Shown: in pieces, positions 1-64,000 of the stretch
Layout of the letters: each line of letters starts with the position of its first letter
Position numbering within the stretch: position 1 is the first letter of the stretch
DNA from: Amycolatopsis sp. EV170708-02-1
Lineage (GTDB): Bacteria > Actinomycetota > Actinomycetes > Mycobacteriales > Pseudonocardiaceae
Length of the DNA stretch: 64,000 nucleotides
NCBI RefSeq assembly: GCF_022479115.1
Contig: NZ_CP092497.1
Span: 4,092,001-4,156,000 of the forward strand
Direction of reading: 5' to 3'
Notes under the pieces: model-generated
Told to the model about the DNA's origin: nothing
Databases searched by the model: none
What the model saw: the letters and a program-made list of their open reading frames with translations, nothing else
Made by a program: the position numbers and the translations under genes

Positions 1-373
1 ACCTCCCGAACACTCGCATACCGGCAGAGCATGACTTCCTGGCCGCGTCGCGGTTCCATAGCTTCGGTTGATTTCACCGCACCCCCTCCTTCCGCTCGAA
101 CGGGCGAATAATCCCGCACTCGCCGGCCAGGGGAAGAAGACACAATTCTCAAGTGTTGCTGCCCGTTCGGGCAAGAGGCCAACCCTTCGGCTCCCAAGCC
201 GATGCTCACCGCACCGCAGGTCGGCGCATCACTGTGCCGGAAATGAACCGGCGGTGAAGCCGTGGCGGGCAGCATCCGGTTGGCGGCGCTGACGCGGTCG
301 GAAGGGAAGGAAGATCAACAGTGTCAGCGGTGTTCGCCAGTTCCGCAATTCCGGCTCGTCGAAAGGAATATTT
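1..373. other. No gene recognised at left edge
   Basis: I see no convincing coding region. Open frames here are short or arginine/proline-rich shadows. The last bases carry a Shine-Dalgarno-like GAAAGGA at 361-367 belonging to the TTG-start oxidase at 374. The window edge may cut the upstream gene. Confidence 0.5.
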
Positions 374-1792
374 TTGAACCGCAGGGATCTTCTCAAAGCC
401 GGTGCACTTGCTGCTGCCTGCGCCGTACCGGCCGTACGGCCTGCTCTCGCCGGAGCGGCTCCGGCGATCGGAGCGGCACGGGCATTCTCGGTGCCGCTGC
501 CGATACCGCGTGTCCTGCATCCGTCGGCCATTACTTCTGAAGGCGCGATCTACCAAATGACGATGGCGGAGACCGCCGTCGAAGTGCTGCCCGGCCGGAT
601 GACCAGGGTGCGTACGTTCAACGGCCGGTTTCCCGGACCGACGATCGTCGCGCGACGGGGAAGGCCCGTCATCATCCGGCAGACCAACAAACTGCACGTG
701 CCGACGGCGGTTCACCTGCACGGCGGCCACGTGGCGCCTGGCGACGATGGCTATCCGACCGACACCATCGAGCCTGGTGGCTCGCGCGACTACCGCTATC
801 CCAACGAGCAGCGTGCGGCTTCGCTCTGGTACCACGACCACGCCCACCACCATGAAGCGGAAAACGTGTTCCGAGGGTTGGCCGGGTCGTATCTGCTGAC
901 CGACGAACACGAGGAGAGCCTGCCACTGCCCAAAGACGAGTTCGACGTGCCGCTGCTGTTCCGTGGGGGACGTTTCGACGCTGAAGGTAATCTCGTCTAC
1001 GGCTCGGATCATGTCAAGGGGCCGGACAACGGCACCGTTCTGGTCAACGGCAGGCCCCGGCCGTATTTCCGTGTCGCCGCGCGGAAGTACCGATTCCGGA
1101 TGGCCAACATGGCCAATCAGCGACCCTTCGAGCTGAGGCTGCGAGACTCGTCCGGCATGATCCAGATCGGCTCCGACAACGGATTGTTGCCGGAGCCGGT
1201 GTGCGTCGACTCGGTGACGTTGTGGCCCGCCGAGCGGGCGGACGTGATCATCGACTTCAGCCGCTACCGGCCCGGCACCCGGCTGGTGCTGGAGAATGCC
1301 GCGCCACCATGGAATGAGCCGCCGGAGGTGCTTCGCTTCGACGTGACATGCGACGCCGAAGATGACAGCCTGATTCCCGATCGGCTCGCTTCGATCGAGG
1401 ACTTCGGCAGGCCGGTCGCCGAGCGTGAGTTCCGCCTGAGTTCCGACCCGAAGAACCATCAATTCCTCATCAACGGCAAGGAATTCGATCCGAATCGGGT
1501 CGACATCCGGCCGGGGCGCGGCGATACCGAGCTGTGGACGATCTTCAATGCCGATGAGCGGGTCCCGCATACCTTCCACACTCACCTGGAGCCGTTCCGG
1601 GTGATCGACCGTGACGGGCGCGGGCCGCGCGGACCCGAGAGCGGGCTGAAGGACACGATCGTCGTGCGTCCACGTGAGATGGTGCGGATCCTGTTGCGGT
1701 TCCACCGCTACACCGGTCGATACGTTTATCACTGCCACCAATTGGAGCACAACTCCATGGGCATGATGGGCCAGATGGAAATTCGCGGCTGA
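374..1792 (+). CDS. Tat-exported multicopper oxidase
   Basis: Secreted multicopper oxidase of 472 aa (laccase/bilirubin oxidase/CueO class), expected to oxidise phenols or metal ions with reduction of O2 to water. The N-terminus has a twin-arginine signal (NRRDLLKAG, then a hydrophobic stretch and an Ala-rich cleavage region near residue 28). All four copper motifs are visible: HLHGGH near 114, WYHDHAHHH near 152, HTFHTHLEP near 399 and YHCHQLEHNSMGMM near 452, where the last Met is the usual T1 axial ligand. TTG at 374 is chosen because GAAAGGA lies 6 bases upstream and the Tat motif follows directly. The family call is firm; the substrate is unknown. Confidence 0.93.
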   Translation: MNRRDLLKAGALAAACAVPAVRPALAGAAPAIGAARAFSVPLPIPRVLHPSAITSEGAIYQMTMAETAVEVLPGRMTRVRTFNGRFPGPTIVARRGRPVIIRQTNKLHVPTAVHLHGGHVAPGDDGYPTDTIEPGGSRDYRYPNEQRAASLWYHDHAHHHEAENVFRGLAGSYLLTDEHEESLPLPKDEFDVPLLFRGGRFDAEGNLVYGSDHVKGPDNGTVLVNGRPRPYFRVAARKYRFRMANMANQRPFELRLRDSSGMIQIGSDNGLLPEPVCVDSVTLWPAERADVIIDFSRYRPGTRLVLENAAPPWNEPPEVLRFDVTCDAEDDSLIPDRLASIEDFGRPVAEREFRLSSDPKNHQFLINGKEFDPNRVDIRPGRGDTELWTIFNADERVPHTFHTHLEPFRVIDRDGRGPRGPESGLKDTIVVRPREMVRILLRFHRYTGRYVYHCHQLEHNSMGMMGQMEIRG

Positions 1793-1802
1793 CCAGTGCG
1801 GG

Positions 1803-1844
1803 GTCGTGAGCGGTGGTCCGTCTTCCCTGATGACCGCTCACGAC
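1803..1844. terminator. Hairpin terminator with GTCGTGAG core
   Basis: Inverted repeat downstream of the oxidase: GTCGTGAGCGGT at 1803-1814 pairs with ACCGCTCACGAC at 1833-1844, giving a 12-bp stem and an 18-base loop. There is no clear T-run. The same GTCGTGAG core recurs in hairpins at 13664-13709 and 36783-36840, so it looks like a family of intergenic elements. Confidence 0.6.
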
Positions 1845-1959
1845 TCCGTGGTCGGCATATCGGCCAGTGACGACTATTCGCCACGCCAATACCTTCAGCT
1901 GTTCATGGAATGCTGCCATGCTGCTACAGCAGTACGGACAATTAGTTGATAGGGGAGGA

Positions 1960-2405
1960 ATGATGCTGACGAAAGGGCGAGTTCGCGGCCGTACGGCTGT
2001 CGCGCTCACGGCTGGTGTCGCTCTCATGTCCGGTGGCTCGACGCTGGTGGCGCCAGAGGCGGCGGCTTACCCCCAGGACCTGGGGAGATCAGGGTCTGCA
2101 AGCAGGTTCGCGGCCTTGAGGACCCGCAGCAGAAGTTCAGATTCGTCATCCGTCACCCCGGCGAAGGAAAGATCGCCGAGTGGTTGTCGCGTGGCTGGGA
2201 GTGCCGCACGGAGCGGAAGCTCGCCGCTGGTACCTACCGGGTGCGGGAACGGGAAATGCCCAAGAACTGCGAAGTTGCCGCCATCAGGGTGCTGGGATCT
2301 TTCGAGCTCATAAATGTGAAGAAGGCGACCGCCGTGGTCAAGGTCGAGAAGGATAGGACCACCACGGTCATCTTCGTCGACTTGTGTCGGAAGCCGAAGC
2401 CGTAA
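1960..2405 (+). pseudogene. Small secreted protein, reading frame broken at a C run
   Basis: Two frames together make one plausible secreted protein. From the double ATG at 1960/1963 (GGGGAGGA upstream) runs a signal peptide of about 35 residues with RGR then a hydrophobic core ending in APEAAAYP. The sensible mature sequence continues only in another frame, from about 2070, with IRVCKQVRGLEDPQQKFRF to the stop at 2405. It contains three Cys and a Lys/Val-rich end. One extra C in the run at 2070-2074 would join signal and mature parts. The family is unknown. It is either a one-base sequencing loss, a true pseudogene or, less likely, recoding. Confidence 0.6.
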
Positions 2406-2444
2406 GTTCTCCTGCGGACGCGGGCTCGGTAATAGACTTCCCGA

Positions 2445-3347
2445 ATGCGTAGCCGAACACCAGTGGTCGCAGCGATCAGCGTCGCAATCGCGTTGACTCT
2501 CGCCCTCGTCGCGATCATCACTCTCGGCCGTGGATCCCATGAACCGCCCAGAGGCCTCGATCTGGCTCCGCATCTCTCGTCCTTCGCCGCCGGGCTTGAT
2601 CCAGAACGACCGTACCGGCCGCCGAACGAGGCTGAACGCCGCGCTGGAGCCGATGGGTTCACTGCGCTTCTCGATGGCGGAAACGTAGCAGGAACCCGGC
2701 TGGAGGAGCTGGGATTCTCCATACGGGACGGTGTCGACTCGGTGACCGGTCGACGTTACACGCTTGCGATGAACGAACCTGAATCCGAGCGTGCCTGGGG
2801 CGTCTACCTGATCGATCGTTCAGCGCCCCCGTCGGTCGTTGTCGAGATACCGCATCCCAACTCGGACCTGCGGACCGAACAGATGGGACTGTCCTATTTC
2901 AGAATGGTTCCGGGCGCGGTACTGCTGATGGCGGGAGCGCACCGGCGTGCCGGTGTGCAGGCGGATGTCGCGCACCGGGAGAATTCGATGTTTCACGCTA
3001 TCGCCACGGAATTGGCCGAACGCGGATACGGCCAGATCCAGCTCCACGGATTTCACGACTCGAGCCAGCCCGGCAAGGATATCGTGCTCTCCACGGGAGC
3101 GGCACGGGTCGACGACACGGCGTTGCACATGGCCGATCGGTTGGAGGCGGCCGGATTCGCGCTGTGCCGTGCTTGGGCTGAATCGTGCCGCGGCCTCGAA
3201 GGTGCCGCCAATGTGCAGGGCAAAATGGCGGCCGCCAACGGCACGGCCTTCCTGCATATCGAGGTGAGCAGCACAATTCGCGCCGACGAGCGGAGCAGAG
3301 AGGTTGTGGTAGGCGCCCTCGCCGCCGCACGCGAGGCGAGCTACTGA
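2445..3347 (+). CDS. Membrane-anchored protein of unknown function
   Basis: 300 aa with one N-terminal hydrophobic segment (about residues 8-27), so probably signal-anchored and extracytoplasmic. Conserved-looking elements are EIPHPNSD near 134, MAGAHRRA near 162, DVAHREN near 174, HGFHDSS near 199 and HIEVSSTIR near 270. The spaced His/Asp/Glu residues resemble a metallohydrolase site, and the order loosely recalls N-formylglutamate amidohydrolase/zinc-peptidase folds. That is a guess from motif spacing. It starts 39 bases after the preceding broken gene, so the two may share a transcript. Confidence 0.6.
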   Translation: MRSRTPVVAAISVAIALTLALVAIITLGRGSHEPPRGLDLAPHLSSFAAGLDPERPYRPPNEAERRAGADGFTALLDGGNVAGTRLEELGFSIRDGVDSVTGRRYTLAMNEPESERAWGVYLIDRSAPPSVVVEIPHPNSDLRTEQMGLSYFRMVPGAVLLMAGAHRRAGVQADVAHRENSMFHAIATELAERGYGQIQLHGFHDSSQPGKDIVLSTGAARVDDTALHMADRLEAAGFALCRAWAESCRGLEGAANVQGKMAAANGTAFLHIEVSSTIRADERSREVVVGALAAAREASY

Positions 3348-3365
3348 GCTGTGATGGCCTGATGA

Positions 3366-3932
3366 TCAGTCCGGTGCGATGACGATCGGCCCCAACGGGC
3401 TGGGGAGTGCGGCCAGGTCGCGCAGCCGCCGGGGCGGAAAGTCGGTCCACGTCTCGCTGGGGTCGCGGGCGGCGTGCAGATGCCGGTCGAGGAAGCGCTG
3501 CCAGCGGCGCAGTCCGTCGACGGCGGTGGTGACGTCGAGTTGCCCTGCTTCGATCGCGTCGGCGAACTCGTCGAGGTCGAGCAAGCGCTGATGGCGTCCA
3601 TCGGTGGGTACCAGGACGTCGGCGTAGAGGTCGCGGACGGTGATCGAGTCCTGCGTGGTCGAGACGTGCACGAGGTCCACGTACCAGGTGGCCGGTCCGC
3701 TCTTGACGCGGTCGGTTCCGGGTGTGGACCGCCAGGCGGGTATGGACATTCTCACACCGAGGTCGAGCAACACGAACACGCGTTCCAGGAGCGTACCGCC
3801 AGGCCATGGAACGAAGCTGTCCGGCAGCTGGAACTCGTAGGCGAGGGTGTCCCCCAGACGGATGCCGGGCAGTGGCCCGAACAGCGGTGCCGGATCGCCA
3901 TGCGCGCCTCGCCAGACCTCAACCTGTTCCAT
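3366..3932 (-). CDS. DUF402 domain protein
   Basis: 188 aa protein convergent with the preceding gene (18 bases apart). The central part has the DUF402 pattern: WYVDLVHVSTTQDSITVRDLYADVLV followed by DLDEFADAIEAGQL. This family is related to the FomD/Ntdp nucleotide-diphosphate phosphatases, whose acidic residues bind divalent metal. The Asp/Glu residues in YVDLV, RDLYADV and LDLDEF fit that. It begins MEQVEVWRGAH and ends SPLGPIVIAPD. The substrate here is unknown and no functional link to neighbours is apparent. Confidence 0.7.
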   Translation of the reverse strand: MEQVEVWRGAHGDPAPLFGPLPGIRLGDTLAYEFQLPDSFVPWPGGTLLERVFVLLDLGVRMSIPAWRSTPGTDRVKSGPATWYVDLVHVSTTQDSITVRDLYADVLVPTDGRHQRLLDLDEFADAIEAGQLDVTTAVDGLRRWQRFLDRHLHAARDPSETWTDFPPRRLRDLAALPSPLGPIVIAPD

Positions 3933-4405
3933 GAACCATTCGTACCCGACACGGCGTGAAGGGGCTTCACATACTGAGGCAATCGGTCAAGCTGGCAGCA
4001 ACCGGACACCTCGACCCATCATGCGTCCTTTGTGGACAGGTGGGGATCTCGGGTGCCACCCCTTCGCTACCGTCAGGGTAGACAAGGAGGCCTTCACGAC
4101 GACTTGAGCTGGCAGCTTTGGCAACCTCCAACGTTCCCTTACCCTCAACAGACCCGGCCGCGTGCCGCAGGCCCGGCCTCGTTGAGCGCGTCCTCCCGCC
4201 CCTGCGTATGACGGCGAGTAGTGGTCATTGACGAGATTCCGCCGACGATTCTTATGACCAGGGGCCAGAGAAGCAGGTCATCATGCGTTAGCGAAACGAA
4301 CGACGGATGGCAAAGGAGCGCGAACGTGCCGGGCGGATGAAGGCAGAAGAGCCTGCAGTCGACGCCCTGTCCATATTCGGTGTGCTTCTCGGAAATGAGG
4401 GTGTC
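3933..4405. other. Intergenic, no gene seen
   Basis: The long minus-strand open frame across 4145-5254 is antisense to the subtilase and is rejected. An imperfect palindrome built on CTCAAC...GTTGAG lies at about 4147-4186. The region separates the divergent DUF402 gene and subtilase, so both promoters should lie here, but I cannot place them. Confidence 0.4.
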
Positions 4406-7400
4406 ATGCAGGCTTATTCGAATCCGCAGGCTGGTCGGGTCAGACGCAACCGGCCGTGTCTGCTCCTGGTGGTTTTCAGCCTCCTCTTCGCCATGATCGT
4501 CGTAGGCCGAGCGTCGGCGGAGCAGGCCGGTACCGACCGTGTGGACAAGCTCGCCGGCGGCGGTGAGCAGTCGCATCGCGTGACCTTGCTGACCGGTGAC
4601 GTCGTCACGTATTTCGAACGTGCCGGTGGCCAAGCGGGGGTGTCGATCGAGGCAGCTCCCAGGTCCGGGGAGGCCCCCATCTTCCGGACCAGGACCGATT
4701 CGGACGGCTTCTCGGTGATCCCCTCGGATGCGGAGCCCTACCTGGCGTCCGGGGCGATCGACCCGGAGCTGTTCGACGTCAAGGAACTCGTCCACCAGGG
4801 TTTGACCGACGCGAAGACCGGGAAACTGCCGGTGATCGTGAGCTATGGGAAAGGCACTCCTGCCGACGTCGTCACCCATCAGGCAGATGCCTTTCCCGCG
4901 AGCGACCGGACGCAGACCCTGCCGACCCTCAACGCGGCGGCCGTGAAGGTCCGTCGCGCCGAGGCGGGAGCGTTCTGGCGGGCCCTCGTCGGCCAAGGTA
5001 GCGACCCACAGACGTTCAATGGTGGGGTGAAACTTCGCCTCGACCGCAGGGTCAAGGTGAATTTGGACGAGAGCACGGCGCAGATCGGTGCTCCCGAGGC
5101 TTGGCGGGCAGGGCTCGACGGCAGCGGTGTCACCGTGGCGGTGCTGGACACCGGAATCGACGCCGCGCACCCTGATCTGGCGGGCCGGATCGCGGGTTCG
5201 CGGAACTTCACCACGGACCCGGACACGACTGACGGGTACGGCCACGGCACGCACGTGGCGTCGATCATCGCCGGATCGGGCGCGGCCTCCGCGGGCAAGT
5301 ACCGCGGCGTGGCCTCGGGGTGAAGCTGCTCAACGCCAAGGTCCTCGACAGTACGGGTTCCGGTGAGGAATCGCAGCTCATGGCCGGTATGGAGTGGGCG
5401 GCTCAGTCCGGCGCCCGGGTGATCAATCTGAGTCTCGGGGCGGGCCCTTCGGATGGCGGCGACCCGCTCAGCGAGATGGCCGACAAGCTCACCGCGGCAA
5501 CCGGTGCGCTTTTCGTGGCTGCCGCGGGTAACACGGGTGGGATCGCCATGGTGGAGGCACCGGCGGCGGCGGGTACGGCGCTCGCAGTGGGCGCTGTGGA
5601 CAAGGCGGACAGGCTGGCCGCGTTCTCCAGCCGGGGACCGCGGCTGACCGATGCGATGGTGAAACCCGAGATCGTCGCGCCGGGCGTGGACATCGCCGCC
5701 GCCCGAGCCGCGGGAACCGACATCGGGAAACCGGTGGGTGACCGTTACACGCGGCTTTCCGGTACGTCCATGGCCACGCCGCATGTCGCCGGCGCGGCGG
5801 CCATTCTCGCGCAGAAGTATCCGCGGTGGCGGTCAAGCGAACTTAAGGCGATGCTCACCGCGACGGGTAAGGACGCCGGTGTCACCTGGTACGAGCAAGG
5901 CGCCGGCCGAGTCGACATACCCAAGTCGCTGGCCAGCACGGTTCTCGCACCGGCGTCGATCTCCTTCGGACGCCTGGCTGGCTCCACCGGTAGCGCGAAG
6001 GTGAAGCGTCCGGTGACCTACACCAACCTCTCCGACCGCTCCGTCACGGTCTCGCTCAAGGCTTCCGTGACGACGTGGAAAGGTGATCCGGCGCCTGCCG
6101 GCATCGCCGCGCTCGATTCCGGCACCCTCGTCGTGCCGGGCGGCGGAACGGCCACGGCCATGCTGACGATCGATCCCGCGGTCGGCCGATCGGGTGCCTA
6201 TGGCGGCGTGGTCACGGCGATGGCCGCTGGTGGCAGGGCTGACGTCAGGACCCCGATCAGCTTCTACACGGAGCCCGAAATGGTCCCCTTGACCGTGAAG
6301 CTGACCGATTCCCAGGGCAAAGCGCCTGCGGCGCAATCGCTCACCGTCATTCGTGACGACTTCGACTGGATCGATCAGAAGAACAACGATCCGTTCCTCC
6401 CGCCGGTCTACCCGGTGATGGTGAAGGGCGGCGCCGGTGCCGTCTCCGTGCCGAAGGGGCACTATTCGGTGACGGCCACGATCGCCGAGCGGAGGGGGCA
6501 GACGCGGCGTGCCAGCCTGCTGGCCGCGGCCGGTGTCCTCGTGGACAAGCCGAGCGCCATCGCGCTGGACGCGCGCGCCACTGTGCCGATGCAGATCCAG
6601 ACCCAGGAGCTCACAGACACCCGAGAGCGCTTCAGCTCAGTACAGCGCACTATCCCCGGCGCACCGGTCGCCTTTGCGAGTGGTGTGCTCACGTCGGGAA
6701 CCGGCTGGAAGATGTTCGTCACGCCGGCCGCGCCTGCCGGGCACGGAACGGTGGGATCCCAGGACTATCTGACGCTCGGACAGGCGCTCGTCAGCCTGCG
6801 AGTCCGGACCGGAGCCGGGGAGCAGGTACTGCACCCTGAGTACGATCCCGTGGCACTGGCCGGGAAGTTCGCCGGCGAGCGGCAGGTGGCGGTGCCCTCT
6901 TCGATGGCCATGCCGGGCTTCGAGCCCGCCAAGGTCCTTGGCATGCTGACCGGTGACGCGGCTCAGCTGTCACTGGACCGGCGGGAAAGCGAACGGCTTG
7001 AGCAGCTTGTCCGTGGTGGCGACGCCGTGCTTCTGCTGAACGTGCGGAAGCAGCCGGAGTACATGTACAACGTCTATTTCCGTGATCGGAACGGCGTGCC
7101 CGCGCAGCACGTCAACAAGGTCGATCATCGACGGATGCTGGCGATCGACACCCGCTATCACGGTGACCGCGCCGATCTCGTCTACCGGAAGAAGTGGTTC
7201 GCGTTGCCCACGGACGGCCCGTCCAGCATCGCGCTCAGCGGGACCCAGTTCCAGGGGCCGGGCAAATGGACGGAGTACGTCGGGCCCGCCGACGACACGG
7301 TGTTCTGGAAGCGGTACGTGACTCAGATGGCACCGGGCAAGGACGGTGCGCCGGACTTTTCGACGACCTTCACCATGATCGCGGAGAATATCTTCGCCAC

Positions 7401-8217
7401 CGCGGGACGTGGGCCGGCGGAACGGTGGTTCCAGTCGCCGATTCGCGGTGGAGCGGCGAGCCACAACACAGGCGCCTTCCCCGTGCTGTGTTCGCTGTGC
7501 CGCGGCGATACCGGTGAATTCTTGCCTGCCGCTCAGTGGATGGATTCCACGCCGGGGCACTACAGCGAGCCGTGGCAGTCCGGCGAGTACCTCAGCAAAG
7601 TCGCCTTGCGTCAGGGCGGCGAAGAAATTCCTGCGGTGCGGCACCCGGAACTGCCCATACCGCTGTTCCCGCTCGGCCGCGGAACCGGGACCTACCGGCT
7701 GGTGTCCGAGGACACAGTGCCGGACCGTCCGGTGTTCGGCTGGCCGAACAAGGCCGTGCACAGGTTGACACCGCGGATCAGTACGGCATCGACGTTCGAA
7801 TCGGCTCTGCCGACGACCCTCCCAACCGGGTACGGATGCCTTGATAGCTGGCGGAAGTGTAGCTACCAACCGCTCATCACCATTGGCTACCAACTCGGAC
7901 TTGATCTGCTCAACCAGGCACCCGCCGGTCAGGTCCACGTCTTCGATGTCACGGCAGGTCACCACGACGGCGCGCAGGGAGCGGGCCGGATCAGCGAGTT
8001 CCGGCTCTGGTACTCGACGAACGACGGCTCCTCATGGAACCAAGCGGAGGTGGTTCGCGCCGGTGACGGCCGCTACACGGTACGGGTTCCGCATCCGAAG
8101 CTCGGCGACACATCGGGGTTCGTCTCGCTTCGCGCTGAAGCTTGGGACACCGCCGGAAACCGGATGAGTCAGACTCTCGACCGCGCGTACGCGCTGACGG
8201 ACCATCCCGCCCCGTAA
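4406..8217 (+). CDS. Secreted subtilisin-like (S8) protease, one-base frameshift
   Basis: Large extracellular serine protease, about 1270 residues if the frame is repaired. ATG at 4406 starts a protein with Arg-rich head and hydrophobic segment (about residues 18-36, ending GRASA), then a propeptide. The catalytic Asp is in VAVLDTGID near 247, His in GHGTHVAS near 279 and Ser in GTSMATPHVAG near 454. About 800 C-terminal residues of unknown function follow. The frame closes at TGA 5321-5323 just after GKYRGVASG and resumes as KLLNAKVLDS at 5323. One more G in the run 5317-5320 restores the usual RGVAxGxKLLNAKVLD. A convergent SSI-type inhibitor gene lies directly downstream. Confidence 0.88.
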
Positions 8218-8231
8218 CGCTGTATCCCCGG

Positions 8232-8269
8232 TCGCCGCGCGAGGAGAAGCGATCCTCTTCGCGCGACGA
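8232..8269. terminator. Bidirectional hairpin between protease and inhibitor
   Basis: Near-perfect inverted repeat: TCGCCGCGCGAGGAGA at 8232-8247 against TCCTCTTCGCGCGACGA at 8253-8269, with a short loop. It sits between two tail-to-tail genes and would end transcription from both sides. Confidence 0.65.
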
Positions 8270-8295
8270 TCGGCATGCTGAGGCTCCAGTGCACT

Positions 8296-8724
8296 CTAGA
8301 ACTGGAACACCGGACCGGTGCTGGTGCGGAGAATGCACTGGTTCCGGTAGATGTGGTTGAAATAGACCGGCAGCCCTCGCCACTCGCCCATCGCGGTGAC
8401 TTTCACCGGAGCGTAAAGTCCGCTGCAGGGTTTGCCGGGTACGCCGGGCAACCTGTCGAGGTTGCCGCGGGCGATATCGAGATCATGGCAGGCACCGGCT
8501 CCGTGGGGATGATTACCGCCCGTCGGGTCACAGTACAGGTATCGCGAGCGCGCGACGACCGACCCGGCCGGCCCATCGGATACCTTCAGTTCCATTTGTA
8601 TGAACGGCTGTGACTGTCGAGCCGGTCGTTCTGCTGTGGCTGCGGCGCTTGTGGCACCGACGGTGCCGGCGTGCGCGAGAAGGATCATGGCCAGGAATGG
8701 CCAAAGAGAGTATTTGTAGATCAC
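8296..8724 (-). CDS. SSI-family secreted protease inhibitor
   Basis: 142 aa Streptomyces subtilisin inhibitor-type protein (MEROPS I16) with a signal peptide (residues 1 to about 25, LWPFLAMILLAHAG). Four Cys at 65, 79, 100 and 130 match the two SSI disulfides, and YLYCDPTGG, ACHDL and the C-terminus STGPVFQF are family hallmarks. By alignment to SSI (Cys71-Pro-Met73-Val), the P1 residue is two after Cys100, which is Gly102 followed by Leu. Gly at P1 is unusual for a subtilisin inhibitor. The gene is convergent with a secreted subtilase, a plausible target. Confidence 0.88.
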   Translation of the reverse strand: MIYKYSLWPFLAMILLAHAGTVGATSAAATAERPARQSQPFIQMELKVSDGPAGSVVARSRYLYCDPTGGNHPHGAGACHDLDIARGNLDRLPGVPGKPCSGLYAPVKVTAMGEWRGLPVYFNHIYRNQCILRTSTGPVFQF

Positions 8725-9052
8725 TTCGAAACTCCGCTTTCTTCCCCTCGGCGAGATGAGGGGATCACATGGCGCAGGGTGCTTGGTCTACGTGCTCATC
8801 GCCGACGATCGGCAGAGACCTCAAGGCAAGGGCCAGGCCGCGGCCATCCACTTCCTCGACTTCACCTTGCTTTCGGGTCGCGGGGTCGGATCTCGCATGA
8901 TTAGCTCGAATGGCTGCCGCGCGTACCACCGCACGGTCGAGCGGGGCGCGTGTGGAAATACTCCTGCGTAGGAGGCTTACGGCCCTGGTTTTTCCGTCCT
9001 AGGAAGGTTAACGTTCGTTCATGAAGCGGTCCTGACCCGCCTGTGACCGCTA
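8725..9052. other. Divergent intergenic region, no gene seen
   Basis: Lies between the inhibitor gene (minus) and the sigma-factor gene (plus), so it should carry both promoters. I see no convincing coding sequence and cannot assign -35/-10 elements. Confidence 0.4.
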
Positions 9053-9643
9053 GTGGAACAAATGCGTCGGCCGAGATTCGATACACGGGAGCGACTTCTG
9101 ATGCCGATCCGGGAGCGCCGAGGGACGGCGAGCGTTGTGGCACCGGGGGATCGTCATGATGACTTGTCCAGTACCTACTGGCGGGAAGCCGCCAAATTGC
9201 GCGGATTTCTGATCCGGGTTGCGGCGAGCCGGTGTTCCTCGAGTTCCGATCCAGAGGACATCGTGCATGAGGCGCTCGTTCGCGCAGCGTGTTATCCCGA
9301 CCTTGATCTGGAGCGCCTTCCGCAATTTCTCGTCACGGTCGTGATCAGGCTGTGCATCGACGAAAGCCGCCGTACCACGGTGGCCGTACGGATGGCCCGG
9401 GATCGGCGGTTGTTCCCCGCCAGTTCGCAGGACCCCTCCGAGTCCGTGTGCGACAGGGCTGAGGCGCAATGGCTCGAGCGCCGACTTGCCAACTTTTCTT
9501 CGCGCGACCGGAAGTTGGTGTCGATGGTTACGGACGGCCTTCCTTCCGCGGAGATCGCGAGAGTGCTGCACATCACCCAGCAGGGAACGTATTCGGCGCT
9601 CTATCGAATTCGCCGCCGGATCAACAGCTGCTACGCGGGCTAG
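9053..9643 (+). CDS. ECF-like RNA polymerase sigma-70 family factor
   Basis: 196 aa. Residues about 45-110 fit sigma region 2 (YWREAAKLRGFLIRVAASR, then DPEDIVHEALVRA), and about 135-195 fit region 4 with a helix-turn-helix (PSAEIARVLHITQQGTYSALYRIRRRI). The order and size match extracytoplasmic-function sigma factors. No anti-sigma gene is adjacent. The start is uncertain: ATG 9062 or ATG 9101 would shorten the Arg-rich N-terminus. It could control nearby secretion or metabolite genes; this is inference from position only. Confidence 0.75.
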   Translation: MEQMRRPRFDTRERLLMPIRERRGTASVVAPGDRHDDLSSTYWREAAKLRGFLIRVAASRCSSSSDPEDIVHEALVRAACYPDLDLERLPQFLVTVVIRLCIDESRRTTVAVRMARDRRLFPASSQDPSESVCDRAEAQWLERRLANFSSRDRKLVSMVTDGLPSAEIARVLHITQQGTYSALYRIRRRINSCYAG

Positions 9644-10116
9644 AAACCTGAATCGTGCTCACGACCGATTGGGCTGCAATACTTTCTTGAACCGAGTTCA
9701 ACCGGCGCGGTCCGGACTTCCTGTTGTGTCATGCGGGTGATGGCGCGATGCGTCCAGATGGTCGTCGCCTGGAAGATGCGGCTCCGGCGGCCAGGAAACC
9801 TCGATCGAAAACAATTCACGTCTTACTCGGGGGATGTAATCAAAACACACGATCGGGTGTTGTGTGTAATTTGGGGTCGCGCCAGGATTGCAACACGTTA
9901 AGCATCGGTCACGCGCTGACCGCCGGTTGGGCGAGATTGGGGATGATCGAAGCTTGGGTTCGTAACTCTGCGATGCAGTGTTTCCTCATGATTTGTGCCC
10001 TTGTTGTCAGTGTCCTGGCCATGCCGGGCGCGGGTGGCCGGGGCGTTCGGCTGGGGGATTGAGCGCCGGTTCCGCGCGTGATGGCGCGGACGTCGGTGGA
10101 TAAAAGGTCGTGATAC
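9644..10116. other. Intergenic region with a small palindrome
   Basis: Open frames on both strands look like shadows. The stretch 9841-9869 holds a weak dyad (ACACAC...GTGTGT around GATCGG) that could be an operator for the following gene. No other structure was recognised. Confidence 0.35.
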
Positions 10117-11037
10117 ATGGAAGCAGCGAAAGACAATTCAGCTACTCGTGGCCGGTCGGAATGGAGAACTGTCGCATCGCCTGGGCAAAGGTTGTTGGCT
10201 CTCGTCACCGGGGCGACCGATGGGATCGGCGAAGCGGTGTCGCATCGTCTCGCCGGGATCGTCGACACTCTTCTGGTGCACGGTAAGTCGGCGTCACTGT
10301 TGAGCGCGCTCGCCGCCGAGCTTGCTCCCGCTCATCCTGGCACCAGTATCGTTCCGGTCTTGGGCGACCTGCGTTCCTTCGCTGACGTGAGACGGATGAC
10401 CGCGTCGATTCGGATGACCTTCGACCACATCGACATTCTCATCAACAACGCCGCGACCGCCGGCCGGCATCCACGTGCAGTGACCGAAGACGGTAACGAG
10501 TCTATCTTCCAGGTGAATTATCTTTCTCCGGTTCTGCTTGTGGCAGAACTCTACGATCTGCTGCGGGCGGCCCGATGCTGTCGTGTTGTCAACGTTGTCT
10601 GTGATATACATCGTCAGGCGAGGGCGATCGGCTCGGGCTGCGACGACAGTCGACGTTATCATCCCCTGATCGCCTACGCGCAGTCGAAGTTCGCCTTGGC
10701 GGTGCACACCGCGACCTTGGCGTCGGCTTTCGCGGAAAGTCGATGTACGGCCGTTTGCCTTGATCCTGGCGTCGCTGAAACCAAGTTACGGCGAAAGCTG
10801 GTGGTGCTGCCGGGAGGTGTGGTTTCCGAGGCGGCCGACAACGTGCTGTACGCCGCCACGATGCGGCCGATGCCTCGCGAATTCTATCTACGGGGGAAAG
10901 AGATCGTGCAGCCGGAACCCGAGCTGCTCCGCGCTCACGTCCAGCGAGAACTCGAAGTGATGACCGTGGGTGCGCTCGGCAGGCGACTCCCCTGGGGGGA
11001 AACATCGGAGACGGGACCTTCCACGGCTTGCTGTTGA
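10117..11037 (+). CDS. Short-chain dehydrogenase/reductase
   Basis: 306 aa SDR, probably NADP-dependent. The Rossmann motif TGATDGIG lies near residue 31, NNAA near 111 and the catalytic YAQSK near 187, followed by LDPGVAET. Overall spacing resembles retinol-dehydrogenase/oxidoreductase-type SDRs. The segment usually reading NVSS before the catalytic Tyr is NVVCDIH, so the canonical Ser appears replaced by Cys or Val. The start at ATG 10117 has only a weak ribosome site. No substrate can be assigned; the gene stands alone, upstream of a regulator. Confidence 0.82.
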   Translation: MEAAKDNSATRGRSEWRTVASPGQRLLALVTGATDGIGEAVSHRLAGIVDTLLVHGKSASLLSALAAELAPAHPGTSIVPVLGDLRSFADVRRMTASIRMTFDHIDILINNAATAGRHPRAVTEDGNESIFQVNYLSPVLLVAELYDLLRAARCCRVVNVVCDIHRQARAIGSGCDDSRRYHPLIAYAQSKFALAVHTATLASAFAESRCTAVCLDPGVAETKLRRKLVVLPGGVVSEAADNVLYAATMRPMPREFYLRGKEIVQPEPELLRAHVQRELEVMTVGALGRRLPWGETSETGPSTACC

Positions 11038-11301
11038 CGAAATCGGTCTAGCTGTGGAAGTGCCGAGTGGAACAGTGCTGCTCCACGTGTTCCACCCGGC
11101 ATCCCTCTCCAGTCGCCGTCCCCTGGCGACTTCGCACTCCCTTGTGGCGATTTCGTACCCACTCCTTGCACTGCCGTGGGTCTTATGATTCCGGATGAAC
11201 ACGCGAACCGTCAATCTCAGTCTATGGCGTATTCTGGCCAGTTTCGACTTCTCGCCAGCTTTGCCGTCAGATCGAGCTGAGGTAAGCGAGAGGATCGAAT
11301 C

Positions 11302-12327
11302 ATGCTTGAGATTGTAGGCTTGGACGCGGCGGCGCAGACCGTGTATGAGTTCCTCGTCGACAGCCCACCGGTCACTTTCGATGATATCCGCGGTCAAACC
11401 GGGCTCGGCGGAGAGCAGCTTCGGCGACTGCTGGACAGGCTGGAGGCCCTTAGTCTGGTCATCCGAACAGAACACAGTCCACCGGCGTTCACGACTCCCG
11501 CACCCGATGCCGCGCTCGAGGTGCTGCTCCTCGAACAACAGGAGCGGATCAAGCGTGCCCGGATCTATGCCGAGCAACTCTCGGCCCGAAATCTCCGTAC
11601 CGCCGCCGGCTGGGAGCCCTCCGAACTGGTCGAGGTCGTCACCGGCGCGGACGTGGTCGCTCAGCGGGTCGAACAGTTCCTCCGCGGCACCAGCAAGGAG
11701 ATCCGCTTCGTCGACAAGCATCCGTATGTGGTGGCGCCCAAGGTTCTCGCTCCGGTCGAGGCTCAAATGCTGGAACGAGGAGTCGTGTTCCGAGCGCTTT
11801 ATGACACGGCAGGACTGGCGACACGCAGTGTGCAGACCGAGGTCGAACCCGCGATCGCGCGAGGAGAGCAGGCGAGGGTGCTGCCCGAGGCACCGGTCAA
11901 ACTGATCTTGTCGGACAACCGCCGTGCCATGCTGCCACTTCAGGTGGATCCGACAATGGTCGAGAGTGTTGTCATCGTTCATCCCTCGGCTCTGCTGGAC
12001 GCACTGGGTGCGTTTTTCGAGGTTCTGTGGCGATCGGCTGCTCCGCTGTCGGCAGCGGAGCAGGGGGAGTTGTCCGCGGACTCGGTCGGCGTCGAAGATC
12101 TCCGGCTCATCGGTTTGCTCACGGCAGGACTGCCCGACCAGGCCATCGCCCGGCAACTCGGGTTGTCGTATCGCACGTTCCAGCGGAGACTGGTCTCCTT
12201 GATCGAATCGCTGGGTGCCCGGACCCGCTTCCAGGCAGGCCTGCAGGTGGCCTTCCGCGGCCTGGTTCCCAACCCGGTCGCGGACAGCACCCAGCGATCG
12301 ACCTCTCGAGCTCCGCTGGATCCCTGA
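11302..12327 (+). CDS. Two-HTH transcriptional regulator (TrmB-like N-terminus, LuxR-like C-terminus)
   Basis: 341 aa. Residues about 8-60 form a winged-helix of the TrmB/sugar-sensing type (TVYEFLVDSPPVTFDDIRGQ, then GEQLRRLLDRLEAL). The middle (about 90-230) resembles a phospholipase-D-like ligand domain. Residues about 260-310 are a LuxR-type HTH (LLTAGLPDQAIARQLGLSYRTFQRRL). This architecture is common next to actinobacterial biosynthetic clusters. It lies upstream of a convergent hydrolase and may regulate the tetronate operon or its flank, which is inference. The ATG at 11302 is preceded by GAGAGGAT. Confidence 0.78.
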   Translation: MLEIVGLDAAAQTVYEFLVDSPPVTFDDIRGQTGLGGEQLRRLLDRLEALSLVIRTEHSPPAFTTPAPDAALEVLLLEQQERIKRARIYAEQLSARNLRTAAGWEPSELVEVVTGADVVAQRVEQFLRGTSKEIRFVDKHPYVVAPKVLAPVEAQMLERGVVFRALYDTAGLATRSVQTEVEPAIARGEQARVLPEAPVKLILSDNRRAMLPLQVDPTMVESVVIVHPSALLDALGAFFEVLWRSAAPLSAAEQGELSADSVGVEDLRLIGLLTAGLPDQAIARQLGLSYRTFQRRLVSLIESLGARTRFQAGLQVAFRGLVPNPVADSTQRSTSRAPLDP

Positions 12328-12344
12328 CCCCACGGTGGTGAGGT

Positions 12345-13169
12345 TCAGGACCTGGCAGGCGCCAAGGTACGGAGAAAGTCGATCACCACCGGAGTGACGG
12401 TCTCCATGTCTTCGGTGTGCGGATAGTGCCCGGCCCCAGGGACCATCACGACGGTCGCCGGACCGCCGAGACGAGCCGCGGTGTTCTGCGCCTCGACGCC
12501 TGCGTCCCGGAAGTCCGGATCCTGGTCGCCCATCAGAACGAGCGTGGGGCAGGTGACCTGGCCGAGCGCCTTCTCCGCAGAGGCTCGGCTGCTCTTCAGC
12601 ATTTCCCTGGCGGCCACGAACCGGCCGGGCTCAGCGAGATTGTCGGCCAGTTCCTGATGGCGCACCTCGAAATTGGCCGGTTTCTCGAAGCCGAAAAGCT
12701 TGGGCCAATAGGACATCCACAAGGTCTGTCCCAGTCGCGGTAGAGTCGCCAGCCGCATCATCGCCCGCTCGGCCTGGCCGAGCTGCACGTCCCGGACGAC
12801 GGCGCCGCTGAGAATCAGCCCGGAGACCAGATCGGGCGCTTTGCTCGCGGCGATGACGGCGGCGCCACCGCTGAAACCGTTTCCGATCAAGATCACGGAG
12901 TCCGCATCATGCGCGCGGGCGATGGCAAGCAGATCATCGGCGACGTCGTCGGCCGAATAGGACGGCCAGTCGACGCTCGAACCGCCATGGCCTCGCAAAT
13001 CAGCGGAGATCACCTTGAATCCGGCGGACGCCAGGTCTTCGGCGAGATAGGTGTAGGTGCTCCTGAGATCGCCGAGGCTGGGGGAACACACGACAAGTTG
13101 CCCTTCCCCGATCACCGTGCAGGCGAGCTTTCCGTCGTGTCGTTCCACAAAACCGGTGCTGCCGTTCAT
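12345..13169 (-). CDS. Alpha/beta hydrolase
   Basis: 274 aa single-domain alpha/beta hydrolase. The nucleophile elbow is GNGFSGG (Ser about 100), the acid lies in MGDQDPDF and the catalytic His in PGAGHYPHTEDME near the C-terminus. DLRGHGGSS is the classic oxyanion-side loop. I chose ATG 13169 because GAAAGG sits 5 bases upstream; the open frame continues further without support. It follows a small secreted-protein gene with a hairpin between them. It is related to esterases and haloperoxidase-like hydrolases; the substrate is unknown. Confidence 0.82.
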   Translation of the reverse strand: MNGSTGFVERHDGKLACTVIGEGQLVVCSPSLGDLRSTYTYLAEDLASAGFKVISADLRGHGGSSVDWPSYSADDVADDLLAIARAHDADSVILIGNGFSGGAAVIAASKAPDLVSGLILSGAVVRDVQLGQAERAMMRLATLPRLGQTLWMSYWPKLFGFEKPANFEVRHQELADNLAEPGRFVAAREMLKSSRASAEKALGQVTCPTLVLMGDQDPDFRDAGVEAQNTAARLGGPATVVMVPGAGHYPHTEDMETVTPVVIDFLRTLAPARS

Positions 13170-13186
13170 AAGTGCCTTTCGAAGAG

Positions 13187-13218
13187 GGTGCCGCCCGGTC
13201 CGACGACCGGGCGGCACC
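13187..13218. terminator. Strong hairpin between secreted peptide and hydrolase
   Basis: Perfect 14-bp inverted repeat: GGTGCCGCCCGGTC at 13187-13200 and GACCGGGCGGCACC at 13205-13218 with a 4-base loop. It lies after the small secreted gene and just before the hydrolase start, so it could be a terminator or attenuator. Confidence 0.6.
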
Positions 13219-13241
13219 ACGGGATCAACGCCTGTGGTGGA

Positions 13242-13478
13242 TCAGCAGCCGATGGTCAGATACTGATCGAGGCGCAAGAGCTTCCCGGCCAGCTCTCCGG
13301 AAACACACCCGCGGTCGGCATGGACCATCCCGGCCAGCCCGCCCAGCCGTACCCCAAGGTCCATGCCGCTCGCCGTCACCGCTTCCTGCCGCGGTGCCGC
13401 CGCGGCGGTCGAGGGAGCCACGAAGGGGAGGGCGATCGCGGCTGCGGCGATGAGCAGAACCGAGAAGATTCGACGCAC
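13242..13478 (-). CDS. Small secreted protein of unknown family
   Basis: 78 aa from GTG 13478, with GAAAGGCAGG about 9 bases upstream. It starts VRRIFSVLLIAAAAIALPFVA and an Ala-rich cleavage region (STAAAAP) follows, so it is exported. The mature part of about 50 residues contains Gly/Leu-rich repeats and two Cys (in DRGCVSGE and the C-terminal TIGC) that could form a disulfide. I do not recognise the family. Frames upstream of this GTG lack secretion features and were not used. Confidence 0.6.
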   Translation of the reverse strand: MRRIFSVLLIAAAAIALPFVAPSTAAAAPRQEAVTASGMDLGVRLGGLAGMVHADRGCVSGELAGKLLRLDQYLTIGC

Positions 13479-13663
13479 GCTGGTACCTGCCTTTCTTTGT
13501 TCGTTGAGGACGCGGCGATTCTTTCCGGGGTTCGCGGTGGATCGGAAGAAGCCAGCCGGCTGGCTCCCTCCGTGGCAGATGGTGCGAGGCCGAACGGGTG
13601 ACACCGGGTTGTTAGGAGGAACTTCTGTTGATGGGTAAGGCAAAGGTGTCGTGTCGACTCGCT

Positions 13664-13709
13664 GTCGTGAGTGGCGATTCGTGTTCTAAGCCGAATCGCC
13701 ACTCACGAC
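13664..13709. terminator. Perfect 18-bp hairpin, GTCGTGAG family
   Basis: GTCGTGAGTGGCGATTCG at 13664-13681 is exactly repeated inverted at 13692-13709, with a 10-base loop. It lies downstream of the 3' end of the long tetronate operon (last gene ends at 13999) and shares the GTCGTGAGTGGCG core with the hairpin at 36783-36840. Confidence 0.7.
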
Positions 13710-13733
13710 TCCCTGGACCGAACCGGGAGTTTC

Positions 13734-13882
13734 GCGTGACCGGGTGGACGGTAGGGGTGATCAAACGGACGGCACGCGTGACTGGATGGACGGCACGCGC
13801 ACGCGGCCGGTCCGCCGCGACTCGTCCGCCGAGTCACGCGTGTCGTCCGCTCCGTCACGTCTGTCGTCCACCCGGTCACGCG
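13734..13882. repeat. Cluster of related direct and inverted repeats
   Basis: About 18-base units on the pattern GCGTGACYGGRTGGACGG occur at 13734-13751 and 13776-13793. Inverted partners occur at about 13823-13840, 13844-13859 and 13865-13882 (CGTCCACCCGGTCACGCG is an almost exact complement of the first). The whole can fold into nested hairpins of about 150 bases. It is non-coding; open frames across it are artefacts of the repeat. It sits between a terminator hairpin and the last gene of the tetronate operon. Confidence 0.65.
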
Positions 13883-13998
13883 AACCGTCCGAGTTGCAGG
13901 TGTCTGAGACACGGTTGGCTCTGGCCGGAATCACTACTCATGACGTGAGTGACACAGCCCTTCGTCGCAGGGCTGACGTCATGCCGACCTACCGTCGA

Positions 13999-15198
13999 TC
14001 AACGGTTCTGCAGTTGGAAGAAGACGCTGCCCAGCAACCTTTTCTTCAGCCAAGGACTCCGGTTCAGCGATCGATAGAACGTGGACCGCAGGGCTACTCT
14101 CACCGGGTCGGAAAAGGTGAACATTCTTTCCTGTCGAAGCTGCAGCGAACGGGAACGCCGTAAGCTGGGTTCCCTGATCCGCTGGAACTCCCTGGCCGCC
14201 ATCGTCACTTCATCGGGTCCCTTGGCAAGCGCCTCGGACAGGAGCGGTGCCAAGGTCATGGCATCGAACAAGGCATGGCTCACCCCTTGGCCCAAGATCG
14301 GCGAGAGCGTATGTGCGGCGTCACCGATGAGTAACAGGCCAGGCCGGGACCATCGGGGGACGACGCTGGTGAAGATGTCCAGAACCGAGGTGTCCGACCA
14401 GTTCCGGATGCTGTCTCGGACCAGGTCGGCGAGTTCGGGTGCGAGCTCGTCCAGCCGGGTGTGCAATCCGGTGAGACCTGCTCGCCGAAGGTTCTGGAGT
14501 CCGCCCTTGGGGATGTTGAACCCGACTCGCATGAGGTCCGGATAGGTCGGGATGAACAAGCCGTGCCGGCCACCGGCGATCCGGATGTGGTAGGTGTCGC
14601 TCGTCCAGTCCGGTGGGGCGGGAAGCTTCAGCCACACGACATCGCGCTCCAGCGGTGTCCGGCGGTAAGGAAGGCAGGACATTTCGAGCATCTTGCTGTA
14701 CCGGCCGTCGGCGCCGACGGTCAGTCGTGCCCGGATTTCTTGCTCGCCTGCTGGACTTCGGCTGCGAACGCCCGCGACTGCTCCGTCGGTCTCCAGGAGT
14801 CCGACCGCGGAAGTGTTCCGCAGCAAGGCGAAGCCGGTGTGCCGACCGGCTTCCTGTGCCAGGATGGCCAGCAACGTCGGCTGAGGGACATCCAGCGGGT
14901 GACGATGGCGATGGGGAAAGTCGTCGAAATCGACTTCCAGAAGGGTTCGCCCGTTTTCCGTGAGCTTCATCTTCCGATTCACCAGCGCGCCGGCGTCCGT
15001 GACACTCTCCAGGATCCCGAGACGGGCCAGCAGTGACACCGCGTCCGGGGAAATCGTCTCCCCACGGAATGATCGGTTGAAATGACCGGTCTGCTCCAGG
15101 ACGGCCACGTCGCACCCGCGGCGAGCGACTTCCAGGCCGAGGGTCATCCCGGCCGGGCCGCCGCCGATCACACAGACATCCACGGACAGCTTATCCAT
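13999..15198 (-). CDS. FAD-dependent monooxygenase
   Basis: 399 aa flavoprotein of the PHBH/UbiH-like class A type. The N-terminal dinucleotide motif is VCVIGGGPAGMTLG (residues 8-21), a middle VGADGRYS matches the DG motif, and LLIGDAAHTLSPILGQG near 285 is the FAD ribityl-binding GD motif. ATG 15198 overlaps the stop of the preceding hydrolase by 8 bases, indicating translational coupling. It is the last gene of the tetronate operon, so it probably oxidises the acyl-tetronate or its chain; the exact step is not predictable. Upstream in-frame residues are a shadow of the hydrolase. Confidence 0.88.
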   Translation of the reverse strand: MDKLSVDVCVIGGGPAGMTLGLEVARRGCDVAVLEQTGHFNRSFRGETISPDAVSLLARLGILESVTDAGALVNRKMKLTENGRTLLEVDFDDFPHRHRHPLDVPQPTLLAILAQEAGRHTGFALLRNTSAVGLLETDGAVAGVRSRSPAGEQEIRARLTVGADGRYSKMLEMSCLPYRRTPLERDVVWLKLPAPPDWTSDTYHIRIAGGRHGLFIPTYPDLMRVGFNIPKGGLQNLRRAGLTGLHTRLDELAPELADLVRDSIRNWSDTSVLDIFTSVVPRWSRPGLLLIGDAAHTLSPILGQGVSHALFDAMTLAPLLSEALAKGPDEVTMAAREFQRIREPSLRRSRSLQLRQERMFTFSDPVRVALRSTFYRSLNRSPWLKKRLLGSVFFQLQNR

Positions 15199-16243
15199 TG
15201 AACCCCTTGAGGAATGTGGCCGTATATCCGGCCGTACGAAGGCGAAGGAGGGAGTGGACGATCCACAGCTTGGTCTGGAGCACATGACCCGGTGAGCCGT
15301 GTACGTCGTCGAACCGAACCGCCTTGAACTTCGCGAGGTGTCGCTCGAGGACGCGAGTGTCGGCGGAGGGAATGATCTCGTCCCGGAGGCTGACCACGGA
15401 ATACACCGGAACCTGTACCTGGGTGAGCTCGTCGGGCCGGAGGGCGAAGGCACCGAGACGTTCCGGAACCTCGCCTTTCGGGACTCGGAGGAGATGGGCA
15501 AGGGCGCGCTTCGTGGTTTCGGGCACCCCTGTCCACCAGATGCGGTCCCGGAAGAAGGCCGATACCGGCGGGCCGACGGTCACCAGGCCGCTCAGCCGCG
15601 GATCGTGCGCGGCGCAGCGCAGCGCGAGGTGACCGCCGAAGCTCATGGCGACCGCGTATACCTCGCGCACCGGGGCGATCTCAGTGATCTTGTCGATCAT
15701 ACCGGAAAGCATCCGCCAGCTGTCGTGGCCGTAGGGGAGCGGGTTTTCCCCCACGCCAGGCATTTCCGCGGCGACGGCGGCCATGCCGAGCCTCCTGGCC
15801 GCCGGCAGTGAGGGTGCCCATTGCTCCTTGACGCTCACGATCCCGCCGATTAACAGCAGCAGCGGGCGGGGTACGCCGGGATCGAGGCCGGTGGCCCACA
15901 CCGGCACACGGTGCCCGGACAGTTCCAGCTCAAGCCGATCGATCCCTCCCCGGCTCGACCGCCACTGATCGAACTCGGCCACGCAACGGTGTGCGGCGCG
16001 CTCCTGCGCAGGGTTCGCCGGAAAGGGAAAGCGCGCCAGATTGTTCAGCTTGCAGGCGTCGAGATGGCGCCCTGACTCGGTCATCCGGTCGGCGGCGAGC
16101 ACCCATTCCCGGCACCAGGATCCCGGTCCGTCGCCGTCGGTGCGCTCGATGCGTTCGAGTATCTCCCGGCACAGAGCGTCGGGAAGGCGTTGGACCCGCG
16201 CGTGCAACCGGACGAGATCGCTCAGTTCGGCGAGGTACGACAT
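15191..16243 (-). CDS. Alpha/beta hydrolase, agglomerin Agg5-like (tetronate elimination)
   Basis: 350 aa with a helical N-terminal part (about 1-110) and an alpha/beta hydrolase domain. The nucleophile elbow is AVAMSFGGH and the His lies in DVHGSPGHVL near the C-terminus. The FrsA/DUF1100-like layout and its position after FkbH, ACP and acyltransferase genes match the enzyme that removes the acetyl group from O-acetyl-tetronate to leave an exocyclic double bond in agglomerin-type pathways. ATG 16243 shares one base with the upstream stop. The role is by family and gene order, not shown directly. Confidence 0.82.
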   Translation of the reverse strand: MSYLAELSDLVRLHARVQRLPDALCREILERIERTDGDGPGSWCREWVLAADRMTESGRHLDACKLNNLARFPFPANPAQERAAHRCVAEFDQWRSSRGGIDRLELELSGHRVPVWATGLDPGVPRPLLLLIGGIVSVKEQWAPSLPAARRLGMAAVAAEMPGVGENPLPYGHDSWRMLSGMIDKITEIAPVREVYAVAMSFGGHLALRCAAHDPRLSGLVTVGPPVSAFFRDRIWWTGVPETTKRALAHLLRVPKGEVPERLGAFALRPDELTQVQVPVYSVVSLRDEIIPSADTRVLERHLAKFKAVRFDDVHGSPGHVLQTKLWIVHSLLRLRTAGYTATFLKGFNG

Positions 16244-17013
16244 CAGGGGATCGGCCCGCCGGCATTCCGGCTCGTGAGGGTTTCGAGCCGGTCCTTGAGG
16301 TTGCCGAGGACGTCGGCCGCTGCGGCGCCGTCGATGACGCGGTGGTCGAAAGTGAGCGAGACCGGGAGGATCGGCATGACGCACAGTTTTCTCTCGCGCA
16401 CCGCCGGCCGGTCGGTGATCCTGCCCAGTCCGAAGGTCAGCGTGGTGCCACCCGAGGAGAAGAACCGGGTGACCGGCCGATGGCCCAAGGACGTGACCGC
16501 GACGGTTCCCATCCGCCGGTGGCGGCTTCGCAGCCGGTTGGCCCAGCCGAAGGCGACCCGTCCGACGGGCAACGGGAGCCGCTGAAGTACACGAGCGCCG
16601 CGAAGCTCGGGGATCTCTTCGCCGGCCGTGTCTCGGAGGCGGTCCACGGTGTCCTGGATCGCGTCGAGGCTCATGAGATCGCAGTCGGGAACCACCACCG
16701 AAAGCACCGCCCGCCGGCCGGCGATCCCCTTGTCGAGGGCCAGCTTCACATCGACGGACTCGCGGTTCACGATGCGTGGACGGAGACCTCCCGCGCAGGC
16801 GGCGTTGGCCTCGGGGCACTCGGCCACGGCACGGCTGACGCCGTGCATCACGTAACTCACCACGGAGTACCGCCGGTTCGCCGCATGCTTGTGCGCCAGC
16901 AACCTCGTGGCGTCCACTTCGGTGTCCAGATAGACAGGGCTGGCGGTGCGGACGAACCGGAGGAAGTGCCAGGTATGCCGTCGTGCCGCGGGCAGCGACC
17001 GGATCGTCGTCAT
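16243..17013 (-). CDS. 2-oxoacid dehydrogenase-type acyltransferase, Agg4-like
   Basis: 256 aa, only the CAT-like catalytic domain without lipoyl or E1/E3-binding domains. The signature DHRVIDGAAAADVL near 222-235 contains the catalytic His and Asp. VTSLGHRPVTRFFSSGG precedes it as in E2 enzymes. In tetronate pathways such a stand-alone domain acetylates the hydroxymethyl group of the ring before elimination. ATG 17013 overlaps the ACP stop by 4 bases. The call is strengthened by the five-gene order KAS III, FkbH, ACP, acyltransferase, hydrolase. Confidence 0.86.
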   Translation of the reverse strand: MTTIRSLPAARRHTWHFLRFVRTASPVYLDTEVDATRLLAHKHAANRRYSVVSYVMHGVSRAVAECPEANAACAGGLRPRIVNRESVDVKLALDKGIAGRRAVLSVVVPDCDLMSLDAIQDTVDRLRDTAGEEIPELRGARVLQRLPLPVGRVAFGWANRLRSRHRRMGTVAVTSLGHRPVTRFFSSGGTTLTFGLGRITDRPAVRERKLCVMPILPVSLTFDHRVIDGAAAADVLGNLKDRLETLTSRNAGGPIP

Positions 17014-17237
17014 TCGGTGGACTCCACCTGTGCGTGGAGTTCGGCCAGGCTGCGAGCTTCGAGAAAACGCATGGCGGACAGGAGCCTGCCGGTCGCGGCT
17101 TCGAACGCGGACAGCAGTTTCAGCAGGTGGAACGAATCCCACCGCGGGAGTTTGTCGAAATCGGTTCGCAGATCGTCTCGGGTGAGATACAGGCCGCATT
17201 CCTTGCCCACTATTTCGAGGAATCCGTCGATACTCAT
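17010..17237 (-). CDS. Acyl carrier protein for the glyceryl unit
   Basis: 75 aa discrete ACP. The phosphopantetheine site is Ser35 in PRWDSFHLL, with helix II following (LLKLLSAFEAATGR). It lies between the FkbH-like gene and the acyltransferase and overlaps both by 4 bases. Its expected job is to carry the D-1,3-bisphosphoglycerate-derived glyceryl group from the FkbH enzyme to the ring-forming KAS III-like enzyme. The DSL motif is DSF here, as in many FkbH-partner ACPs. Confidence 0.85.
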   Translation of the reverse strand: MSIDGFLEIVGKECGLYLTRDDLRTDFDKLPRWDSFHLLKLLSAFEAATGRLLSAMRFLEARSLAELHAQVESTE

Positions 17238-19168
17238 TCGGCCGCCCGATCGCCGAGGCGTTCGCTCAGCCGCACGACGAGTTCGAGATGAGGCGGATTC
17301 GGTGGAACCGTGCTCAGGTCGTGCGAGAACCCGGTGTCGTCGTCTTCGGCATCGGGATCGGCGGTGAACCCGTTCAGCGGATAGAAGTCCTTGACCTTGT
17401 CGTTCATGCCGGTCAGGCGGAAGGCGGCGGTGACCTTGGTGGCACCCGCCCGCGCCGCCTGGCGGAGGATCGCCCGCAGGCAGGCGGTCTCGACGTCCCG
17501 GGCCAGGACGCGGCAGGACAGGACGAAATTGTCGATATGCAGCACCGGACCCCGTCGGCGCGTGAAAATCGCGCCGATCGTTCCGTACTCGCCGAATCGG
17601 TCGGTGCAGCGGACCGCGATCACCTCCGTGTCCTGGCCGGCGATCAGCTCGAGCACGGCCGCGGTGTCCAGGCGGTCCGCCGTGAGATTGAACCTGTTGG
17701 TGCGCTGGGTCAGTTGTGCGACCCGTCCGGCGTTGCCATGACCCGCGTCGAACAGTTCCACGGTGGTCCCGAGACCTGCCAGGTAGTCGGCTTTCGATTC
17801 GACCTCTTCGCGGAGCTTCACGCGTTTCCGGTCGGTCAGATAGCGCTGGACGCGGGTTCGATCCGCCTGGGTGATCTCGTCGGTGACGAACCACCTGTCG
17901 GCGAGCAGGCGACGAACGTGCAGTGCGGGCTCGTCGGCGTCGACCGCGATCACCGGGACCGCGGGTAAGGCGTCGCGGACCACACCGCGTTCGGCCGCCG
18001 AATCGTCCACGAACACGAGGCTGTTCACGTCGATACCCAGCTTGTCCGCGATCTCGGCCAGGTTCCCCGGCTTGGCACCCCAGTTGACGGCCATCGCCAC
18101 GATGTCGTCCGCGCCCAAAGCCAGTTCCGGGTTCTGCTTGAAGACCTCGAGGACCTCGTCCTCGTCGTTCTTGCTGCACACGGCGACCAGCACACCCTGG
18201 GCGCTGAGTTGTTTCACGGCCGTCTGGAAGGCGTGGAACGCCTCACCCCGGAAACCTTCGCTGATTTCGATGCCGTCCGGTCCGTCGTCGGCGAGGTTTC
18301 CGCCCCACAGCGTGCCGTCGAGATCGATGACGAGGCATTTGCCGGCGCGCCCGGTGAGCGACCGCACCACGTGCCCGATTTCCCTGGCGTAGGCGGAAAA
18401 GAACTCGTCCGAGAAGTGTACGTTGGCGTAGCTGCTCGCTCGGGGATCGGCGAGGGCACCGGTCTCGCCCAGCAGCGGTTCGGTGTCCACGGCGAGCACC
18501 CCGGGCCGGTTCGTGGAGAACGTGAGCAGATGCGCGTTGAATTCCCGCCACGTGGCGCCGAGCAGCGCACGCGAACAGTGGTCGATGAGCTGGGAGGCCC
18601 AGTACCAAGGCAGTGGAACGGTGTTGAAGACCAGTGTGCCGGTGTGCTTGGCCTGATACGCGTCAGTGATTTCCTCGAGATGCGAGCTCAGCTGCCGCAG
18701 CGCGTACCGGACGTCCGCCGGTGTCCAGGGAGTCCGGAGCCGCTGGAACACCGCGTCGGCGTCCAGCAGGCACACCGTGACGTCCGGTTCGGTCGCGAAC
18801 AGCTCGTTGTGCGTTTCCCTGAGTTCGATCGCATACTGGCCGTAACCGCCGACCTGAATGCGCGGAACGAAACCATGCCGGGCCAGCTGGGCGCTCAACG
18901 GCGACACCATCGGCCGGATGGTCGAACTGCCGGTGATCGCCACGGTGGCCTCGGGAAGGCCGGGGTGACGTCGGAGCAGGGCGTCCGGGTGTACCTGGGA
19001 CAGCACGGTTCCGGCGCGAAGCAGGGCGGCTTCGTCCAAACCCGCCAGCAGTTCCGGCACCGCGGTGTAGCTGTCGATGAGTTCTCCGGTGGCGTGCAGG
19101 TGGCTGAGGCGGACGTCGCCGGGCGCCGGGCACTTGCCGAGCAACTGGGGTGCGGTGGTCGTCGTCAC
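17234..19168 (-). CDS. FkbH-like glyceryl-ACP synthase
   Basis: 644 aa. An N-terminal part of about 290 residues (SGNH-like segment with VAITGSSTIRP) precedes the HAD domain, whose motif LVIDLDGTLWGGNLADDG carries the catalytic Asp pair. FVDDSAAERG follows as the later HAD motif, and a GNAT-like C-terminus includes RLTGMNDKVKDFYPLNGF. These features define FkbH-like enzymes that dephosphorylate 1,3-bisphosphoglycerate and transfer the glyceryl group to an ACP. GTG 19168 overlaps the KAS III stop (GTGA), which fixes the start. The next gene is the matching ACP. Confidence 0.93.
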   Translation of the reverse strand: MTTTTAPQLLGKCPAPGDVRLSHLHATGELIDSYTAVPELLAGLDEAALLRAGTVLSQVHPDALLRRHPGLPEATVAITGSSTIRPMVSPLSAQLARHGFVPRIQVGGYGQYAIELRETHNELFATEPDVTVCLLDADAVFQRLRTPWTPADVRYALRQLSSHLEEITDAYQAKHTGTLVFNTVPLPWYWASQLIDHCSRALLGATWREFNAHLLTFSTNRPGVLAVDTEPLLGETGALADPRASSYANVHFSDEFFSAYAREIGHVVRSLTGRAGKCLVIDLDGTLWGGNLADDGPDGIEISEGFRGEAFHAFQTAVKQLSAQGVLVAVCSKNDEDEVLEVFKQNPELALGADDIVAMAVNWGAKPGNLAEIADKLGIDVNSLVFVDDSAAERGVVRDALPAVPVIAVDADEPALHVRRLLADRWFVTDEITQADRTRVQRYLTDRKRVKLREEVESKADYLAGLGTTVELFDAGHGNAGRVAQLTQRTNRFNLTADRLDTAAVLELIAGQDTEVIAVRCTDRFGEYGTIGAIFTRRRGPVLHIDNFVLSCRVLARDVETACLRAILRQAARAGATKVTAAFRLTGMNDKVKDFYPLNGFTADPDAEDDDTGFSHDLSTVPPNPPHLELVVRLSERLGDRAAE

Positions 19169-20190
19169 ATTCCCTCCACGGTGAAGGCGCCCTTGATCCA
19201 TTTGCTGGACTCGATCGCGATCGCGACGGCACGTTCGCCAGGCCGGATTCGGTCGTAGAGCAGATCGAGCTGGAAGAACGGAGTGGCATTGCCGGTATTG
19301 CCGGTTTCCGCGACGCAACTGATCTCCGCCGCCTGCCCCAGAGCGAGATCGGAGGTGATCCTGCTGGTCATCCGCCCTGACAACTGCGGTGGCAGCAGAT
19401 AAGACGTCGACTCGCGATCCCAGCCCGTCGACGACAGGATCTCGTCAAGGGCTTCCCTGGCCAGCGGCGGTACTCGCTCCTCGATCGCCTTGTAGTCCTC
19501 TTCGAACGGCGGGTCGGGCTCGGACTCCGTACGGGCCAGATCTCCCGCACCGAACCAGCGCACGATTTGGCCGGGTGCGCGGCCGAGCCCGGTGAACCGG
19601 TTGAGCACCTGGCGCAGCACGATCGCTCCCGGCACGGCTTCCGACGTGACCACGATGGCACCCGCGCCATCGCCGAACAGGACGTAGTTGACGAGTTCGG
19701 CGGTGGGAAGGCCTTGCATTTCCCGGTCGGCGACGAAGTGTTTCACGCCGGCGTCGCCACCGATGACCAGGCCGAGGCGGTGCTGGTCATCGAGTAACCG
19801 TCGAGCGAGATCCAGCGCCTGCACCGCGCCGGCACAGCCGGACTGGAGCTGGTAGGTGGAAACGTGGTTGAGGCAGAGCCTGCTGGCGATCAGGTTCACC
19901 GTCGCGGGCATCAGCGTGTCGGGAGTGGCCGTGGCCAGAATGACGAAGTCCAGCTCTTCGGGTTCGAGGCCCGCTCTGGCGAGCGCCTGCGCACCGGCTT
20001 GCGCGCCCAGATCCGCCAGCGTGTGCGTGGGTTTGCCGGTTTCCAGATCGATGGCGAAATGCCGTTTCCTGGTGCCGATGAACATTTCGATCCATTCGGC
20101 GCTGATGCCGAGTTTCCCGGCCATGACCTCGTTGTCGATCACGTCGCCGGGCAGGGCCGTTCCGGTGGACACGATATGTGCCGCAGGCAA
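19165..20190 (-). CDS. KAS III-like tetronate ring-forming enzyme (RkD/Agg1-like)
   Basis: 341 aa FabH-fold protein. The active-site Cys is about residue 119 in LQSGCAGAVQAL. The Asn region reads GNTGNATPFF. The position of the FabH histidine, normally in PHQAN, reads YLLPPQLSGRM, so the usual His is not there. Enzymes such as RkD and Agg1 join a beta-ketoacyl-ACP with glyceryl-ACP by C-C and C-O bonds to form tetronate, and do not need decarboxylation. The position between the PKS (14-base gap) and FkbH supports this role. A primary-metabolism FabH is unlikely. Confidence 0.87.
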   Translation of the reverse strand: MPAAHIVSTGTALPGDVIDNEVMAGKLGISAEWIEMFIGTRKRHFAIDLETGKPTHTLADLGAQAGAQALARAGLEPEELDFVILATATPDTLMPATVNLIASRLCLNHVSTYQLQSGCAGAVQALDLARRLLDDQHRLGLVIGGDAGVKHFVADREMQGLPTAELVNYVLFGDGAGAIVVTSEAVPGAIVLRQVLNRFTGLGRAPGQIVRWFGAGDLARTESEPDPPFEEDYKAIEERVPPLAREALDEILSSTGWDRESTSYLLPPQLSGRMTSRITSDLALGQAAEISCVAETGNTGNATPFFQLDLLYDRIRPGERAVAIAIESSKWIKGAFTVEGM

Positions 20191-20203
20191 TGGTTGGTCC
20201 TTT

Positions 20204-23085
20204 CTAGGAAGCGTTGTGTCGCGCGGAGACGTACGAGACGACGTCCTCCACGGTTTCGAGCTGGGGAAGTTCGGAGAGATCCATCGGTCCGTCGAGGCGA
20301 AGGATCGTCGTGAGCCGGGCGCTCAGCCGGATCAGGGTGAGCGAGTCGTAGCCGAGGTCGTCGAGCAACCGGGCGTCCCTCTCCAGACCGGCCGCCGAAT
20401 GGCCGCCGACCTCCGCCAGCGCCGCAAGCGTTCGCTCGACGATCGAATTCGGGGCCTCGGCTGTCGTGACGGGCGAACTTGCGTGATCGTCGAAAACATA
20501 GGGCGGCAGCCGCCAAGGTACCTGTTGTTGTTTGGTGTACAGCCGCTGCCAGCGTGGGGTAAGCCCTTGGCGATACAACTCGGCCAGCACCTCGGAGATC
20601 TCGTGACCGGTGGCCGCCCCACCGGGGCATGGCGTGAGGATGGACGGCTCATGGCAGGGGTCGGCGCGCCGGATGAGGTCGAGGGGCATCGGTGCGGGAC
20701 CGATCTCGATCAGGTGGGTCGGAGCAGGCTCGCGCACCGCGGCCAGCGCGGCGTCGAACCGGACCGGGGCGGTGAGCTGCTCGACCCAGTAGGCGGAGTC
20801 CAGCTCGTCGTCGGTGACCAGACGGCCGTGCACGGTCGACGCGATCGGGACGATCGGACGATGAGCGGGGATACCGTCGGCCGCCCTGCTGAACTCGGCC
20901 ACCACCGTCCGCATCAGCGGCGAGTGCAAGGCCGCGGAACCGAGAATCGGCTTCGTGACCACTCCGGCCTCTCGGAGTGCGCCGGTAACCCGGGCGACAC
21001 CATCGGTGTCACCTGAGATGACCAAGTCGCGAGGACTGTTGTACGCGGCGATCGCGACAAGCGGTTCGGCATCGATGTGCGGTTTCACTTGAGCGGCCGT
21101 CGCCTCGACGGCGACCGTGGCGCCGTAGTCCGTCAGTCTCTGGATCGACGCGGCGAGCGCGACGACGATTTCGCAGGCGGCGGACAGGGGCAGAACCCCG
21201 CGAGGCAGGCGGCGGCGTACTCGCCGATGCTGTACCCGAGCATGGCCTCCGGCCAGACGCCGAGGTCCCGGAGGGTGGCGCCGAGCGCGTACCCGACCGC
21301 GAACGACGCGGGCTGGGCCAGCCCGGGGTCGTCGATGGAGACACTGTCGGGATACATGTCGTCGATCACCACGGACGCTATCGACCGGCCGAAATACGGG
21401 CGCATGGCCGAGTCCACCTCATCGAACCGATCGCGGTACGCGGGAAGGTTGTCGTACAGCGCGCGGGTCATCCGGGGGTATTGGGCGCCTGGTCCGGTGA
21501 ACAGGAAGATCACCTTGGGGGTGGCATACCCGCTGCCGACCGGCATTCGCGGATCGCCTATCTGCGCGCGTAGCTCGGCTTTGAGTTTCTCGCGATTCCA
21601 CGCGGGCAAGGCCCACCTGTGTTTGAGGGAGGTCTTCACGAGGTTGGTGCTGTGGCAGATTTGGGGCAGGCGTTCCGACGGCTCGCGATCGATCATCTCG
21701 GCGAGGGTGGCAAGGTTGCGTTGCAGCGCCCTGATCGTGTTGGCCGAGACGGTCAGCACACCGACACCGCCTCGTTCCGGCCCGCGGTCCGCGGCCGGGG
21801 GAGTCGCCAGCACCAGATGAGAATTGGTACCGCCCAAGCCGAAACTGCTCACCGCGCCCCGAACCGTGCCCTCGGCGGGCAACCGCATCGGCAGCCGGGC
21901 CAGCCACAGGCCGTGCTGGTCCAAGCGCAGATCGGGGTTCTCGTTGTCACTGTGCCTGCTGGGCGGCAGTACGCGGCGATCCAAGGCGAGGCAGGTCTTG
22001 ATCAACCCCGCGATGCCGGCAGCTCCTTCCGTATGTCCGATGTTCCCCTTCACCGAGCCGAGCGCGCAGGGCTGTTCCCGTTCGCCCGCGTGCACAGCGC
22101 CGAGAGCCTGGACTTCGATCATGTCGCCGAGCGTTGTGCCTGTTCCATGTGCCTCGACGAAATTGACCTCGGCGGGCCTCACGCCGGCCCGGGCGTAGGC
22201 GTTTCCGATGACCTGTTGTTGCGACCACCTGTTCGGGGCGGTCACGCCATTGCTCCGGCCGTCGTGGCTGACCGCCGATCCTTCGATCACCGCGTAGATG
22301 GGCTGCTTGTGGGCTATGGCGTCGCTCAGGCGCCGCAACACGACCACACCGACGCCCTCGCCGCGGCCGATCCCGTTCGCCTTGGCACTGAACGGCTTGC
22401 ACTCGCCGTCCGGGGCGGACAGGCCCGCCTGCGTGTAGAAGATCGAAAGCGCGGGGGTGAGGATGATGTTGACGCCCGCCGCGATCGCGAGGTCGCAGTC
22501 GCCCGCGGACAACGCGGCGATGGCGAGGTGTACGGCCACGAGGGACGACGAGCAGGCGGTGTCCACCGCCACACTCGGTCCCTTGAGATCGAGGTGGTAG
22601 GAAATACGGTTCGCCGCCATGTGATAGCCGTTGCCCGTACCCCGTTGCGGGGTGATCTCCGCGTAATCCGCCATGTTCAGCACGGCCCATTCGCTGGACA
22701 TGATTCCGACGTGGACACTCGTCCGGCTGCCTGCCAGCGACGCCGGGTCGATGGCGGCGTCCTCGACGGCACGCCAGCTCGCCTGGAGGAGGAGGCCCTG
22801 CTGAGGGTCCATTTCGAGCGCGTCGTGCGGTGCGATACCGAAGAATTCGTGATCGAAGGACTCCGGGTCGCTGAGAAAGCCCGCCATCGTGGTGTTCATG
22901 GTTCCCGGTTTACCTTCGGCGGAATAGAACGCCTCGGCGTCCCACCGATCGGCGGGTATCTCGGTGATTCCGTGATCGCCTTTGAGTAGCATCTCCCAAA
23001 AGGCGTTCTTGTCCGGCGCTCCGGGGAATCGGCAATCGATGCCGACCACGGCCACGGGACTGATCGGTCCGGCTCCCCAGGTCAT
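20204..23085 (-). CDS. Single-module type I PKS (KS-AT-ACP), one-base frameshift in AT
   Basis: About 960 residues after repair. KS: VDTACSSS for Cys, EAHGTGTTLGD and GNIGHTEGAAG for the two His. AT: FTGPGAQY, GYSIGEYAAA (Tyr where His is usual) and ALHSPLM, which favours malonyl-CoA. C-terminal ACP: LGYDSLTLIRL. There is no KR, DH or TE, so one beta-keto unit should be left unreduced, as the tetronate enzyme needs. The frame breaks after AACLAG at the C run 21196-21199 (plus strand). One more base gives AACLAGVLPLSAAC and continuity to KPHIDAEPLV. ATG 23085 overlaps the ACP stop by 4. Confidence 0.88.
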
Positions 23086-23330
23086 CGCCGTGCCACCAGT
23101 TGGGTGCGCAGATACTCGGACATGGCCGTCACGGTCGGGTAGTCCCACGCCATCGTCGGTTCGACCGGTACCCCGAAATGGTCTTCGATTTCTCCGCACA
23201 AGGTGAGCGCGTACACCGAGTTGAGTCCGTATTCGGCCAGTGGACGGGTGATGTCGATCCGGTCCGGCTCGATCGCGAGATAGCTCGCGACCTTCTGGAT
23301 GAGCCACGCGGCCGTGTCGATTTTGGGCAT
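23082..23330 (-). CDS. Discrete acyl carrier protein for the fatty-acyl starter
   Basis: 82 aa ACP from ATG 23330 (AAGGA 7 bases upstream). The attachment Ser lies in YGLNSVYALTLCGEIED (about residue 39), and helix III ends AMSEYLRTQL. It sits between the two ACAD-like genes and the PKS. The likely partner is the FAAL further upstream, which would load an adenylated fatty acid onto it for desaturation. A longer TTG start at 23369 is possible but has no better ribosome site. Confidence 0.85.
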   Translation of the reverse strand: MPKIDTAAWLIQKVASYLAIEPDRIDITRPLAEYGLNSVYALTLCGEIEDHFGVPVEPTMAWDYPTVTAMSEYLRTQLVARR

Positions 23331-23365
23331 GATCTTGTCCTTGTCGTGGGAGGTCGGTTCGCCGC

Positions 23366-25066
23366 TCAACGAGGAAGCGTCCGGCGGACCTGGTCTTCGT
23401 CGAGGCAGAAGCTGGTTTCTTCGGCCGCTCGAGTGAGCAATTCGGTGAACAGCTCTTCGTCCAGCTCACTCGCGCTGGGTGGGGTGCCGGGCATGAGACG
23501 GCCGAGCAGCCGGCGCAGCGCGACCCGGATCCAGGCCGAGCCGGCCAGCACTCGCCGATCCCGGTTGTGCCGCCAGATACCCAGGCACGCGGTCACGGTC
23601 AGCAAGATCGCATAGCGCTCTGCCAGCGTGTCGCCGTCCAACCTGTTCGCCGGATCCAGCTGCCAAACGTGTGCCCGGCCGACGTGGGTCGCGAGCTGGT
23701 CCAATTCGGTGAGCAGGAGGGTGGCGATGGTCGAGAGGTCCGTGGCCGCCTTCGCCTCACCGCGCAACTCGTCCAGCCAAGGCTCAAGGCAAGCGAGCAG
23801 CGGATCGCCCTGCACACGGGTCGGATGCTCGTTGTGCGCGAGCGGGGGTAATGCCGTCTCCGAAATGAAAATCGACTCCGATGCGGCGGAACTCGAGGGA
23901 TAGCGCTGCGCGTGGGCGAAGGCGGGCAGGTGTGCGGCGATGGTGATCTCTTCGGGTGTGCGGTCCGGATAGACCAGGCTCAAGGAGGGAAGATCACGGA
24001 AATGTTTGCCGAAGATCGCATGTTCGCCCTCGCGAAGGTAATACCTCGCGCCGAGAACCACTGACAGCTCGTTCATCGCGTTTTCGATCACCAGCGGAAC
24101 CAGATACCGAGCGGCCGCCGCGTAGGCCCTGGAATGGCCCGGCAGGACGTGCAGGGCCCTGGTCGCCGTCGTGACCATGCTGTCGGCGATCAGCAGATCG
24201 GCGAACGCGCCGGCGATGGTCGCTTTGGCATGAGGGAGATCGCTGACAGCACGGCCGTACAGCCGCCGGTGAAGCGCGAACCGCAAGACGGTGAAAAGAC
24301 TGGCGTCGAGCATGCCGAGGGACAGTCCCATGGTCAGACAGCCGCCGATCTCGGAAGAGCGACGCGCGAGACCGGCTCCGCATCTCGCCGAGCCGATGAG
24401 GCTGCCCGGCGGGGCGGGACACATGCTGAACTCCAGGCCGCCGAGATGACAATCTCGCAGCCCGAGGGTGCGGACCCTGGGGGATCTCCGCAGGCTCTCG
24501 TCGGGAAGAGCCGTCAGGTCGACGAGCAGCAGAGACCTCGAGTGCTGATTCTCGGTGTAGGCCGTTCGCGCGACGATGACAGCGTTGTCGGCACGGTCGG
24601 AATTGAAGACGAGACCGGCATGCCCGTCGAGGACACACCGGTTGCCTCGCTCACGAGCCGTGACCTCGAGCGCGGCCGGATCCGGATACATTCCCGGTGT
24701 CCCCTGAGCCAGACAGACCTTGCTCCCGCCCAAGATCTTCTCGGCCAGGGCATCCTGCTGCCGGTCGTTGTCCGCCGCGAGCCACACGTTGAGAGACGCC
24801 AGCAGAGTCGGCACTCCGTAGCCGATGCCCAGTGCGGCATCTCGCCGGAACACCGGTCGCAAGCGCCTGATGAACTCGTCCGCGGAGCCCAGCCTGCCAC
24901 CCAGCCACTGTGGCACGAACTCCGCGTTGACGGACAAGGAATCGAGCAGTTCCTCACCGGCTTCGAAGACCTCGCCTCGTTCGTCCGCCTCGATGATGGC
25001 GTTGTACCCAAGCGGGTTTCCGGGCAGGTATGGATCCCCGAACTCCTTTTCGAGATCCACCGTCAT
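23366..25066 (-). CDS. Acyl-CoA dehydrogenase-like flavoprotein 2
   Basis: 566 aa, longer than a standard ACAD (about 380-400). The N-terminal half has the all-helical part and a beta-domain (VCLAQGTPGMYPDPAALEV, LVFNSDRADNAVIVAR). The second helical bundle includes RFALHRRLYGRAVSDLPHAKATIAGAFADLLIAD, a typical ACAD FAD/dimer segment. A C-terminal extension of about 130 residues is shared in layout with the neighbouring ACAD. ATG 25066 overlaps the upstream stop by 4 bases. It probably introduces a double bond into the ACP-bound acyl chain, as for paired ACADs in ramoplanin/enduracidin lipid assembly. I cannot assign the catalytic Glu. Confidence 0.82.
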   Translation of the reverse strand: MTVDLEKEFGDPYLPGNPLGYNAIIEADERGEVFEAGEELLDSLSVNAEFVPQWLGGRLGSADEFIRRLRPVFRRDAALGIGYGVPTLLASLNVWLAADNDRQQDALAEKILGGSKVCLAQGTPGMYPDPAALEVTARERGNRCVLDGHAGLVFNSDRADNAVIVARTAYTENQHSRSLLLVDLTALPDESLRRSPRVRTLGLRDCHLGGLEFSMCPAPPGSLIGSARCGAGLARRSSEIGGCLTMGLSLGMLDASLFTVLRFALHRRLYGRAVSDLPHAKATIAGAFADLLIADSMVTTATRALHVLPGHSRAYAAAARYLVPLVIENAMNELSVVLGARYYLREGEHAIFGKHFRDLPSLSLVYPDRTPEEITIAAHLPAFAHAQRYPSSSAASESIFISETALPPLAHNEHPTRVQGDPLLACLEPWLDELRGEAKAATDLSTIATLLLTELDQLATHVGRAHVWQLDPANRLDGDTLAERYAILLTVTACLGIWRHNRDRRVLAGSAWIRVALRRLLGRLMPGTPPSASELDEELFTELLTRAAEETSFCLDEDQVRRTLPR

Positions 25067-26865
25067 GACACCTTGCCGTAACTGTTCGGCGTGCCTGCGG
25101 CCGTCGCCTCGGCGAGCTGGAAACCGAAGAGCGACGGGAGTTGTTCATTCCTCACCTGGTCGGCCAGGACGTCGAAGAGGAGATCGAACGGCGGGGTGGC
25201 GACGCCGCCGCGCTGGTCGCCGGTCGTGGTCAGGATCCGGTGGAGCGCGGCATGAAGCCAGACACCGTTACGCCACAACAGATCCTCGGCACGCCTCGGA
25301 CGTCCCGCGGGTCGCCGGGCCGGGACCTCCTGATGGTTTCGCAACCACAGTTCGATCGCGACCGCTCCGGCGAAATAGAGCGCGGAGCGCTTGGCGACAG
25401 AGAAGAGGTGGTTTGAGATGTCCGTTCCGGACAGGGGTTCCTCCGCGATGTCCATCCAGAGCTTGTCCAAGGCCTCTCCCAGCCGTTGTGCTGTCGTGGC
25501 GAGCGGCATGAGCAGCGCGTTGTCGTTCGCGAGCGCGGTGACCTGGGAAATCGACGATTCCGCGGCGAGGAGAAAACTCGCGCCGCTCCGCGGTATCAGG
25601 GCCAGTTTGCCGAGCTCGGCCCGCGGTATCGGCCGGGACAGCTCACAGCAGGCCGCGAGCCCCTCGTGGTCCGGTGCGAGCCGCTTGTCACGCGCTCGGG
25701 CGAGGAGTGAGAACATGCTGATCAGCGAATGCAGGTTGACCACGGTGTTGCCGTCGAACAGCGAGACGACACGATGGTCGCGCTCGACCTTGCCGAGACA
25801 GCCCCGGCGCCGGCCTTCCTGGTAAAGCGCGGCCGGTCCCATGAACCTCCGCAGGCGCGCGATCGCCGCCTCCGTGCGCGTGGGAACGAGATACTTGGCG
25901 ACGGCGGCGATCACCGCGAGTTCGGAGGTGAGCGTGTGAACGGCGCGAACCGCCACGACGGAAAGTGCCTCGGAGAGCAGGTGATCCGCGTAGGCGAGCG
26001 CTATGGTCCTCCGCGCTCGACGGAGATCGATGTCGGGACGCCCATTCCGGCTGTTCTTCTCCAGGAAGTCGACGGCGATCCGGAGCGCGTGATCGCTGCT
26101 GCCGAGGGACAGCGCGGAACACAACGTCCTGGTGACCTGTAGTCCTTTGAGGACGGTTTCCAGTCCGGAACCCTCGGGGCCGATGAGTGTATCCGCCGGT
26201 ACTTCGGCGTCACAGAACACGATTCCGCTGACGTCGGCGCACCGATTGCCCAGTGTGCGCACTTTTGGCAGACATCGATAGCTGCCGAGCAGTGTTGACT
26301 TGTCGACAAGGAAGAGGCTGAAACCCCGCGGTCCACCCCGGGGATCGGTTCGCGCCAGTACGCACATCACACCGCACCTGGTCGCGTTGTTGATCGGCCA
26401 CTTCTCGCCTCGCAGCCGGTAGGAGGTGCCGGTCTTCTCCGCGACCAGTTCACCGCCTGCCAGGTCGCTCCCGTGGTCCCGTTCGGTGAGGCCCCAGGAC
26501 ACCGGGACGCCGGCGGTGATCATTCGGCCGAGGGAAGCCGCTTGGGATCGGTTCCCGGCAAGCCAGACACAGACGGCGCCGAGGTAGGTCTTGGCGTGCG
26601 CGACGGCGACTCCCATATCCCGCCTCGCCAGCATCCGCACCATGTGTGCGGTGGTTTCATAGCTGGTGAGCAGTCCGCCGTGTGGCGCGGGAACGTAGTA
26701 CCGGCCCAGACCGAGCTCGTCCAAGTGGCGGCAGACATCATGCGGGAACTCGCCGGAGTGGTCGAGTGCGGCGAGCCGCGCGTAGCCGAACTCCAGACAC
26801 CGGTCCTCAGGGTTTCCGAGGACCGTCTCCAAGCGCTGGATGGGCTCCCAAGGGCGGTATTTCAC
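25063..26865 (-). CDS. Acyl-CoA dehydrogenase-like flavoprotein 1
   Basis: 600 aa from GTG 26865, which overlaps the FAAL stop (GTGA). Typical ACAD elements are VSWGLTERDHGSDLAGGELVAE, the LRGEKWPINNATRC substrate/FAD loop, KVRTLGNRCADVSGIVF, and VVSLFDGNTVVN near the C-terminal catalytic region. A C-terminal extension (SGTDISNHLFSVAKRSALYFAGAV onward) makes it longer than canonical ACADs and similar in plan to the next gene. The pair presumably acts in turn on the FAAL-loaded acyl-ACP to make a diene or enoyl chain. Residues upstream of this GTG are shadows of FAAL. Confidence 0.84.
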   Translation of the reverse strand: MKYRPWEPIQRLETVLGNPEDRCLEFGYARLAALDHSGEFPHDVCRHLDELGLGRYYVPAPHGGLLTSYETTAHMVRMLARRDMGVAVAHAKTYLGAVCVWLAGNRSQAASLGRMITAGVPVSWGLTERDHGSDLAGGELVAEKTGTSYRLRGEKWPINNATRCGVMCVLARTDPRGGPRGFSLFLVDKSTLLGSYRCLPKVRTLGNRCADVSGIVFCDAEVPADTLIGPEGSGLETVLKGLQVTRTLCSALSLGSSDHALRIAVDFLEKNSRNGRPDIDLRRARRTIALAYADHLLSEALSVVAVRAVHTLTSELAVIAAVAKYLVPTRTEAAIARLRRFMGPAALYQEGRRRGCLGKVERDHRVVSLFDGNTVVNLHSLISMFSLLARARDKRLAPDHEGLAACCELSRPIPRAELGKLALIPRSGASFLLAAESSISQVTALANDNALLMPLATTAQRLGEALDKLWMDIAEEPLSGTDISNHLFSVAKRSALYFAGAVAIELWLRNHQEVPARRPAGRPRRAEDLLWRNGVWLHAALHRILTTTGDQRGGVATPPFDLLFDVLADQVRNEQLPSLFGFQLAEATAAGTPNSYGKVS

Positions 26866-28628
26866 AGACTCGCCTCCGAGCCGGCGAAGGTCACGGTGGT
26901 CGCGGACGCAGGATGGGGTTTCAGCTGCCCGGAAAGGAACTTCTCCCGCATCAGCCGTCGCTGTACCTTGCCGCTGGTCGTCTTCGCGATGGCGCCCGAG
27001 CGCACCATGACCACGTGCGCCAAGTGGACGTCCAGCTCGGCCCGAACTTTCCGCCGTACCAGCTCGGCGAGTTCGTCGGCGCTGGCCTCCCGCAGCCGCG
27101 CCGCGCTCACTTCGTGCACGAGAACCACCTGGTCGCAGCGCTCGCCGACAGCGAAGGCCGCGGCCTTTCCCTTGCTCAGCGCCGGATGGGCCAGATGCGC
27201 GGTTCGCTCGATATCCCACGGATAGAGGTTGCGGCCGTTGACGATCAGCAGCTCCTTGAGCCTGCCGATCACATAGAGTTCGCCGCCGTCCAGCACGCCG
27301 AGATCTCCGGTACGGAGAAAGGGGAAGTCGCCGTCGGTCGCCGTCGCACGGAATATCTGTACACTCTCCATCGGCTGGTTCCAGTACCCGGCCGCCACGC
27401 TGCCGCTCCGTACCCAGATCTCACCCACCTGGCCGTCCGGCAACGGCCGGCGAGTGAGCGGGTCGACGATGCGGATCGTGACCCCCGAGGGTGTTCCGCA
27501 GCTCACCAGAACAGTGCGGCTCGCCGGCGAATCCGCGTCCTTCAGTTCGTTTTGTTCCAGCGCCTGGGGGTCCACCGCGCGGGTCACCATTCCCCGGCTC
27601 TTGGTACCTGTGACGAAGAGAGTCGATTCGGCGAGCCCGTAGCACGGAAGAATCGCACGTTCGTCCAGCCCGGCGTGGCGGAACCGCTCGATGAAAGCCT
27701 TCAGTGAATCGTGCCGCACGGGCTCGGATCCGTTGCAGAGCACGCGGAGCGAAGACAGGTCCAGCTCCGCGAGTTGCTCGTCGGTGACCCTGTCCGCGGC
27801 CAGGCCGAAAGCGAAGTCGGGTGCCACACTAACGGTGCCGCGGTACCGGCTGACCGCCCACAGCCACCGGTGCGGACGTATCAGGAACGTCATGGGGGAC
27901 ATGAAGTGCGTAGTGCCACCCAGATAGAGCGGATGCAGCAGCTGCCCGATCAAACCCATGTCGTGGAAGTGGGGAAGCCAGCCGACCAGTGAGATATCCC
28001 GGCCCGTGCCCAGCGCCTGCCGGATGAGGTGCTGGTTGCTCATCAGGTTTCCCTGCGTGACCACGACTCCCTTGGGCCGATCGGTCGAGCCCGATGTGTA
28101 CTGGAGGAACGCGGTCGTCTTCCAGCGAAGTTTGACGGGGCGCCAGGTACGCGGCGAGGCCGCGGGAAGCATGTCCGTGGCGGCGTGACGTATCCGGCGA
28201 GGCAGGACATGATGATCAAGCCAGTCCCGAATGGTGGCGGCGTGGCTGCTCTCGGTGAGAATCACGCTTGCTTGAGCATCGAGTGCGAGAGCCCGGGTCC
28301 GAGCGGCGCCGTTCCCGCCCGCCGCGGTGAGCGGCGCGGGTACCGCGATGACGCCGGCATAGAGGCATCCCAGAAAGCCGACCACGAACTCCGGACCTGG
28401 CGGGAACAGCAGGATCGCCCGCTCACCCGCGGTGGTGTTCTCCTGCAGCCAGATCGCGACACGCCTGGCCCTCGAATCGAGATCGCGATAGGTCACGCTC
28501 TCTTCGGTCATGCCGGTCCCTGACTCCCGGAGAAAGACGAGCGCACGCTTGTCGGCGTGTTCGGCAACTCGGTTACGGAACAAAGTGACAAAATCGAGTC
28601 CGTCGCTCAACAGGGAAGACCTTTCCAT
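26862..28628 (-). CDS. Fatty acyl-AMP ligase (FAAL)
   Basis: 588 aa adenylate-forming enzyme. Motifs seen: LQYTSGSTDRPKGVVVTQGN (A3), WLPHFHDMGLIGQ (typical of FAAL), CYGLAESTLFVTG (A5), FLRTGDLGVLDGGELYVIGRLKELLIVNGRNLYPWDIE (A7/A8; split by residue class) and KTTSGKVQRRLMRE (A10). FAALs activate free fatty acids as acyl-AMP and load ACPs rather than CoA. It is the first gene of the 11-gene operon. ATG 28628 is preferred over the preceding TTG; the ribosome site is weak. The chain length accepted cannot be read from sequence. Confidence 0.92.
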   Translation of the reverse strand: MERSSLLSDGLDFVTLFRNRVAEHADKRALVFLRESGTGMTEESVTYRDLDSRARRVAIWLQENTTAGERAILLFPPGPEFVVGFLGCLYAGVIAVPAPLTAAGGNGAARTRALALDAQASVILTESSHAATIRDWLDHHVLPRRIRHAATDMLPAASPRTWRPVKLRWKTTAFLQYTSGSTDRPKGVVVTQGNLMSNQHLIRQALGTGRDISLVGWLPHFHDMGLIGQLLHPLYLGGTTHFMSPMTFLIRPHRWLWAVSRYRGTVSVAPDFAFGLAADRVTDEQLAELDLSSLRVLCNGSEPVRHDSLKAFIERFRHAGLDERAILPCYGLAESTLFVTGTKSRGMVTRAVDPQALEQNELKDADSPASRTVLVSCGTPSGVTIRIVDPLTRRPLPDGQVGEIWVRSGSVAAGYWNQPMESVQIFRATATDGDFPFLRTGDLGVLDGGELYVIGRLKELLIVNGRNLYPWDIERTAHLAHPALSKGKAAAFAVGERCDQVVLVHEVSAARLREASADELAELVRRKVRAELDVHLAHVVMVRSGAIAKTTSGKVQRRLMREKFLSGQLKPHPASATTVTFAGSEASL

Positions 28629-28775
28629 CAATACGCCGGTATTTCACGCCCGATTCGGGTGCCGCAGGGCACGGACTGTGCGATCGGGCCGTCACAGTCT
28701 GCTGGCGGGCGCGGAATCGAAAAAGAGGCCACCTCGGCGGCCCCCTGGTCGCGGATGGCGAGGTACAGCTATAGA

Positions 28776-28806
28776 GGGGCTCGGGCCAGAACCTGGCCCG
28801 AGCCCC
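28776..28806. terminator. Perfect 14-bp hairpin upstream of the FAAL operon
   Basis: GGGGCTCGGGCCAG at 28776-28789 pairs exactly with CTGGCCCGAGCCCC at 28793-28806 across a 3-base loop. It lies just downstream of the lamin-tail-like gene (minus strand) and would insulate it from the tetronate operon, which begins at 28628. Confidence 0.7.
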
Positions 28807-28831
28807 CGGATCAGTTGTATCGCGTGCGAAC

Positions 28832-29431
28832 TCAGCCAGGACGGCCCGGGCTGGCCGGGAGCTTCTGGAAGTCGACCTGGTTGCTGCCGGTGAAGAGCAC
28901 TCGGTGGAGCGACTTCCGCTGCACCGCGTCCTGCTGGGTGAGCGGCGAAGCCGGGATGCCCGACCGGTACGCCGTCCGGTACGTGGTGCCCACGACGTCC
29001 AGCTGCCGGCCCATGACCGTCTGGAGGGAGATCCCCACCGAGTTGGGGATGTCCATGGTGGTCGTGAAGATCTGGTCCGGCTGTACCGACCCCGCGAGCC
29101 GCTGGCTGGCCAGCAGGTAGGTCTGTCCCGGCGCCAGCCGGGTTCCGGTCGGGATCTGGGCGATCTCGAACTCGAAGTTGCTGAAGTTGGCGAGCAGCCG
29201 GGCGCCGCCGATGGTCACGGTGTAGTTGGCACGGTTGGACAGTTCGAGGAATTCCTTGAACGTCGCGTCGGGGCCGACGCCTTGGGTGGAAAGCTCGCTG
29301 ATGAAGACGCTGCGCGGCACCGCCGCAGCCTGTTCGTCGGCAACGGCCACATCGGCGACGGCCACGTTGGCGGCGCCGATGCTGAACATCGCCGCGATCG
29401 CCGCCGCGATCACGGAAATCGTACGCTTCAT
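28832..29431 (-). CDS. Secreted lamin-tail-domain-like protein
   Basis: 199 aa, start ATG 29431 with AGGAGA 7 bases upstream. A signal peptide (MKRTISVIAAAIAAMFSIGAANVAVA) precedes a domain with VFISELSTQGVGPDATFKEFLEL, LSNRANYTVTIGGARL, LAPGQTYLLASQ and NSVGISLQTVMGRQLDVVGT. This is the pattern of bacterial LTD (lamin-tail) beta-sandwich domains found on exported proteins. No catalytic motif is visible. It sits at the end of the polysaccharide-associated minus-strand genes and before a terminator hairpin; a cell-surface binding role is possible. Confidence 0.72.
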   Translation of the reverse strand: MKRTISVIAAAIAAMFSIGAANVAVADVAVADEQAAAVPRSVFISELSTQGVGPDATFKEFLELSNRANYTVTIGGARLLANFSNFEFEIAQIPTGTRLAPGQTYLLASQRLAGSVQPDQIFTTTMDIPNSVGISLQTVMGRQLDVVGTTYRTAYRSGIPASPLTQQDAVQRKSLHRVLFTGSNQVDFQKLPASPGRPG

Positions 29432-29532
29432 AATGGAATCTCCTGCTTTGGGTTTCTGATGAATCAGGGTTTCTCCTAGGGGCCCTGAGATAGATGTTGT
29501 CAACGTGGTCGGCCGCATAAAAGAGGCCATCA

Positions 29533-29895
29533 TCATGGCTCCCGAAAATCCTCTTGGTCGTTCGCCTCCGGGCTCCGCCGATCGAGTTCGAATGGCAGCA
29601 GGGTCCACGGCTGCGGCCGCAGCATCGTCGTCAGCAGGCGTTCTCTCCTGGCGAGCGACGCCGCGTACTGCAGCGCCGGTAAGGGGACCTCGAGTACCTT
29701 GCTCAGCCAGCTCAGCCAATGACTGGTGGGGATGCGTTTTCCCCGTTCCCAGCGGGATATGTCCACACGGGTCACGGTGTCTCGGCCAGAAGCCGCGACG
29801 AGCGCCTCGGCGAGTTCACGCTGGCTTATCCCACGCCTTTCCCTGATCCATTTGATCAGCTCCGCAATCGATTCAGGTGGTTCCCGGTCGTACAC
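29533..29895 (-). CDS. XRE-family helix-turn-helix protein
   Basis: 120 aa. Residues about 10-70 are a Cro/C1-type HTH (IAELIKWIRERRGISQRELAEAL, then VTRVDISRWERGKRIP). The C-terminal 45 residues have no recognised domain. GTG 29895 has GAGGAAA 5 bases upstream. It starts 15 bases after the stop of the first DUF2334 gene on the same strand, so it is probably in that operon and may regulate it. Confidence 0.8.
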   Translation of the reverse strand: MYDREPPESIAELIKWIRERRGISQRELAEALVAASGRDTVTRVDISRWERGKRIPTSHWLSWLSKVLEVPLPALQYAASLARRERLLTTMLRPQPWTLLPFELDRRSPEANDQEDFREP

Positions 29896-29910
29896 TTGGT
29901 TTCCTCGCGC

Positions 29911-31527
29911 TCAGCCACATTGGATGTCCGCCGCGTCGACGAACACGAAACCCAGGCCCTGGATTCCGGGCACCACCTGCTCGAGGTAGCTGGTGCCCAG
30001 ATACGGGTGGTAGAAGAAGCTCGCCACACCGCCACGGACCGCCGCGATCCGCTTGGCGGTGGCCAGGATGTCTTCCGGAAGCCGGCGGGACTCATCAGGT
30101 CCCGCCGTCGGGGAGACATGGTCGAGCGATTCGGGAATGACGACAGATCCGTAGATATCTCTTACCAGAAACGGAAAACGTTGACTCGTGGTACGAGAGT
30201 AATCCGGCTTTCCGGAGCCACACGCGCCGTCCGGGCACCAGCCCGCAGCTAAGAATCCCTGGTCGTATCGGGCGTGGAAGCGCTCGTTCACCACGGCGTA
30301 GTCGACCGCTGAGCCGACGTAATGGGGAAACTCGAAGATGGTCGGCACGGGCAGCCCGGCTCGCCGGAACTCTCTGGCGGCGGCCGCGAGCCGTTGCCCG
30401 GCCCAGGCCCGGGAATCGGCGGCTACCGGCCCTTCGTAACGCAGGCCGCCGTGGTCGTCGAGACGCACTCGATAGAACTCGTAGTCCTCGCCACTCACAC
30501 CGGTGTAGGGATTCGAGTCCTCTCCGTACTGATGTGTGTAGCCGTGCATCACCAACGTTCCCCGCCGCGCGGTCATGTAACGCAGGGCGTCGACGACCGC
30601 GGGCGTGTCCGCCAGCGTCTTGTCCACCGGTTTGCCGTTGTTGTAACGGCCTCGTGGATCTCGGTAGCGGGGGTAGACCGCTACCGAGAACGGAACTCGG
30701 CGCGCGTGCAGGTAGTCCGCGATCGCTCGCAGTCGCGCGGGATCGGCGTCCGGGCCGACGTCTTCGATCCGGACCAGGGCGCGCTTGTCCTCCGGCCTGG
30801 ACGGGTTCGCGTGCCGGGACAGGACGTCGGCGGCGGCAAGGTAACGATCGTCGGGACCGGTGAACGAGAACGGGACTTCACCCAGATAAGTCAAGTGCCG
30901 GGAGCGCACGCCCCAAGGAAAGCGGCTGCCATCCTTGCGAACCGCCGCGCCCACGGTGGTCACGCGGGCAGGGTCGGTGATCTCCGAACGCACGATGCCG
31001 GTCGAAGACGCGGCACGATCACGGTCGAAGGATTCGCCGCGGTAGTCCACACGGGTTATCGCACTCGTGTCGATCCCGGCCGGCCGCCAGCCGAATCTCG
31101 TCGAGAAGTCGTGGCTCCTGTCGTGAAGCCTGCCGATGTTCGCGCCCATCCACAGCACCGGCGTGCGCGTCGTCAACACGGCGTCGAGGAACGCGCCGGG
31201 CAGCGATCTGTGCTCACTGGTGCCGACGTAGACCACAGCCGTGTAACCCTGGAAGTCCTTCCGAGGATGCTGCTGGACCGGACGCAGGGACCAGGCGCCG
31301 CTGTGGGACAGGAGATTGCCCGCCATGACCGCGTACGACTCCCCGAGCCAACCGTATTCACCGTCGGCGTCGTAAAGCACGAGCGTCCGCCTGCCCGGAT
31401 CCGCGCCGGGAGCGGCGGGGTACAGACGGGTAGTGGCGGGACTCGCGGCGGGGGAGGTGAGCACCAGCGTGGTGCTCAGCACCAGAAGGGCCATGATGAT
31501 TCGCCGGACACCAAACTTTCTAGTCAC
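29911..31527 (-). CDS. DUF2334 polysaccharide deacetylase-like exported protein A
   Basis: 538 aa from GTG 31527 (GGAG 6 bases upstream), with an N-terminal signal or anchor (IIMALLVLSTTLVLTS). An N-terminal region of about 230 residues is followed by a deacetylase-like (beta/alpha) barrel. ALVRIEDVGPDADPARLRAI carries the conserved acidic residues, MHGYTHQYG supplies the metal His pair, and FEFPHY and SFFYHPYLG are later His motifs. DUF2334 proteins belong to the carbohydrate esterase 4-like superfamily. It is clearly paralogous to the next gene. It likely removes N-acetyl groups from an exported amino-sugar polymer made by the adjacent GT2. Confidence 0.82.
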   Translation of the reverse strand: MTRKFGVRRIIMALLVLSTTLVLTSPAASPATTRLYPAAPGADPGRRTLVLYDADGEYGWLGESYAVMAGNLLSHSGAWSLRPVQQHPRKDFQGYTAVVYVGTSEHRSLPGAFLDAVLTTRTPVLWMGANIGRLHDRSHDFSTRFGWRPAGIDTSAITRVDYRGESFDRDRAASSTGIVRSEITDPARVTTVGAAVRKDGSRFPWGVRSRHLTYLGEVPFSFTGPDDRYLAAADVLSRHANPSRPEDKRALVRIEDVGPDADPARLRAIADYLHARRVPFSVAVYPRYRDPRGRYNNGKPVDKTLADTPAVVDALRYMTARRGTLVMHGYTHQYGEDSNPYTGVSGEDYEFYRVRLDDHGGLRYEGPVAADSRAWAGQRLAAAAREFRRAGLPVPTIFEFPHYVGSAVDYAVVNERFHARYDQGFLAAGWCPDGACGSGKPDYSRTTSQRFPFLVRDIYGSVVIPESLDHVSPTAGPDESRRLPEDILATAKRIAAVRGGVASFFYHPYLGTSYLEQVVPGIQGLGFVFVDAADIQCG

Positions 31528-31556
31528 AAAGAACTCCGTATCTGTGTGATCTCGTC

Positions 31557-33221
31557 TCAACCGCGCCCGATCTCCGCGGCGGGCGCGAACCGGTAGCCGG
31601 CGGCCTGAATGCCGTCGATGACCTTCCCGAGCGCCTCGGCACCGAGCGAGGGGTGGTAGAAGAAACCGGCGACACCGTCGTCGACGACGCGGAGGGCCCG
31701 GGCCTCGGCGACAACCGCGGCTATCGCGCGGTCGCGTGCCGAATCGTCCTGCCACGCCGGGAGATAGCCGAGATTCTCGGGGACGACCACGGCGCCGTAG
31801 ACGTCGCGGACGACGTAGGGAAAGGTCTGCAGGTAGATCCCCGCCGGATCGACCGGGCCGGGGTGGCCACAGGCAGGTTCACACCACCCGCGGAAGTAGG
31901 TTCCCCGGTCGTATCGCGTACCGAATGCCGCTGTCGCGGCTTGATAGTCCACCGCGGAGGCGGCGTAATGCGGGAACTCGAACATCGTCGGCCGGGGTAG
32001 CCCGGCTCGGGCGATTTCGGAGAGGGCTTGACCGATCCGGTCCCGTGCCCATGTGTACGAGTCACCCGGCACCGGCCCGACCAGTTCGGTCGCGTTGCCG
32101 GCGCCGAGACGGGCGCGATAGAACTCGTAGTCCGCCGCGCTGACACCGTTGTGCGGATTGGGCTCATCGCCGTACTGATGCGTGTAGCCGTGCAGCACGA
32201 GCTCACCGCCGCGGTCGATCAGATAGCGCAACGCGTCGACCAGATCCGGCCGGTCGGTCAGCCGGATATCCAGGGAGACACCGTTGTTCGCTACTCCTCG
32301 CGGGTCTCGATGGCGGGGATATCCCGCGACCGTGAAAGGGATCCGGCGTTCCGCGAGGTGGTCCGCGATCGTCCTGAGAGTGCCGGGATCGGTGGCCGGA
32401 CCCACGTCCTCCAGACGAACGAGAGCGCGCGGAACCCGTGCCGGAGACCCTGGAGGGCGCAGGAGGTCCGCGGCGGCGAGGTACCGATCGGCTTGCCCGA
32501 CATAGCTGAACGGGATCTCCGCGATATAGGTCAAGGTGCCCGAACGCACGGCCCACGGAGTCCGGTTGCCGTCGTCGTGAACGACCTCGGCGAGGACCTG
32601 AGCCTTGGCTGAATCCAAAAGTTCGACCCGGGCCGGCGGGTCGGCGCGGTCGTCCCGGCCGAGCCGGACTCCCTTGTAGTCGATACCGGCGATGGCCTGC
32701 TCGTCGCGGCCGGCGGGCCGCCACCCGAGCTTGTGCTGGTAGCCCGGATTCCGCGTGAACAAGGGCTCGATGCCGTGTCCCACCCACGAGACGGGCTTGC
32801 CTGTGGTGGCCAGATCGGCGAGCAGGCCATCAGAAACAGGAGTCGTGCCGCGATGACCGATGTACACGATCGACGAGAACCGGGAAGCGTCGCCCGGCCG
32901 GTACCTGTCAGCCTGACGCAGCTCGAACGAGCCAGCATGGGAGACGAGGTTCGCCGCTTGCACTCCATGGACCTCACCGCTGGAGCCATCCGCACCCGGT
33001 TCGTACAGCACCAGCGTGCTCCAGCCCGGCTGAGCACCGGGCGCGGGATCGCCAGGCTTGCCGGGCGCCGACGGTGTTTCCGCCGGCGTGATCCGCGAGC
33101 CGGTGTCCACGACGGACAGAGCCACCGGGACGGATCCGATGAGGACGATCGCGCAGGCAAGCCGGAACCATGCGGGCCATGAGCGGGTGCGCCGGTGGAG
33201 GACGGTGGTGAGGACGCTCAT
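31557..33221 (-). CDS. DUF2334 polysaccharide deacetylase-like exported protein B
   Basis: 554 aa. A membrane anchor (about 16-36, FRLACAIVLIGSVPVALSV) is followed by the same layout as its paralogue: an N-terminal domain, ALVRLEDVGPATDP, LHGYTHQYGDEPNPHNG, FEFPHYA and GFFYHPSLG. Start ATG 33221 shares one base with the stop of the UDP-GlcNAc 2-epimerase gene, so the two are translationally coupled. Two paralogues in tandem suggest different substrates, sites of action or polymer regions. The deacetylase activity is inferred from the fold. Confidence 0.82.
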   Translation of the reverse strand: MSVLTTVLHRRTRSWPAWFRLACAIVLIGSVPVALSVVDTGSRITPAETPSAPGKPGDPAPGAQPGWSTLVLYEPGADGSSGEVHGVQAANLVSHAGSFELRQADRYRPGDASRFSSIVYIGHRGTTPVSDGLLADLATTGKPVSWVGHGIEPLFTRNPGYQHKLGWRPAGRDEQAIAGIDYKGVRLGRDDRADPPARVELLDSAKAQVLAEVVHDDGNRTPWAVRSGTLTYIAEIPFSYVGQADRYLAAADLLRPPGSPARVPRALVRLEDVGPATDPGTLRTIADHLAERRIPFTVAGYPRHRDPRGVANNGVSLDIRLTDRPDLVDALRYLIDRGGELVLHGYTHQYGDEPNPHNGVSAADYEFYRARLGAGNATELVGPVPGDSYTWARDRIGQALSEIARAGLPRPTMFEFPHYAASAVDYQAATAAFGTRYDRGTYFRGWCEPACGHPGPVDPAGIYLQTFPYVVRDVYGAVVVPENLGYLPAWQDDSARDRAIAAVVAEARALRVVDDGVAGFFYHPSLGAEALGKVIDGIQAAGYRFAPAAEIGRG

Positions 33222-34474
33222 CACTTCCCCTTTGCCAGTTGGGCCTGTGGCACTGCCGCGGGCCCGCTGGAGGTGAGTCCGAGTAGGCGCGCGATGGCCT
33301 GTTCGGCCCTGACGGCAGCCTGGCCGTCGCCGAACGGATTGAGCCGAGCGCTCGAGCTCTCGACGGGATTTTCGGCCAACAGCCGCGACGCATGGCGCGC
33401 GATCAGGAGGGGATCCGGCCCCGCCAGCACCGAAACACCTGCCTCGACGGCTTCCATGCGTTCGGTGATCTCGCGCAGCACTACGCACGGAACCCCGAAG
33501 CTCGGCGCCTCCTCCTGTACTCCGCCGGAATCCGTGAGCACCAGCCGCGCGAAGGAGAGCAACCGGCAGAACTCCGCATAATGCAGAGGTCCGGTGATAT
33601 GCACACGCTCCACGCCGAGGAGACCGTCGACCACTTGGTCACGGACTTCAGGGTTCGGGTGGACCGGCAAGACCACTTCGACGTCCGCGTGCTCCTCCAC
33701 GATCGCGCGCAGGCCAGCGAGGATTCCCGCCAGGGGAGCTCCCAAGGATTCCCTGCGGTGCATGGTGGCGAGAAGCAGGCGGGATTTGCCGGTGGCGGCC
33801 CGATTCTCGAGGGAGGGAAGCCGGTGATCGTGGTACGCCACCGGCGTCCGCGCGATCGAAAGCACCGCGTCGACCACGGTGTTGCCGGTGAGCAGTACCT
33901 CTGGGCCCGCGATGCCTTCCTCGAGCAGGTTGTTCACCGCGCGAGCCGTTGGTGCCAGATGCAGCGTGCTGAGCTGGGCCACGAGTTTGCGGTTGGCCTC
34001 CTCGGGGAAAGGTGCCCGCGGATCGTGGGAACGAAGTCCGGCCTCGACGTGGACCACGGGAATGTGGCGCCAGAAGGCCGCAAGCGCCCCGGCGAGCGCC
34101 GTGGTCGTGTCGCCCTGAACGACGACAGCGGCCGGCCGGAGCTGTTCGAGGTGGACGTCGACGGCCTTCACCAGCTCACTCAGGAGTTCGGACAGACTTC
34201 CCGTCGGGCGGTCGATGTGCAGCCGGACATCCGGGCGCAGCCCGAAAGACGACAAGGCTTGGCTGAACATCGTTTCGTGCTGCCCGGAGGCGACCAGCAC
34301 CGGCTGCATCCGGTCTTGGACCCGCATCGCTCGCGCGATCGGTGCGAGCTTCACCGCCTCGGGCCGGGTGCCGCCCAGCAGTACCACGTCGGGTGTCGTT
34401 CGTGGTGTATCGGACTCGATTCCGATGTCGTCCCGGTGGTTGGCCCCTGAGCTACTCCGAACAGTGCAATCCAT
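33221..34474 (-). CDS. wecB: UDP-N-acetylglucosamine 2-epimerase (non-hydrolysing)
   Basis: 417 aa WecB/MnaA family enzyme converting UDP-GlcNAc to UDP-ManNAc in the cytoplasm. Family motifs: LLGGTRPEAVKLAPI at the N-terminus, SGQHETMF, VQGDTTTALAGALAAF, HVEAGLRSHDPRAPFPEEANR, GNTVVDAV and LTDSGGVQEEAPSFGVP with RERTER-like EITERMEAVEAG. ATG 34474 has GGGAG 5-6 bases upstream, so I prefer it over the GTG four codons earlier. It heads the minus-strand operon with the two DUF2334 genes and is divergent from a GT2 synthase, suggesting ManNAc is polymerised by that enzyme. Confidence 0.93.
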   Translation of the reverse strand: MDCTVRSSSGANHRDDIGIESDTPRTTPDVVLLGGTRPEAVKLAPIARAMRVQDRMQPVLVASGQHETMFSQALSSFGLRPDVRLHIDRPTGSLSELLSELVKAVDVHLEQLRPAAVVVQGDTTTALAGALAAFWRHIPVVHVEAGLRSHDPRAPFPEEANRKLVAQLSTLHLAPTARAVNNLLEEGIAGPEVLLTGNTVVDAVLSIARTPVAYHDHRLPSLENRAATGKSRLLLATMHRRESLGAPLAGILAGLRAIVEEHADVEVVLPVHPNPEVRDQVVDGLLGVERVHITGPLHYAEFCRLLSFARLVLTDSGGVQEEAPSFGVPCVVLREITERMEAVEAGVSVLAGPDPLLIARHASRLLAENPVESSSARLNPFGDGQAAVRAEQAIARLLGLTSSGPAAVPQAQLAKGK

Positions 34475-34624
34475 TAATACTCCCACTCGGTGAACCCCGC
34501 GCGAATTTTCATGGGACTGTTGCCCAGGCTGTGCAGGGTGGGTTCAGTGTTAATGGGAGTGGCCGCTTCCGCGCTCTGCAGCAGATACTTTAATGTATCG
34601 CACGCCTTCAAAAGGATTGTCAAG

Positions 34625-34789
34625 ATGTCTGTTACATCGATTCCGGCGACCGGGGTCCCCTTGTGCATGGGATTCGCTCTTTCAGGATCGTCCGGAGTGG
34701 CGCAAGCGACCATGCACGTACTTGTGGTCGCCTGTTCTTTGCTCGCGCTACGATCCCTCGGCCTGCATTTACGACGGGCGGGCAAGTAG
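34625..34789 (+). CDS. Possible small membrane protein before the GT2
   Basis: 54-codon frame from ATG 34625 (AAAGGA about 8 bases upstream) ending 5 bases before the GT2 start. It is hydrophobic in the middle (VPLCMGFALSG..., then MHVLVVACSLLALRSLGL) and ends in basic residues (HLRRAGK), as for one or two membrane helices. Processive polysaccharide synthases often have small membrane partners. There is no homology I can name; it may be non-coding. Confidence 0.4.
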   Translation: MSVTSIPATGVPLCMGFALSGSSGVAQATMHVLVVACSLLALRSLGLHLRRAGK

Positions 34790-34794
34790 TAACG

Positions 34795-36084
34795 ATGCAG
34801 ATCTACTCGCTGATGCTGGCGCTCCTGCTCGGTTGGCCGATTTACAATATTGTTCTGTCTTTGCTGAGCCTGAGAAATCCTCGTCCGGGCTCGCCTGGGG
34901 TAGGCAGGCCGTTGTGTTTCTGGCTTGTCGTACCTGCGCTCGACGAGGAACTGGTGATCGCCGGCACCGTCCGGTCTCTCCTCGCCTTGGCCGACGGCGA
35001 TAATCGGCTGCGGGTGCTGGTGGTGGACGATGGGAGCACTGACCGGACGTCGACGGTGCTCAAGGCCATCGATGACGATCGGATGATGATCCTTCGGCGT
35101 GAGCTGCCGGAGGCGCGACAGGGTAAAGGTGCCGCCCTCAACGCCGCATACCGGCTGATCCGCGACCTGGCGCGGGAAGAGGGCACGGCCGGCGAGACCG
35201 TGGTGGGTGTGGTCGACGCGGATGGCCGGGTCAGCCCCAACCTGCTCACGGAAGTCGATCGATATCTCGCCGACGGGACGAGCGGTGCGGTCCAATGCAG
35301 GGTCCGTATTCGTAATCGGGACAGTTTGCTGGGCTTGTTGCAGGACATCGAGTTCGGCTGCGTCGCCGACGCGGCCCAGACGGTGCGTGACACCGTCGGC
35401 ACGGTCGCGCTGGGCGGGAACGGCCAGTTCGTCAAGCTCTCGGTGCTCATCGCCTTGGGGAACGACCCGTGGTCGTCCTGTCTGGTGGAGGACACCGAAC
35501 TGGGGCTACGCCTGCATCGGGCGGGGGTTCGAGTCCGGTACGTGAGGCATGCCGTCGTGACCCAGCAGGCCGTCGTCGACATCCGACGGCTGCTTCGGCA
35601 ACGTGCCCGGTGGGCACAGGGGAACCTTCAATGTGCCCGTCATCTGCCAGGGCTGCTCGTGTCCCGTCACATTTCCGCTTTCGGGCTTGTCGACCTGCTG
35701 CACTACTTGATCGTTCCTTGGTTCGTACCGCTTTTCGCCCTGCTGGCGTTCCTGTTTCTCGGTATCGCCGTTCACGTCGGACTCGGCGGGACGGCTCTGT
35801 TCCCGCTCACGAGCGGCACGACCGATGCGGCGTCGGCATGGATGACGTGGCTGGGCGCATTGTTGTTGCCCGGTACCGTATGGGGATTCACTCATCGGTT
35901 GAGGTTGCGTGATGAACCCTTGTGGCGCTGTGTGCTGACCTCGATGACCTATCCGGTCTTCCTGGTGCTCGGTTCGGTCGCGGGATGCCGTGGAGTCGCC
36001 CGGCATGTCGGCGGCCGTGCCGACTGGGTGAAAACGGAACGGCTGGCCGAGCCTGCCGTGGCCAAGGGGCGACATGCGCGATGA
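34795..36084 (+). CDS. Processive GT2 glycosyltransferase (polysaccharide synthase)
   Basis: 429 aa membrane glycosyltransferase of the PgaC/chitin synthase-like GT2 type. One N-terminal helix is followed by the GT-A domain: VVPALDEELVIAGTV, VLVVDDGSTDRT, VGVVDADGRVSPNLL (DxD), CLVEDTELGLRLHRAG (ED acceptor site) and QRARWAQGNLQ, the Q(x)xRW motif of processive enzymes. Three to four C-terminal helices follow. With the adjacent epimerase and deacetylase-like proteins it probably makes an N-acetylhexosamine (GlcNAc or ManNAc) homopolymer. ATG 34795 is chosen from the start of the membrane helix; the ribosome site is weak. Confidence 0.88.
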   Translation: MQIYSLMLALLLGWPIYNIVLSLLSLRNPRPGSPGVGRPLCFWLVVPALDEELVIAGTVRSLLALADGDNRLRVLVVDDGSTDRTSTVLKAIDDDRMMILRRELPEARQGKGAALNAAYRLIRDLAREEGTAGETVVGVVDADGRVSPNLLTEVDRYLADGTSGAVQCRVRIRNRDSLLGLLQDIEFGCVADAAQTVRDTVGTVALGGNGQFVKLSVLIALGNDPWSSCLVEDTELGLRLHRAGVRVRYVRHAVVTQQAVVDIRRLLRQRARWAQGNLQCARHLPGLLVSRHISAFGLVDLLHYLIVPWFVPLFALLAFLFLGIAVHVGLGGTALFPLTSGTTDAASAWMTWLGALLLPGTVWGFTHRLRLRDEPLWRCVLTSMTYPVFLVLGSVAGCRGVARHVGGRADWVKTERLAEPAVAKGRHAR

Positions 36085-36120
36085 CCTGGGAAGCACGTTG
36101 GGCGAAGGGCGTGAATCGGT

Positions 36121-36774
36121 ATGCGAAGACCCGGCGGCAAGGGCGGTCGTGATGACATCACGACCATCGCGATCGTCATCTCGATCGTCTTCGGGCTGAT
36201 CGGATGCAAGCCGACCCGCCCTGAGCCGTCCAAAGGATGGCTGATCACCGTCTACTACACCGCTGTCGAAAGCTATCATGCGGGTCCTTCCGCGGAAGTG
36301 TTCGGCTGCCCGGACAGTGGCTGCGCCTGGGGAAAGCAATCGTTGGGCCGCTATCCGGCCGGGTTCGCGGATGCCGTGCGCGATGAAGGGACAGGGCGAA
36401 TTACCGCCGGCTCGCAGGCGGGCCGGTATCTGAATTGGTCGTACGACATCGGATACTGGCTCGCGAATGCTCCGCTGGACAGTCGCGGCGAACCGCTGGA
36501 GCCGTTCGTAAGTGCCGCGGCCGACCGCGATGTGCTGACCTTGGGCTCGCGATTCTCGGTTGTTGCGTGCGGTACGACCGAATCGGGTGAGACCCCGCCA
36601 AGGGCGGTTTGCGCCAAGATCGGTGCGGCGGGGTGGCAGATTCGCGACGAGTTCACCCCTGGTCTCGGCGGCCCGCGGCACATTGATCTCTACATCGGCG
36701 AGGAAAGCGGGCCGGAGTTCAGATCGGACGTGTGGTACATCTCGTTGCGGGACGCGAGCATCGTGATCGGCTGA
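36121..36774 (+). CDS. Lipoprotein with possible double-psi beta-barrel (3D-like) domain
   Basis: 217 aa. A hydrophobic segment ends in a lipobox (VFGLIGC, Cys about 29). The mature part reads WLITVYYTAVESYH..., GRITAGSQAGRYLNW, FVSAAADRDVLTLGSRFSVVACG, IRDEFTPGLGGPRHIDLYIGEE. The spacing of a TLG-type loop and HIDLY resembles 3D/RlpA/MltA-like barrels acting on peptidoglycan; this is tentative. It follows the GT2 by 36 bases. A 23-codon frame at 36081-36152 overlaps the GT2 stop (ATGA) but I could not decide whether it is real. Confidence 0.6.
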   Translation: MRRPGGKGGRDDITTIAIVISIVFGLIGCKPTRPEPSKGWLITVYYTAVESYHAGPSAEVFGCPDSGCAWGKQSLGRYPAGFADAVRDEGTGRITAGSQAGRYLNWSYDIGYWLANAPLDSRGEPLEPFVSAAADRDVLTLGSRFSVVACGTTESGETPPRAVCAKIGAAGWQIRDEFTPGLGGPRHIDLYIGEESGPEFRSDVWYISLRDASIVIG

Positions 36775-36782
36775 CCGGGGCG

Positions 36783-36840
36783 CGGTGGGTCGTGAGTGGC
36801 GTTTCGGGTTAGAACCCGAAACGCCACTCACGACCCACCG
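36783..36840. terminator. 28-bp perfect hairpin, GTCGTGAG family
   Basis: The stem is 36783-36810 against 36813-36840, essentially a perfect palindrome containing GTCGTGAGTGGCGTTTCGGG. It lies between the convergent lipoprotein gene and the gene at 36890 and should act on both strands. It shares its core with hairpins at 1803-1844 and 13664-13709. Confidence 0.75.
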
Positions 36841-36889
36841 CACCCGATGCAAAGGTGGCTTTCGCGGCGCCTGACGTGGCGAGGTCCGC

Positions 36890-37192
36890 TTATCGGACCG
36901 GTATCGGTGGAGCCGGAATGCCGGAGATCTCGAACATCTTCATGTAGATGTCGTCCAGCACCGCCATGACCGAACCCTGGGCGTTGGCCTTGTCTCGGAC
37001 ATCGGCGATCTGCACGGCCTGGACCTTGGCCGGTCTGTCCGGTGCGCACAGCGTGAGTCTCAGGGTTCCCGTGGCCTGCTGGATTTCCGCTTCGAGCTCC
37101 CAGTCATCATCAGCGTTGTGCCAAAGCGGTCGTCGCGGGATCAAACTCACCCAGTTTTCCGCGGCTGACAGTGTCGCGGTGTAGTTGAACAC
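36890..37192 (-). CDS. Hypothetical protein
   Basis: 100 aa, soluble. It begins MFNYTATLSAAENWVSLIPRR, has WHNADDDWELEAEIQQ and a central beta-rich part (TGTLRLTLCAPDRPAKVQAVQIAD), and ends AVLDDIYMKMFEISGIP. I do not recognise the family. A GAAGGAAGG-like ribosome site precedes the start on the minus strand (37200-37210). It lies 62 bases downstream of the next minus-strand gene and could be co-transcribed. Confidence 0.55.
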   Translation of the reverse strand: MFNYTATLSAAENWVSLIPRRPLWHNADDDWELEAEIQQATGTLRLTLCAPDRPAKVQAVQIADVRDKANAQGSVMAVLDDIYMKMFEISGIPAPPIPVR

Positions 37193-37271
37193 AGCAGGAG
37201 CCTTCCTTCTTCAGTCAAGGATTGAACATCGTGGATCACGAAGCCCATCGAACCGACTTACTGGACACGGC

Positions 37272-37754
37272 TTAGACCGGGCACATCGCAGCGGAGGTGC
37301 GGAGGGCCCCGATGACCGCGGTCCAAGGCGGAAGCGGCCTGGTCGGTTTCGGTCCGCTTAGCCAGCGCACCGCGTCGTCGCCGCTCTTCGACGGAGGCAA
37401 GGGGATCAGAAATCCCTTGTCCGGCAGGCGAACGTCGAGCCGTTCGAGGTCGGCCGTCGTCGCGTCGCACAGGTGACAAGCGGGGCCTGTGAGGAAGGCG
37501 CAATTCGCGCCGGGCAGGGAAACGACGGGGCCGGCGATCATCCGCATGGCGAGCAACGACAGGGCGTCCTCGCCGAGTTCCCTCCTTGTCACGATCGCGC
37601 TCACTTCATCGGACACAGTGAGCACGACTTGCCCGGTCGTGTGGTTCACGCTGGTCGGCCAGCCGTAGAAGTGTCGATAGGCTCGCGCTGTCGCGAGCAT
37701 GTGTTCCAGCTGCGAACTGTGCGCGACCGCTTCCGCAACGCCTTGGGACGGCAT
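37272..37754 (-). CDS. Hypothetical protein
   Basis: 160 aa from ATG 37754. Features: ATARAYRHFYGWPTSV, TGQVVLTVSDEVSAIV, GANCAFLTGPACHLCDATTADLERLDVRLPDKGFLIPLPPSK and a C-terminal RWLSGPKPTRPLPPW. The middle (CAFLTGP...LIPLPPSK) resembles actinobacterial proteins with a bifunctional primase/polymerase-like edge, but this is weak. The start is uncertain because the frame is open to 38063 with low-complexity Arg/Pro sequence that I left out. Confidence 0.5.
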   Translation of the reverse strand: MPSQGVAEAVAHSSQLEHMLATARAYRHFYGWPTSVNHTTGQVVLTVSDEVSAIVTRRELGEDALSLLAMRMIAGPVVSLPGANCAFLTGPACHLCDATTADLERLDVRLPDKGFLIPLPPSKSGDDAVRWLSGPKPTRPLPPWTAVIGALRTSAAMCPV

Positions 37755-38357
37755 GTCTGGAACCCGCTTTCCTTGTCTTCTCGCAGAGCGGCGGCCGCGG
37801 ATTCCGACGGCTGGGTGCTCGATGGCACGCGGAGGTGCGGATCGCGGTGACACGGGGTTTCTGCGCGGTTGGTGGGGGAGGCGGTGAGGCTGGTATGTCG
37901 GGGAGGATTCCAGCCTCACCGCCGCTCTGGATGCCGGGCGGCGGCGCGTGCCCGAGGAGTGCGTCGCGCACGCCGCCCGGCGGAACTGGTACCGGTCTAG
38001 CGGACAAAGATTCCGATACCAGAAGAACTGATCATTGACGCCGCACGAAGCGCTGCCGATCATTTTCCGGCAGTCCGCAAGAATGGCGATGATCCTTCAT
38101 GTTTCGGCGATTCTACGCCGTTGTGATTACCGCCGGATGGACGATACGGGGTCGTGAATCCCATTCATGTACTTGCCGGGGCTTGACCGGATCATGGGCG
38201 TCACATGGGGTTTTGCCGGATTGGTCATGCGAACAGCTTGGCCTGTACGTACACGTCTGTACATCCGCCGTCAGTGTTGTCGGGGCGTTACTCTGTCTGG
38301 GTCTATCGCGGATAAGCACAAGTGGTGGAAGCTACCCGGCAATGAAAGGGGTAAGAA
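37755..38357. other. Divergent intergenic region with hairpin
   Basis: About 600 bases between a minus-strand hypothetical gene and the plus-strand XRE gene. A perfect inverted repeat is present: GGCGGTGAGGCTGG at 37880-37893 against CCAGCCTCACCGCC at 37910-37923. It may be a leader structure of the minus-strand gene. Other short frames look like shadows. Confidence 0.45.
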
Positions 38358-39212
38358 TTGGCCGCTGACTACAGTCCCACTGTCCGTCGTAGGCGTTTGG
38401 ATAGCGAACTGCGCCGTCACCGGGAGAAGGCAGGCAAGAAGATCGGTGAGGTTGCCGAGTATCTGGGATGCCGGCACTCGAAGATTTCGCGCATCGAGAA
38501 CGGCCATGGCAGCATCAGCCCAGGTGACGTCCGTTTGATGCTGGACTTGTACGGCGTGCACGGAGTCGAAGCAGATCGTCTTGTCCAGGCCGCGAGAGAA
38601 TCTCGCGTTCGGGGCTGGTGGCACAGCTATGGGGACGTATTGCCCGAGTGGCTTGCGACTTACGTGGGGCTGGAGGCGGAAGCCGCCATGAGCCGGACAT
38701 ACGAAGGCGAAGTGATCACCGGGCTTTTGCAGACCAAGGAGTATGCCCGTGCGGTCACGGTGGCGACCGTGGTTCCCCGGACGGAAGACCAGATCGACCG
38801 GCAGGTCATGCTGCGTATGAAACGTCAGGAACGCCTGCATTCCAGCCGTCCGATCGGCTTGTGGGCGGTGCACAGTGAGGCTGCTTTACGACGGCCGGTC
38901 GGCGGCAATGCCGTCATGCGGGACCAGCTCACGCACCTGTTGGAGATGGCGGACCTGCCCCATATCAACGTGCAGGTGCTGCCCATCGCGGCCGGCGAAC
39001 ACCCGGCGATGGTAGGCCCGTTCACGGTCTTGGAGTTCCACGAGGAGTCCGATCCCGACGTCGTCTACGTCGAGACTCCCGTGGGTGGGCTGTATATGGA
39101 GCGCGAGAGTGAGATCGCGGGGTACACCTGTGTTTTCGGCCGGCTCAAGGAGCTGGCTTTGTCCCCGGAGAAGACCGTCGGTTTTGTCGACAAGATCATC
39201 AAGGAGTTGTAG
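38358..39212 (+). CDS. XRE regulator with DUF5753 domain
   Basis: 284 aa. HTH at about 12-70 (LDSELRRHREKAGKKIGEVAEYLG, HSKISRIENGHGSI), then a DUF5753 ligand/partner domain (YVGLEAEAAMSRTYEGEVITGLLQT, VMLRMKRQERL, INVQVLPIAAGEHPAM, VVYVETPVGGLYME). These actinomycete regulators pair with small DUF397 proteins and often affect development or antibiotic production. The start is TTG 38358, with AAAGGGG 8 bases upstream. The partner gene follows 5 bases downstream. Confidence 0.9.
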   Translation: MAADYSPTVRRRRLDSELRRHREKAGKKIGEVAEYLGCRHSKISRIENGHGSISPGDVRLMLDLYGVHGVEADRLVQAARESRVRGWWHSYGDVLPEWLATYVGLEAEAAMSRTYEGEVITGLLQTKEYARAVTVATVVPRTEDQIDRQVMLRMKRQERLHSSRPIGLWAVHSEAALRRPVGGNAVMRDQLTHLLEMADLPHINVQVLPIAAGEHPAMVGPFTVLEFHEESDPDVVYVETPVGGLYMERESEIAGYTCVFGRLKELALSPEKTVGFVDKIIKEL

Positions 39213-39217
39213 CGGGA

Positions 39218-39415
39218 GTGGAGCAGGGAAACATCATTCCGCCGGACACTGTCTGGCGGAAGCCGCTTCGCAGCGTCGGTCAAGGTGCGTGTGTCGAGGT
39301 CGCCATGTTGTCAGGGCACGTCGCGATACGCGACTCCAAGGACCGTTCGGGACCCGCGCTGGTGATGACCAATGCGGCATGGGTGGTTTTGATGGACTCT
39401 CTGGATCGCTCTTGA
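39218..39415 (+). CDS. DUF397 small protein
   Basis: 65 aa from GTG 39218. The family pattern is clear: VWRKPLRS, then ACVEVAML, VAIRDSKDRSGPAL and a hydrophobic end AAWVVLMDSL. It is the usual partner of XRE-DUF5753 proteins, probably modulating DNA binding by interaction. It is directly downstream of its partner and no doubt co-transcribed. Confidence 0.88.
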   Translation: MEQGNIIPPDTVWRKPLRSVGQGACVEVAMLSGHVAIRDSKDRSGPALVMTNAAWVVLMDSLDRS

Positions 39416-39566
39416 GCCTGCGGTAATCCCGCGGCCGGCATGGTGCGACTCTGTGCCCGGGGGCCAGATGATTGGCTCCTGGACCGGCGGCCTGTGAAGC
39501 GGAATGATGCCTTCATCGTGCAGGGCTGATCAAATCGCCGCGCTCAGGTCGAGAGGAAAACAATTC

Positions 39567-41702
39567 GTGCGGAAGCGCACAATTCTAGTGGAGAAGCACC
39601 TTGCCGAGGCTGGATTCCCCAGAGGCGTCGGTGTCCCTTCCGCCGTTGTTCTGGCGTTGACCTTGATCCTTGCCGCGGCGTGTGTCCTGTTGCTCGATTC
39701 TCCGTCGGCGAGACCGGTCCCTGCTGTCGTGACGCAGTCGCAGGAACGTTTCGTCGAAGCGACTGCCCACGCGTTGGCGAAGACGGTGACGGAATCCGTC
39801 ATGGACCTCCGGTTCGGGGTGACGCAGGCCGGCGGTGTTCAGGGGCGAGCACCGGAGGACCTGCTCGGTTCGCTGGGTGAGGTGTATCCGCGATGGCGCG
39901 GGATGGCACTCCTGCAGAGCTCGACAGGACGATTGCTCGCCGCTCGTGGCGAACCTCTGCCTTTCGCGGCTCTCGACGGTGGAGCCACGAAAGAAGCGAG
40001 CGTTCGCCCTGTGGCATCGACGGATAGAGGGGTCGTCATGGTCGCGACCCTCCCGGTGCTCGACGGCACCGAGCAGCGGACACTGGTGGCGTTCTCGGAC
40101 CTGGTGACTTCCGATGTTCCGTTGGACTCGGGACTCGGACAGAGCGTGCTGGTGGTCACGGACGACGGTCGGATCCTCGATTCCCAAGGTCCTGCTTCCA
40201 CGGTGGATGCCCAAGTCCGTCAGGGGGTGATCAGCAAGGCCGCGACCGAATCGGCCGGGGGACGCATCGGGAGCAGCGTTGACCTTGTCGCCGGAAAGGG
40301 ACCGGGACCCGACGGCGTTCGCGAGACGGCGTTGGTGGCCGCCTATGCGCCGCTGACCGTCGCGGGTCTGTCCGGGGCGTGGAAACTCTCGCTGGTGTCG
40401 ATGGCCCACGTGCCGGTGGAAGGGAATACGCAGACGGGCGGCCACCCGGCGTCGATCGTCGCCCTGGTGGCTGTGGCGGTCTTCGGTTTCGTACTGGTCC
40501 GCAGGACCGTCGTCGGTCCCGTCCACCGGCTGCGAACCGGCGCGCTCACGGTCGCCTCCGGGGGCGGTGCGCCGAAGATAACTGGCTTGGGAGTGCGTGA
40601 GGTGCGCCGGATCGCCGCGGTGCTCGAGCGGCTCGGTCGTCCGGCAGAACTCCGGCAACGCCCGCGGTGGTGGGTGCCGTCGGCTCGACAGGTGATCGTC
40701 GTCGCCGCGGCGGCGACGTTTGCCTGGTCCTGTTCTCTTCTGGTGGCGGCCGGCGGTGCGGTGCCCAGAGTGCCGGAACTCGTCGTGCGTGAACGCGGAA
40801 TGGAGGTTTCGCGGATCGCGGACACGGTCCGCCGCAGCCTGAATGGAGCGGTCGCGGACCTGAAACTGCTCGTGAGGTCCACGGGGCAAAGGAACACGGC
40901 GTCCGTGCTCCCGCTCATGGAGCGGCTGATCGCCCGAGAGGCCAGATACCGGAGTATCTATGTCGTGGATTCGGCAGGCCGGACAGGCGTCCGGACGGGT
41001 CGGCCCCCGCTGCGGACCGAAGAACGGCTGCCATCCGGTGAAGGGGTACGTCAGCACAACACCGTCGGGAGTCTCCCGGTGATCTTCGCGTACGCGAAAC
41101 TGCCGGATACGCGCCAAGGCGTTGTGGCCGAGCTCGATGTGGAGCATCTTTCGGAACTATTGCACCGGCGCGCGGGCCGGGTCCGGGTCGTCGATCCCGG
41201 TTTCCGGACGATCGCCGACACCGAGGGATATCTCGCGTTCCACACGCTGTCCGAGGACTCCCTCCGTCGAAATGCGAGTGAGGCACTCGCGGGGCGCCCT
41301 CGTGCGGAGATAGGCCGTTCCCAGGGCGGTGAGTCGGTGATCGCTTCCGCCGTGATCGGTGCACCGGGTCCGGCCGCCACCCTGCGATGGAGTGTGGTCT
41401 CCGAAGAAAAGACCACCACGCTGGGGCTTCCAGAGAACGAATTGAGCAGGCGCAACCTCGCGGCCGGTCTCATCGGTCTCGTCATCGCTTTGCTGAACTT
41501 CGGCTGGCATGAGTTCATCGTCGTACGGCAGTTGCGGCGGACGGCGACGCTCGCGGAGCGGTTGGCATCCGGAGACCGCGTGTCCGGGATCCACCCGGTG
41601 AGACAAGACCAGATCGGCACGATCACCTTCTGCCTCGAGATCTGCAGGAAAACAGCGAGTGAATCCGAGTATCGGAAAGAGCTCGCCCGGCGAGAGAGCT
41701 GA
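39567..41702 (+). CDS. Tandem membrane sensor: two extracytoplasmic domains, HAMP-like linkers, no kinase
   Basis: 711 aa from GTG 39567 (GAGAGGA upstream). The protein is two similar halves. Half one: membrane helix about 27-48 (VPSAVVLALTLILAAACVLLL), an extracytoplasmic Cache-like domain, a helix about 296-312 (IVALVAVAVFGFVLV) and a HAMP-like VGPVHRLRTGALTVASG. Half two: a helix about 380-400, a second sensor domain (LPVIFAYAKLPDTRQGVVAELD), a helix near 635 (GLIGLVIALLNFGW) and a second HAMP-like ATLAERLASGDRV. No histidine kinase, cyclase or GGDEF follows. It overlaps the PgsB-like start region, suggesting control of or assembly with the polymer synthase. Confidence 0.75.
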   Translation: MRKRTILVEKHLAEAGFPRGVGVPSAVVLALTLILAAACVLLLDSPSARPVPAVVTQSQERFVEATAHALAKTVTESVMDLRFGVTQAGGVQGRAPEDLLGSLGEVYPRWRGMALLQSSTGRLLAARGEPLPFAALDGGATKEASVRPVASTDRGVVMVATLPVLDGTEQRTLVAFSDLVTSDVPLDSGLGQSVLVVTDDGRILDSQGPASTVDAQVRQGVISKAATESAGGRIGSSVDLVAGKGPGPDGVRETALVAAYAPLTVAGLSGAWKLSLVSMAHVPVEGNTQTGGHPASIVALVAVAVFGFVLVRRTVVGPVHRLRTGALTVASGGGAPKITGLGVREVRRIAAVLERLGRPAELRQRPRWWVPSARQVIVVAAAATFAWSCSLLVAAGGAVPRVPELVVRERGMEVSRIADTVRRSLNGAVADLKLLVRSTGQRNTASVLPLMERLIAREARYRSIYVVDSAGRTGVRTGRPPLRTEERLPSGEGVRQHNTVGSLPVIFAYAKLPDTRQGVVAELDVEHLSELLHRRAGRVRVVDPGFRTIADTEGYLAFHTLSEDSLRRNASEALAGRPRAEIGRSQGGESVIASAVIGAPGPAATLRWSVVSEEKTTTLGLPENELSRRNLAAGLIGLVIALLNFGWHEFIVVRQLRRTATLAERLASGDRVSGIHPVRQDQIGTITFCLEICRKTASESEYRKELARRES

Positions 41703-41703
41703 T

Positions 41704-43032
41704 GTGCTTTTCTGTTACGTCGTATATATCGTTGCTTGTGTATTCATCCTGGCGGCCGGCATCGTCGAACAGCGCCGCCACCACGCCAATCTGCGGGCCA
41801 TTCCGGCCAGAGTCCTGGTCAACGGTACTCGCGGGAAGAGCTCGATAACCCGGTTGTGCGCGGGAGCGCTGCGCGGCGGCGATCTGGTGACCGTCGCCAA
41901 GACGACTGGAACGGCCGCCCGGTTTGTTCATCCGGACGCACATGAAGACCCTGTGTACCGGAAGTTCGGCATCGCCAATGTCATCGAGCAGATCGGCGTT
42001 GTGCGTCGCGCGGTCGCCTACTCTCCCGACGTCTTGGTCGTCGAGTGCATGGCGGTGATGCCGGAGCTGCAGGAGATCAACCAGACCAAACTGATCTCCT
42101 CGACGATCGGTGTCATCTCCAACGTCCGCCTGGACCATGTCGAGGAAATGGGTCCGACGATCGACGACATCGCGTGCTCGCTCAGCAGGTCGATGCCGGA
42201 AGGAGGGATTTGCGTCACTGCCGAGCGTGAGCGGCTTTCCGTATTGGAACAGGAGGCTGCTCGGCGATGTTGCGAGCTCGTCGTGATCGACCCGGAGACG
42301 GTGACGGATGAGGAAATGGAGGGTTTCGGCTGGATCACTTTCAAGGAGAACGTCGCCATAGCCCTCGCCGTCGCAGAGCTCCTGGGGGTTGATCGCGGGG
42401 CGGCCTTGCGCGGAATGTGGTCCTCGCCCCCCGATCCGGGGGCACTGACCGTCGACCGGTTCCGGGTGAAGGGGAAACAGCTCAGATTCGCCAACCTTCT
42501 CGCCGTCAACGATCCGGAATCCACCTTGATGAACATCGAGGAGCTGATCTCCGAGAAGCTCATCACCCGGCCGCTGCATGTGGTGATCGGGTGCCGCCCC
42601 GACCGTATCGAGCGCAATCGCCAAATAGCTGCGCTGATCCCGCAGCTCGCCCCAGAGCGGGTTGTCCTGATCGGTGAGCCGACACGAAGTGCGAGGACAG
42701 CTGTTCCCGGCCCATGGCATGGCCGGGTATGCGATCTCGGCGGTCGTCGCAGCGCGGTGGAGCTTCTCGACGGAGTCATCGACGGAATCGAGGGCGAAGC
42801 TTCTGTCGTCGCGATCGGCAGCATCCACGGACAGGGCGAGAGACTCCTGGGGGAATTGCAGGCTCTGGAGCGAATACCGGCCGACGCCGTCGTCTGGACC
42901 CCGAACGGGGAAGGGAGGGATCGTAACCGATGGGAACCTTGTTGCCGGGCGTCGCGACACTGGGGTTGGCCATCGGCCTCCTGCTGGCGCTGGGTTGTGT
43001 GCTGCTCACCAATCTGTCGCCCGGCGGGATGA
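41704..43032 (+). CDS. pgsB: PgsB/CapB-like poly-gamma-glutamate synthase subunit
   Basis: About 440 aa Mur-ligase-like amide ligase. A membrane helix at the N-terminus (VVYIVACVFILAAGI) precedes the ATP-binding VNGTRGKSSITRL. VVECMAVMPELQEINQ, VISNVRLDHVEEMG and GCRPDRIERN are typical CapB/PgsB segments. It adenylates/phosphorylates and adds glutamate to a growing chain at the membrane. GTG 41704 is two bases past the sensor stop. The frame runs 103 bases into pgsC; one more G near 42912 would instead end it GEGEGS at 42926, four bases before pgsC, which looks more natural. Confidence 0.87.
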   Translation: MLFCYVVYIVACVFILAAGIVEQRRHHANLRAIPARVLVNGTRGKSSITRLCAGALRGGDLVTVAKTTGTAARFVHPDAHEDPVYRKFGIANVIEQIGVVRRAVAYSPDVLVVECMAVMPELQEINQTKLISSTIGVISNVRLDHVEEMGPTIDDIACSLSRSMPEGGICVTAERERLSVLEQEAARRCCELVVIDPETVTDEEMEGFGWITFKENVAIALAVAELLGVDRGAALRGMWSSPPDPGALTVDRFRVKGKQLRFANLLAVNDPESTLMNIEELISEKLITRPLHVVIGCRPDRIERNRQIAALIPQLAPERVVLIGEPTRSARTAVPGPWHGRVCDLGGRRSAVELLDGVIDGIEGEASVVAIGSIHGQGERLLGELQALERIPADAVVWTPNGEGRDRNRWEPCCRASRHWGWPSASCWRWVVCCSPICRPAG

Positions 43033-43406
43033 TCAGCCCGGGCTGGCTCGCGCTGACACTGGTCGAGGACTACCGGCGTGCCGCGATCGTGGTAGTGATG
43101 ACCGCGCTCACCTATGCGGGCTCAAAGGGGCTGCAGCGCCTCACCATCTTGTACGGAAAGCGGCTCTTCTCGGCCATCGTCCTGCTCGCCGTCTTCTTGC
43201 AGAGCACGCTCTTCCTCGTCCTGCAGCACGACTACCCGCTGTTGTTCGCGCATCAGACGCTGGGCTTCGTGGTGCCGGGGCTGATCGCCTACCAGCTGAT
43301 CCGCCAGCCGCCCATCGCCACCATGCTGGCGACCGGGACGGTCAGCCTGGTCACCGGCGCGGTGCTGACAAGCGGTGTGCTGGCCGGTTTCGTTTCCACA
43401 GTCTGA
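42930..43406 (+). CDS. pgsC: PgsC/CapC-like membrane subunit
   Basis: 158 aa integral membrane protein with four to five helices (LGLAIGLLLALGCVLL, AAIVVVMTALTYAGS, AIVLLAVFLQSTLFLVL, LGFVVPGLIAYQLI, TVSLVTGAVLTSGVL). NLSPGGMISPGWLAL near residue 30 is the conserved PgsC/CapC element. It forms the synthase core with PgsB. The ribosome site GGGAAGGGAGGG precedes ATG 42930. No PgsA/CapA gene is found in the window; the next gene may fill that place. Confidence 0.88.
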   Translation: MGTLLPGVATLGLAIGLLLALGCVLLTNLSPGGMISPGWLALTLVEDYRRAAIVVVMTALTYAGSKGLQRLTILYGKRLFSAIVLLAVFLQSTLFLVLQHDYPLLFAHQTLGFVVPGLIAYQLIRQPPIATMLATGTVSLVTGAVLTSGVLAGFVSTV

Positions 43407-43423
43407 CAAGCAGAGGATCGACC

Positions 43424-44215
43424 ATGCGAAAGTCCCGGATTTCGCCCCGGAAGAAGTGGGTTCGCGCCCTCCGTGTCGCGATCTGGCTGTCCGTGATCAT
43501 CTCATCCGTGGTGACCATTTACCTCGGGCCAGGTGTGCGTACGGTGACCGGCGTCCCGCCGGTGAACGCTCTCGCGGTCCGGATCATGGCTGGGCCCTAT
43601 CGGGTCGCCGGGTACCGCTTTGAACGTTTGTCACGGCCCGCTCGGACCGTGGTACGGAATGACGCGGGTGCGGTCGTGGCGACGTTCACCGACGGCGCCC
43701 GTACCGTTGTGCTGGCCGGATCCGCTCGAGACTTTCTCGTATCGAAGTCCGGATCGTCTGTCGTCAAAAGCGAAACGTGGGTACGTCTGTTGCCGCTGCC
43801 GTGGAAAGAGGGTGGCGAAGGTGGTGAGTGGTTCCGCGCCTGGCTTGATACCGCACTCGCCGACCGGAGCCCTGACGTGCTCGCTACCGCTCGACGACAA
43901 TGGTCCGGGGATGGTCCGAAGATCAGCGGCGCGCGATTGATCACACTCGTTTACGGCTTGCCGCGTAAAGCCTCGGTCGCCATCGTGAAATCCTCCACCG
44001 GAGGAGTGACGATCTCAACCGAGGCGCGTGAGCAGAGTCTGCTTCAGCCCGGTGACCTTCTTTTCTTCGCTCTCGATGCCCAAGGCGACCGCGTGGGTGT
44101 GTACCTCGGCAGGGATACCGGCGGCCACCATCGTGTTCTTCTCCGAGGATCCGCACCGGCCATGGATCATGGTGGCAGGCTGTTTCAAGGATTTCACCTC
44201 GCCAAACGGATCTGA
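43424..44215 (+). CDS. Membrane-anchored degenerate NlpC/P60-like protein
   Basis: 263 aa from ATG 43424 (AGAGGA 6 bases upstream). A basic N-terminus and one helix (VAIWLSVIISSVVTIYL, about 18-34) are followed by an extracytoplasmic part. The C-terminal 90 residues align by eye with NlpC/P60 domains: ISGARLITLVYGL where DCSGLVxxVYG is usual, and LLQPGDLLFFALDAQGDRVGVYLGRD where HVGIYLG is usual. Both catalytic Cys and His are therefore replaced (by Ile and Arg). NlpC/P60 enzymes cut gamma-glutamyl bonds, so this may be a non-catalytic poly-glutamate binding subunit. Confidence 0.65.
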   Translation: MRKSRISPRKKWVRALRVAIWLSVIISSVVTIYLGPGVRTVTGVPPVNALAVRIMAGPYRVAGYRFERLSRPARTVVRNDAGAVVATFTDGARTVVLAGSARDFLVSKSGSSVVKSETWVRLLPLPWKEGGEGGEWFRAWLDTALADRSPDVLATARRQWSGDGPKISGARLITLVYGLPRKASVAIVKSSTGGVTISTEAREQSLLQPGDLLFFALDAQGDRVGVYLGRDTGGHHRVLLRGSAPAMDHGGRLFQGFHLAKRI

Positions 44216-44218
44216 CGA

Positions 44219-44962
44219 ATGAGGTTCCGGGTACTGGGGAGTTTGGAGCTGAGCGGCCAGGCCGAAGGACCGGTCTGTGTCCGGCCGCACAAGCCGCGGA
44301 CTCTCCTGGCATTGTTGCTTCTGCATGCGGAACGCTGGGTGTCCAACGCGTTGATCGAGAACACGCTCTGGGAGGGACCGCCACCTAGATCCGCGCCGGG
44401 GAATATCAAGACCTACGTCTCGCAGTTGCGTCGGACACTGGCGGCGCTGGGGGACGTTCCCGGCAGGATCGTCAGCCGGGTCGGCGCATACCGGATCAGC
44501 GTGGAGCCGGGTGAACTCGACGTCTTCCGATTCGAGGAGTCGGTACGTCTGGGGCGGGAAGCACGGCATCGGTCCGCCGACGGCGAGGCCGTCGAGCATT
44601 TCCGGGCGGCGCTGGGGTTATGGCGCGGCGAGCCGTATGAGGATCTGCCGCTGTCCCTCAGGCGTCCCGTGACGGCTCGTTTGGAAGAGCTGCGCTGGGC
44701 TGCCCGCGAGGAACTGATCGATGTACGGCTGGTGCTGGGGCAGCACCATACGGTCGTCCCGGACCTTCGTGCGCTGACGATCGAACACCCGACGCGGGAA
44801 CGGCTGTGGTGCTTCCTCCTTCTTGCTCTGCACCGCTCCGGACGCCGGGCTGACGCCTTGGACGCATACCAAGCGGCATACCGATCACTGGCGAGCGGGC
44901 TTGGCATCGAGCCCGGCGCCGAGCTGCGCCGGCTGCATCAGCAAATGCTCGCCGATACGTGA
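44219..44962 (+). CDS. SARP-family transcriptional activator
   Basis: 247 aa, the short SARP form. A winged-helix DNA-binding domain (MRFRVLGSLELSG..., KPRTLLALLLLHAERWVSNALIENTLWEG, IKTYVSQLRRTL) is followed by a BTAD (RLEELRWAAREELIDVRLVLGQH, LWCFLLLALHRSGRRADALDAYQ). It starts 3 bases after the NlpC-like gene, so it is co-transcribed with the PGA-like genes, and sits 114 bases upstream of the lasso precursor. It is a good candidate activator of the lasso operon. Confidence 0.9.
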   Translation: MRFRVLGSLELSGQAEGPVCVRPHKPRTLLALLLLHAERWVSNALIENTLWEGPPPRSAPGNIKTYVSQLRRTLAALGDVPGRIVSRVGAYRISVEPGELDVFRFEESVRLGREARHRSADGEAVEHFRAALGLWRGEPYEDLPLSLRRPVTARLEELRWAAREELIDVRLVLGQHHTVVPDLRALTIEHPTRERLWCFLLLALHRSGRRADALDAYQAAYRSLASGLGIEPGAELRRLHQQMLADT

Positions 44963-45076
44963 TCCGCTGTGCCGGGAATGTACCGGAAATAGTTAGCCTT
45001 CGGGCAGTATCGCATTCGTCGCGCCGGATGGTTCCGGTCGGCTGTCGCAATTCAATCGAAATGCAAGGGAGTAGCT

Positions 45077-45205
45077 GTGAAGGGTGTTTACGAGTCCCCG
45101 GCGCTGCAGGCCGCTGGGGCCTTCTCGAAGGTGACCGGATGCGGCAAGTGCGGCTGGGGCCGTGACCGTTTCTGCCGGCGCGGCCACCGCCACTGGTTCT
45201 GGTGA
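45077..45205 (+). CDS. Lasso peptide precursor (LasA), three-Cys cationic core
   Basis: 42 aa from GTG 45077 with AAGGGAG 5 bases upstream, immediately before the lasso cyclase gene. The leader MKGVYESPALQAAGAF... follows the actinobacterial lasso pattern YxxPxLxxxGxFxxxT exactly, with Thr at -2 relative to the predicted cut after SKVTG. The core then begins with ring residues CGKCGWGRD, placing Asp at position 9 for the macrolactam with Cys1. The tail is RFCRRGHRHWFW. Core length (21), Cys1, Asp9 and the aromatic end resemble class I siamycin-type peptides. Here, however, there are three Cys (1, 4, 12) and net charge is about +6. The gene is shorter than usual annotation cut-offs. Confidence 0.9.
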   Translation: MKGVYESPALQAAGAFSKVTGCGKCGWGRDRFCRRGHRHWFW

Positions 45206-45226
45206 GAGGCATAGGTATCTAGCCAG

Positions 45227-47068
45227 ATGATGGATTTCCCTGCCTTGGCGCCCGACACTTCATGGTTCGTCGTCATGCCGGATGCCGACGTGACAAGCAC
45301 GGTCACAAGGCTGTTACGCGCCCAGGGGCGGGCGTCCGTGTCTCACAACTCCGGCCGCCCCTGGCTGGTGGGCAAATGGAGTGACGACGAGATCGTGGTG
45401 GCCGAGGCGGGGAATTCGCGGGTGGCGGTGATCGGGCCTGCGTCCGTCACCGCCACCCGTCTCGCCGGTATCCTCGCGAGGACCGGCGATGTCACCGCTG
45501 TCAACGCGGTGCTGTCTTCGCTGCCCGGCAGTTATCACGTGATCGCGTACGTCAACGGCCGATCTCTGGTGCGGGGGACGGCGGCCGGTGTTCGCCAGGT
45601 CTTCCAGACCATGGTGGACGGGCAAGTGCTGGCCGCCGACCGCGCCGACGTGCTCGCCGGAGTGCTCGGTACCGAACTGGACCTCGAGGCGGTGGCACTG
45701 TCGCTTTTGGACCCGTTGCCGCCATATCCGCTGGACGATGTCCCCATGTGGAAGGGCGTCGAAGCCGTTCCACCGGATCGCTTCCTGTTGATCGACGAGG
45801 CCGGACGACCGGCGACCTTCCGGTGGTGGTCGCCGCCGGAGCCGGTGGTGCCGCTCGCGGACGGCGCACGCGCGCTTCGCCTCGCACTCACCAACGCGGT
45901 CGCGGTCAGGACTTCCGCCGGGGGCAAGGTGAGCTGCGACCTTTCCGGCGGGCTCGACTCGACCTCGATGTGCTTTCTCGCGGTGGACAGTCCTGCTGAA
46001 CTGATCGCCTACACCACGGTCGGTCTGGACCCGGCTGACGATGACGTGCCGTGGGCTATGCGGGCGATCTCCGCCTTGCCCGGGGTGGGGCACGAGATCT
46101 TGCCCCGAAACGAACTTCCCTTGGTTTACCAGGGCATCGCCACCGCGGACGACTGCCTGGACCGGCCCTTCATCGGGCAGATAGACCGGGCTCAGATACT
46201 GACGGCCTTCGAACGGATGGCCGCGCTGGGATCGCGGGTCCACCTCACCGGCTTCGGGGGCGACGAGGTCCTGGAAGGTGATCTGAACTATCTGCGCTCG
46301 CTGATTCGCAAGGCGCCGTGGATCGCGTTGTCCCGGCTGCGGGCATACCACGCCCAGGGGCGTTGGCCGCTCATGAACGTCGCGTGGCAGCTGCTTCGAC
46401 CACGTTCGTACGGCTCTTGGTGGGCAGGCACTGCGGGACGGATCACCGATCCGCGACAGGCGCTGCGGTCTCCGAGGTTCGACTGGGACGAGCCACCACG
46501 GTTGCCGCCGTGGGTCAGTCCCGACTGCGTCGATCTTGTCCGCCGGATGCTTCGGGCGAAGCGAGAATCCGTACGCCCGCTGGCAGGTGACCCCAGCAAG
46601 CACGCCGATCTCCTCGCGATCCGATCGAGCGCGCGGATCGCTCGATCGTTCGGGCAGTTGGTGGGACCGACCGGTGTGCCGTTCGCTACGCCCTTTCTCG
46701 ACGACCAGGTCGTCGAGGCGTGCTTGGCGGTCCGCGCGCATGAGCGGTCCACGCCCTGGGAGTACAAACCGCTGATCAAGGAAGCCATGCGGGGGATCGT
46801 CCCAGCGGCTTCGCTCGAACGTACGACCAAGGCGGAGAGTTCCGCTGAGGAGGAGGCAGGGTTGCGTGCCAACCATCTTGACCTGATGGCGTTGTGTGAG
46901 GACTCCCGGCTCGCCGATCTGGGACTCGTCGAAGCTGACCAGTTGCGGGCAGCCAGCCATTATTCGCCTTCGCTCACCCGGCCGCACGAGTCGCTTCAAC
47001 AGACTTTCACTGCCGAGGCCTGGCTTCGACGACTCAAAGTGTCAGTACAGGCAGGACCGCGATCGTGA
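45227..47068 (+). CDS. Lasso cyclase, asparagine synthetase-like (LasC)
   Basis: 613 aa. The N-terminal part (about 1-200) is a glutaminase-like fold without the catalytic Cys2. The synthetase domain has the PP-loop CDLSGGLDSTSM (about 243) and GFGGDEVLEGD (about 345). It activates the Asp9 side chain as acyl-AMP and closes the ring on the peptide N-terminus. It starts 21 bases after the precursor gene; ATG 45227 or 45230 could be used. It overlaps the next gene by 4 bases. Length and motifs are those of actinobacterial lasso C proteins. Confidence 0.93.
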   Translation: MMDFPALAPDTSWFVVMPDADVTSTVTRLLRAQGRASVSHNSGRPWLVGKWSDDEIVVAEAGNSRVAVIGPASVTATRLAGILARTGDVTAVNAVLSSLPGSYHVIAYVNGRSLVRGTAAGVRQVFQTMVDGQVLAADRADVLAGVLGTELDLEAVALSLLDPLPPYPLDDVPMWKGVEAVPPDRFLLIDEAGRPATFRWWSPPEPVVPLADGARALRLALTNAVAVRTSAGGKVSCDLSGGLDSTSMCFLAVDSPAELIAYTTVGLDPADDDVPWAMRAISALPGVGHEILPRNELPLVYQGIATADDCLDRPFIGQIDRAQILTAFERMAALGSRVHLTGFGGDEVLEGDLNYLRSLIRKAPWIALSRLRAYHAQGRWPLMNVAWQLLRPRSYGSWWAGTAGRITDPRQALRSPRFDWDEPPRLPPWVSPDCVDLVRRMLRAKRESVRPLAGDPSKHADLLAIRSSARIARSFGQLVGPTGVPFATPFLDDQVVEACLAVRAHERSTPWEYKPLIKEAMRGIVPAASLERTTKAESSAEEEAGLRANHLDLMALCEDSRLADLGLVEADQLRAASHYSPSLTRPHESLQQTFTAEAWLRRLKVSVQAGPRS

Positions 47069-47319
47069 AGCTGGCCAAGAACGTCGTCTTCTGTGAAACC
47101 GACTACGGTGCCGTGCTGCTGGACGAACAGAGTGGCCGGTATTGGACACTCAACCCGACCGGCGCCTTGGCCATGGGTGTGCTGCTCGATGGCAAGGACC
47201 AGGGCGAAGCGGTCGACGCGGTGGTCGAGCTTTATCCGGCGCAACGCGACACCGTTTCCACCGGCGTGAGCAACCTTCTGGATCAGCTCCACGACGCCGG
47301 CCTTCTGGAGGAGAAATGA
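47065..47319 (+). CDS. PqqD-like RiPP recognition element (LasB1)
   Basis: 84 aa from GTG 47065 (GTGA overlap with the cyclase). It shows the PqqD fold: VVFCETDYGAVLLDEQSGRYWTLNPTGALAMGVLLDG, then a helical C-terminus (VSTGVSNLLDQLHDAGLLEE). This stand-alone RRE binds the YxxPxL part of the leader and presents the precursor to the B2 protease. The split B1/B2 arrangement is usual in Actinobacteria. Confidence 0.93.
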   Translation: MKLAKNVVFCETDYGAVLLDEQSGRYWTLNPTGALAMGVLLDGKDQGEAVDAVVELYPAQRDTVSTGVSNLLDQLHDAGLLEEK

Positions 47320-47744
47320 CCACACCGATGACCTTGCCCCGGTATGGCGAGGGAATCCCTTTGCCGCGGCGGCTGCTGGCGCGGGCAGCCGTCGCGCTCG
47401 CCCGGCTGCTCGCCTTGTTGCCACCCGCGCGGATCCGGGCGGTACTCGTCAACGTCCGCAGGGGAGCTCGTCCGGCGGGCCTCGGCCAGGCGTCGGCCGC
47501 ACGTGACGCGATCACGACGGTGAGCCTCGTGTGCCGGGGCGCGCAGGGGTGTGTTCCCCGATCCATCGCCACCGCGTTGCTCTGCCGTGCCTGGGGTGTG
47601 TGGCCGACTTGGTGTGTGGGCGCTCGGAAGGTCGGCCCGTTCGCCGCGCACGCGTGGATCGAGGTGGACGGCGTCCTCGTCGGGGAAGAGTTCTCCGACG
47701 ACTATTTCCGGCGCCTGATGACCGTTGCCCCGGTGGCCTCGTGA
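47316..47744 (+). CDS. Lasso leader peptidase, transglutaminase-like (LasB2)
   Basis: 142 aa. The catalytic triad is recognisable: Cys in [18 protein letters not shown], His in [11 protein letters not shown] and Asp in the same strand. It belongs to the transglutaminase-like B2 family that removes the lasso leader. It overlaps B1 (ATGA at 47316) and the transporter gene (GTGA at 47741), so the whole set is one operon. Confidence 0.93.
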
Positions 47745-49570
47745 ACGAGGAGAACCGGAGTACCGACCCGGCCGGCGATGGTTCGCTGACTCGCTTGCCT
47801 CAGTTGTGGGGATTGCTGCGCGGTCACGGGCCGCAGGTCTTCGTCGCCACCCTGCTGACCCTGCTGGGCACGCTCGTCGGGCTGGTCCAGCCGGTGCTGG
47901 TGAAACAGGTGATCGACGCCGCGCAGACCGGCGCGGTCGCGAGCTGGCTGGTGGTCGCGCTTCTCGCGGTGTTCGTCACCCAGGCCGCCGTCGACGCCGT
48001 CGGCCGGTTTCTGCTGGACCGTACGAGCGAAGGGATCCTGCTCGGTCTCAGGTTGCGACTGACGGCCCAGTTGATGCGTTTGCATATGCGGGTCTGCGAC
48101 CGGCAGCGGATCGGTGACCTGATTTCCCGGGCGAACACCGACACGTCAATGGTGCGCGAGGCGGCGACGCACAGCTTTTCCGATATCGTCACGAATTCTC
48201 TCGGTGTCGCCGGCGCGGTCGTCCTGATGCTGTGGCTCGACCCCCAGCTGTTCCTGCTCGTGCTGGCCACCGTTGCCGTTGCCGGTGCCACCGTGTTCGC
48301 GGTCTTGGCACGCATTCGACGTGCCTCCAACGAGGCTCAGACCAGCGTCGGCGACATGACCGCGGCACTCGAGCGTGCGCTCAGCGCGATCCGGACGGTC
48401 CGTGCCTGCCAGGCCGAGCGGAGGGAGATCGAACGCGTCGGTACTCATGCCCGCGACGCCTATCGAGCCGGAGTGCGGCTGGCCAGGCTGGACTCGACGG
48501 TGGCGCCGGCCATCGAGCTCGCGGTCAACGGTTCGGTCCTGGTCGTCTTGCTCATCGGCGGGCTCCGGGTCGCGAGTGGTACGACGTCGCTGGGTGATCT
48601 CGTCGCGTTCCTGCTCTATGTCACCTATCTGGTGATGCCGCTGTCGTCACTGTTCAACGCCTTTTCCACGGCACAGCGGGGCCTGGGGGCGCTGGATCGC
48701 GTGAACGAGGTTTTCGCGATGCCACGGGAGAAGGACCGAGCACTGACGAGTGGTCAGGCGGTGTCACCTCGAGGAGTGCTCGAGCCCCCGGTAGTGGAGT
48801 TTCGCGACGTCTGGTTCGGCTATGGTGACCGCCCTGTCCTGAAAGGACTTTCTTTCGCCCTGCCCAGCCGTGGTCATGTCGCGCTGGTCGGCAGGTCCGG
48901 GGCTGGCAAGTCAACGGTGCTGGAGCTCATCGAACGCTTTTACGATCCGGACCGTGGACAGATCGAGCTCGACGGGCGCCCGGCGAGTTCGATGACCCGG
49001 GCGGACGCCCGCACCCTGGTGAATCTTGTGGAGCAGCAGGCACCGGTGCTGCATGGGACACTCCGCGACAACATCACCTACGCCGTGCCTGAAGCGACGG
49101 AGGACGAGGTGCTGTGGGTCGTCAACGAGGCATGTCTCACCGAACTGGTGGCACGGCTGCCTGCTGGTCTCGATACCGAGGTCGGTGACCACGGCACGCT
49201 CCTGTCTGGCGGGGAACGGCAGCGCATCGCGATTGCCAGGGCTCTGCTCGCCCGCCCGGCGTTGCTGTTGCTGGACGAGCCGACCTCCCAGCTCGACATG
49301 CTCAACGAGCGCGCTCTCACCGACACGATGCGGGAGGTTTCCACGCACCGTGCGCTTCTGGTGATCGCGCACCGGATGTCCACCGTACGTGCGGCGGATC
49401 AGATCATTGTGCTCGATGAGGGCCGGGTGGAGGCAGTCGGCTCTCATACGGACTTGCTCCAGACGAGCACGCTCTACCGGCGGCTCCTCTCCGCCGGCCC
49501 GGATCCTGAGGCTGACACCCTGGCAGGGGAGCCTGGGAACGACTCGCTTGTTCCGGAACGCCGAGTTTGA
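47741..49570 (+). CDS. ABC transporter, permease-ATPase fusion (LasD)
   Basis: 609 aa half-transporter of the ABCB type. Six-helix domain at about 30-320, then the ATPase: Walker [18 protein letters not shown] (about 385), Q-loop, signature [17 protein letters not shown] (about 487), Walker B ALLLLDEP and H-loop VIAHRMS. It exports the mature lasso peptide and may give self-protection. No C39 peptidase domain is present, as expected since B2 does the cleavage. GTG 47741 is fixed by overlap with the B2 stop. Confidence 0.93.
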
Positions 49571-49583
49571 ATCAAGCAGGACT

Positions 49584-52133
49584 GTGAGCGCCGAGATGCC
49601 CGAGACAACTGAACTTCCCACTGCGGCCACGTGTACGACAACGGTCATCGCCGGCGGGTTTCCGGCCCGTCAGACGGACGATCCGCCCTGGGTGTTCGGC
49701 AATGTCCCGCCGCGCAATCCCCTTTTCACCGGTCGCGGCGAGCTCTTGAAGCAACTGGCCAAACGGCTGAACGGCGGTACCACGGCTGTGGTCCGGTCGG
49801 CGTTGCACGGCCTCGGCGGTATCGGCAAGACGCAGGTGGCCACGGAATACATCTACCGGCATCTCCAGGACTATGATCTTGTCTGGTGGATCGACGCCGC
49901 GCTCACGACGCAGATCCGCGCCAGTCTGACGGAACTCGCCGGTGTCCTCGGCATCGCTTCCGAGGTGAATACCGCAGTGCCCGAGGTGATCGAGGCACTC
50001 CGGACCGGGCAGCCGTTCCGCCGCTGGCTCCTGGTATTTGATGCTGCGGAGAGCCCGGAGGCGGTGTTGCCGTTCTTCCCGCGCAATGGTCCCGGTGAAA
50101 TCCTGATCACTTCGCGGAACTCCGACTGGGTGGGTATCGCGCGTCCGCTGGAACTCGCGGTGTTCAAACGTGAGGAAAGCGTCGAGCTGCTCGGCCGCCG
50201 CGGTCCGGAGATCGACCCGGCCGACGCCGAGGAACTCGCCGAGAAGCTCGGTGATCTGCCTTTGGCCGTGGAGCAGGCGGCGGCCTGGCGCGCGGTGACG
50301 GGGATGCCGGTGCAGGAGTATCTGCGTCTGTTCGACGAGTCGGTCGACGAAGTACTCGACACCGTCGCCGCCGCGTGGAACGTTTCGTTCGAGGAATTGA
50401 AGACCCGTAACCCGGCGGCTCATCAGATCCTGCACATCTGTGCCTTCTTCTCGCCGGAACCGATCTCGCGTGACCTGCTGACCGGGGTCAACCGGGTGTC
50501 GATCTCGCCCGAGCTCGACGCGGCGCTGCGTGATCCGATCAAGCTGGCCCGCGCCATCCGTGACATCAACCGTTATGGCCTGGCCAAGATCGACCACGGG
50601 AACAACACCCTCCAGCTGCATCGGCTGGTGCAGCTGGTGCTGCGCAACCGGGTGATGGCCCGGCAGGTGCACGCGCGGATGCAGCACGGCGCCCACCAGC
50701 TGCTCGCCGCGCTCGACCCCAACGACCCCGAGTCCAGCAGGCACTGGTCGCGCTACCGCGAACTGCTGCCGCACGCCTACGCGGCGAACGTCCTGGACTG
50801 CGACAACGACTGGCCGCGTCAGCTCTACATCAACCTGATGCGCTACCTGTTCGAGTACGGCGATCACGAAGAAGCGGCGCGGCTCGGCCTCGAAGCGCGC
50901 AAGCGCTTCACCGAGACCCTCGGCCCCACCCATCCGCAGACACTCGAAGTCTCGTCGCGGCTCGGGCTCTACCTGTGGGCGGTCGGCCGGTACGACGAAG
51001 CCGCGGAGCTCAACCAGCGCACTCTCGCACTGCGCATGCAGATGTCCAGCGAGGAGAACGAGGAGACCTTCGCGCTTCAGCGGAACATCACGATCGATCT
51101 CCGGGCCCAGGGTGATTTCGCGGGAGCGACCAAGCTGAGCGAAGAGATCTTCCACAAGGCCAAGCGGATGTTCGGCGACGACGACCCGGAGACGCTCTAC
51201 GCCGCGTTCCAGCACGGGATCAGCCTCCGGTTGGCCGGCGCCTACCGGGAGGCGCTGGAGCTGGATCAGGACACTCTCCGGCGGCGGATCGAGGTCCTCG
51301 GCCGCGATCATGTCCGCACCTTCAGCGTCAACAGCTCGAGGAACGTGGACTTGCGCGAGGCGGGTGAGTACGGCCAGGCCCGGATCCAGCAAGAGCGGCT
51401 CACGGAGAGCTTCATCGCCCGTTTCGGTCCGGACCAGCTGGACTCGGCGGGTAACTCGCTCCTGCTCGCGATGGCCAGGAGGAAGGACGGTGACCACCCG
51501 GGGGCGCTCGGCCTGTCCACGGAGGTCCTCAAACGGTTCCGGCTCGCTTATGGCGATGACCACGGCACGACGATGGCCTCCGCGCTGGCTCATTCGATCG
51601 ATCTTCGCCACTCGGGTGATCTGGCCGCGGCTAGGAAGCTCGGCGAAGAGACGTTCGAGCGGTACCGGCGTGGTCTCGGCGAACATCACCCGCATACCCT
51701 CGTGGCCAACGTGAACCTGGCGGTGACCCTCCGGCTGATGGGCGACCCGGCGGCCGCGCGCGTCCTCGACGAACGTGCCCTCGAGCAGTTCCGTGCCACC
51801 ATCGGCCCGGACCATCCCTACGCCATCATCGCCGCGATCAACCTGGCGAGTGACCTGGCGGCGGTGGGCGAGCTCGACCGGACGGTCGAGCTGGGGCGAG
51901 ACGCGATCGAGCGCGGCACGCAGGTACTCGGCGAGGACCACCCCACGGTCCTGGCGGCATCGTTCAACCTGGGACTGGATCTGGCCGCGCTCGGCCGGAC
52001 GGAGGAGGCCGCGCCGTTCCGCGACCCGATCCTGGCGCGGTACCGCCGGATCCTGGGTGAGGCCCACCCCGGAACACAGGCGGCCGGCCGCGGTATCCGT
52101 GCCAACTGCGACATCGACCAGATCCCGATGTGA
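49584..52133 (+). CDS. NB-ARC/STAND ATPase with TPR repeats
   Basis: About 849 aa. VFGNVPPRNPLFTGRGELLKQL leads into a P-loop (ALHGLGGIGKTQVATEYIYRH, about 75), DLVWWIDA and WLLVFDAAESPE (Walker B-like). From about 430 to the end there are tandem tetratricopeptide repeats of the TPR_12 kind with recurring LGEDHP/TLxAxxNLA units. The beginning resembles TPR proteins of the FxSxx-COOH peptide system, but no FxsA or FxsB partner is present here. It starts 13 bases after the lasso transporter, so it may be co-transcribed. GTG 49584 is preferred; ATG 49596 is possible. A role in regulation or defence is inference. Confidence 0.82.
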   Translation: MSAEMPETTELPTAATCTTTVIAGGFPARQTDDPPWVFGNVPPRNPLFTGRGELLKQLAKRLNGGTTAVVRSALHGLGGIGKTQVATEYIYRHLQDYDLVWWIDAALTTQIRASLTELAGVLGIASEVNTAVPEVIEALRTGQPFRRWLLVFDAAESPEAVLPFFPRNGPGEILITSRNSDWVGIARPLELAVFKREESVELLGRRGPEIDPADAEELAEKLGDLPLAVEQAAAWRAVTGMPVQEYLRLFDESVDEVLDTVAAAWNVSFEELKTRNPAAHQILHICAFFSPEPISRDLLTGVNRVSISPELDAALRDPIKLARAIRDINRYGLAKIDHGNNTLQLHRLVQLVLRNRVMARQVHARMQHGAHQLLAALDPNDPESSRHWSRYRELLPHAYAANVLDCDNDWPRQLYINLMRYLFEYGDHEEAARLGLEARKRFTETLGPTHPQTLEVSSRLGLYLWAVGRYDEAAELNQRTLALRMQMSSEENEETFALQRNITIDLRAQGDFAGATKLSEEIFHKAKRMFGDDDPETLYAAFQHGISLRLAGAYREALELDQDTLRRRIEVLGRDHVRTFSVNSSRNVDLREAGEYGQARIQQERLTESFIARFGPDQLDSAGNSLLLAMARRKDGDHPGALGLSTEVLKRFRLAYGDDHGTTMASALAHSIDLRHSGDLAAARKLGEETFERYRRGLGEHHPHTLVANVNLAVTLRLMGDPAAARVLDERALEQFRATIGPDHPYAIIAAINLASDLAAVGELDRTVELGRDAIERGTQVLGEDHPTVLAASFNLGLDLAALGRTEEAAPFRDPILARYRRILGEAHPGTQAAGRGIRANCDIDQIPM

Positions 52134-52235
52134 GCGTGCCCGGGGCGGCCGGGTGTCACCGGCACAGCTCGACAACAGAGTCCCCTTGTGGGGTACAGAT
52201 GGTGACGTTGTCCGGGGATCGTGCCACGATTCACC

Positions 52236-52275
52236 GGGCGGCTCCACGTCCCTCCCCCTGTACGTGGAGCCGCCC
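52236..52275. terminator. Hairpin after the lasso/NB-ARC operon
   Basis: GGGCGGCTCCACGT at 52236-52249 pairs with ACGTGGAGCCGCCC at 52262-52275 over a 12-base loop. It is about 100 bases after the stop of the NB-ARC gene. Confidence 0.7.
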
Positions 52276-52279
52276 CTAA

Positions 52280-52679
52280 ATGCTGCGATATACCTTCGCC
52301 AGAGCCACGTTCAACGGGGACGGAGGCACTCTGGCCGACAACAACGGCGAAACCTGGCTGTCCACTATGGACCAGAGAGGCGGATGGGCATACCCCGCTA
52401 TTCCGCAGGTACCGTGCTCGCGACCTTGGCGTACAGGTGCCGACTGGGGTACCGGCCCTGTCGTCTCCACATCGGCTGCCGATCACCTTGGCCAAGCCTC
52501 GCGCAGGTGTTGCGTCCCGTGCGATCGTGACCTTCGACGAGGCCATCGAGCGATTCACAGCGCCGGCGCCAGACTGGTGCTGGTTGCCGCTGCTGTGGTT
52601 CGGGAGGCTCGCAGCTATCGGACGGGCTGGAGCGGGCACTGAAACGAGGATATGGCTGCATCGGGAGCTATGGCGGTGA
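52280..52679 (+). pseudogene. Frameshifted remnant of a hypothetical gene
   Basis: Two frames carry protein-like sequence in order. The first has YTFARATFNGDGGTLADNNGETW and GGWAYPAIPQVPCSRPW. The second continues GVQVPTGVPALSSPHRLPIT, RAIVTFDEAIERF and WLPLLWFGRLAAIGRAGAG, stopping at 52679. The break is near 52400-52450. The family name is not known to me. It is the first of several decayed genes in the 52-63 kb zone. Confidence 0.5.
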
Positions 52680-52735
52680 GCGACCATCTTGTGCGGAAAC
52701 CTGAGGGGCAGTCTTCGGGCGGAACCGACGGTCGC

Positions 52736-52992
52736 ATCACCCCGGAGCCCGTCTGGCGCAAGACCTGCGGCACCCTCTAGCGCTTCGACAGCCGCGAGCC
52801 TTCCGTTGTCTTAGCGGAGGGGTTCCTCCCCGGAGACGTCGTCAACGGCCAATACGACATCGACAAGTGCCTTCTTGTAATCAGTCCTCCCTGTACGTCG
52901 ACAAAATCACCAAGACGGGGATCATGAACGATTGCAAGGACGACCCGCATTACAACCCTGCCACCAGGGGGCTGGACGAGGGGCGCCGTTGA
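52736..52992 (+). pseudogene. Remnant of an ADP-ribosyltransferase-like toxin gene
   Basis: Reading through a TAG stop, the frame gives VWRKTCGTL, stop, RFDSREPSVVLAEGFLPGDV and VNGQYDIDK. After a one-base shift it continues NQSSLYVDKITKTGIMND and CKDDPHYNPATRG to a stop at 52992. The order of an RFDSR motif, a GF segment and an S-S/T motif before a K-T-G resembles pierisin/scabin-like mono-ADP-ribosyltransferases of Actinobacteria. Arg in RFDSR would be the NAD-binding residue. The gene is broken and truncated. Confidence 0.5.
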
Positions 52993-53005
52993 ACATTCAT
53001 CGGGT

Positions 53006-53434
53006 GTGTCGCCGCTGGTGCGGACGACCGCCGGGTCCTACCGTTGCCGGGTGGGACGACGGAATGCTGGCGGGTTGTGGCTGGTGAGCGGCCCGGCGCA
53101 GGCGGCCCCGGAGCAGCGGTGGTGTCCGAGTTGTGGATGCCGGTTGCGGGCGTCTGCGCGGCGGGACGCGGTGTACTGCGGCACGAAGTGCCGGGCCTTG
53201 CACTGGAGATGGGTGGCCACGAGCAGGATAAAGGTGGCCGCGATCAGGGCCGCGTCGGAGTCCGGTCGGGCGCGGTGCCCGGAGTGCGGGACGGAGTGGT
53301 CGCCAGGGGTGGAGCACCGGCGGTCGGCGACGTATTGCTCGCCGCGGTGCCGGACGAGGGCATACCGGCAGCGGCTAGCCGTTCGTTCTACCGTCACCGT
53401 GACGGCAGAACGAACGGCTCCCCGAAATCAGTGA
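53006..53434 (+). CDS. Double zinc-finger protein
   Basis: Up to 142 aa with two similar treble-clef-like fingers. The first is CPSCGCRLRASARRDAVYCGTKCRALHWR (about 41-69, split here only for description by its Cys pairs CPSCG and YCGTKC). The second is CPECGTEW...RRSATYCSPRCRTRAYRQR. The repeat implies internal duplication. The start is uncertain: GTG 53006, 53051 or 53084 all fit; only the part after residue 36 is conserved in character. It probably binds nucleic acid. It lies before the DUF6192/RacP-like genes. Confidence 0.65.
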   Translation: MSPLVRTTAGSYRCRVGRRNAGGLWLVSGPAQAAPEQRWCPSCGCRLRASARRDAVYCGTKCRALHWRWVATSRIKVAAIRAASESGRARCPECGTEWSPGVEHRRSATYCSPRCRTRAYRQRLAVRSTVTVTAERTAPRNQ

Positions 53435-53577
53435 AGATCGCGGATGACCTGCGGAAATAAGTCCCCGAATGGGGGTATCTCTCGCAGGCGATCCGGTTGG
53501 ACACTGACCGCTGCCACCGTGCCGGGTCCTCTCCGGCGAACCCCTCGCCGCGCCCGGGTAGCTAGGAAGTGATCACC

Positions 53578-54471
53578 GTGGGCTCGAAGATCGGGAACGT
53601 GACCAGGCGCCGCTATGACCAGCTGGTTCAGGTGAGCCGGGAGGCGGTCGAGGCGGGAACGACGAGCCGGTTCACGATCGGGGATTCGGCGCTGGAGATC
53701 GAGCCGATGCGTGACCACGGCGGCGCTGCCGGGGACGAGCCGATGCCGGTGTCGGAGGCCTTGGCGATGTTCGCCGAGGACATCGGTTTGGCCTATACCA
53801 CGGTCCGCGGCTATCGGTGGGTATCCTCGCGCTGGCCGGACAAACGTATCCGCCGTCGGAATCGACTGGTGTCGTACAGCGTGTTCCGTATCCTGGCTTC
53901 GATCCCCGAGCCCGAGGAACGGGCCCGGCAGTTGGCCGATCCGCCGCTGCTGAAGTGCACCGGCGATTACCGGTGGACCCCGGACGCGGCGAAACGGGTC
54001 GTCGGCTGGGCGGTGGACACTCCTCAGTCGCCGCAGGAGAAGGTCAACAGGATTCACGATCTGGCCCGCGACGACGAAGTTGCGGCAGTGGTGGCGACGG
54101 ACCTCTTACGGCGGCCGGAAGTCGCGTCACGGGCGATGACCGACCACACCGCCCGGCACGCGGTCAACCGCGCCCAGGTCGACCATGCGCAGCAGGCTGA
54201 GCAGATCGCCCGCCAGCGTACCCCGGTGCTCGAGCAGCTGAGCCGGACCGGCGGGTTCGTAGAGCTGGTCGGGGCGTGCTCGGTGTTCGTCGCTTCGGTT
54301 TCGCGGGTGCTGCCGAACTTGCGTGGGCACCGGTTCAGCAAGGAGGAGACGGCGACGATCGCGACGAACGTCGCTCGGGTCCGCTCTACCGCCGACTGGA
54401 TCGAGAGCTCGGTGGCAACTGGGGAAATGTCGATGGACGAAGGGCTGGCGAAGCTACTGCGCGGCGAGTGA
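53578..54471 (+). CDS. DUF6192-like protein (mobile-element-associated)
   Basis: 297 aa from GTG 53578 (AGGAAG 9 bases upstream). It starts VGSKIGNVTRRRYDQLVQVSREA and contains FAEDIGLAYTTVRGYRWVSSRWP, which looks like a helix-turn-helix. The C-terminal half is helical (ARHAVNRAQVDHAQQAEQIARQ). The layout matches DUF6192 proteins that travel with RacP-like genes on actinobacterial integrative elements or plasmids. It probably binds DNA; the function is unknown. Confidence 0.65.
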   Translation: MGSKIGNVTRRRYDQLVQVSREAVEAGTTSRFTIGDSALEIEPMRDHGGAAGDEPMPVSEALAMFAEDIGLAYTTVRGYRWVSSRWPDKRIRRRNRLVSYSVFRILASIPEPEERARQLADPPLLKCTGDYRWTPDAAKRVVGWAVDTPQSPQEKVNRIHDLARDDEVAAVVATDLLRRPEVASRAMTDHTARHAVNRAQVDHAQQAEQIARQRTPVLEQLSRTGGFVELVGACSVFVASVSRVLPNLRGHRFSKEETATIATNVARVRSTADWIESSVATGEMSMDEGLAKLLRGE

Positions 54472-54475
54472 CATC

Positions 54476-54946
54476 GTGAGACGCGCGCTTCCGTCGCCCG
54501 TGTGCGCCGAGCAGATCCGGGTCGCCCTGTTGGAAGCCCGCCCGGTAGGGCTGACCACCCAGCAGCTGATCGCCGCGACGGGACTCAGCTTGGCGCAGGT
54601 CCGGCGCGGGGTTTCCTATCTGCGAGATTTCCTTGCCGCGCAACACCTTCAGCCGCTGATCTGGACCCGCGGTGAAGGTTACCGGCTCGACCCGCCTGTA
54701 AAGGAGCTGATCGCCTACGAGATGGCGCAGTTCAAGATGAACCTGCATCGGATCACCCGGTTCCTCGCCGCGACTGTCGATCCGCATTTCGGGCAGACGC
54801 CGAAGGAGGAGTGGATCGGGCTAGTGCACGACCAGCTAAACGGGCTCAAGGCCGGGTTCAAGGCGTTGACGCTGCTCGAACCACCGCCCGAGCAGCGCCC
54901 GGACGCGGCGCGGGCCCGGCCGAGCCGACGGCGGGTCGGCTCGTGA
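54476..54946 (+). CDS. RacP-like winged-helix protein
   Basis: 156 aa from GTG 54476, 4 bases after the DUF6192-like gene. A winged-helix region lies at about 10-70 (QIRVALLEARPVGLTTQQLIAATGL, QVRRGVSYLRDFL, WTRGEGYRL). A helical part with HRITRFLAATVDPHFG follows. The position and form fit RacP-like proteins. The stop overlaps the next small frame (GTGA at 54943). Confidence 0.65.
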   Translation: MRRALPSPVCAEQIRVALLEARPVGLTTQQLIAATGLSLAQVRRGVSYLRDFLAAQHLQPLIWTRGEGYRLDPPVKELIAYEMAQFKMNLHRITRFLAATVDPHFGQTPKEEWIGLVHDQLNGLKAGFKALTLLEPPPEQRPDAARARPSRRRVGS

Positions 54947-55131
54947 CCGCGCCAATGACGATCTGTGTCCCGCCACCCTTCAGTCGCCACCGGGTCGAGT
55001 GGCGGCTGATCGCGTCGCTGCTGCCTGTCCCTGTCCTGCGGCCAGTCACCCCGGCAGAAACGCGAATCCAGATGGACCATCAACTCGGCGTCGATCCACT
55101 TCGCCGGCGCCTGCGTGGCCTGTGGGCCTGA
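54943..55131 (+). CDS. Small hypothetical protein
   Basis: 62 aa from GTG 54943, overlapping the RacP-like stop by 4 bases (GTGA), which is the main support for translation. Sequence is Pro/Arg/Leu-rich (RHRVEWRLIASLLPVPVLRPV, DHQLGVDPLRRRLRGLWA). No known domain. Confidence 0.45.
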   Translation: MTAPMTICVPPPFSRHRVEWRLIASLLPVPVLRPVTPAETRIQMDHQLGVDPLRRRLRGLWA

Positions 55132-55158
55132 CGTGACCGCGCCTGCGATGGCAGGGAC

Positions 55159-55990
55159 TCACCGAACCTTGCCAGCGACATGGCGACAATTCGGCTGGGC
55201 GCCCTCCGGGTTCTTCGTCGGCCTTTGGCAGAATACTTGCGAGCCGGCGGCGTCGAAGATCATATTGCTGATGATCTGTCCGACCCCGTCGGTCAACTTG
55301 AGCAGATGGTCGACACGCTTCCTCGGGTCTTCCTTTCGCATTCGCCAGCTGGGCAGGATCAGGAAACGATGGGGGGCGAGCGGTAAGACGACGTTCCAGA
55401 AGGATGTCGCCAGGAGCTGGTTCTCATGGTCCTGGCCGTTCACCGGGAGGACGGGAACATCTCCCGTCCATAGGCACAGGTCGCTGAAGCCGAGGCCCCA
55501 CGGGCGATCGAAGATCACCCAGCTCAGGTGGGCGATCTGGTTCGCCATGAACTGGACGTGTTTATCGCGACCGGCCAAGGCTTGATCGACTGGGGAAGCT
55601 CCAGTGCTTCGTTTTCTTCGCCTGAGAGGTGCTGCAAGCGCTTCCGCTGACGAACAGTACGTACGATTTGGCAGCGATCCACCAGGCGAGTGCCGCACGT
55701 TCCTCCCTGCCCAATGGCCATTGTCCAGGACCGGGCAAGGCTCCGCGCGGGCCCTCCAATATGGTGTCGAACGCGGACACCGCCCTGGTCTCGAGGTTGC
55801 ACAGCAACCTTTCGACTCGCTTCCCGTAAAGAGTCTGTGACCGCGGCGACCTTTCGGATGTTCATCGTGAACGGTCGATCGAGTCGCTCGACGTGTCGGG
55901 TGGAAATGAACCACTCGCGGCTGCTTGGCTTCGGACGTCAACCGAACCGCCGCAGATACATCTGCGGCACGGTGTGATCGATACTCGCCG
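55159..55990 (-). pseudogene. DUF4238 gene remnant with stop and several frameshifts
   Basis: Read on the minus strand from about 55985: HTVPQMYLRRFG then TGA. Next come NIRKVAAVTDSLREASR, LLCNLETRAVSAFDTILEGP, RTVRQRKRLQHLSGEENEA and QALAGRDKHVQFMANQIAHL, then WVIFDRPWGLGFSDLCLWTGD. These lie in order but in three frames, ending at 55159. The H-x-V-P-x-x-Y-L-x-x-F start and the later blocks are DUF4238 features. One nonsense and at least three shifts make this a real pseudogene rather than one error. Confidence 0.65.
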
Positions 55991-56265
55991 CATCATCCCC
56001 GCTTCGCCACGTTCCCGAAAGGAAACCACCCGGCATTGGCATGGGGTGACCTCACCACGTACGCCCAGTCTCGTTACAAATACCAATCCGATGTCCTCGG
56101 TACGGCTGGACTGTTCCAAAATGACGTTGATCGTCAAGGAGCCCCCGGCATGGCCACTTGGCGCTTCCAGGCCCATTGACGCAGACTGGCTTTACTGGTC
56201 GTGAGCCATTCGGTCCACGATAGATAGTTCGATTCATCAGGAAACTCTCCGGCAGGAGGACAGGC

Positions 56266-56868
56266 ATGCGAACGACTCAATCCCACACTGTCCGACGACA
56301 AAGATTCGGGATCGTTCTGACAATATTCTTCACGGGCATCGCCGTCATGGGCAGCCCACCTGCGTGGGGTGCGGAAACCGCTGAGCGGCAAGACGCAGTC
56401 GCGATGGCGGCGACAATCGATGCCCCTCCCCAGCCCGAGCAGTTCCGCCGGTACGCGATCAATGTGAGACACAGTGGCCAGTGCCTGGACGTCGCTGGGG
56501 CGTCGCAGAGCAACGGTGCCCACCTGATCCAATGGCCCTGCCACTACAACCAGAACCAGCAATGGACCCCTGTCGCAGCCGGCTCCGGCTACTACCGGCT
56601 CGTGGTGAGACACAGCGGGAAGTGCCTGGATGTTGAAGGGGCGTCGCAGGGCAACGGTGCCCACTTGATCCAATGGCCCTGTCACCTCGGGACCAATCAG
56701 CAGTGGCGGTTCGTGTACCTCGGCAACGGTTATTATCGGCTCGTGGTCAGGCACAGCGGGAAGTGCCTGGATGTTGAAGGGGCGTCGCAGGGCAACGGTG
56801 CCCACTTGATCCAATGGCCCTGTCACCTCGGGACCAATCAGCAGTGGCGGTTCACCGCAGTGGCGTAG
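56266..56868 (+). CDS. Secreted ricin-type beta-trefoil lectin
   Basis: 200 aa. A signal peptide (about 1-36, FGIVLTIFFTGIAVMGSPPAWG) is followed by three beta-trefoil repeats of about 47 residues (RHSGQCLDVAGAS...QWPCHYNQNQQW and two copies with RHSGKCLDVEGAS...QWPCHLGTNQQW). Each has the QxW signature. It is a free-standing carbohydrate-binding (CBM13/RICIN) protein with no enzyme domain. The last two repeats are nearly identical in DNA, implying recent duplication. ATG 56266 follows GGCAGGAGGAC. Confidence 0.9.
   Translation: MRTTQSHTVRRQRFGIVLTIFFTGIAVMGSPPAWGAETAERQDAVAMAATIDAPPQPEQFRRYAINVRHSGQCLDVAGASQSNGAHLIQWPCHYNQNQQWTPVAAGSGYYRLVVRHSGKCLDVEGASQGNGAHLIQWPCHLGTNQQWRFVYLGNGYYRLVVRHSGKCLDVEGASQGNGAHLIQWPCHLGTNQQWRFTAVA
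56590..56855 (+). repeat. Tandem 141-bp repeat inside the lectin gene
   Basis: Units begin at 56590 and 56731, exactly 141 bases (47 codons) apart. They are near-identical from the CGGCTCGTGGT start to GGGACCAATCAGCAGTGGCGGTT. A more diverged first unit lies at about 56449-56589. Confidence 0.85.
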
Positions 56869-56869
56869 G

Positions 56870-57095
56870 AGCCCAAAGGCCTTCCCGCCTTCATGGATGC
56901 GACCTCCTCGGCTCGCCAGTCACAGCCCTCCCGCCAGTACCGGGCCAGGGCCTGCGTATAGCCCGGCGGGATGCCCTGGGCCCGCCCCACGCCGGGTGCC
57001 TCATCGGGCCGGCGCCCCGCGTCCAGCCGCCGATACAGGTCATCGAGGCCGCCCCTGCGGAATGTCGACGCGGAAGCGACGAATGCCGGCTGACC
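56870..57095 (-). pseudogene. N-terminal remnant of an epoxide hydrolase
   Basis: On the minus strand: FRVDIPQG, a frame change, then LDDLYRRLDAGRRPDEAPGV, GIPPGYTQALARYWREG and CDWRAEEVASM. This is the pattern of the N-terminal EHN domain of microsomal-type epoxide hydrolases. No alpha/beta hydrolase domain follows; the sequence runs into the lectin gene end. A second, fuller copy lies just upstream at 57099-58300. Confidence 0.55.
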
Positions 57096-57098
57096 CGG

Positions 57099-58300
57099 TC
57101 ACGGAAGATCACCTTTCGGCACGCAGGGGGCGAGGTCCGTTGCGGAGCTGCCGGAAGAAGTCGCGGATGTCGTCGACGAACAGGTCGGGGACTTCGAAGG
57201 CAGGGAAGTGCCCGCCTTCGGGGTGGTCGCGGAAGAAGGCGCCGCCCTCGCCTGGGCCGAGGGCCTTGCGCAGGAGAGGGTCGCAGTAGAACAGTGAAAC
57301 GGCACCGGCGAAGACCCGCCCCAGCTGGTGTTGGGGGCGTGGGTCATTTCCCAGTAGAAGTCGGCCGCCGCGGGGCCGGTGCGGGTGAACCAGTACAGGC
57401 TCGCGGTGATCAGGACGTCGTCGCGGCTGATCGGGGAGGCGGGGTGGGCCCATTCCTCGAACTTTTCGGCGATCCAGGCCAGCTGCAGGATCGGGGAGTC
57501 GGCCAGGCCCGCGGAAAGCGCGTTGGGCTCGGTGGACTGCAGCACCCGGTAGCCCTTCATCTGCGACCAGCTGTGTTGTGCTGCTTCGAGTTGTTTACGC
57601 ACGACGGCGCTGAGGCCGTCGGGAACGGGGAAGTCCTCGCCGACCATGCCGAGCTGGAGCCGGTCGCCGTGGGTGTGCGCGCCGATCACCCGCTCGGGCA
57701 GCAGTGCCGCCACCCGGCCGGTGACGCCTGCACCGATATCACCGCCCTGAACACCGAAGCGGTCATAGCCCAGACGGGTCATCAGCTCCCCGAACGCCAG
57801 GGCGGTGCGGTCGAGGTTCCAGCCGCGTGCTGACAGCGGGCTGGAGAAGACGAACCCGGGCAGCGACGGGATGACCACATGAAAGGCATCGGCCGGGTCC
57901 CCGCCATAGGCCCGCGGATCGGTCAGCGGCCCGCTGACGTGCAGGAACTCCACGAACGAGGTGGGGTAGCTGTGGTTGAGCAGCAGCGGGGTCGCGTCCG
58001 GCTCGGGTGAGCGCAGATGCAGGAAATGGATGGTTTGCCCGTCGATCTCGGTGACGAACTGCGCGTAGTTGTTCAGTTTGGCCTCGTGGGCGCGCCAATC
58101 GAATCCGTGGGCCCACCACCCGGCCAGCTCCCGCAGGTAATCGGGGGCGATGCCGTGGTCCCGGTCGGACCCGGCGCCGGGCACTGATGCGGCGAGCGGG
58201 TGCGGGCCAGACGGTCCGCCAGATCATCGAGATCGGCCTGCGGGATCTCGATCCGGAACGGAATGACGTCAGCGCTCATGACGAGCAAGCTAGAGGCCAC
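57099..58300 (-). pseudogene. Epoxide hydrolase, two frameshifts
   Basis: About 395 residues when joined. It starts MSADVIPFRIEIPQADLDDL, shifts frame near 58190, then has SDRDHGIAPDYLRELAGWWAHG, FLHLRSPEPDATPLLLNHSYP and GVQGGDIGAGVTGRVAALLP, whose Asp is the nucleophile. It shifts again at the C run 57319-57322 into RVFAGAVSLFYCDPLL and DHPEGGHFPAFEVPDLFVDD, where His is catalytic. The order and motifs are those of EHN-containing epoxide hydrolases. The second shift is a single missing base in a run; the first is also one base. Confidence 0.72.
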
Positions 58301-58350
58301 GTAAGGATTACGCAGGTCAGAACCGGTCCCAGATCACCCGAACGGGCACG

Positions 58351-58914
58351 GTGCCACGTCAGTTCGGCCTTCATTTCCGGAACAAGGACGAACTGCTGCT
58401 CGCTCTCGTCAACGCCTCGCACGAAGAGGAACTGGCGAACACCCCGCCGCCCGCCGACGACTGGGCGAACGACCTCATGCAGATCGCGATCCACACGCAC
58501 GACGCGTTTCTCCGCCATCCCCGCGTCGGGGCCCTCTCGGCGGCACGTACCGCGCGCCGGGAGAACGAATTCCGTACCGTCGAACGCAAACTCGACTGCA
58601 TGCGCCGGGCCGGGCTGAACGACACCGACGCGGCCCGGTACCACCGGGTCTTCGCCGACGCCGTGCTGTCCTACAGCGCCATGGACGCCAGCCTGGCCGC
58701 GCTGCCCCCGGATGTCCGGGAAGCGGACCTGCGCGCCTGGCAGACGGACTACCTGACCCTGCCTGCTGACCGCTATCCCAACATCGCTCGGGTCGCCCCG
58801 CGGTTCGTCGGGCTCGACGACCCGCAGAATTTCGTGACGGCCGTCCAGCTGCTCATCGAACAGATTCGGGCGAGAGTCGAAGCAAGGCGAGCGCTTCCCG
58901 GGCGAATCGAGTAG
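58351..58914 (+). pseudogene. TetR-family regulator lacking its DNA-binding domain
   Basis: 187 codons from GTG 58351. It begins within what is normally helix 4 of a TetR protein (GLHFRNKDELLLALVNAS, matching the YRHFxNKxxLL segment) and continues with the helical ligand domain. The HTH before it is missing; the upstream sequence is the divergent epoxide hydrolase start. It is therefore probably a truncated gene whose 5' end was lost by rearrangement, once regulating the divergent hydrolase. Confidence 0.65.
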
Positions 58915-58943
58915 GGCAGGTGCGGTGTACCACCGCACCTGCC
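58915..58943. terminator. 13-bp hairpin between convergent remnants
   Basis: GGCAGGTGCGGTG at 58915-58927 and CACCGCACCTGCC at 58931-58943, with a 3-base loop. It lies directly after the TetR remnant stop and at the 3' end of the opposing amidohydrolase remnant. Confidence 0.65.
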
Positions 58944-59390
58944 ACCACGGTGAGGGCGATGGGCGCGTCGGCCAGTTCGTCGGGATCGGCGCGCAGGGGG
59001 GCGAGCGCGAAGGCCGTGAGGTCGGCCGCCGCTCCGGCGGTGATCGTGCCGGTGCGGTCGGCGGCCGCGGCGGCGAGGCGGGTGTAGCCCTCGAGCGCCA
59101 TCAGCGGGGTGAGTCCCTGCCGCGGTCGCACGGGTGGGACGTCGGGCTCGCCCGGCGGACGGCACAGCCGGGCCGCGGCGAGGACCCGGCGCCGGTCGAA
59201 CTGGGCGACCGGCCAGTCGGAGCCCAGGACGACGGGGACTCCGCCGGGCTCGGTCGGCGCGTTCGCGGCCGAGGCGGGACGACCAGTTGTCGGTGTGGTC
59301 GGCCCTGGTGAAGTGGCAGTGGATGGCTGCATGCTCGCGACGACACCCTGCCTGAGATCCGGCCACGACGCCGGCGACCTGGCCTCGGTC
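58920..59390 (-). pseudogene. C-terminal remnant of a YtcJ-like amidohydrolase
   Basis: Minus strand from about 59390: RQGVVASMQP in one frame, then HFTRADHTDNWSSRLGRERA in another, then GGVPVVLGSDWPVAQFD and PRQGLTPLMALEGYTRLAAA, TGTITAGAAADLTAFALAPL. GSDWPV with its Asp is the amidohydrolase-3 (YtcJ) active-site signature, and the last part is the small beta domain. The first 300 or so residues and the metal-binding N-terminus are missing. Confidence 0.65.
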
Positions 59391-59583
59391 AGTGGACACC
59401 CGGAGCCGTGGCTGTTCCGGGGTGTCGCGTTCCTGGCGTCCCGACGGCCTGTCGGCGCGGCCAGTCGGCCAGGAAGTGACGGAAGACCCTTGCTGGTTTG
59501 TCCGGGCGGATAGATTCTGGAGGCAGGCTACGGGCCGGGTCCCCGCCTGCGACAGTTCTGCCTGGCTGAAAGGGATGCCGGTC

Positions 59584-60289
59584 ATGTCTCTGGACGGGCG
59601 CCGGTGGCAGGTCCTCGCTGAGATCAATTCCGATGGCGGTCTGATCGACGCGGCGGACGCGGCGCGGCGGGTGTGTGACTACTGCCTGCGCCGGTCCGGG
59701 GCCAGCGACGTGGCATTGAGCCTGATGACGTCCACCAGGGCGGTTCACCTGGTCGCTTCCGCCGGACCACGCGGCGGGGAGTTGTCCCGGCTGCAGTTCA
59801 CGATGGGCGAGGGTCCGTGCCTGGACGCTTATGACAGCGGCCAGGTGGTGCCGGTCGCCGACCTCGACGACGCGGCGGTGGCCCGGGTTCAGCACCATCG
59901 CGAATGAGGCCGGGATCCGTTCGGTGACCTCGGTCCCGCTCCAGTCGGCCGGCACCACTATCGGCAGCCTGGACCTGACCTGGGACAGTCCCGGCGCCCT
60001 GACCGAGGACATGCTGGCCGACGTGCTGCTCGCCGCCGACGTCGCGACCAAAGCGCTGCTGCTGATGCACTCCAGCTCCAACGGGAATGACGCCCTCGAC
60101 GGTCTTCTCGCCGACATCGCCGGTGAGTCGATGGCGGTGCACCAAGCCTCGGGCTACCTGTGCGCAGACTTGGACATCAGTGTGGGTAAGGCCTTGTCCC
60201 GGCTGCGCGCGCACGCGATGTCCACCGGCACATCGTTGTACGAACTCGCCCATCAAATATTGAGCGGAACGGTGAGGTTACCGCGATGA
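59584..60289 (+). pseudogene. GAF-ANTAR protein, frameshifted
   Basis: ATG 59584 (GAAAGGG upstream) begins SLDGRRWQVLAEINSDGG and a GAF domain (ASAGPRGGELSRLQFTMGEGPCLDAY). The frame closes at 59907, but the domain continues one frame over from about 59870 (RWPGFSTIANEAGIRSVTSVPL), ending with an ANTAR-like helical part (GLLADIAGESMAVHQASGYL... SLYELAHQILSG) at 60289. A one-base change near 59870-59885 would restore it. ANTAR domains bind RNA and antiterminate; many such GAF-ANTAR proteins are orphan regulators. Confidence 0.7.
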
Positions 60290-61068
60290 ACTCCGCACCC
60301 GGATCCCCCAAACCCACCGCCGAGGCCGACCTCGGCCGTGAGGCGCTATTGGCCCGCGCCCTGGTAGAACTGGCCAACACCCTGATCCACCAGTTCGACG
60401 TGGTGGAGTTCCTGCACCGGCTCACCACCCACGCGGTACTGCTGACCCCCGCGGAAACCGCCGGGGTGGCCCTGGTCGATGAACACGGCGTACTCCAGGT
60501 GATCGCGGCCTCCACCGAACAAACCCGGCTGCTGGAACTGGTCGAGCTGCAACGCGCCGAAGGACCATGCCAAGACGCCTTCGCCACTCGCGCCGCCGTC
60601 CAAGGCAGCGGCGAGGCCGCCCGTGCACGCTGGCCGCACTTTGCGCGCGCCGTGTTCGCTGCCGGATTCCACACGATGGCCGCCGTGCCCCTGACACTGG
60701 AAGACGAGACCATCGGCGCGCTCAACCTGTTCCACGTCACGGAAGCCCCGTTCACCGACGCTGACATGTTCATCGCCCGCGCGCTGGCCGACATCGCCGC
60801 GATCAGCCTCCTGCAGGAACGCGCCCTCCGCGATTCCCGCATCCTCAGCACCCAGCTCCAGCGCGCCCTCACCTCCCGGATCACCATCGAACAAGCCAAA
60901 GGCTTCCTCGTGCGCGAGGCCAACGTCTCCCTCGATGACGCCTTCCACCTCATCCGCAACTACTCCCGCCGCAACAACCGACGCCTCGTCGAAGTCGCCC
61001 GCGACATCGTGACCAAACAACTTCCGGCCACCGACCTCCCCCCCCCGCACGCCCCCCTCCGCAACTGA
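60286..61068 (+). CDS. GAF-ANTAR regulator
   Basis: 260 aa. GAF domain at about 20-170 (ALVELANTLIHQFDVVEFLHRLTTHAV, EGPCQDAF, RWPHFARAVFAAGFHTMAAVPL). ANTAR domain at about 190-245 (QLQRALTSRITIEQAKGFLVREANVSLDDAFHLIRNYSR split over its three helices). It overlaps the preceding GAF-ANTAR gene by 4 bases (ATGA), so the pair form one operon. Likely an antitermination-type RNA-binding regulator responding to a small ligand. Confidence 0.88.
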   Translation: MNSAPGSPKPTAEADLGREALLARALVELANTLIHQFDVVEFLHRLTTHAVLLTPAETAGVALVDEHGVLQVIAASTEQTRLLELVELQRAEGPCQDAFATRAAVQGSGEAARARWPHFARAVFAAGFHTMAAVPLTLEDETIGALNLFHVTEAPFTDADMFIARALADIAAISLLQERALRDSRILSTQLQRALTSRITIEQAKGFLVREANVSLDDAFHLIRNYSRRNNRRLVEVARDIVTKQLPATDLPPPHAPLRN

Positions 61069-61119
61069 ACCGCCCCGGGTTTCTTGGGGACTGTAAAACG
61101 TTCTGTGTAACTCCCGATC

Positions 61120-61680
61120 ATGGAAGTGCATCTGATGACCGACATGATGTCCGGCGTGGAGAACGCTGAGGACTCGAAGCCAGAGATGGGTTTGGCTGGT
61201 CTGCACGACCAGCTCGTCGAGCAGTTGGTGAGCCGTGCCAAGGCCGGTGGGTTGAAGCTGACCGGCGAGGGCGGGGTATTGCAGCAGCTGACCAAGCGGT
61301 TGCTGGAGTCCGCGCTGGACGGCGAGATCGCCGATCACCTGGGCTCTGACAAGCACGACCCAGCTGGCCGCGGGACCGGCAATTCACGCAACGGCACCCG
61401 CTCCAAGACTGTCCTGACCGACGTCGGGCCTGTGCAGGTCGACGTGCCCCGTGACCGAGACGCCAGCTTCGAACCGAAGATCGTCGCGAAGCGGCAGAAA
61501 CGCCTGACTGGTGTCGACGAGATGGTGATTTCTTTGGCTGCCATGGGATTGACCACCGGAGAGATCTCCGCGCATCAAGCCGAGGTTTAAGGTGTCGAGG
61601 TGTCGCGGCAGACCATCTCCACCATCACCGATAAGGTGGTCGAGGGCATGGTCGAGTGGCAGAACCGGCCGCTGGACCCG
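61120..61680 (+). pseudogene. IS256-family transposase, 5' part, with nonsense codon
   Basis: The N-terminal half of an IS256 transposase: LLESALDGEIADHLG, NGTRSKTVLTDVGPVQVDVPRDR, FEPKIVAKRQKRLTGVDEMV and ISLAAMGLTTGEISAH. A TAA at 61588-61590 replaces the Tyr expected before GVEVSRQTISTITDKV. The frame then runs to LDP at 61680, where an IS30 element is inserted. It resumes at 62925-62954 as VYPVIFIDAI and is cut there by a probable group II intron. Inactive. Confidence 0.85.
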
Positions 61681-62924
61681 GGGCGGTTTCTACCGATCGT
61701 TGCGAATGATCTTGGCTATGAGTCGACGTTCCCATTGTTGCATGAGGTCGTGTGGGGTCTTGTCGTTGAGACACAATCGCGGCCGGTCGTTGAGTTCGCT
61801 GGCGATGTGATCGAGCTGGCCACGGGTCCACACGCTCAGGTCGGTGCCCTTGGGGCGGTACTGGCGGGGGAGGCCGTTGGTGTTTTCGTTGCTGCCGCGC
61901 TGCCAGGGTGCGTGCGGATCGCAAAAGTAGATCTTCAATCCGGTGCCGAGCTCGATCCTGTGATGGTGGAACGTTTCGTTGCCCTGGTCCCAGGTCAGTG
62001 TGCGGCACAACCCGGCTGGGAGGCGGGTAAACGTGCGGATCAGGGTGTCGCCGACCGTCTGGGCGCTGTGGTCCGTCGCGAGTGGACGCAGGATCGTGAA
62101 CCGGGTTTTGCGTTCCACCAGCGTGATAATCGCGGACCGCTGCCCGGCCCCGACGAGGAGATCGCCTTCCCAGTGGCCGATCTGGCGTCGTGACTCGACC
62201 GAGGCGGGTCGTTGCCGGATCGAGCGCATCGCGGTCGGCTGTTTCAAGGCGCCATCTCGAGTTCGGCCCCGGCCGCGGCGATGCCGGTAGGTCCGCCGTG
62301 TCCGCAAGGTCGCTTGCGCAGCCGGGCGATCAGGCCACGGTAAATCGCATCGTAGAGCGTCTCGTGGCACACATGCGAACCTGGGCGACGCGGGTAACGG
62401 CGGCGCAGCCACCGGCTGATCTGAGCCGGAGACAAATGCTTGCTTAGCTTGCCGGCCACCGCCTCGCGCAACCCGGTGTTGACCGCACACGTGCGCGGTT
62501 TGGGGCGTCGGCGGCGCAGGTGAGCCTGATTGTGCGCATACCAGGGCTGATAACGACCGTCGGGCTTGCGGTTTCGGTTGATCTCCCGGTACACGGTTTG
62601 AGAGCTCTTGCCGATCCGGGCGGCGATCGCCTTGACCGCGTCGCCGCGATGAAGCCCGTCGGCGATCTCGATCCGGTCGTCCTGGCTCAGAAGCCGCGGG
62701 CTGATGGGCTTGTCCACGAAGTTCACCTGGCCAGCGTCGATGAACCACAACGACCCGCAGCTGAGCGACACGCCCACCCGCTCGGCGGCCGCCGAGCCCG
62801 ACATCCCGGTCCTGATCAGCTGAAAATACCGGCGTTTGACCACCACCGGCCTCTTGTCCCACGCGTACCTCGGCATGCGAATCCCATCCTGTCGAGATTC
62901 GCAACGACCGATAGAACTCAAGCG
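61681..62924 (-). mobile_element. IS30-family insertion sequence inside IS256
   Basis: About 1.24 kb. Imperfect terminal inverted repeats: TTCTACCGATCGTTGCGAAT at 61688-61707 against the complement at 62897-62916 (18 of 20 match). Removing it rejoins the IS256 frame exactly at LDP/VYP. A CG at both edges may be the short target duplication; this is not certain. Confidence 0.82.
61690..62876 (-). pseudogene. IS30-family transposase, one-base frameshift
   Basis: Start ATG 62876 (MPRYAWDKRPVVVKRRYFQL). The N-terminal HTH part includes IAARIGKSSQTVYREINRN and SPAQISRWLRRRYP. The DDE domain is in another frame: GHWEGDLLVG, TLTWDQGNE and RGSNENTNG carry the catalytic D, D and E. The frames meet near 62310-62313, where one extra G gives LRKATLRTRRTYRHRRGRGR. 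The C-terminus reaches within a few bases of the left repeat. Confidence 0.85.
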
Positions 62925-62954
62925 GTCTATCCGGTGATCTTCATCGACGCGATC

Positions 62955-63330
62955 GTGCGCCACGAGGCGCCATGTAACCGAGTGGAGGTGAGAGACCTCC
63001 ACCGTCTGGCCGTCGCAGCGGCTGGGCTGGAGCTGAGGGCAGCCTGATCCGGGGAACGCCGGGGAGGGTGGGAGCAGCCCTGACAACGCCGGGACGGCTT
63101 GGTACTGCCAGACGGGTCGGGTTCGGCAAGCGAGACGAGAGGGCATACGAGAGGAACCAGCGAAGACGTCCCGTAAGCGATGAACCGGCTCGAATCTGGT
63201 GGATGTGGGCCGGGATGCAGTGCACGGCCGCCGCGATAAACGGGGGCCGACTTCGTGCAGGGTCGATAGTGCTCTGCGCGGAGGCCATGGTGAAGGTCTG
63301 CGGCGTAGCCATGGCGATGCTGCCAGGACA
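62955..63330 (+). mobile_element. Probable group II intron 5' fragment
   Basis: Directly after IS256 codons for FIDAI the sequence becomes GTGCGCCACGAGGCGCC, fitting the GUGYG 5' end of group II introns. It is followed by structured non-coding sequence (GAGGTGAGAGACCTCCACC, CCGGGGAACGCCGGGG, CGAGAGGAACCAGCGAAGACG) like domain I of actinobacterial introns. No reverse-transcriptase frame and no domain V are seen, so it is truncated near 63330. Identification is by the boundary motif and general look; a covariance search is needed. Confidence 0.5.
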
Positions 63331-63339
63331 GCAGCTGGT

Positions 63340-63456
63340 GCAGGACTCGTCGACCCGGACTCGGATGCGCCCAGGGTGCTCGGCGTCGACGACTTCGCGC
63401 TCCGCCGTGGCCACCACTACGGCACGATTCGGCTGCCTCGAGTTCAGCGAGAGTGA
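63340..63456 (+). pseudogene. ISL3-family transposase fragment
   Basis: A short frame gives LVDPDSDAPRVLGVDDFALR and RGHHYGTI, the GVDDFALRRGxxYGT block of ISL3 (IS204/IS1001/IS1165) transposases, where the first Asp is catalytic. It starts just after the intron fragment and ends in a stop at 63454-63456. The rest of the transposase is missing. Confidence 0.6.
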
Positions 63457-63683
63457 GGGTTCCTCGCCGTGAGCCCCAAGGGGCCAATCCACCGAGGACC
63501 GGTGCTCGATCCGTGGGTTCGGGGTCGCCGTAGTATCCGCCGAAAATCGGGCGGATATGCCTGAGCTGCGCGTTTGACCTGCAGGATGTGCCGGTGGTCG
63601 GTGGGTCACGGCGGGCCTGTTATCACGGGTATCCCGGCTATCGTTGAGGGCGCGGCTGGAACGCGTACCGCCGATCGCCGCCG

Positions 63684-63974
63684 TCATTGGGTGCCCCCGC
63701 CACCTGGCCCTAGCCTTGCCCCGTGAGCACGCAGTTCCTGCAAGGCCGCTTCGAAGTCGGCCAGCATCTCAGGTGTAGGATTGTGTAATCTTTTGGCGAC
63801 CACGTAAGCGTGCGTGGCCGCGTCCGCGATCTGATCCTGTGCCCTGGCCATCTCGGTGTAGGTCGGGTATTTCCTGTCCCCGTGGGCCCGTACTTCCTTC
63901 ACCACCAACGGCATGTCGTCGACCACGTCGAAATCGTCCAGCACAGTCATCCGATCGAAGCAATACTTCATCAC
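63684..63974 (-). CDS. Hypothetical protein
   Basis: 96 aa from ATG 63974 (or 63971). It begins MMKYCFDRMTVLDDFDVVDD, contains RKYPTYTEMARAQDQIADAATHAYVVAKRL and ends with AALQELRAHGARLGPGGGG. Mostly helical and soluble; no recognised domain. It lies past the mobile-element debris at the right edge. The 227 bases between it and the ISL3 fragment hold nothing I recognise. Confidence 0.55.
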   Translation of the reverse strand: MMKYCFDRMTVLDDFDVVDDMPLVVKEVRAHGDRKYPTYTEMARAQDQIADAATHAYVVAKRLHNPTPEMLADFEAALQELRAHGARLGPGGGGTQ

Positions 63975-64000
63975 GTCCCGGTGATCGTGCTGGTCGGTTA

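What the first reader, a model, noticed from the sequence alone, without database searches (positions are those of the whole stretch)
13999..28628. Hybrid operon joining ramoplanin-type lipid loading to an agglomerin-type tetronate cassette
Seen: eleven minus-strand genes, almost all overlapping: FAAL, two long ACAD-like genes, ACP, KS-AT-ACP, KAS III-like, FkbH-like, ACP, E2-type acyltransferase, alpha/beta hydrolase, FAD monooxygenase. Known: FAAL/ACP/paired ACADs make unsaturated acyl starters in ramoplanin and enduracidin. KAS III/FkbH/ACP/acyltransferase/hydrolase in that order is the agglomerin set giving a tetronate with exocyclic methylene. Inference: the product is an unsaturated 3-acyl-tetronate, extended by one malonyl unit and then oxidised. 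I cannot name a described cluster with this whole make-up.
Basis: partly seen in the sequence, partly recalled or inferred. Interest (0 to 1): 0.9.

Follow-up and report, generated by a model that had tools for sequence, protein, structure and literature searches.

The report
Lipid-loading operon fused to tetronate ring cassette
In an Amycolatopsis genome, genes that activate and desaturate a fatty acid sit in one operon with genes that turn the chain into a reactive tetronate ring; the combination recurs in other actinomycetes, and its product could not be named from the papers searched here.

Summary
A minus-strand operon (28628-13999) carries FAAL, two ACAD-like genes, ACP, KS-AT-ACP, KAS III, FkbH, ACP, E2-type acyltransferase, AbyA5-like hydrolase and flavin monooxygenase; KS-AT-ACP is frame-broken near 21.2 kb, though intact copies exist in relatives. 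The tetronate half is well supported: hydrolase to AbyA5 E 1.9e-88, abyA1-A5 gene order (PMC3625739 passages). It is not a one-off: 37 of 78 other KAS III contexts (best matches, not a random sample) hold FAAL, ACAD and the same KS-AT, in Amycolatopsis and, by contig-length inference, Actinokineospora, Prauserella and Streptomyces. Seven paper searches aimed at this make-up found none. New point: in the window and two close relatives ACAD2 has lost its flavin loop and active-site residue, while ACAD1 has lost the Arg expected to hold its partner's FAD. The losses are complementary, in genes under purifying selection. I predict one heteromeric dehydrogenase and a mono-unsaturated starter, giving a 3-(2-enoyl)-5-methylene-tetronate that is then oxidised. 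Two separate desaturations are not excluded. Product, ring and oxidation site are inferred.

The parts
26862..28628 (-). FAAL (fatty acyl-AMP ligase), 588 aa from ATG (TTG possible at 28631)
   Evidence: PF00501 E 7.6e-66; NCBIfam fatty-acid--AMP ligase subfamilies, none over its cut-off; PDB best 7r7e E 2.4e-128, FadD32 5ey9 E 1.5e-87
25063..26865 (-). ACAD1, 600 aa; keeps flavin loop (LTERDHGSD) and an acid at the MCAD Glu position (FDGNT); lost the Arg of R-x-x-Y-G
   Evidence: PF02770 E 2.8e-14; motifs
23366..25066 (-). ACAD2, 566 aa; lost flavin loop and active-site residue, keeps RRLYG; predicted beta-type partner
23082..23330 (-). ACP1, 82 aa, starter-unit carrier
   Evidence: PF00550 E 5.5e-16
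21133..23085 (-). KS plus N part of AT (first piece of a frame-broken KS-AT-ACP)
   Evidence: PF00109 E 6.5e-87, PF02801, PF00698 profile 1-102
20204..21088 (-). C part of AT plus ACP (second piece; its reading frame begins upstream of this GTG)
   Evidence: PF00698 profile 143-273, PF00550; single frame in relatives
19165..20190 (-). KAS III-like tetronate synthase (AbyA1/RkD type), 341 aa
   Evidence: PDB 5by7 E 2.1e-102; Cys kept, Pro at the FabH His column, Asn kept in 38 of 38 rows
17234..19168 (-). FkbH-like glyceryl transferase/phosphatase, 644 aa
   Evidence: TIGR01686 262.4 bits against cut-off 146.65
17010..17237 (-). ACP2, 75 aa, glyceryl carrier by position and W-D-S motif
   Evidence: no Pfam hit; W33-D34-S35 invariant in 9 rows; position as abyA3
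16243..17013 (-). E2-type acyltransferase (Agg4/AbyA4 type), 256 aa
   Evidence: PF00198 E 5.7e-20; D223-H224-R225 and D228-G229 invariant in 8 rows
15191..16243 (-). alpha/beta hydrolase (Agg5/AbyA5 type), 350 aa
   Evidence: PDB AbyA5 4ywf E 1.9e-88
13999..15198 (-). group A flavin monooxygenase, 399 aa
   Evidence: PF01494 E 3.1e-37; model pLDDT 85; best PDB matches Bacillus niacini FMO 8urc, 8urd, 8uiu
12345..13220 (-). second alpha/beta hydrolase, possible cluster member
   Evidence: PF00561 E 4.3e-20; homologues near the cluster in L029, L116 and L113
13242..13643 (-). small ORF without Pfam match, possible cluster member
   Evidence: no Pfam hit; similar ORF seen in one relative, G211 (L055/L116)

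Best explanation
A lipid-tetronate biosynthetic operon. FAAL activates a fatty acid and loads ACP1. The ACAD1/ACAD2 pair dehydrogenates the ACP-bound chain, most likely as one heteromeric enzyme giving a 2-enoyl starter. KS-AT-ACP adds one malonyl unit without reduction, giving a 3-oxo-4-enoyl thioester. FkbH loads glycerate from 1,3-bisphosphoglycerate onto ACP2. KAS III joins the two and releases a 3-acyl-5-hydroxymethyl-tetronate. The E2-type enzyme acetylates the hydroxymethyl and the AbyA5-like hydrolase eliminates acetate, leaving a 5-methylene group. The flavin monooxygenase then oxidises ring or chain. Shown here: gene identities, order, conservation, active-site residues. Inferred from characterised homologues: every chemical step. 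Least certain: number of double bonds and site of oxidation. The confidence given is for the ring-forming scheme with an unsaturated fatty starter; the single-double-bond part is rated in the section on the most novel reading.
For: Family assignments. KAS III to 5by7 E 2.1e-102 and hydrolase to AbyA5 E 1.9e-88. Order and sizes of KAS III/FkbH/ACP/E2/hydrolase (341/644/75/256/350 aa) match abyA1-A5 (341/622/78/251/355; PMC3625739, passages). Ring steps described in PMC5819245, PMC4979870, PMC7489565 (passages). 37 of 78 other KAS III contexts hold FAAL, ACAD and the same KS-AT; of these 37, 35 have FkbH, 29 E2, 28 the hydrolase, 24 both E2 and hydrolase, 22 the flavin monooxygenase within the stretches held. 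HAFHSP malonyl-type AT motif in 25 of 37 relatives (the window has AALHSP). Rotihibin: FAAL, two ACADs, ACP and a cis-2-decenoyl tail (PMC8552735, passages).
Against: KS-AT-ACP is frame-broken in this assembly, so this strain may make nothing. Two-ACAD taromycin and malacidin clusters go with 2,4-dienes and single-ACAD clusters with one double bond (PMC9113097 section 24); the rotihibin paper itself gives one ACAD the first double bond and explains minor -2 Da species by the second. The family is not uniform: 8 of 37 lack an E2 match and 9 of 37 a hydrolase match in the stretches held, and 4 further loci (L109, L181, L201, L211) have FAAL and KS-AT but no ACAD. ACP2 has no Pfam match.
Confidence: 0.78

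Rival explanations
1. Same ring chemistry, but ACAD1 and ACAD2 are two separate desaturases (delta-2 and delta-4), giving a 2,4-dienoyl starter and a 3-(2,4-dienoyl)-5-methylene-tetronate.
For: Tar5/Tar6 and MlcH/MlcI pairs go with 2,4-dienes (PMC9113097 section 24). In 30 of 33 hybrid pairs ACAD2 keeps the loop Glu and Gly and has His at the catalytic position.
Against: In the window and its two close relatives ACAD2 has lost these residues (loop QGTPGMYPD, site VYPD in the window) while ACAD1 has lost the R-x-x-Y-G Arg.
Confidence: 0.3
2. The FkbH, ACP and ACAD genes make a methoxymalonyl- or hydroxymalonyl-ACP extender unit, and no tetronate is formed.
For: Such operons use FkbH, an ACP and dehydrogenases (PMC7489565 and PMC6395733 passages).
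Against: No 3-hydroxyacyl-CoA dehydrogenase or O-methyltransferase family among 40 window proteins scanned, which is not every ORF. KAS III, E2 and AbyA5-type genes are present; the ACADs lie with FAAL and ACP1.
Confidence: 0.04
3. A spirotetronate: the methylene and a chain diene undergo a [4+2] addition, helped by the flavoprotein as in PyrE3/ChlE3.
For: The flavoprotein shows weak sequence matches to PyrE3 (E 1.8e-11) and ChlE3 (E 5.5e-9).
Against: Far closer to Bacillus niacini flavin monooxygenase (E 5.2e-44; ranks 1-7 in Foldseek). Only one short PKS module; a double bond next to the ring carbonyl is poorly placed for intramolecular addition (inference).
Confidence: 0.07
4. Decayed operon: frame-broken KS-AT-ACP and degenerate ACAD2 mean that the pathway is dead here.
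For: Frame change near 21.2 kb; ACAD2 motif loss.
Against: dN/dS against the two close relatives is 0.09-0.33 for every gene except the AT C part, ACAD2 0.20-0.22. The whole ACAD2 loss is shared by five distinct Amycolatopsis-type genes (window, P0013-P0016). A subtilase in the same window is also split over two frames, which hints at assembly indels.
Confidence: 0.12

Closest known systems
Glycerate-utilisation (tetronate) operon, abyA1-A5 of abyssomicin; Agg and Rk homologues
   Same: KAS III, FkbH, ACP, E2-type acyltransferase, alpha/beta hydrolase in the same order and of like sizes; AbyA5 E 1.9e-88
   Different: The abyssomicin chain comes from a 7-module PKS; here from a FAAL-loaded fatty acid and one KS-AT-ACP module
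RK-682 (simple 3-acyl-tetronate)
   Same: RkD/RkE-type enzymes with two ACPs RkC and RkF (PMC4979870, PMC5819245 passages). The ACAD-free loci L109, L181, L201, L211 may be of this kind (inference; the RK-682 paper is not held)
   Different: RK-682 keeps the hydroxymethyl and a saturated chain (recalled); here E2/hydrolase, ACAD pair and flavin monooxygenase are added. Its gene list beyond RkC-RkF was not seen, so it could be closer than I can show
Agglomerin A
   Same: Acetylation-elimination by Agg4/Agg5 to a methylene tetronate (PMC4979870 passage)
   Different: No FAAL/ACAD starter cassette known to me in agglomerin (recalled, not checked)
FAAL/ACAD/ACAD/ACP starter cassette of lipopeptides (rotihibin RthH-K; taromycin and malacidin ACAD pairs)
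   Same: Same four genes in the same order as rotihibin (PMC8552735 passage)
   Different: There an NRPS takes the acyl chain; here a KS-AT-ACP and a tetronate synthase take it
Alpha2-beta2 acyl-CoA dehydrogenases (ChsE4-ChsE5)
   Same: One subunit keeps the isoalloxazine side and catalytic acid, the other contacts the ADP part of FAD (PMC11153573 passage)
   Different: 566 and 600 aa, nearer VLCAD in length; ACP-bound substrate expected; oligomer not shown

Membership tests
Tetronate (glycerate-utilisation) clusters | KAS III homologue of AbyA1/RkD type | tested here: met
   Position and size as abyA1; 5by7 E 2.1e-102, though whether 5by7 is a proven tetronate synthase is not known from these calls, and AbyA1/RkD themselves were not aligned
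Tetronate (glycerate-utilisation) clusters | FkbH-like glyceryl-ACP synthase | tested here: met
   TIGR01686 over cut-off
Tetronate (glycerate-utilisation) clusters | Stand-alone glyceryl ACP with a Ser for the arm | tested here: inconclusive
   W-D-S motif invariant, no Pfam match
Tetronate (glycerate-utilisation) clusters | Acyltransferase/dehydratase pair for the exocyclic methylene | tested here: met
   PF00198 and AbyA5 matches
Tetronate (glycerate-utilisation) clusters | Product with a tetronate ring | not testable with these tools
   needs metabolite isolation
FAAL/ACAD/ACP lipid starter cassette | FAAL beside ACAD gene(s) and a free ACP | tested here: met
FAAL/ACAD/ACP lipid starter cassette of lipopeptides | Delivery of the chain to an NRPS condensation domain | tested here: not met
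   no NRPS domain among the operon proteins scanned; KS-AT-ACP follows
Alpha2-beta2 ACAD | Split of flavin/active-site and ADP-side residues between two subunits | tested here: met
   complementary loss in window, L029 and L055, which are close kin and count as one event
Alpha2-beta2 ACAD | Heteromeric complex with one FAD per pair | not testable with these tools
Methoxymalonyl-ACP operon | 3-hydroxyacyl dehydrogenase and O-methyltransferase | tested here: not met
   absent among 40 window proteins scanned
Spirotetronate | Diels-Alderase of PyrE3/ChlE3 type | tested here: inconclusive
   weak match only; nearer to a hydroxylase
Spirotetronate | AbyU-type Diels-Alderase | not tested
   no specific search was made

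The most novel reading that the evidence does not exclude
In this Amycolatopsis clade two once-independent chain desaturases have become the alpha and beta halves of a single obligate heteromeric ACP-linked dehydrogenase with a split FAD site, so that the clade makes a mono-enoyl tetronate where its Streptomyces and Actinokineospora relatives make a dienoyl one: a natural series for the birth of an alpha2-beta2 acyl-CoA dehydrogenase inside an uncharacterised family of methylene-tetronates.
Probability: 0.35. Interest if true: 0.68.

Novelty: new variant of a known kind. Interest (0 to 1): 0.52.

Why it matters
A 5-methylene-3-acyl-tetronate is expected to be a reactive Michael acceptor, and tetronates are a source of antibiotics. 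A compact operon conserved across actinomycete genomes, with a predictable small product that I could not find described, is a good target for isolation. The ACAD pair offers a direct test of how many double bonds two ACAD genes make, which the lipopeptide review assigns by homology and gene number (PMC9113097 section 24, which says that no mechanistic studies had been reported for these enzymes).

Tried and rejected
Foxicin clusters (PMC5318452; outline with abstract, and passages found by term) looked promising because they are widespread in Streptomyces and use FkbH, but foxicin has a modular PKS/NRPS with a fused FkbH domain, and the gene table in the passages lists no FAAL, ACAD or KAS III: rejected.

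Paper searches. Seven of the ten searches were aimed at this make-up or its tetronate part; the other three asked about AbyA5, ramoplanin-type ACADs and heteromeric ACADs. Most hits were seen as listings only; passages were read in PMC3625739, PMC7489565, PMC11153573, PMC8552735, PMC7176366, PMC6395733, PMC4979870, PMC6066502, PMC7333363 and PMC5819245, and one section of PMC9113097. The library holds open-licence papers only, and the RK-682 and agglomerin papers are not held. So 'not described' is limited to these searches.

A general heteromer rule for all FAAL-linked ACAD pairs was my first idea (note) and was dropped. My first count of the R-x-x-Y-G Arg used the wrong column; searches use the right one. 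Rows dropped before counts: L043 and L044 (both queries had hit one gene); L178, L196, L199, L205 and L206 in the pair count (no two clear ACADs). ACAD1_L038 also lacks the Arg; it belongs to a locus without tetronate KAS III match, and misalignment is possible.

The label 'degenerate' in the ACAD2 tree was mine, by eye. It covers seven Amycolatopsis-type rows with whole loss (five distinct genes) and P0017-P0021 with altered motifs, of which P0017 and P0018 still have His at the site. P0023, P0063 and P0069, with partly altered motifs, were labelled intact. The tree used 60 of the 119 hits. Structure search of the ACAD2 model gave generic ACAD matches among the rows shown and neither supports nor excludes the heteromer. 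Trees are quick trees; in the KAS III tree hybrid rows need 3 changes, so a single origin of the hybrid is not shown; L001 and L003 fell to the coverage filter, the outgroup row has a very long branch, and the loci fetched later (L176-L215) are not in it.


Full report
Where it is. The window is G000:C1:4092001-4156000 of a 9.66 Mb single-contig genome. The closest named relatives of its proteins are Amycolatopsis decaplanina and A. coloradensis, so it is an Amycolatopsis or close kin. Other species named below for G genomes rest on matching contig lengths and are inference.

What is there. Minus strand: FAAL 28628-26862, ACAD1 26865-25063, ACAD2 25066-23366, ACP1 23330-23082, KS plus N part of AT 23085-21133, C part of AT plus ACP ending at 20204, KAS III 20190-19165, FkbH 19168-17234, ACP2 17237-17010, E2-type acyltransferase 17013-16243, alpha/beta hydrolase 16243-15191, flavin monooxygenase 15198-13999 (families). 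Eight of ten junctions overlap. No KR, DH or ER domain was found in the two KS-AT-ACP pieces.

The break. The AT is split by a frame change near 21.2 kb. The gene is a single frame of 968-1033 aa in 36 of 37 hybrid relatives (the other, L198, reads as 588 aa). By my own script the part after the break is not more relaxed in the window (dN/dS 0.39 and 0.43) than between two intact relatives (0.50), so the break is recent or an assembly error. A subtilase at 4307-8217 is also split over two frames, which makes assembly indels plausible.

The tetronate half. The hydrolase matches AbyA5 (4ywf, E 1.9e-88) over 339 residues. KAS III matches 5by7 at E 2.1e-102, while the next PDB match is E 4.4e-26. 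In the window and 37 hybrid relatives, 38 of 38, KAS III keeps Cys and Asn and has Pro in the column of the FabH His (the FabH triad is recalled). The order KAS III, FkbH, ACP, acyltransferase, hydrolase and the sizes match abyA1-A5 (PMC3625739, passages). PMC5819245, PMC4979870 and PMC7489565 (passages) describe the steps: glyceryl-ACP by FkbH, ring closure and release by KAS III, and exomethylene by acetylation (Agg4 type) then elimination (Agg5 type).

A family, not a one-off. I looked at 78 stretches around tetronate-type KAS III genes of other genomes, taken as best matches of several searches and so not a random sample. 37 hold FAAL, at least one ACAD and the same KS-AT; 4 hold FAAL and KS-AT without ACAD; 4 hold FAAL with another PKS; 33 have no FAAL above threshold, of which at least one (L182) is cut by its contig end. 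Of the 37, 32 have two clear ACADs. In the stretches held for the 37, FkbH is found in 35, E2 in 29, hydrolase in 28, both of these in 24 and the flavin monooxygenase in 22; some misses may lie beyond the stretch, but E2 and hydrolase are plainly not universal. Members include A. decaplanina and A. coloradensis (about 90% identity), three Actinokineospora-type genomes, a Prauserella-type genome and many Streptomyces-type genomes. In the genus of G560 (Streptomyces-type), 65 of 392 genomes have such a KAS III; of the 30 stretches from that search that I read (L176-L205), 26 are hybrids. In 17 of 17 upstream stretches fetched for loci where FkbH had been missing or cut, FkbH lies next to FAAL, with the flavin monooxygenase nearby in 10 of 17 (three further stretches served other ends). 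Relatives also carry a PPTase (Pfam in 4 of 4 tested) and a P450 (Pfam in L033; similar ORFs in L099, L108, L115).

The ACAD pair. Across 33 pairs with two clear ACADs (window plus 32), ACAD1 keeps the Glu of the flavin loop and has Asp at the medium-chain Glu position in 33 of 33. ACAD2 has His there in 30 and Tyr in 3; none has an acid. In a wider set neither type has Glu at the isovaleryl-type position. The R-x-x-Y-G Arg is kept by ACAD2 in 33 of 33 and by ACAD1 in 30 of 33. The three ACAD1 that lost it (window, L029, L055) are exactly the three whose ACAD2 lost the flavin loop and the His. These are close kin, so this is one event, not three. In a tree built without the motif columns, the 12 ACAD2 rows that I labelled degenerate by eye form one clade (SH-aLRT 100): seven Amycolatopsis-type rows (five distinct genes) with whole loss, and P0017-P0021 with altered motifs, two of which still have the His. 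ACAD2 has dN/dS 0.20-0.23 among the three close genomes, like its neighbours, so it is kept as a protein. Its model is a confident ACAD fold (pLDDT 87) whose weakest segments, residues 124-129 and 364-367, are the two former active-site loops. In ChsE4-ChsE5 one subunit binds isoalloxazine and holds the catalytic Glu, the other contacts the ADP-ribose part of FAD (PMC11153573, passage). I infer that ACAD1 and ACAD2 here form one heteromeric enzyme with one working site, and so make one double bond. For: rotihibin, with two ACADs and a cis-2-decenoyl tail (PMC8552735, passages). Against: that paper gives one ACAD the first bond and the second ACAD minor -2 Da species, and taromycin and malacidin have two ACADs and 2,4-dienes (PMC9113097 section 24).

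The flavin monooxygenase. Its nearest solved relatives are Bacillus niacini flavin monooxygenases, one with bound (2,6)DHP, which I take to be an electron-rich hydroxy-heterocycle; PyrE3 and ChlE3 are far weaker. Hydroxylation or epoxidation of ring or chain is the likely role; its site is unknown.

Predicted product. A 3-(alk-2-enoyl)-5-methylene-tetronic acid, oxidised by the flavin enzyme. Relatives with intact ACAD2 would make the dienoyl form. Chain length cannot be read from these data.

Verdict. A new variant of a known kind: known modules in a combination that is conserved and, in the papers searched, undescribed. Interest is moderate for the cluster and higher for the ACAD pair if confirmed.

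Noticed in passing
window 45077-49570 (+): Lasso-peptide-like cluster: 42-codon ORF 45077-45205 with a Cys-containing C-terminal part, Asn synthase-like gene 45227-47068, PqqD-like gene 47065-47319, ABC transporter 47531-49570. A BTAD (SARP-type) activator lies just upstream at 44219-44962. The naming as lasso is mine; a leader peptidase gene was not looked for.
   Followed up: partly
L088-L091 (Kibdelosporangium-type genomes): KAS III 62-63% identical to the window's beside a FAAL and a modular PKS; no FkbH match in the 20 kb stretch of any of the four, nor in a further 20 kb on each side in the two where I fetched it. A tetronate-type KAS III without its glycerate partner.
   Followed up: partly
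L178, L196, L199, L205 (Streptomyces-type genomes): A subgroup with FAAL, one ACAD-like gene matching both queries weakly, KS-AT and KAS III, and no E2, hydrolase or flavin monooxygenase match in the stretch: perhaps a different tailoring route.
   Followed up: no
window 4307-8217 (+): Subtilase split over two overlapping frames (PF00082 profile 1-78 and 81-279), a second frame break in the window.
   Followed up: no
window 20204-21088: The AT C part plus ACP has dN/dS 0.39-0.50 among three close genomes, higher than any other gene of the operon in the same comparison; fast change of the AT may bear on extender choice or docking.
   Followed up: no
window 28832-34486 (-): Lamin-tail-like protein, two DUF2334 proteins and a UDP-GlcNAc 2-epimerase upstream of the operon; similar ORFs beside it in close relatives. 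They look like surface polysaccharide genes.
   Followed up: no
G000 4090910-4091173 and 4160195-4160461, just outside the window: Two more KAS III C-domain matches flank the window; their contexts were not studied.
   Followed up: no
window 49389-52133 (+): NB-ARC/TPR protein of 914 aa next to the lasso-like genes.
   Followed up: no
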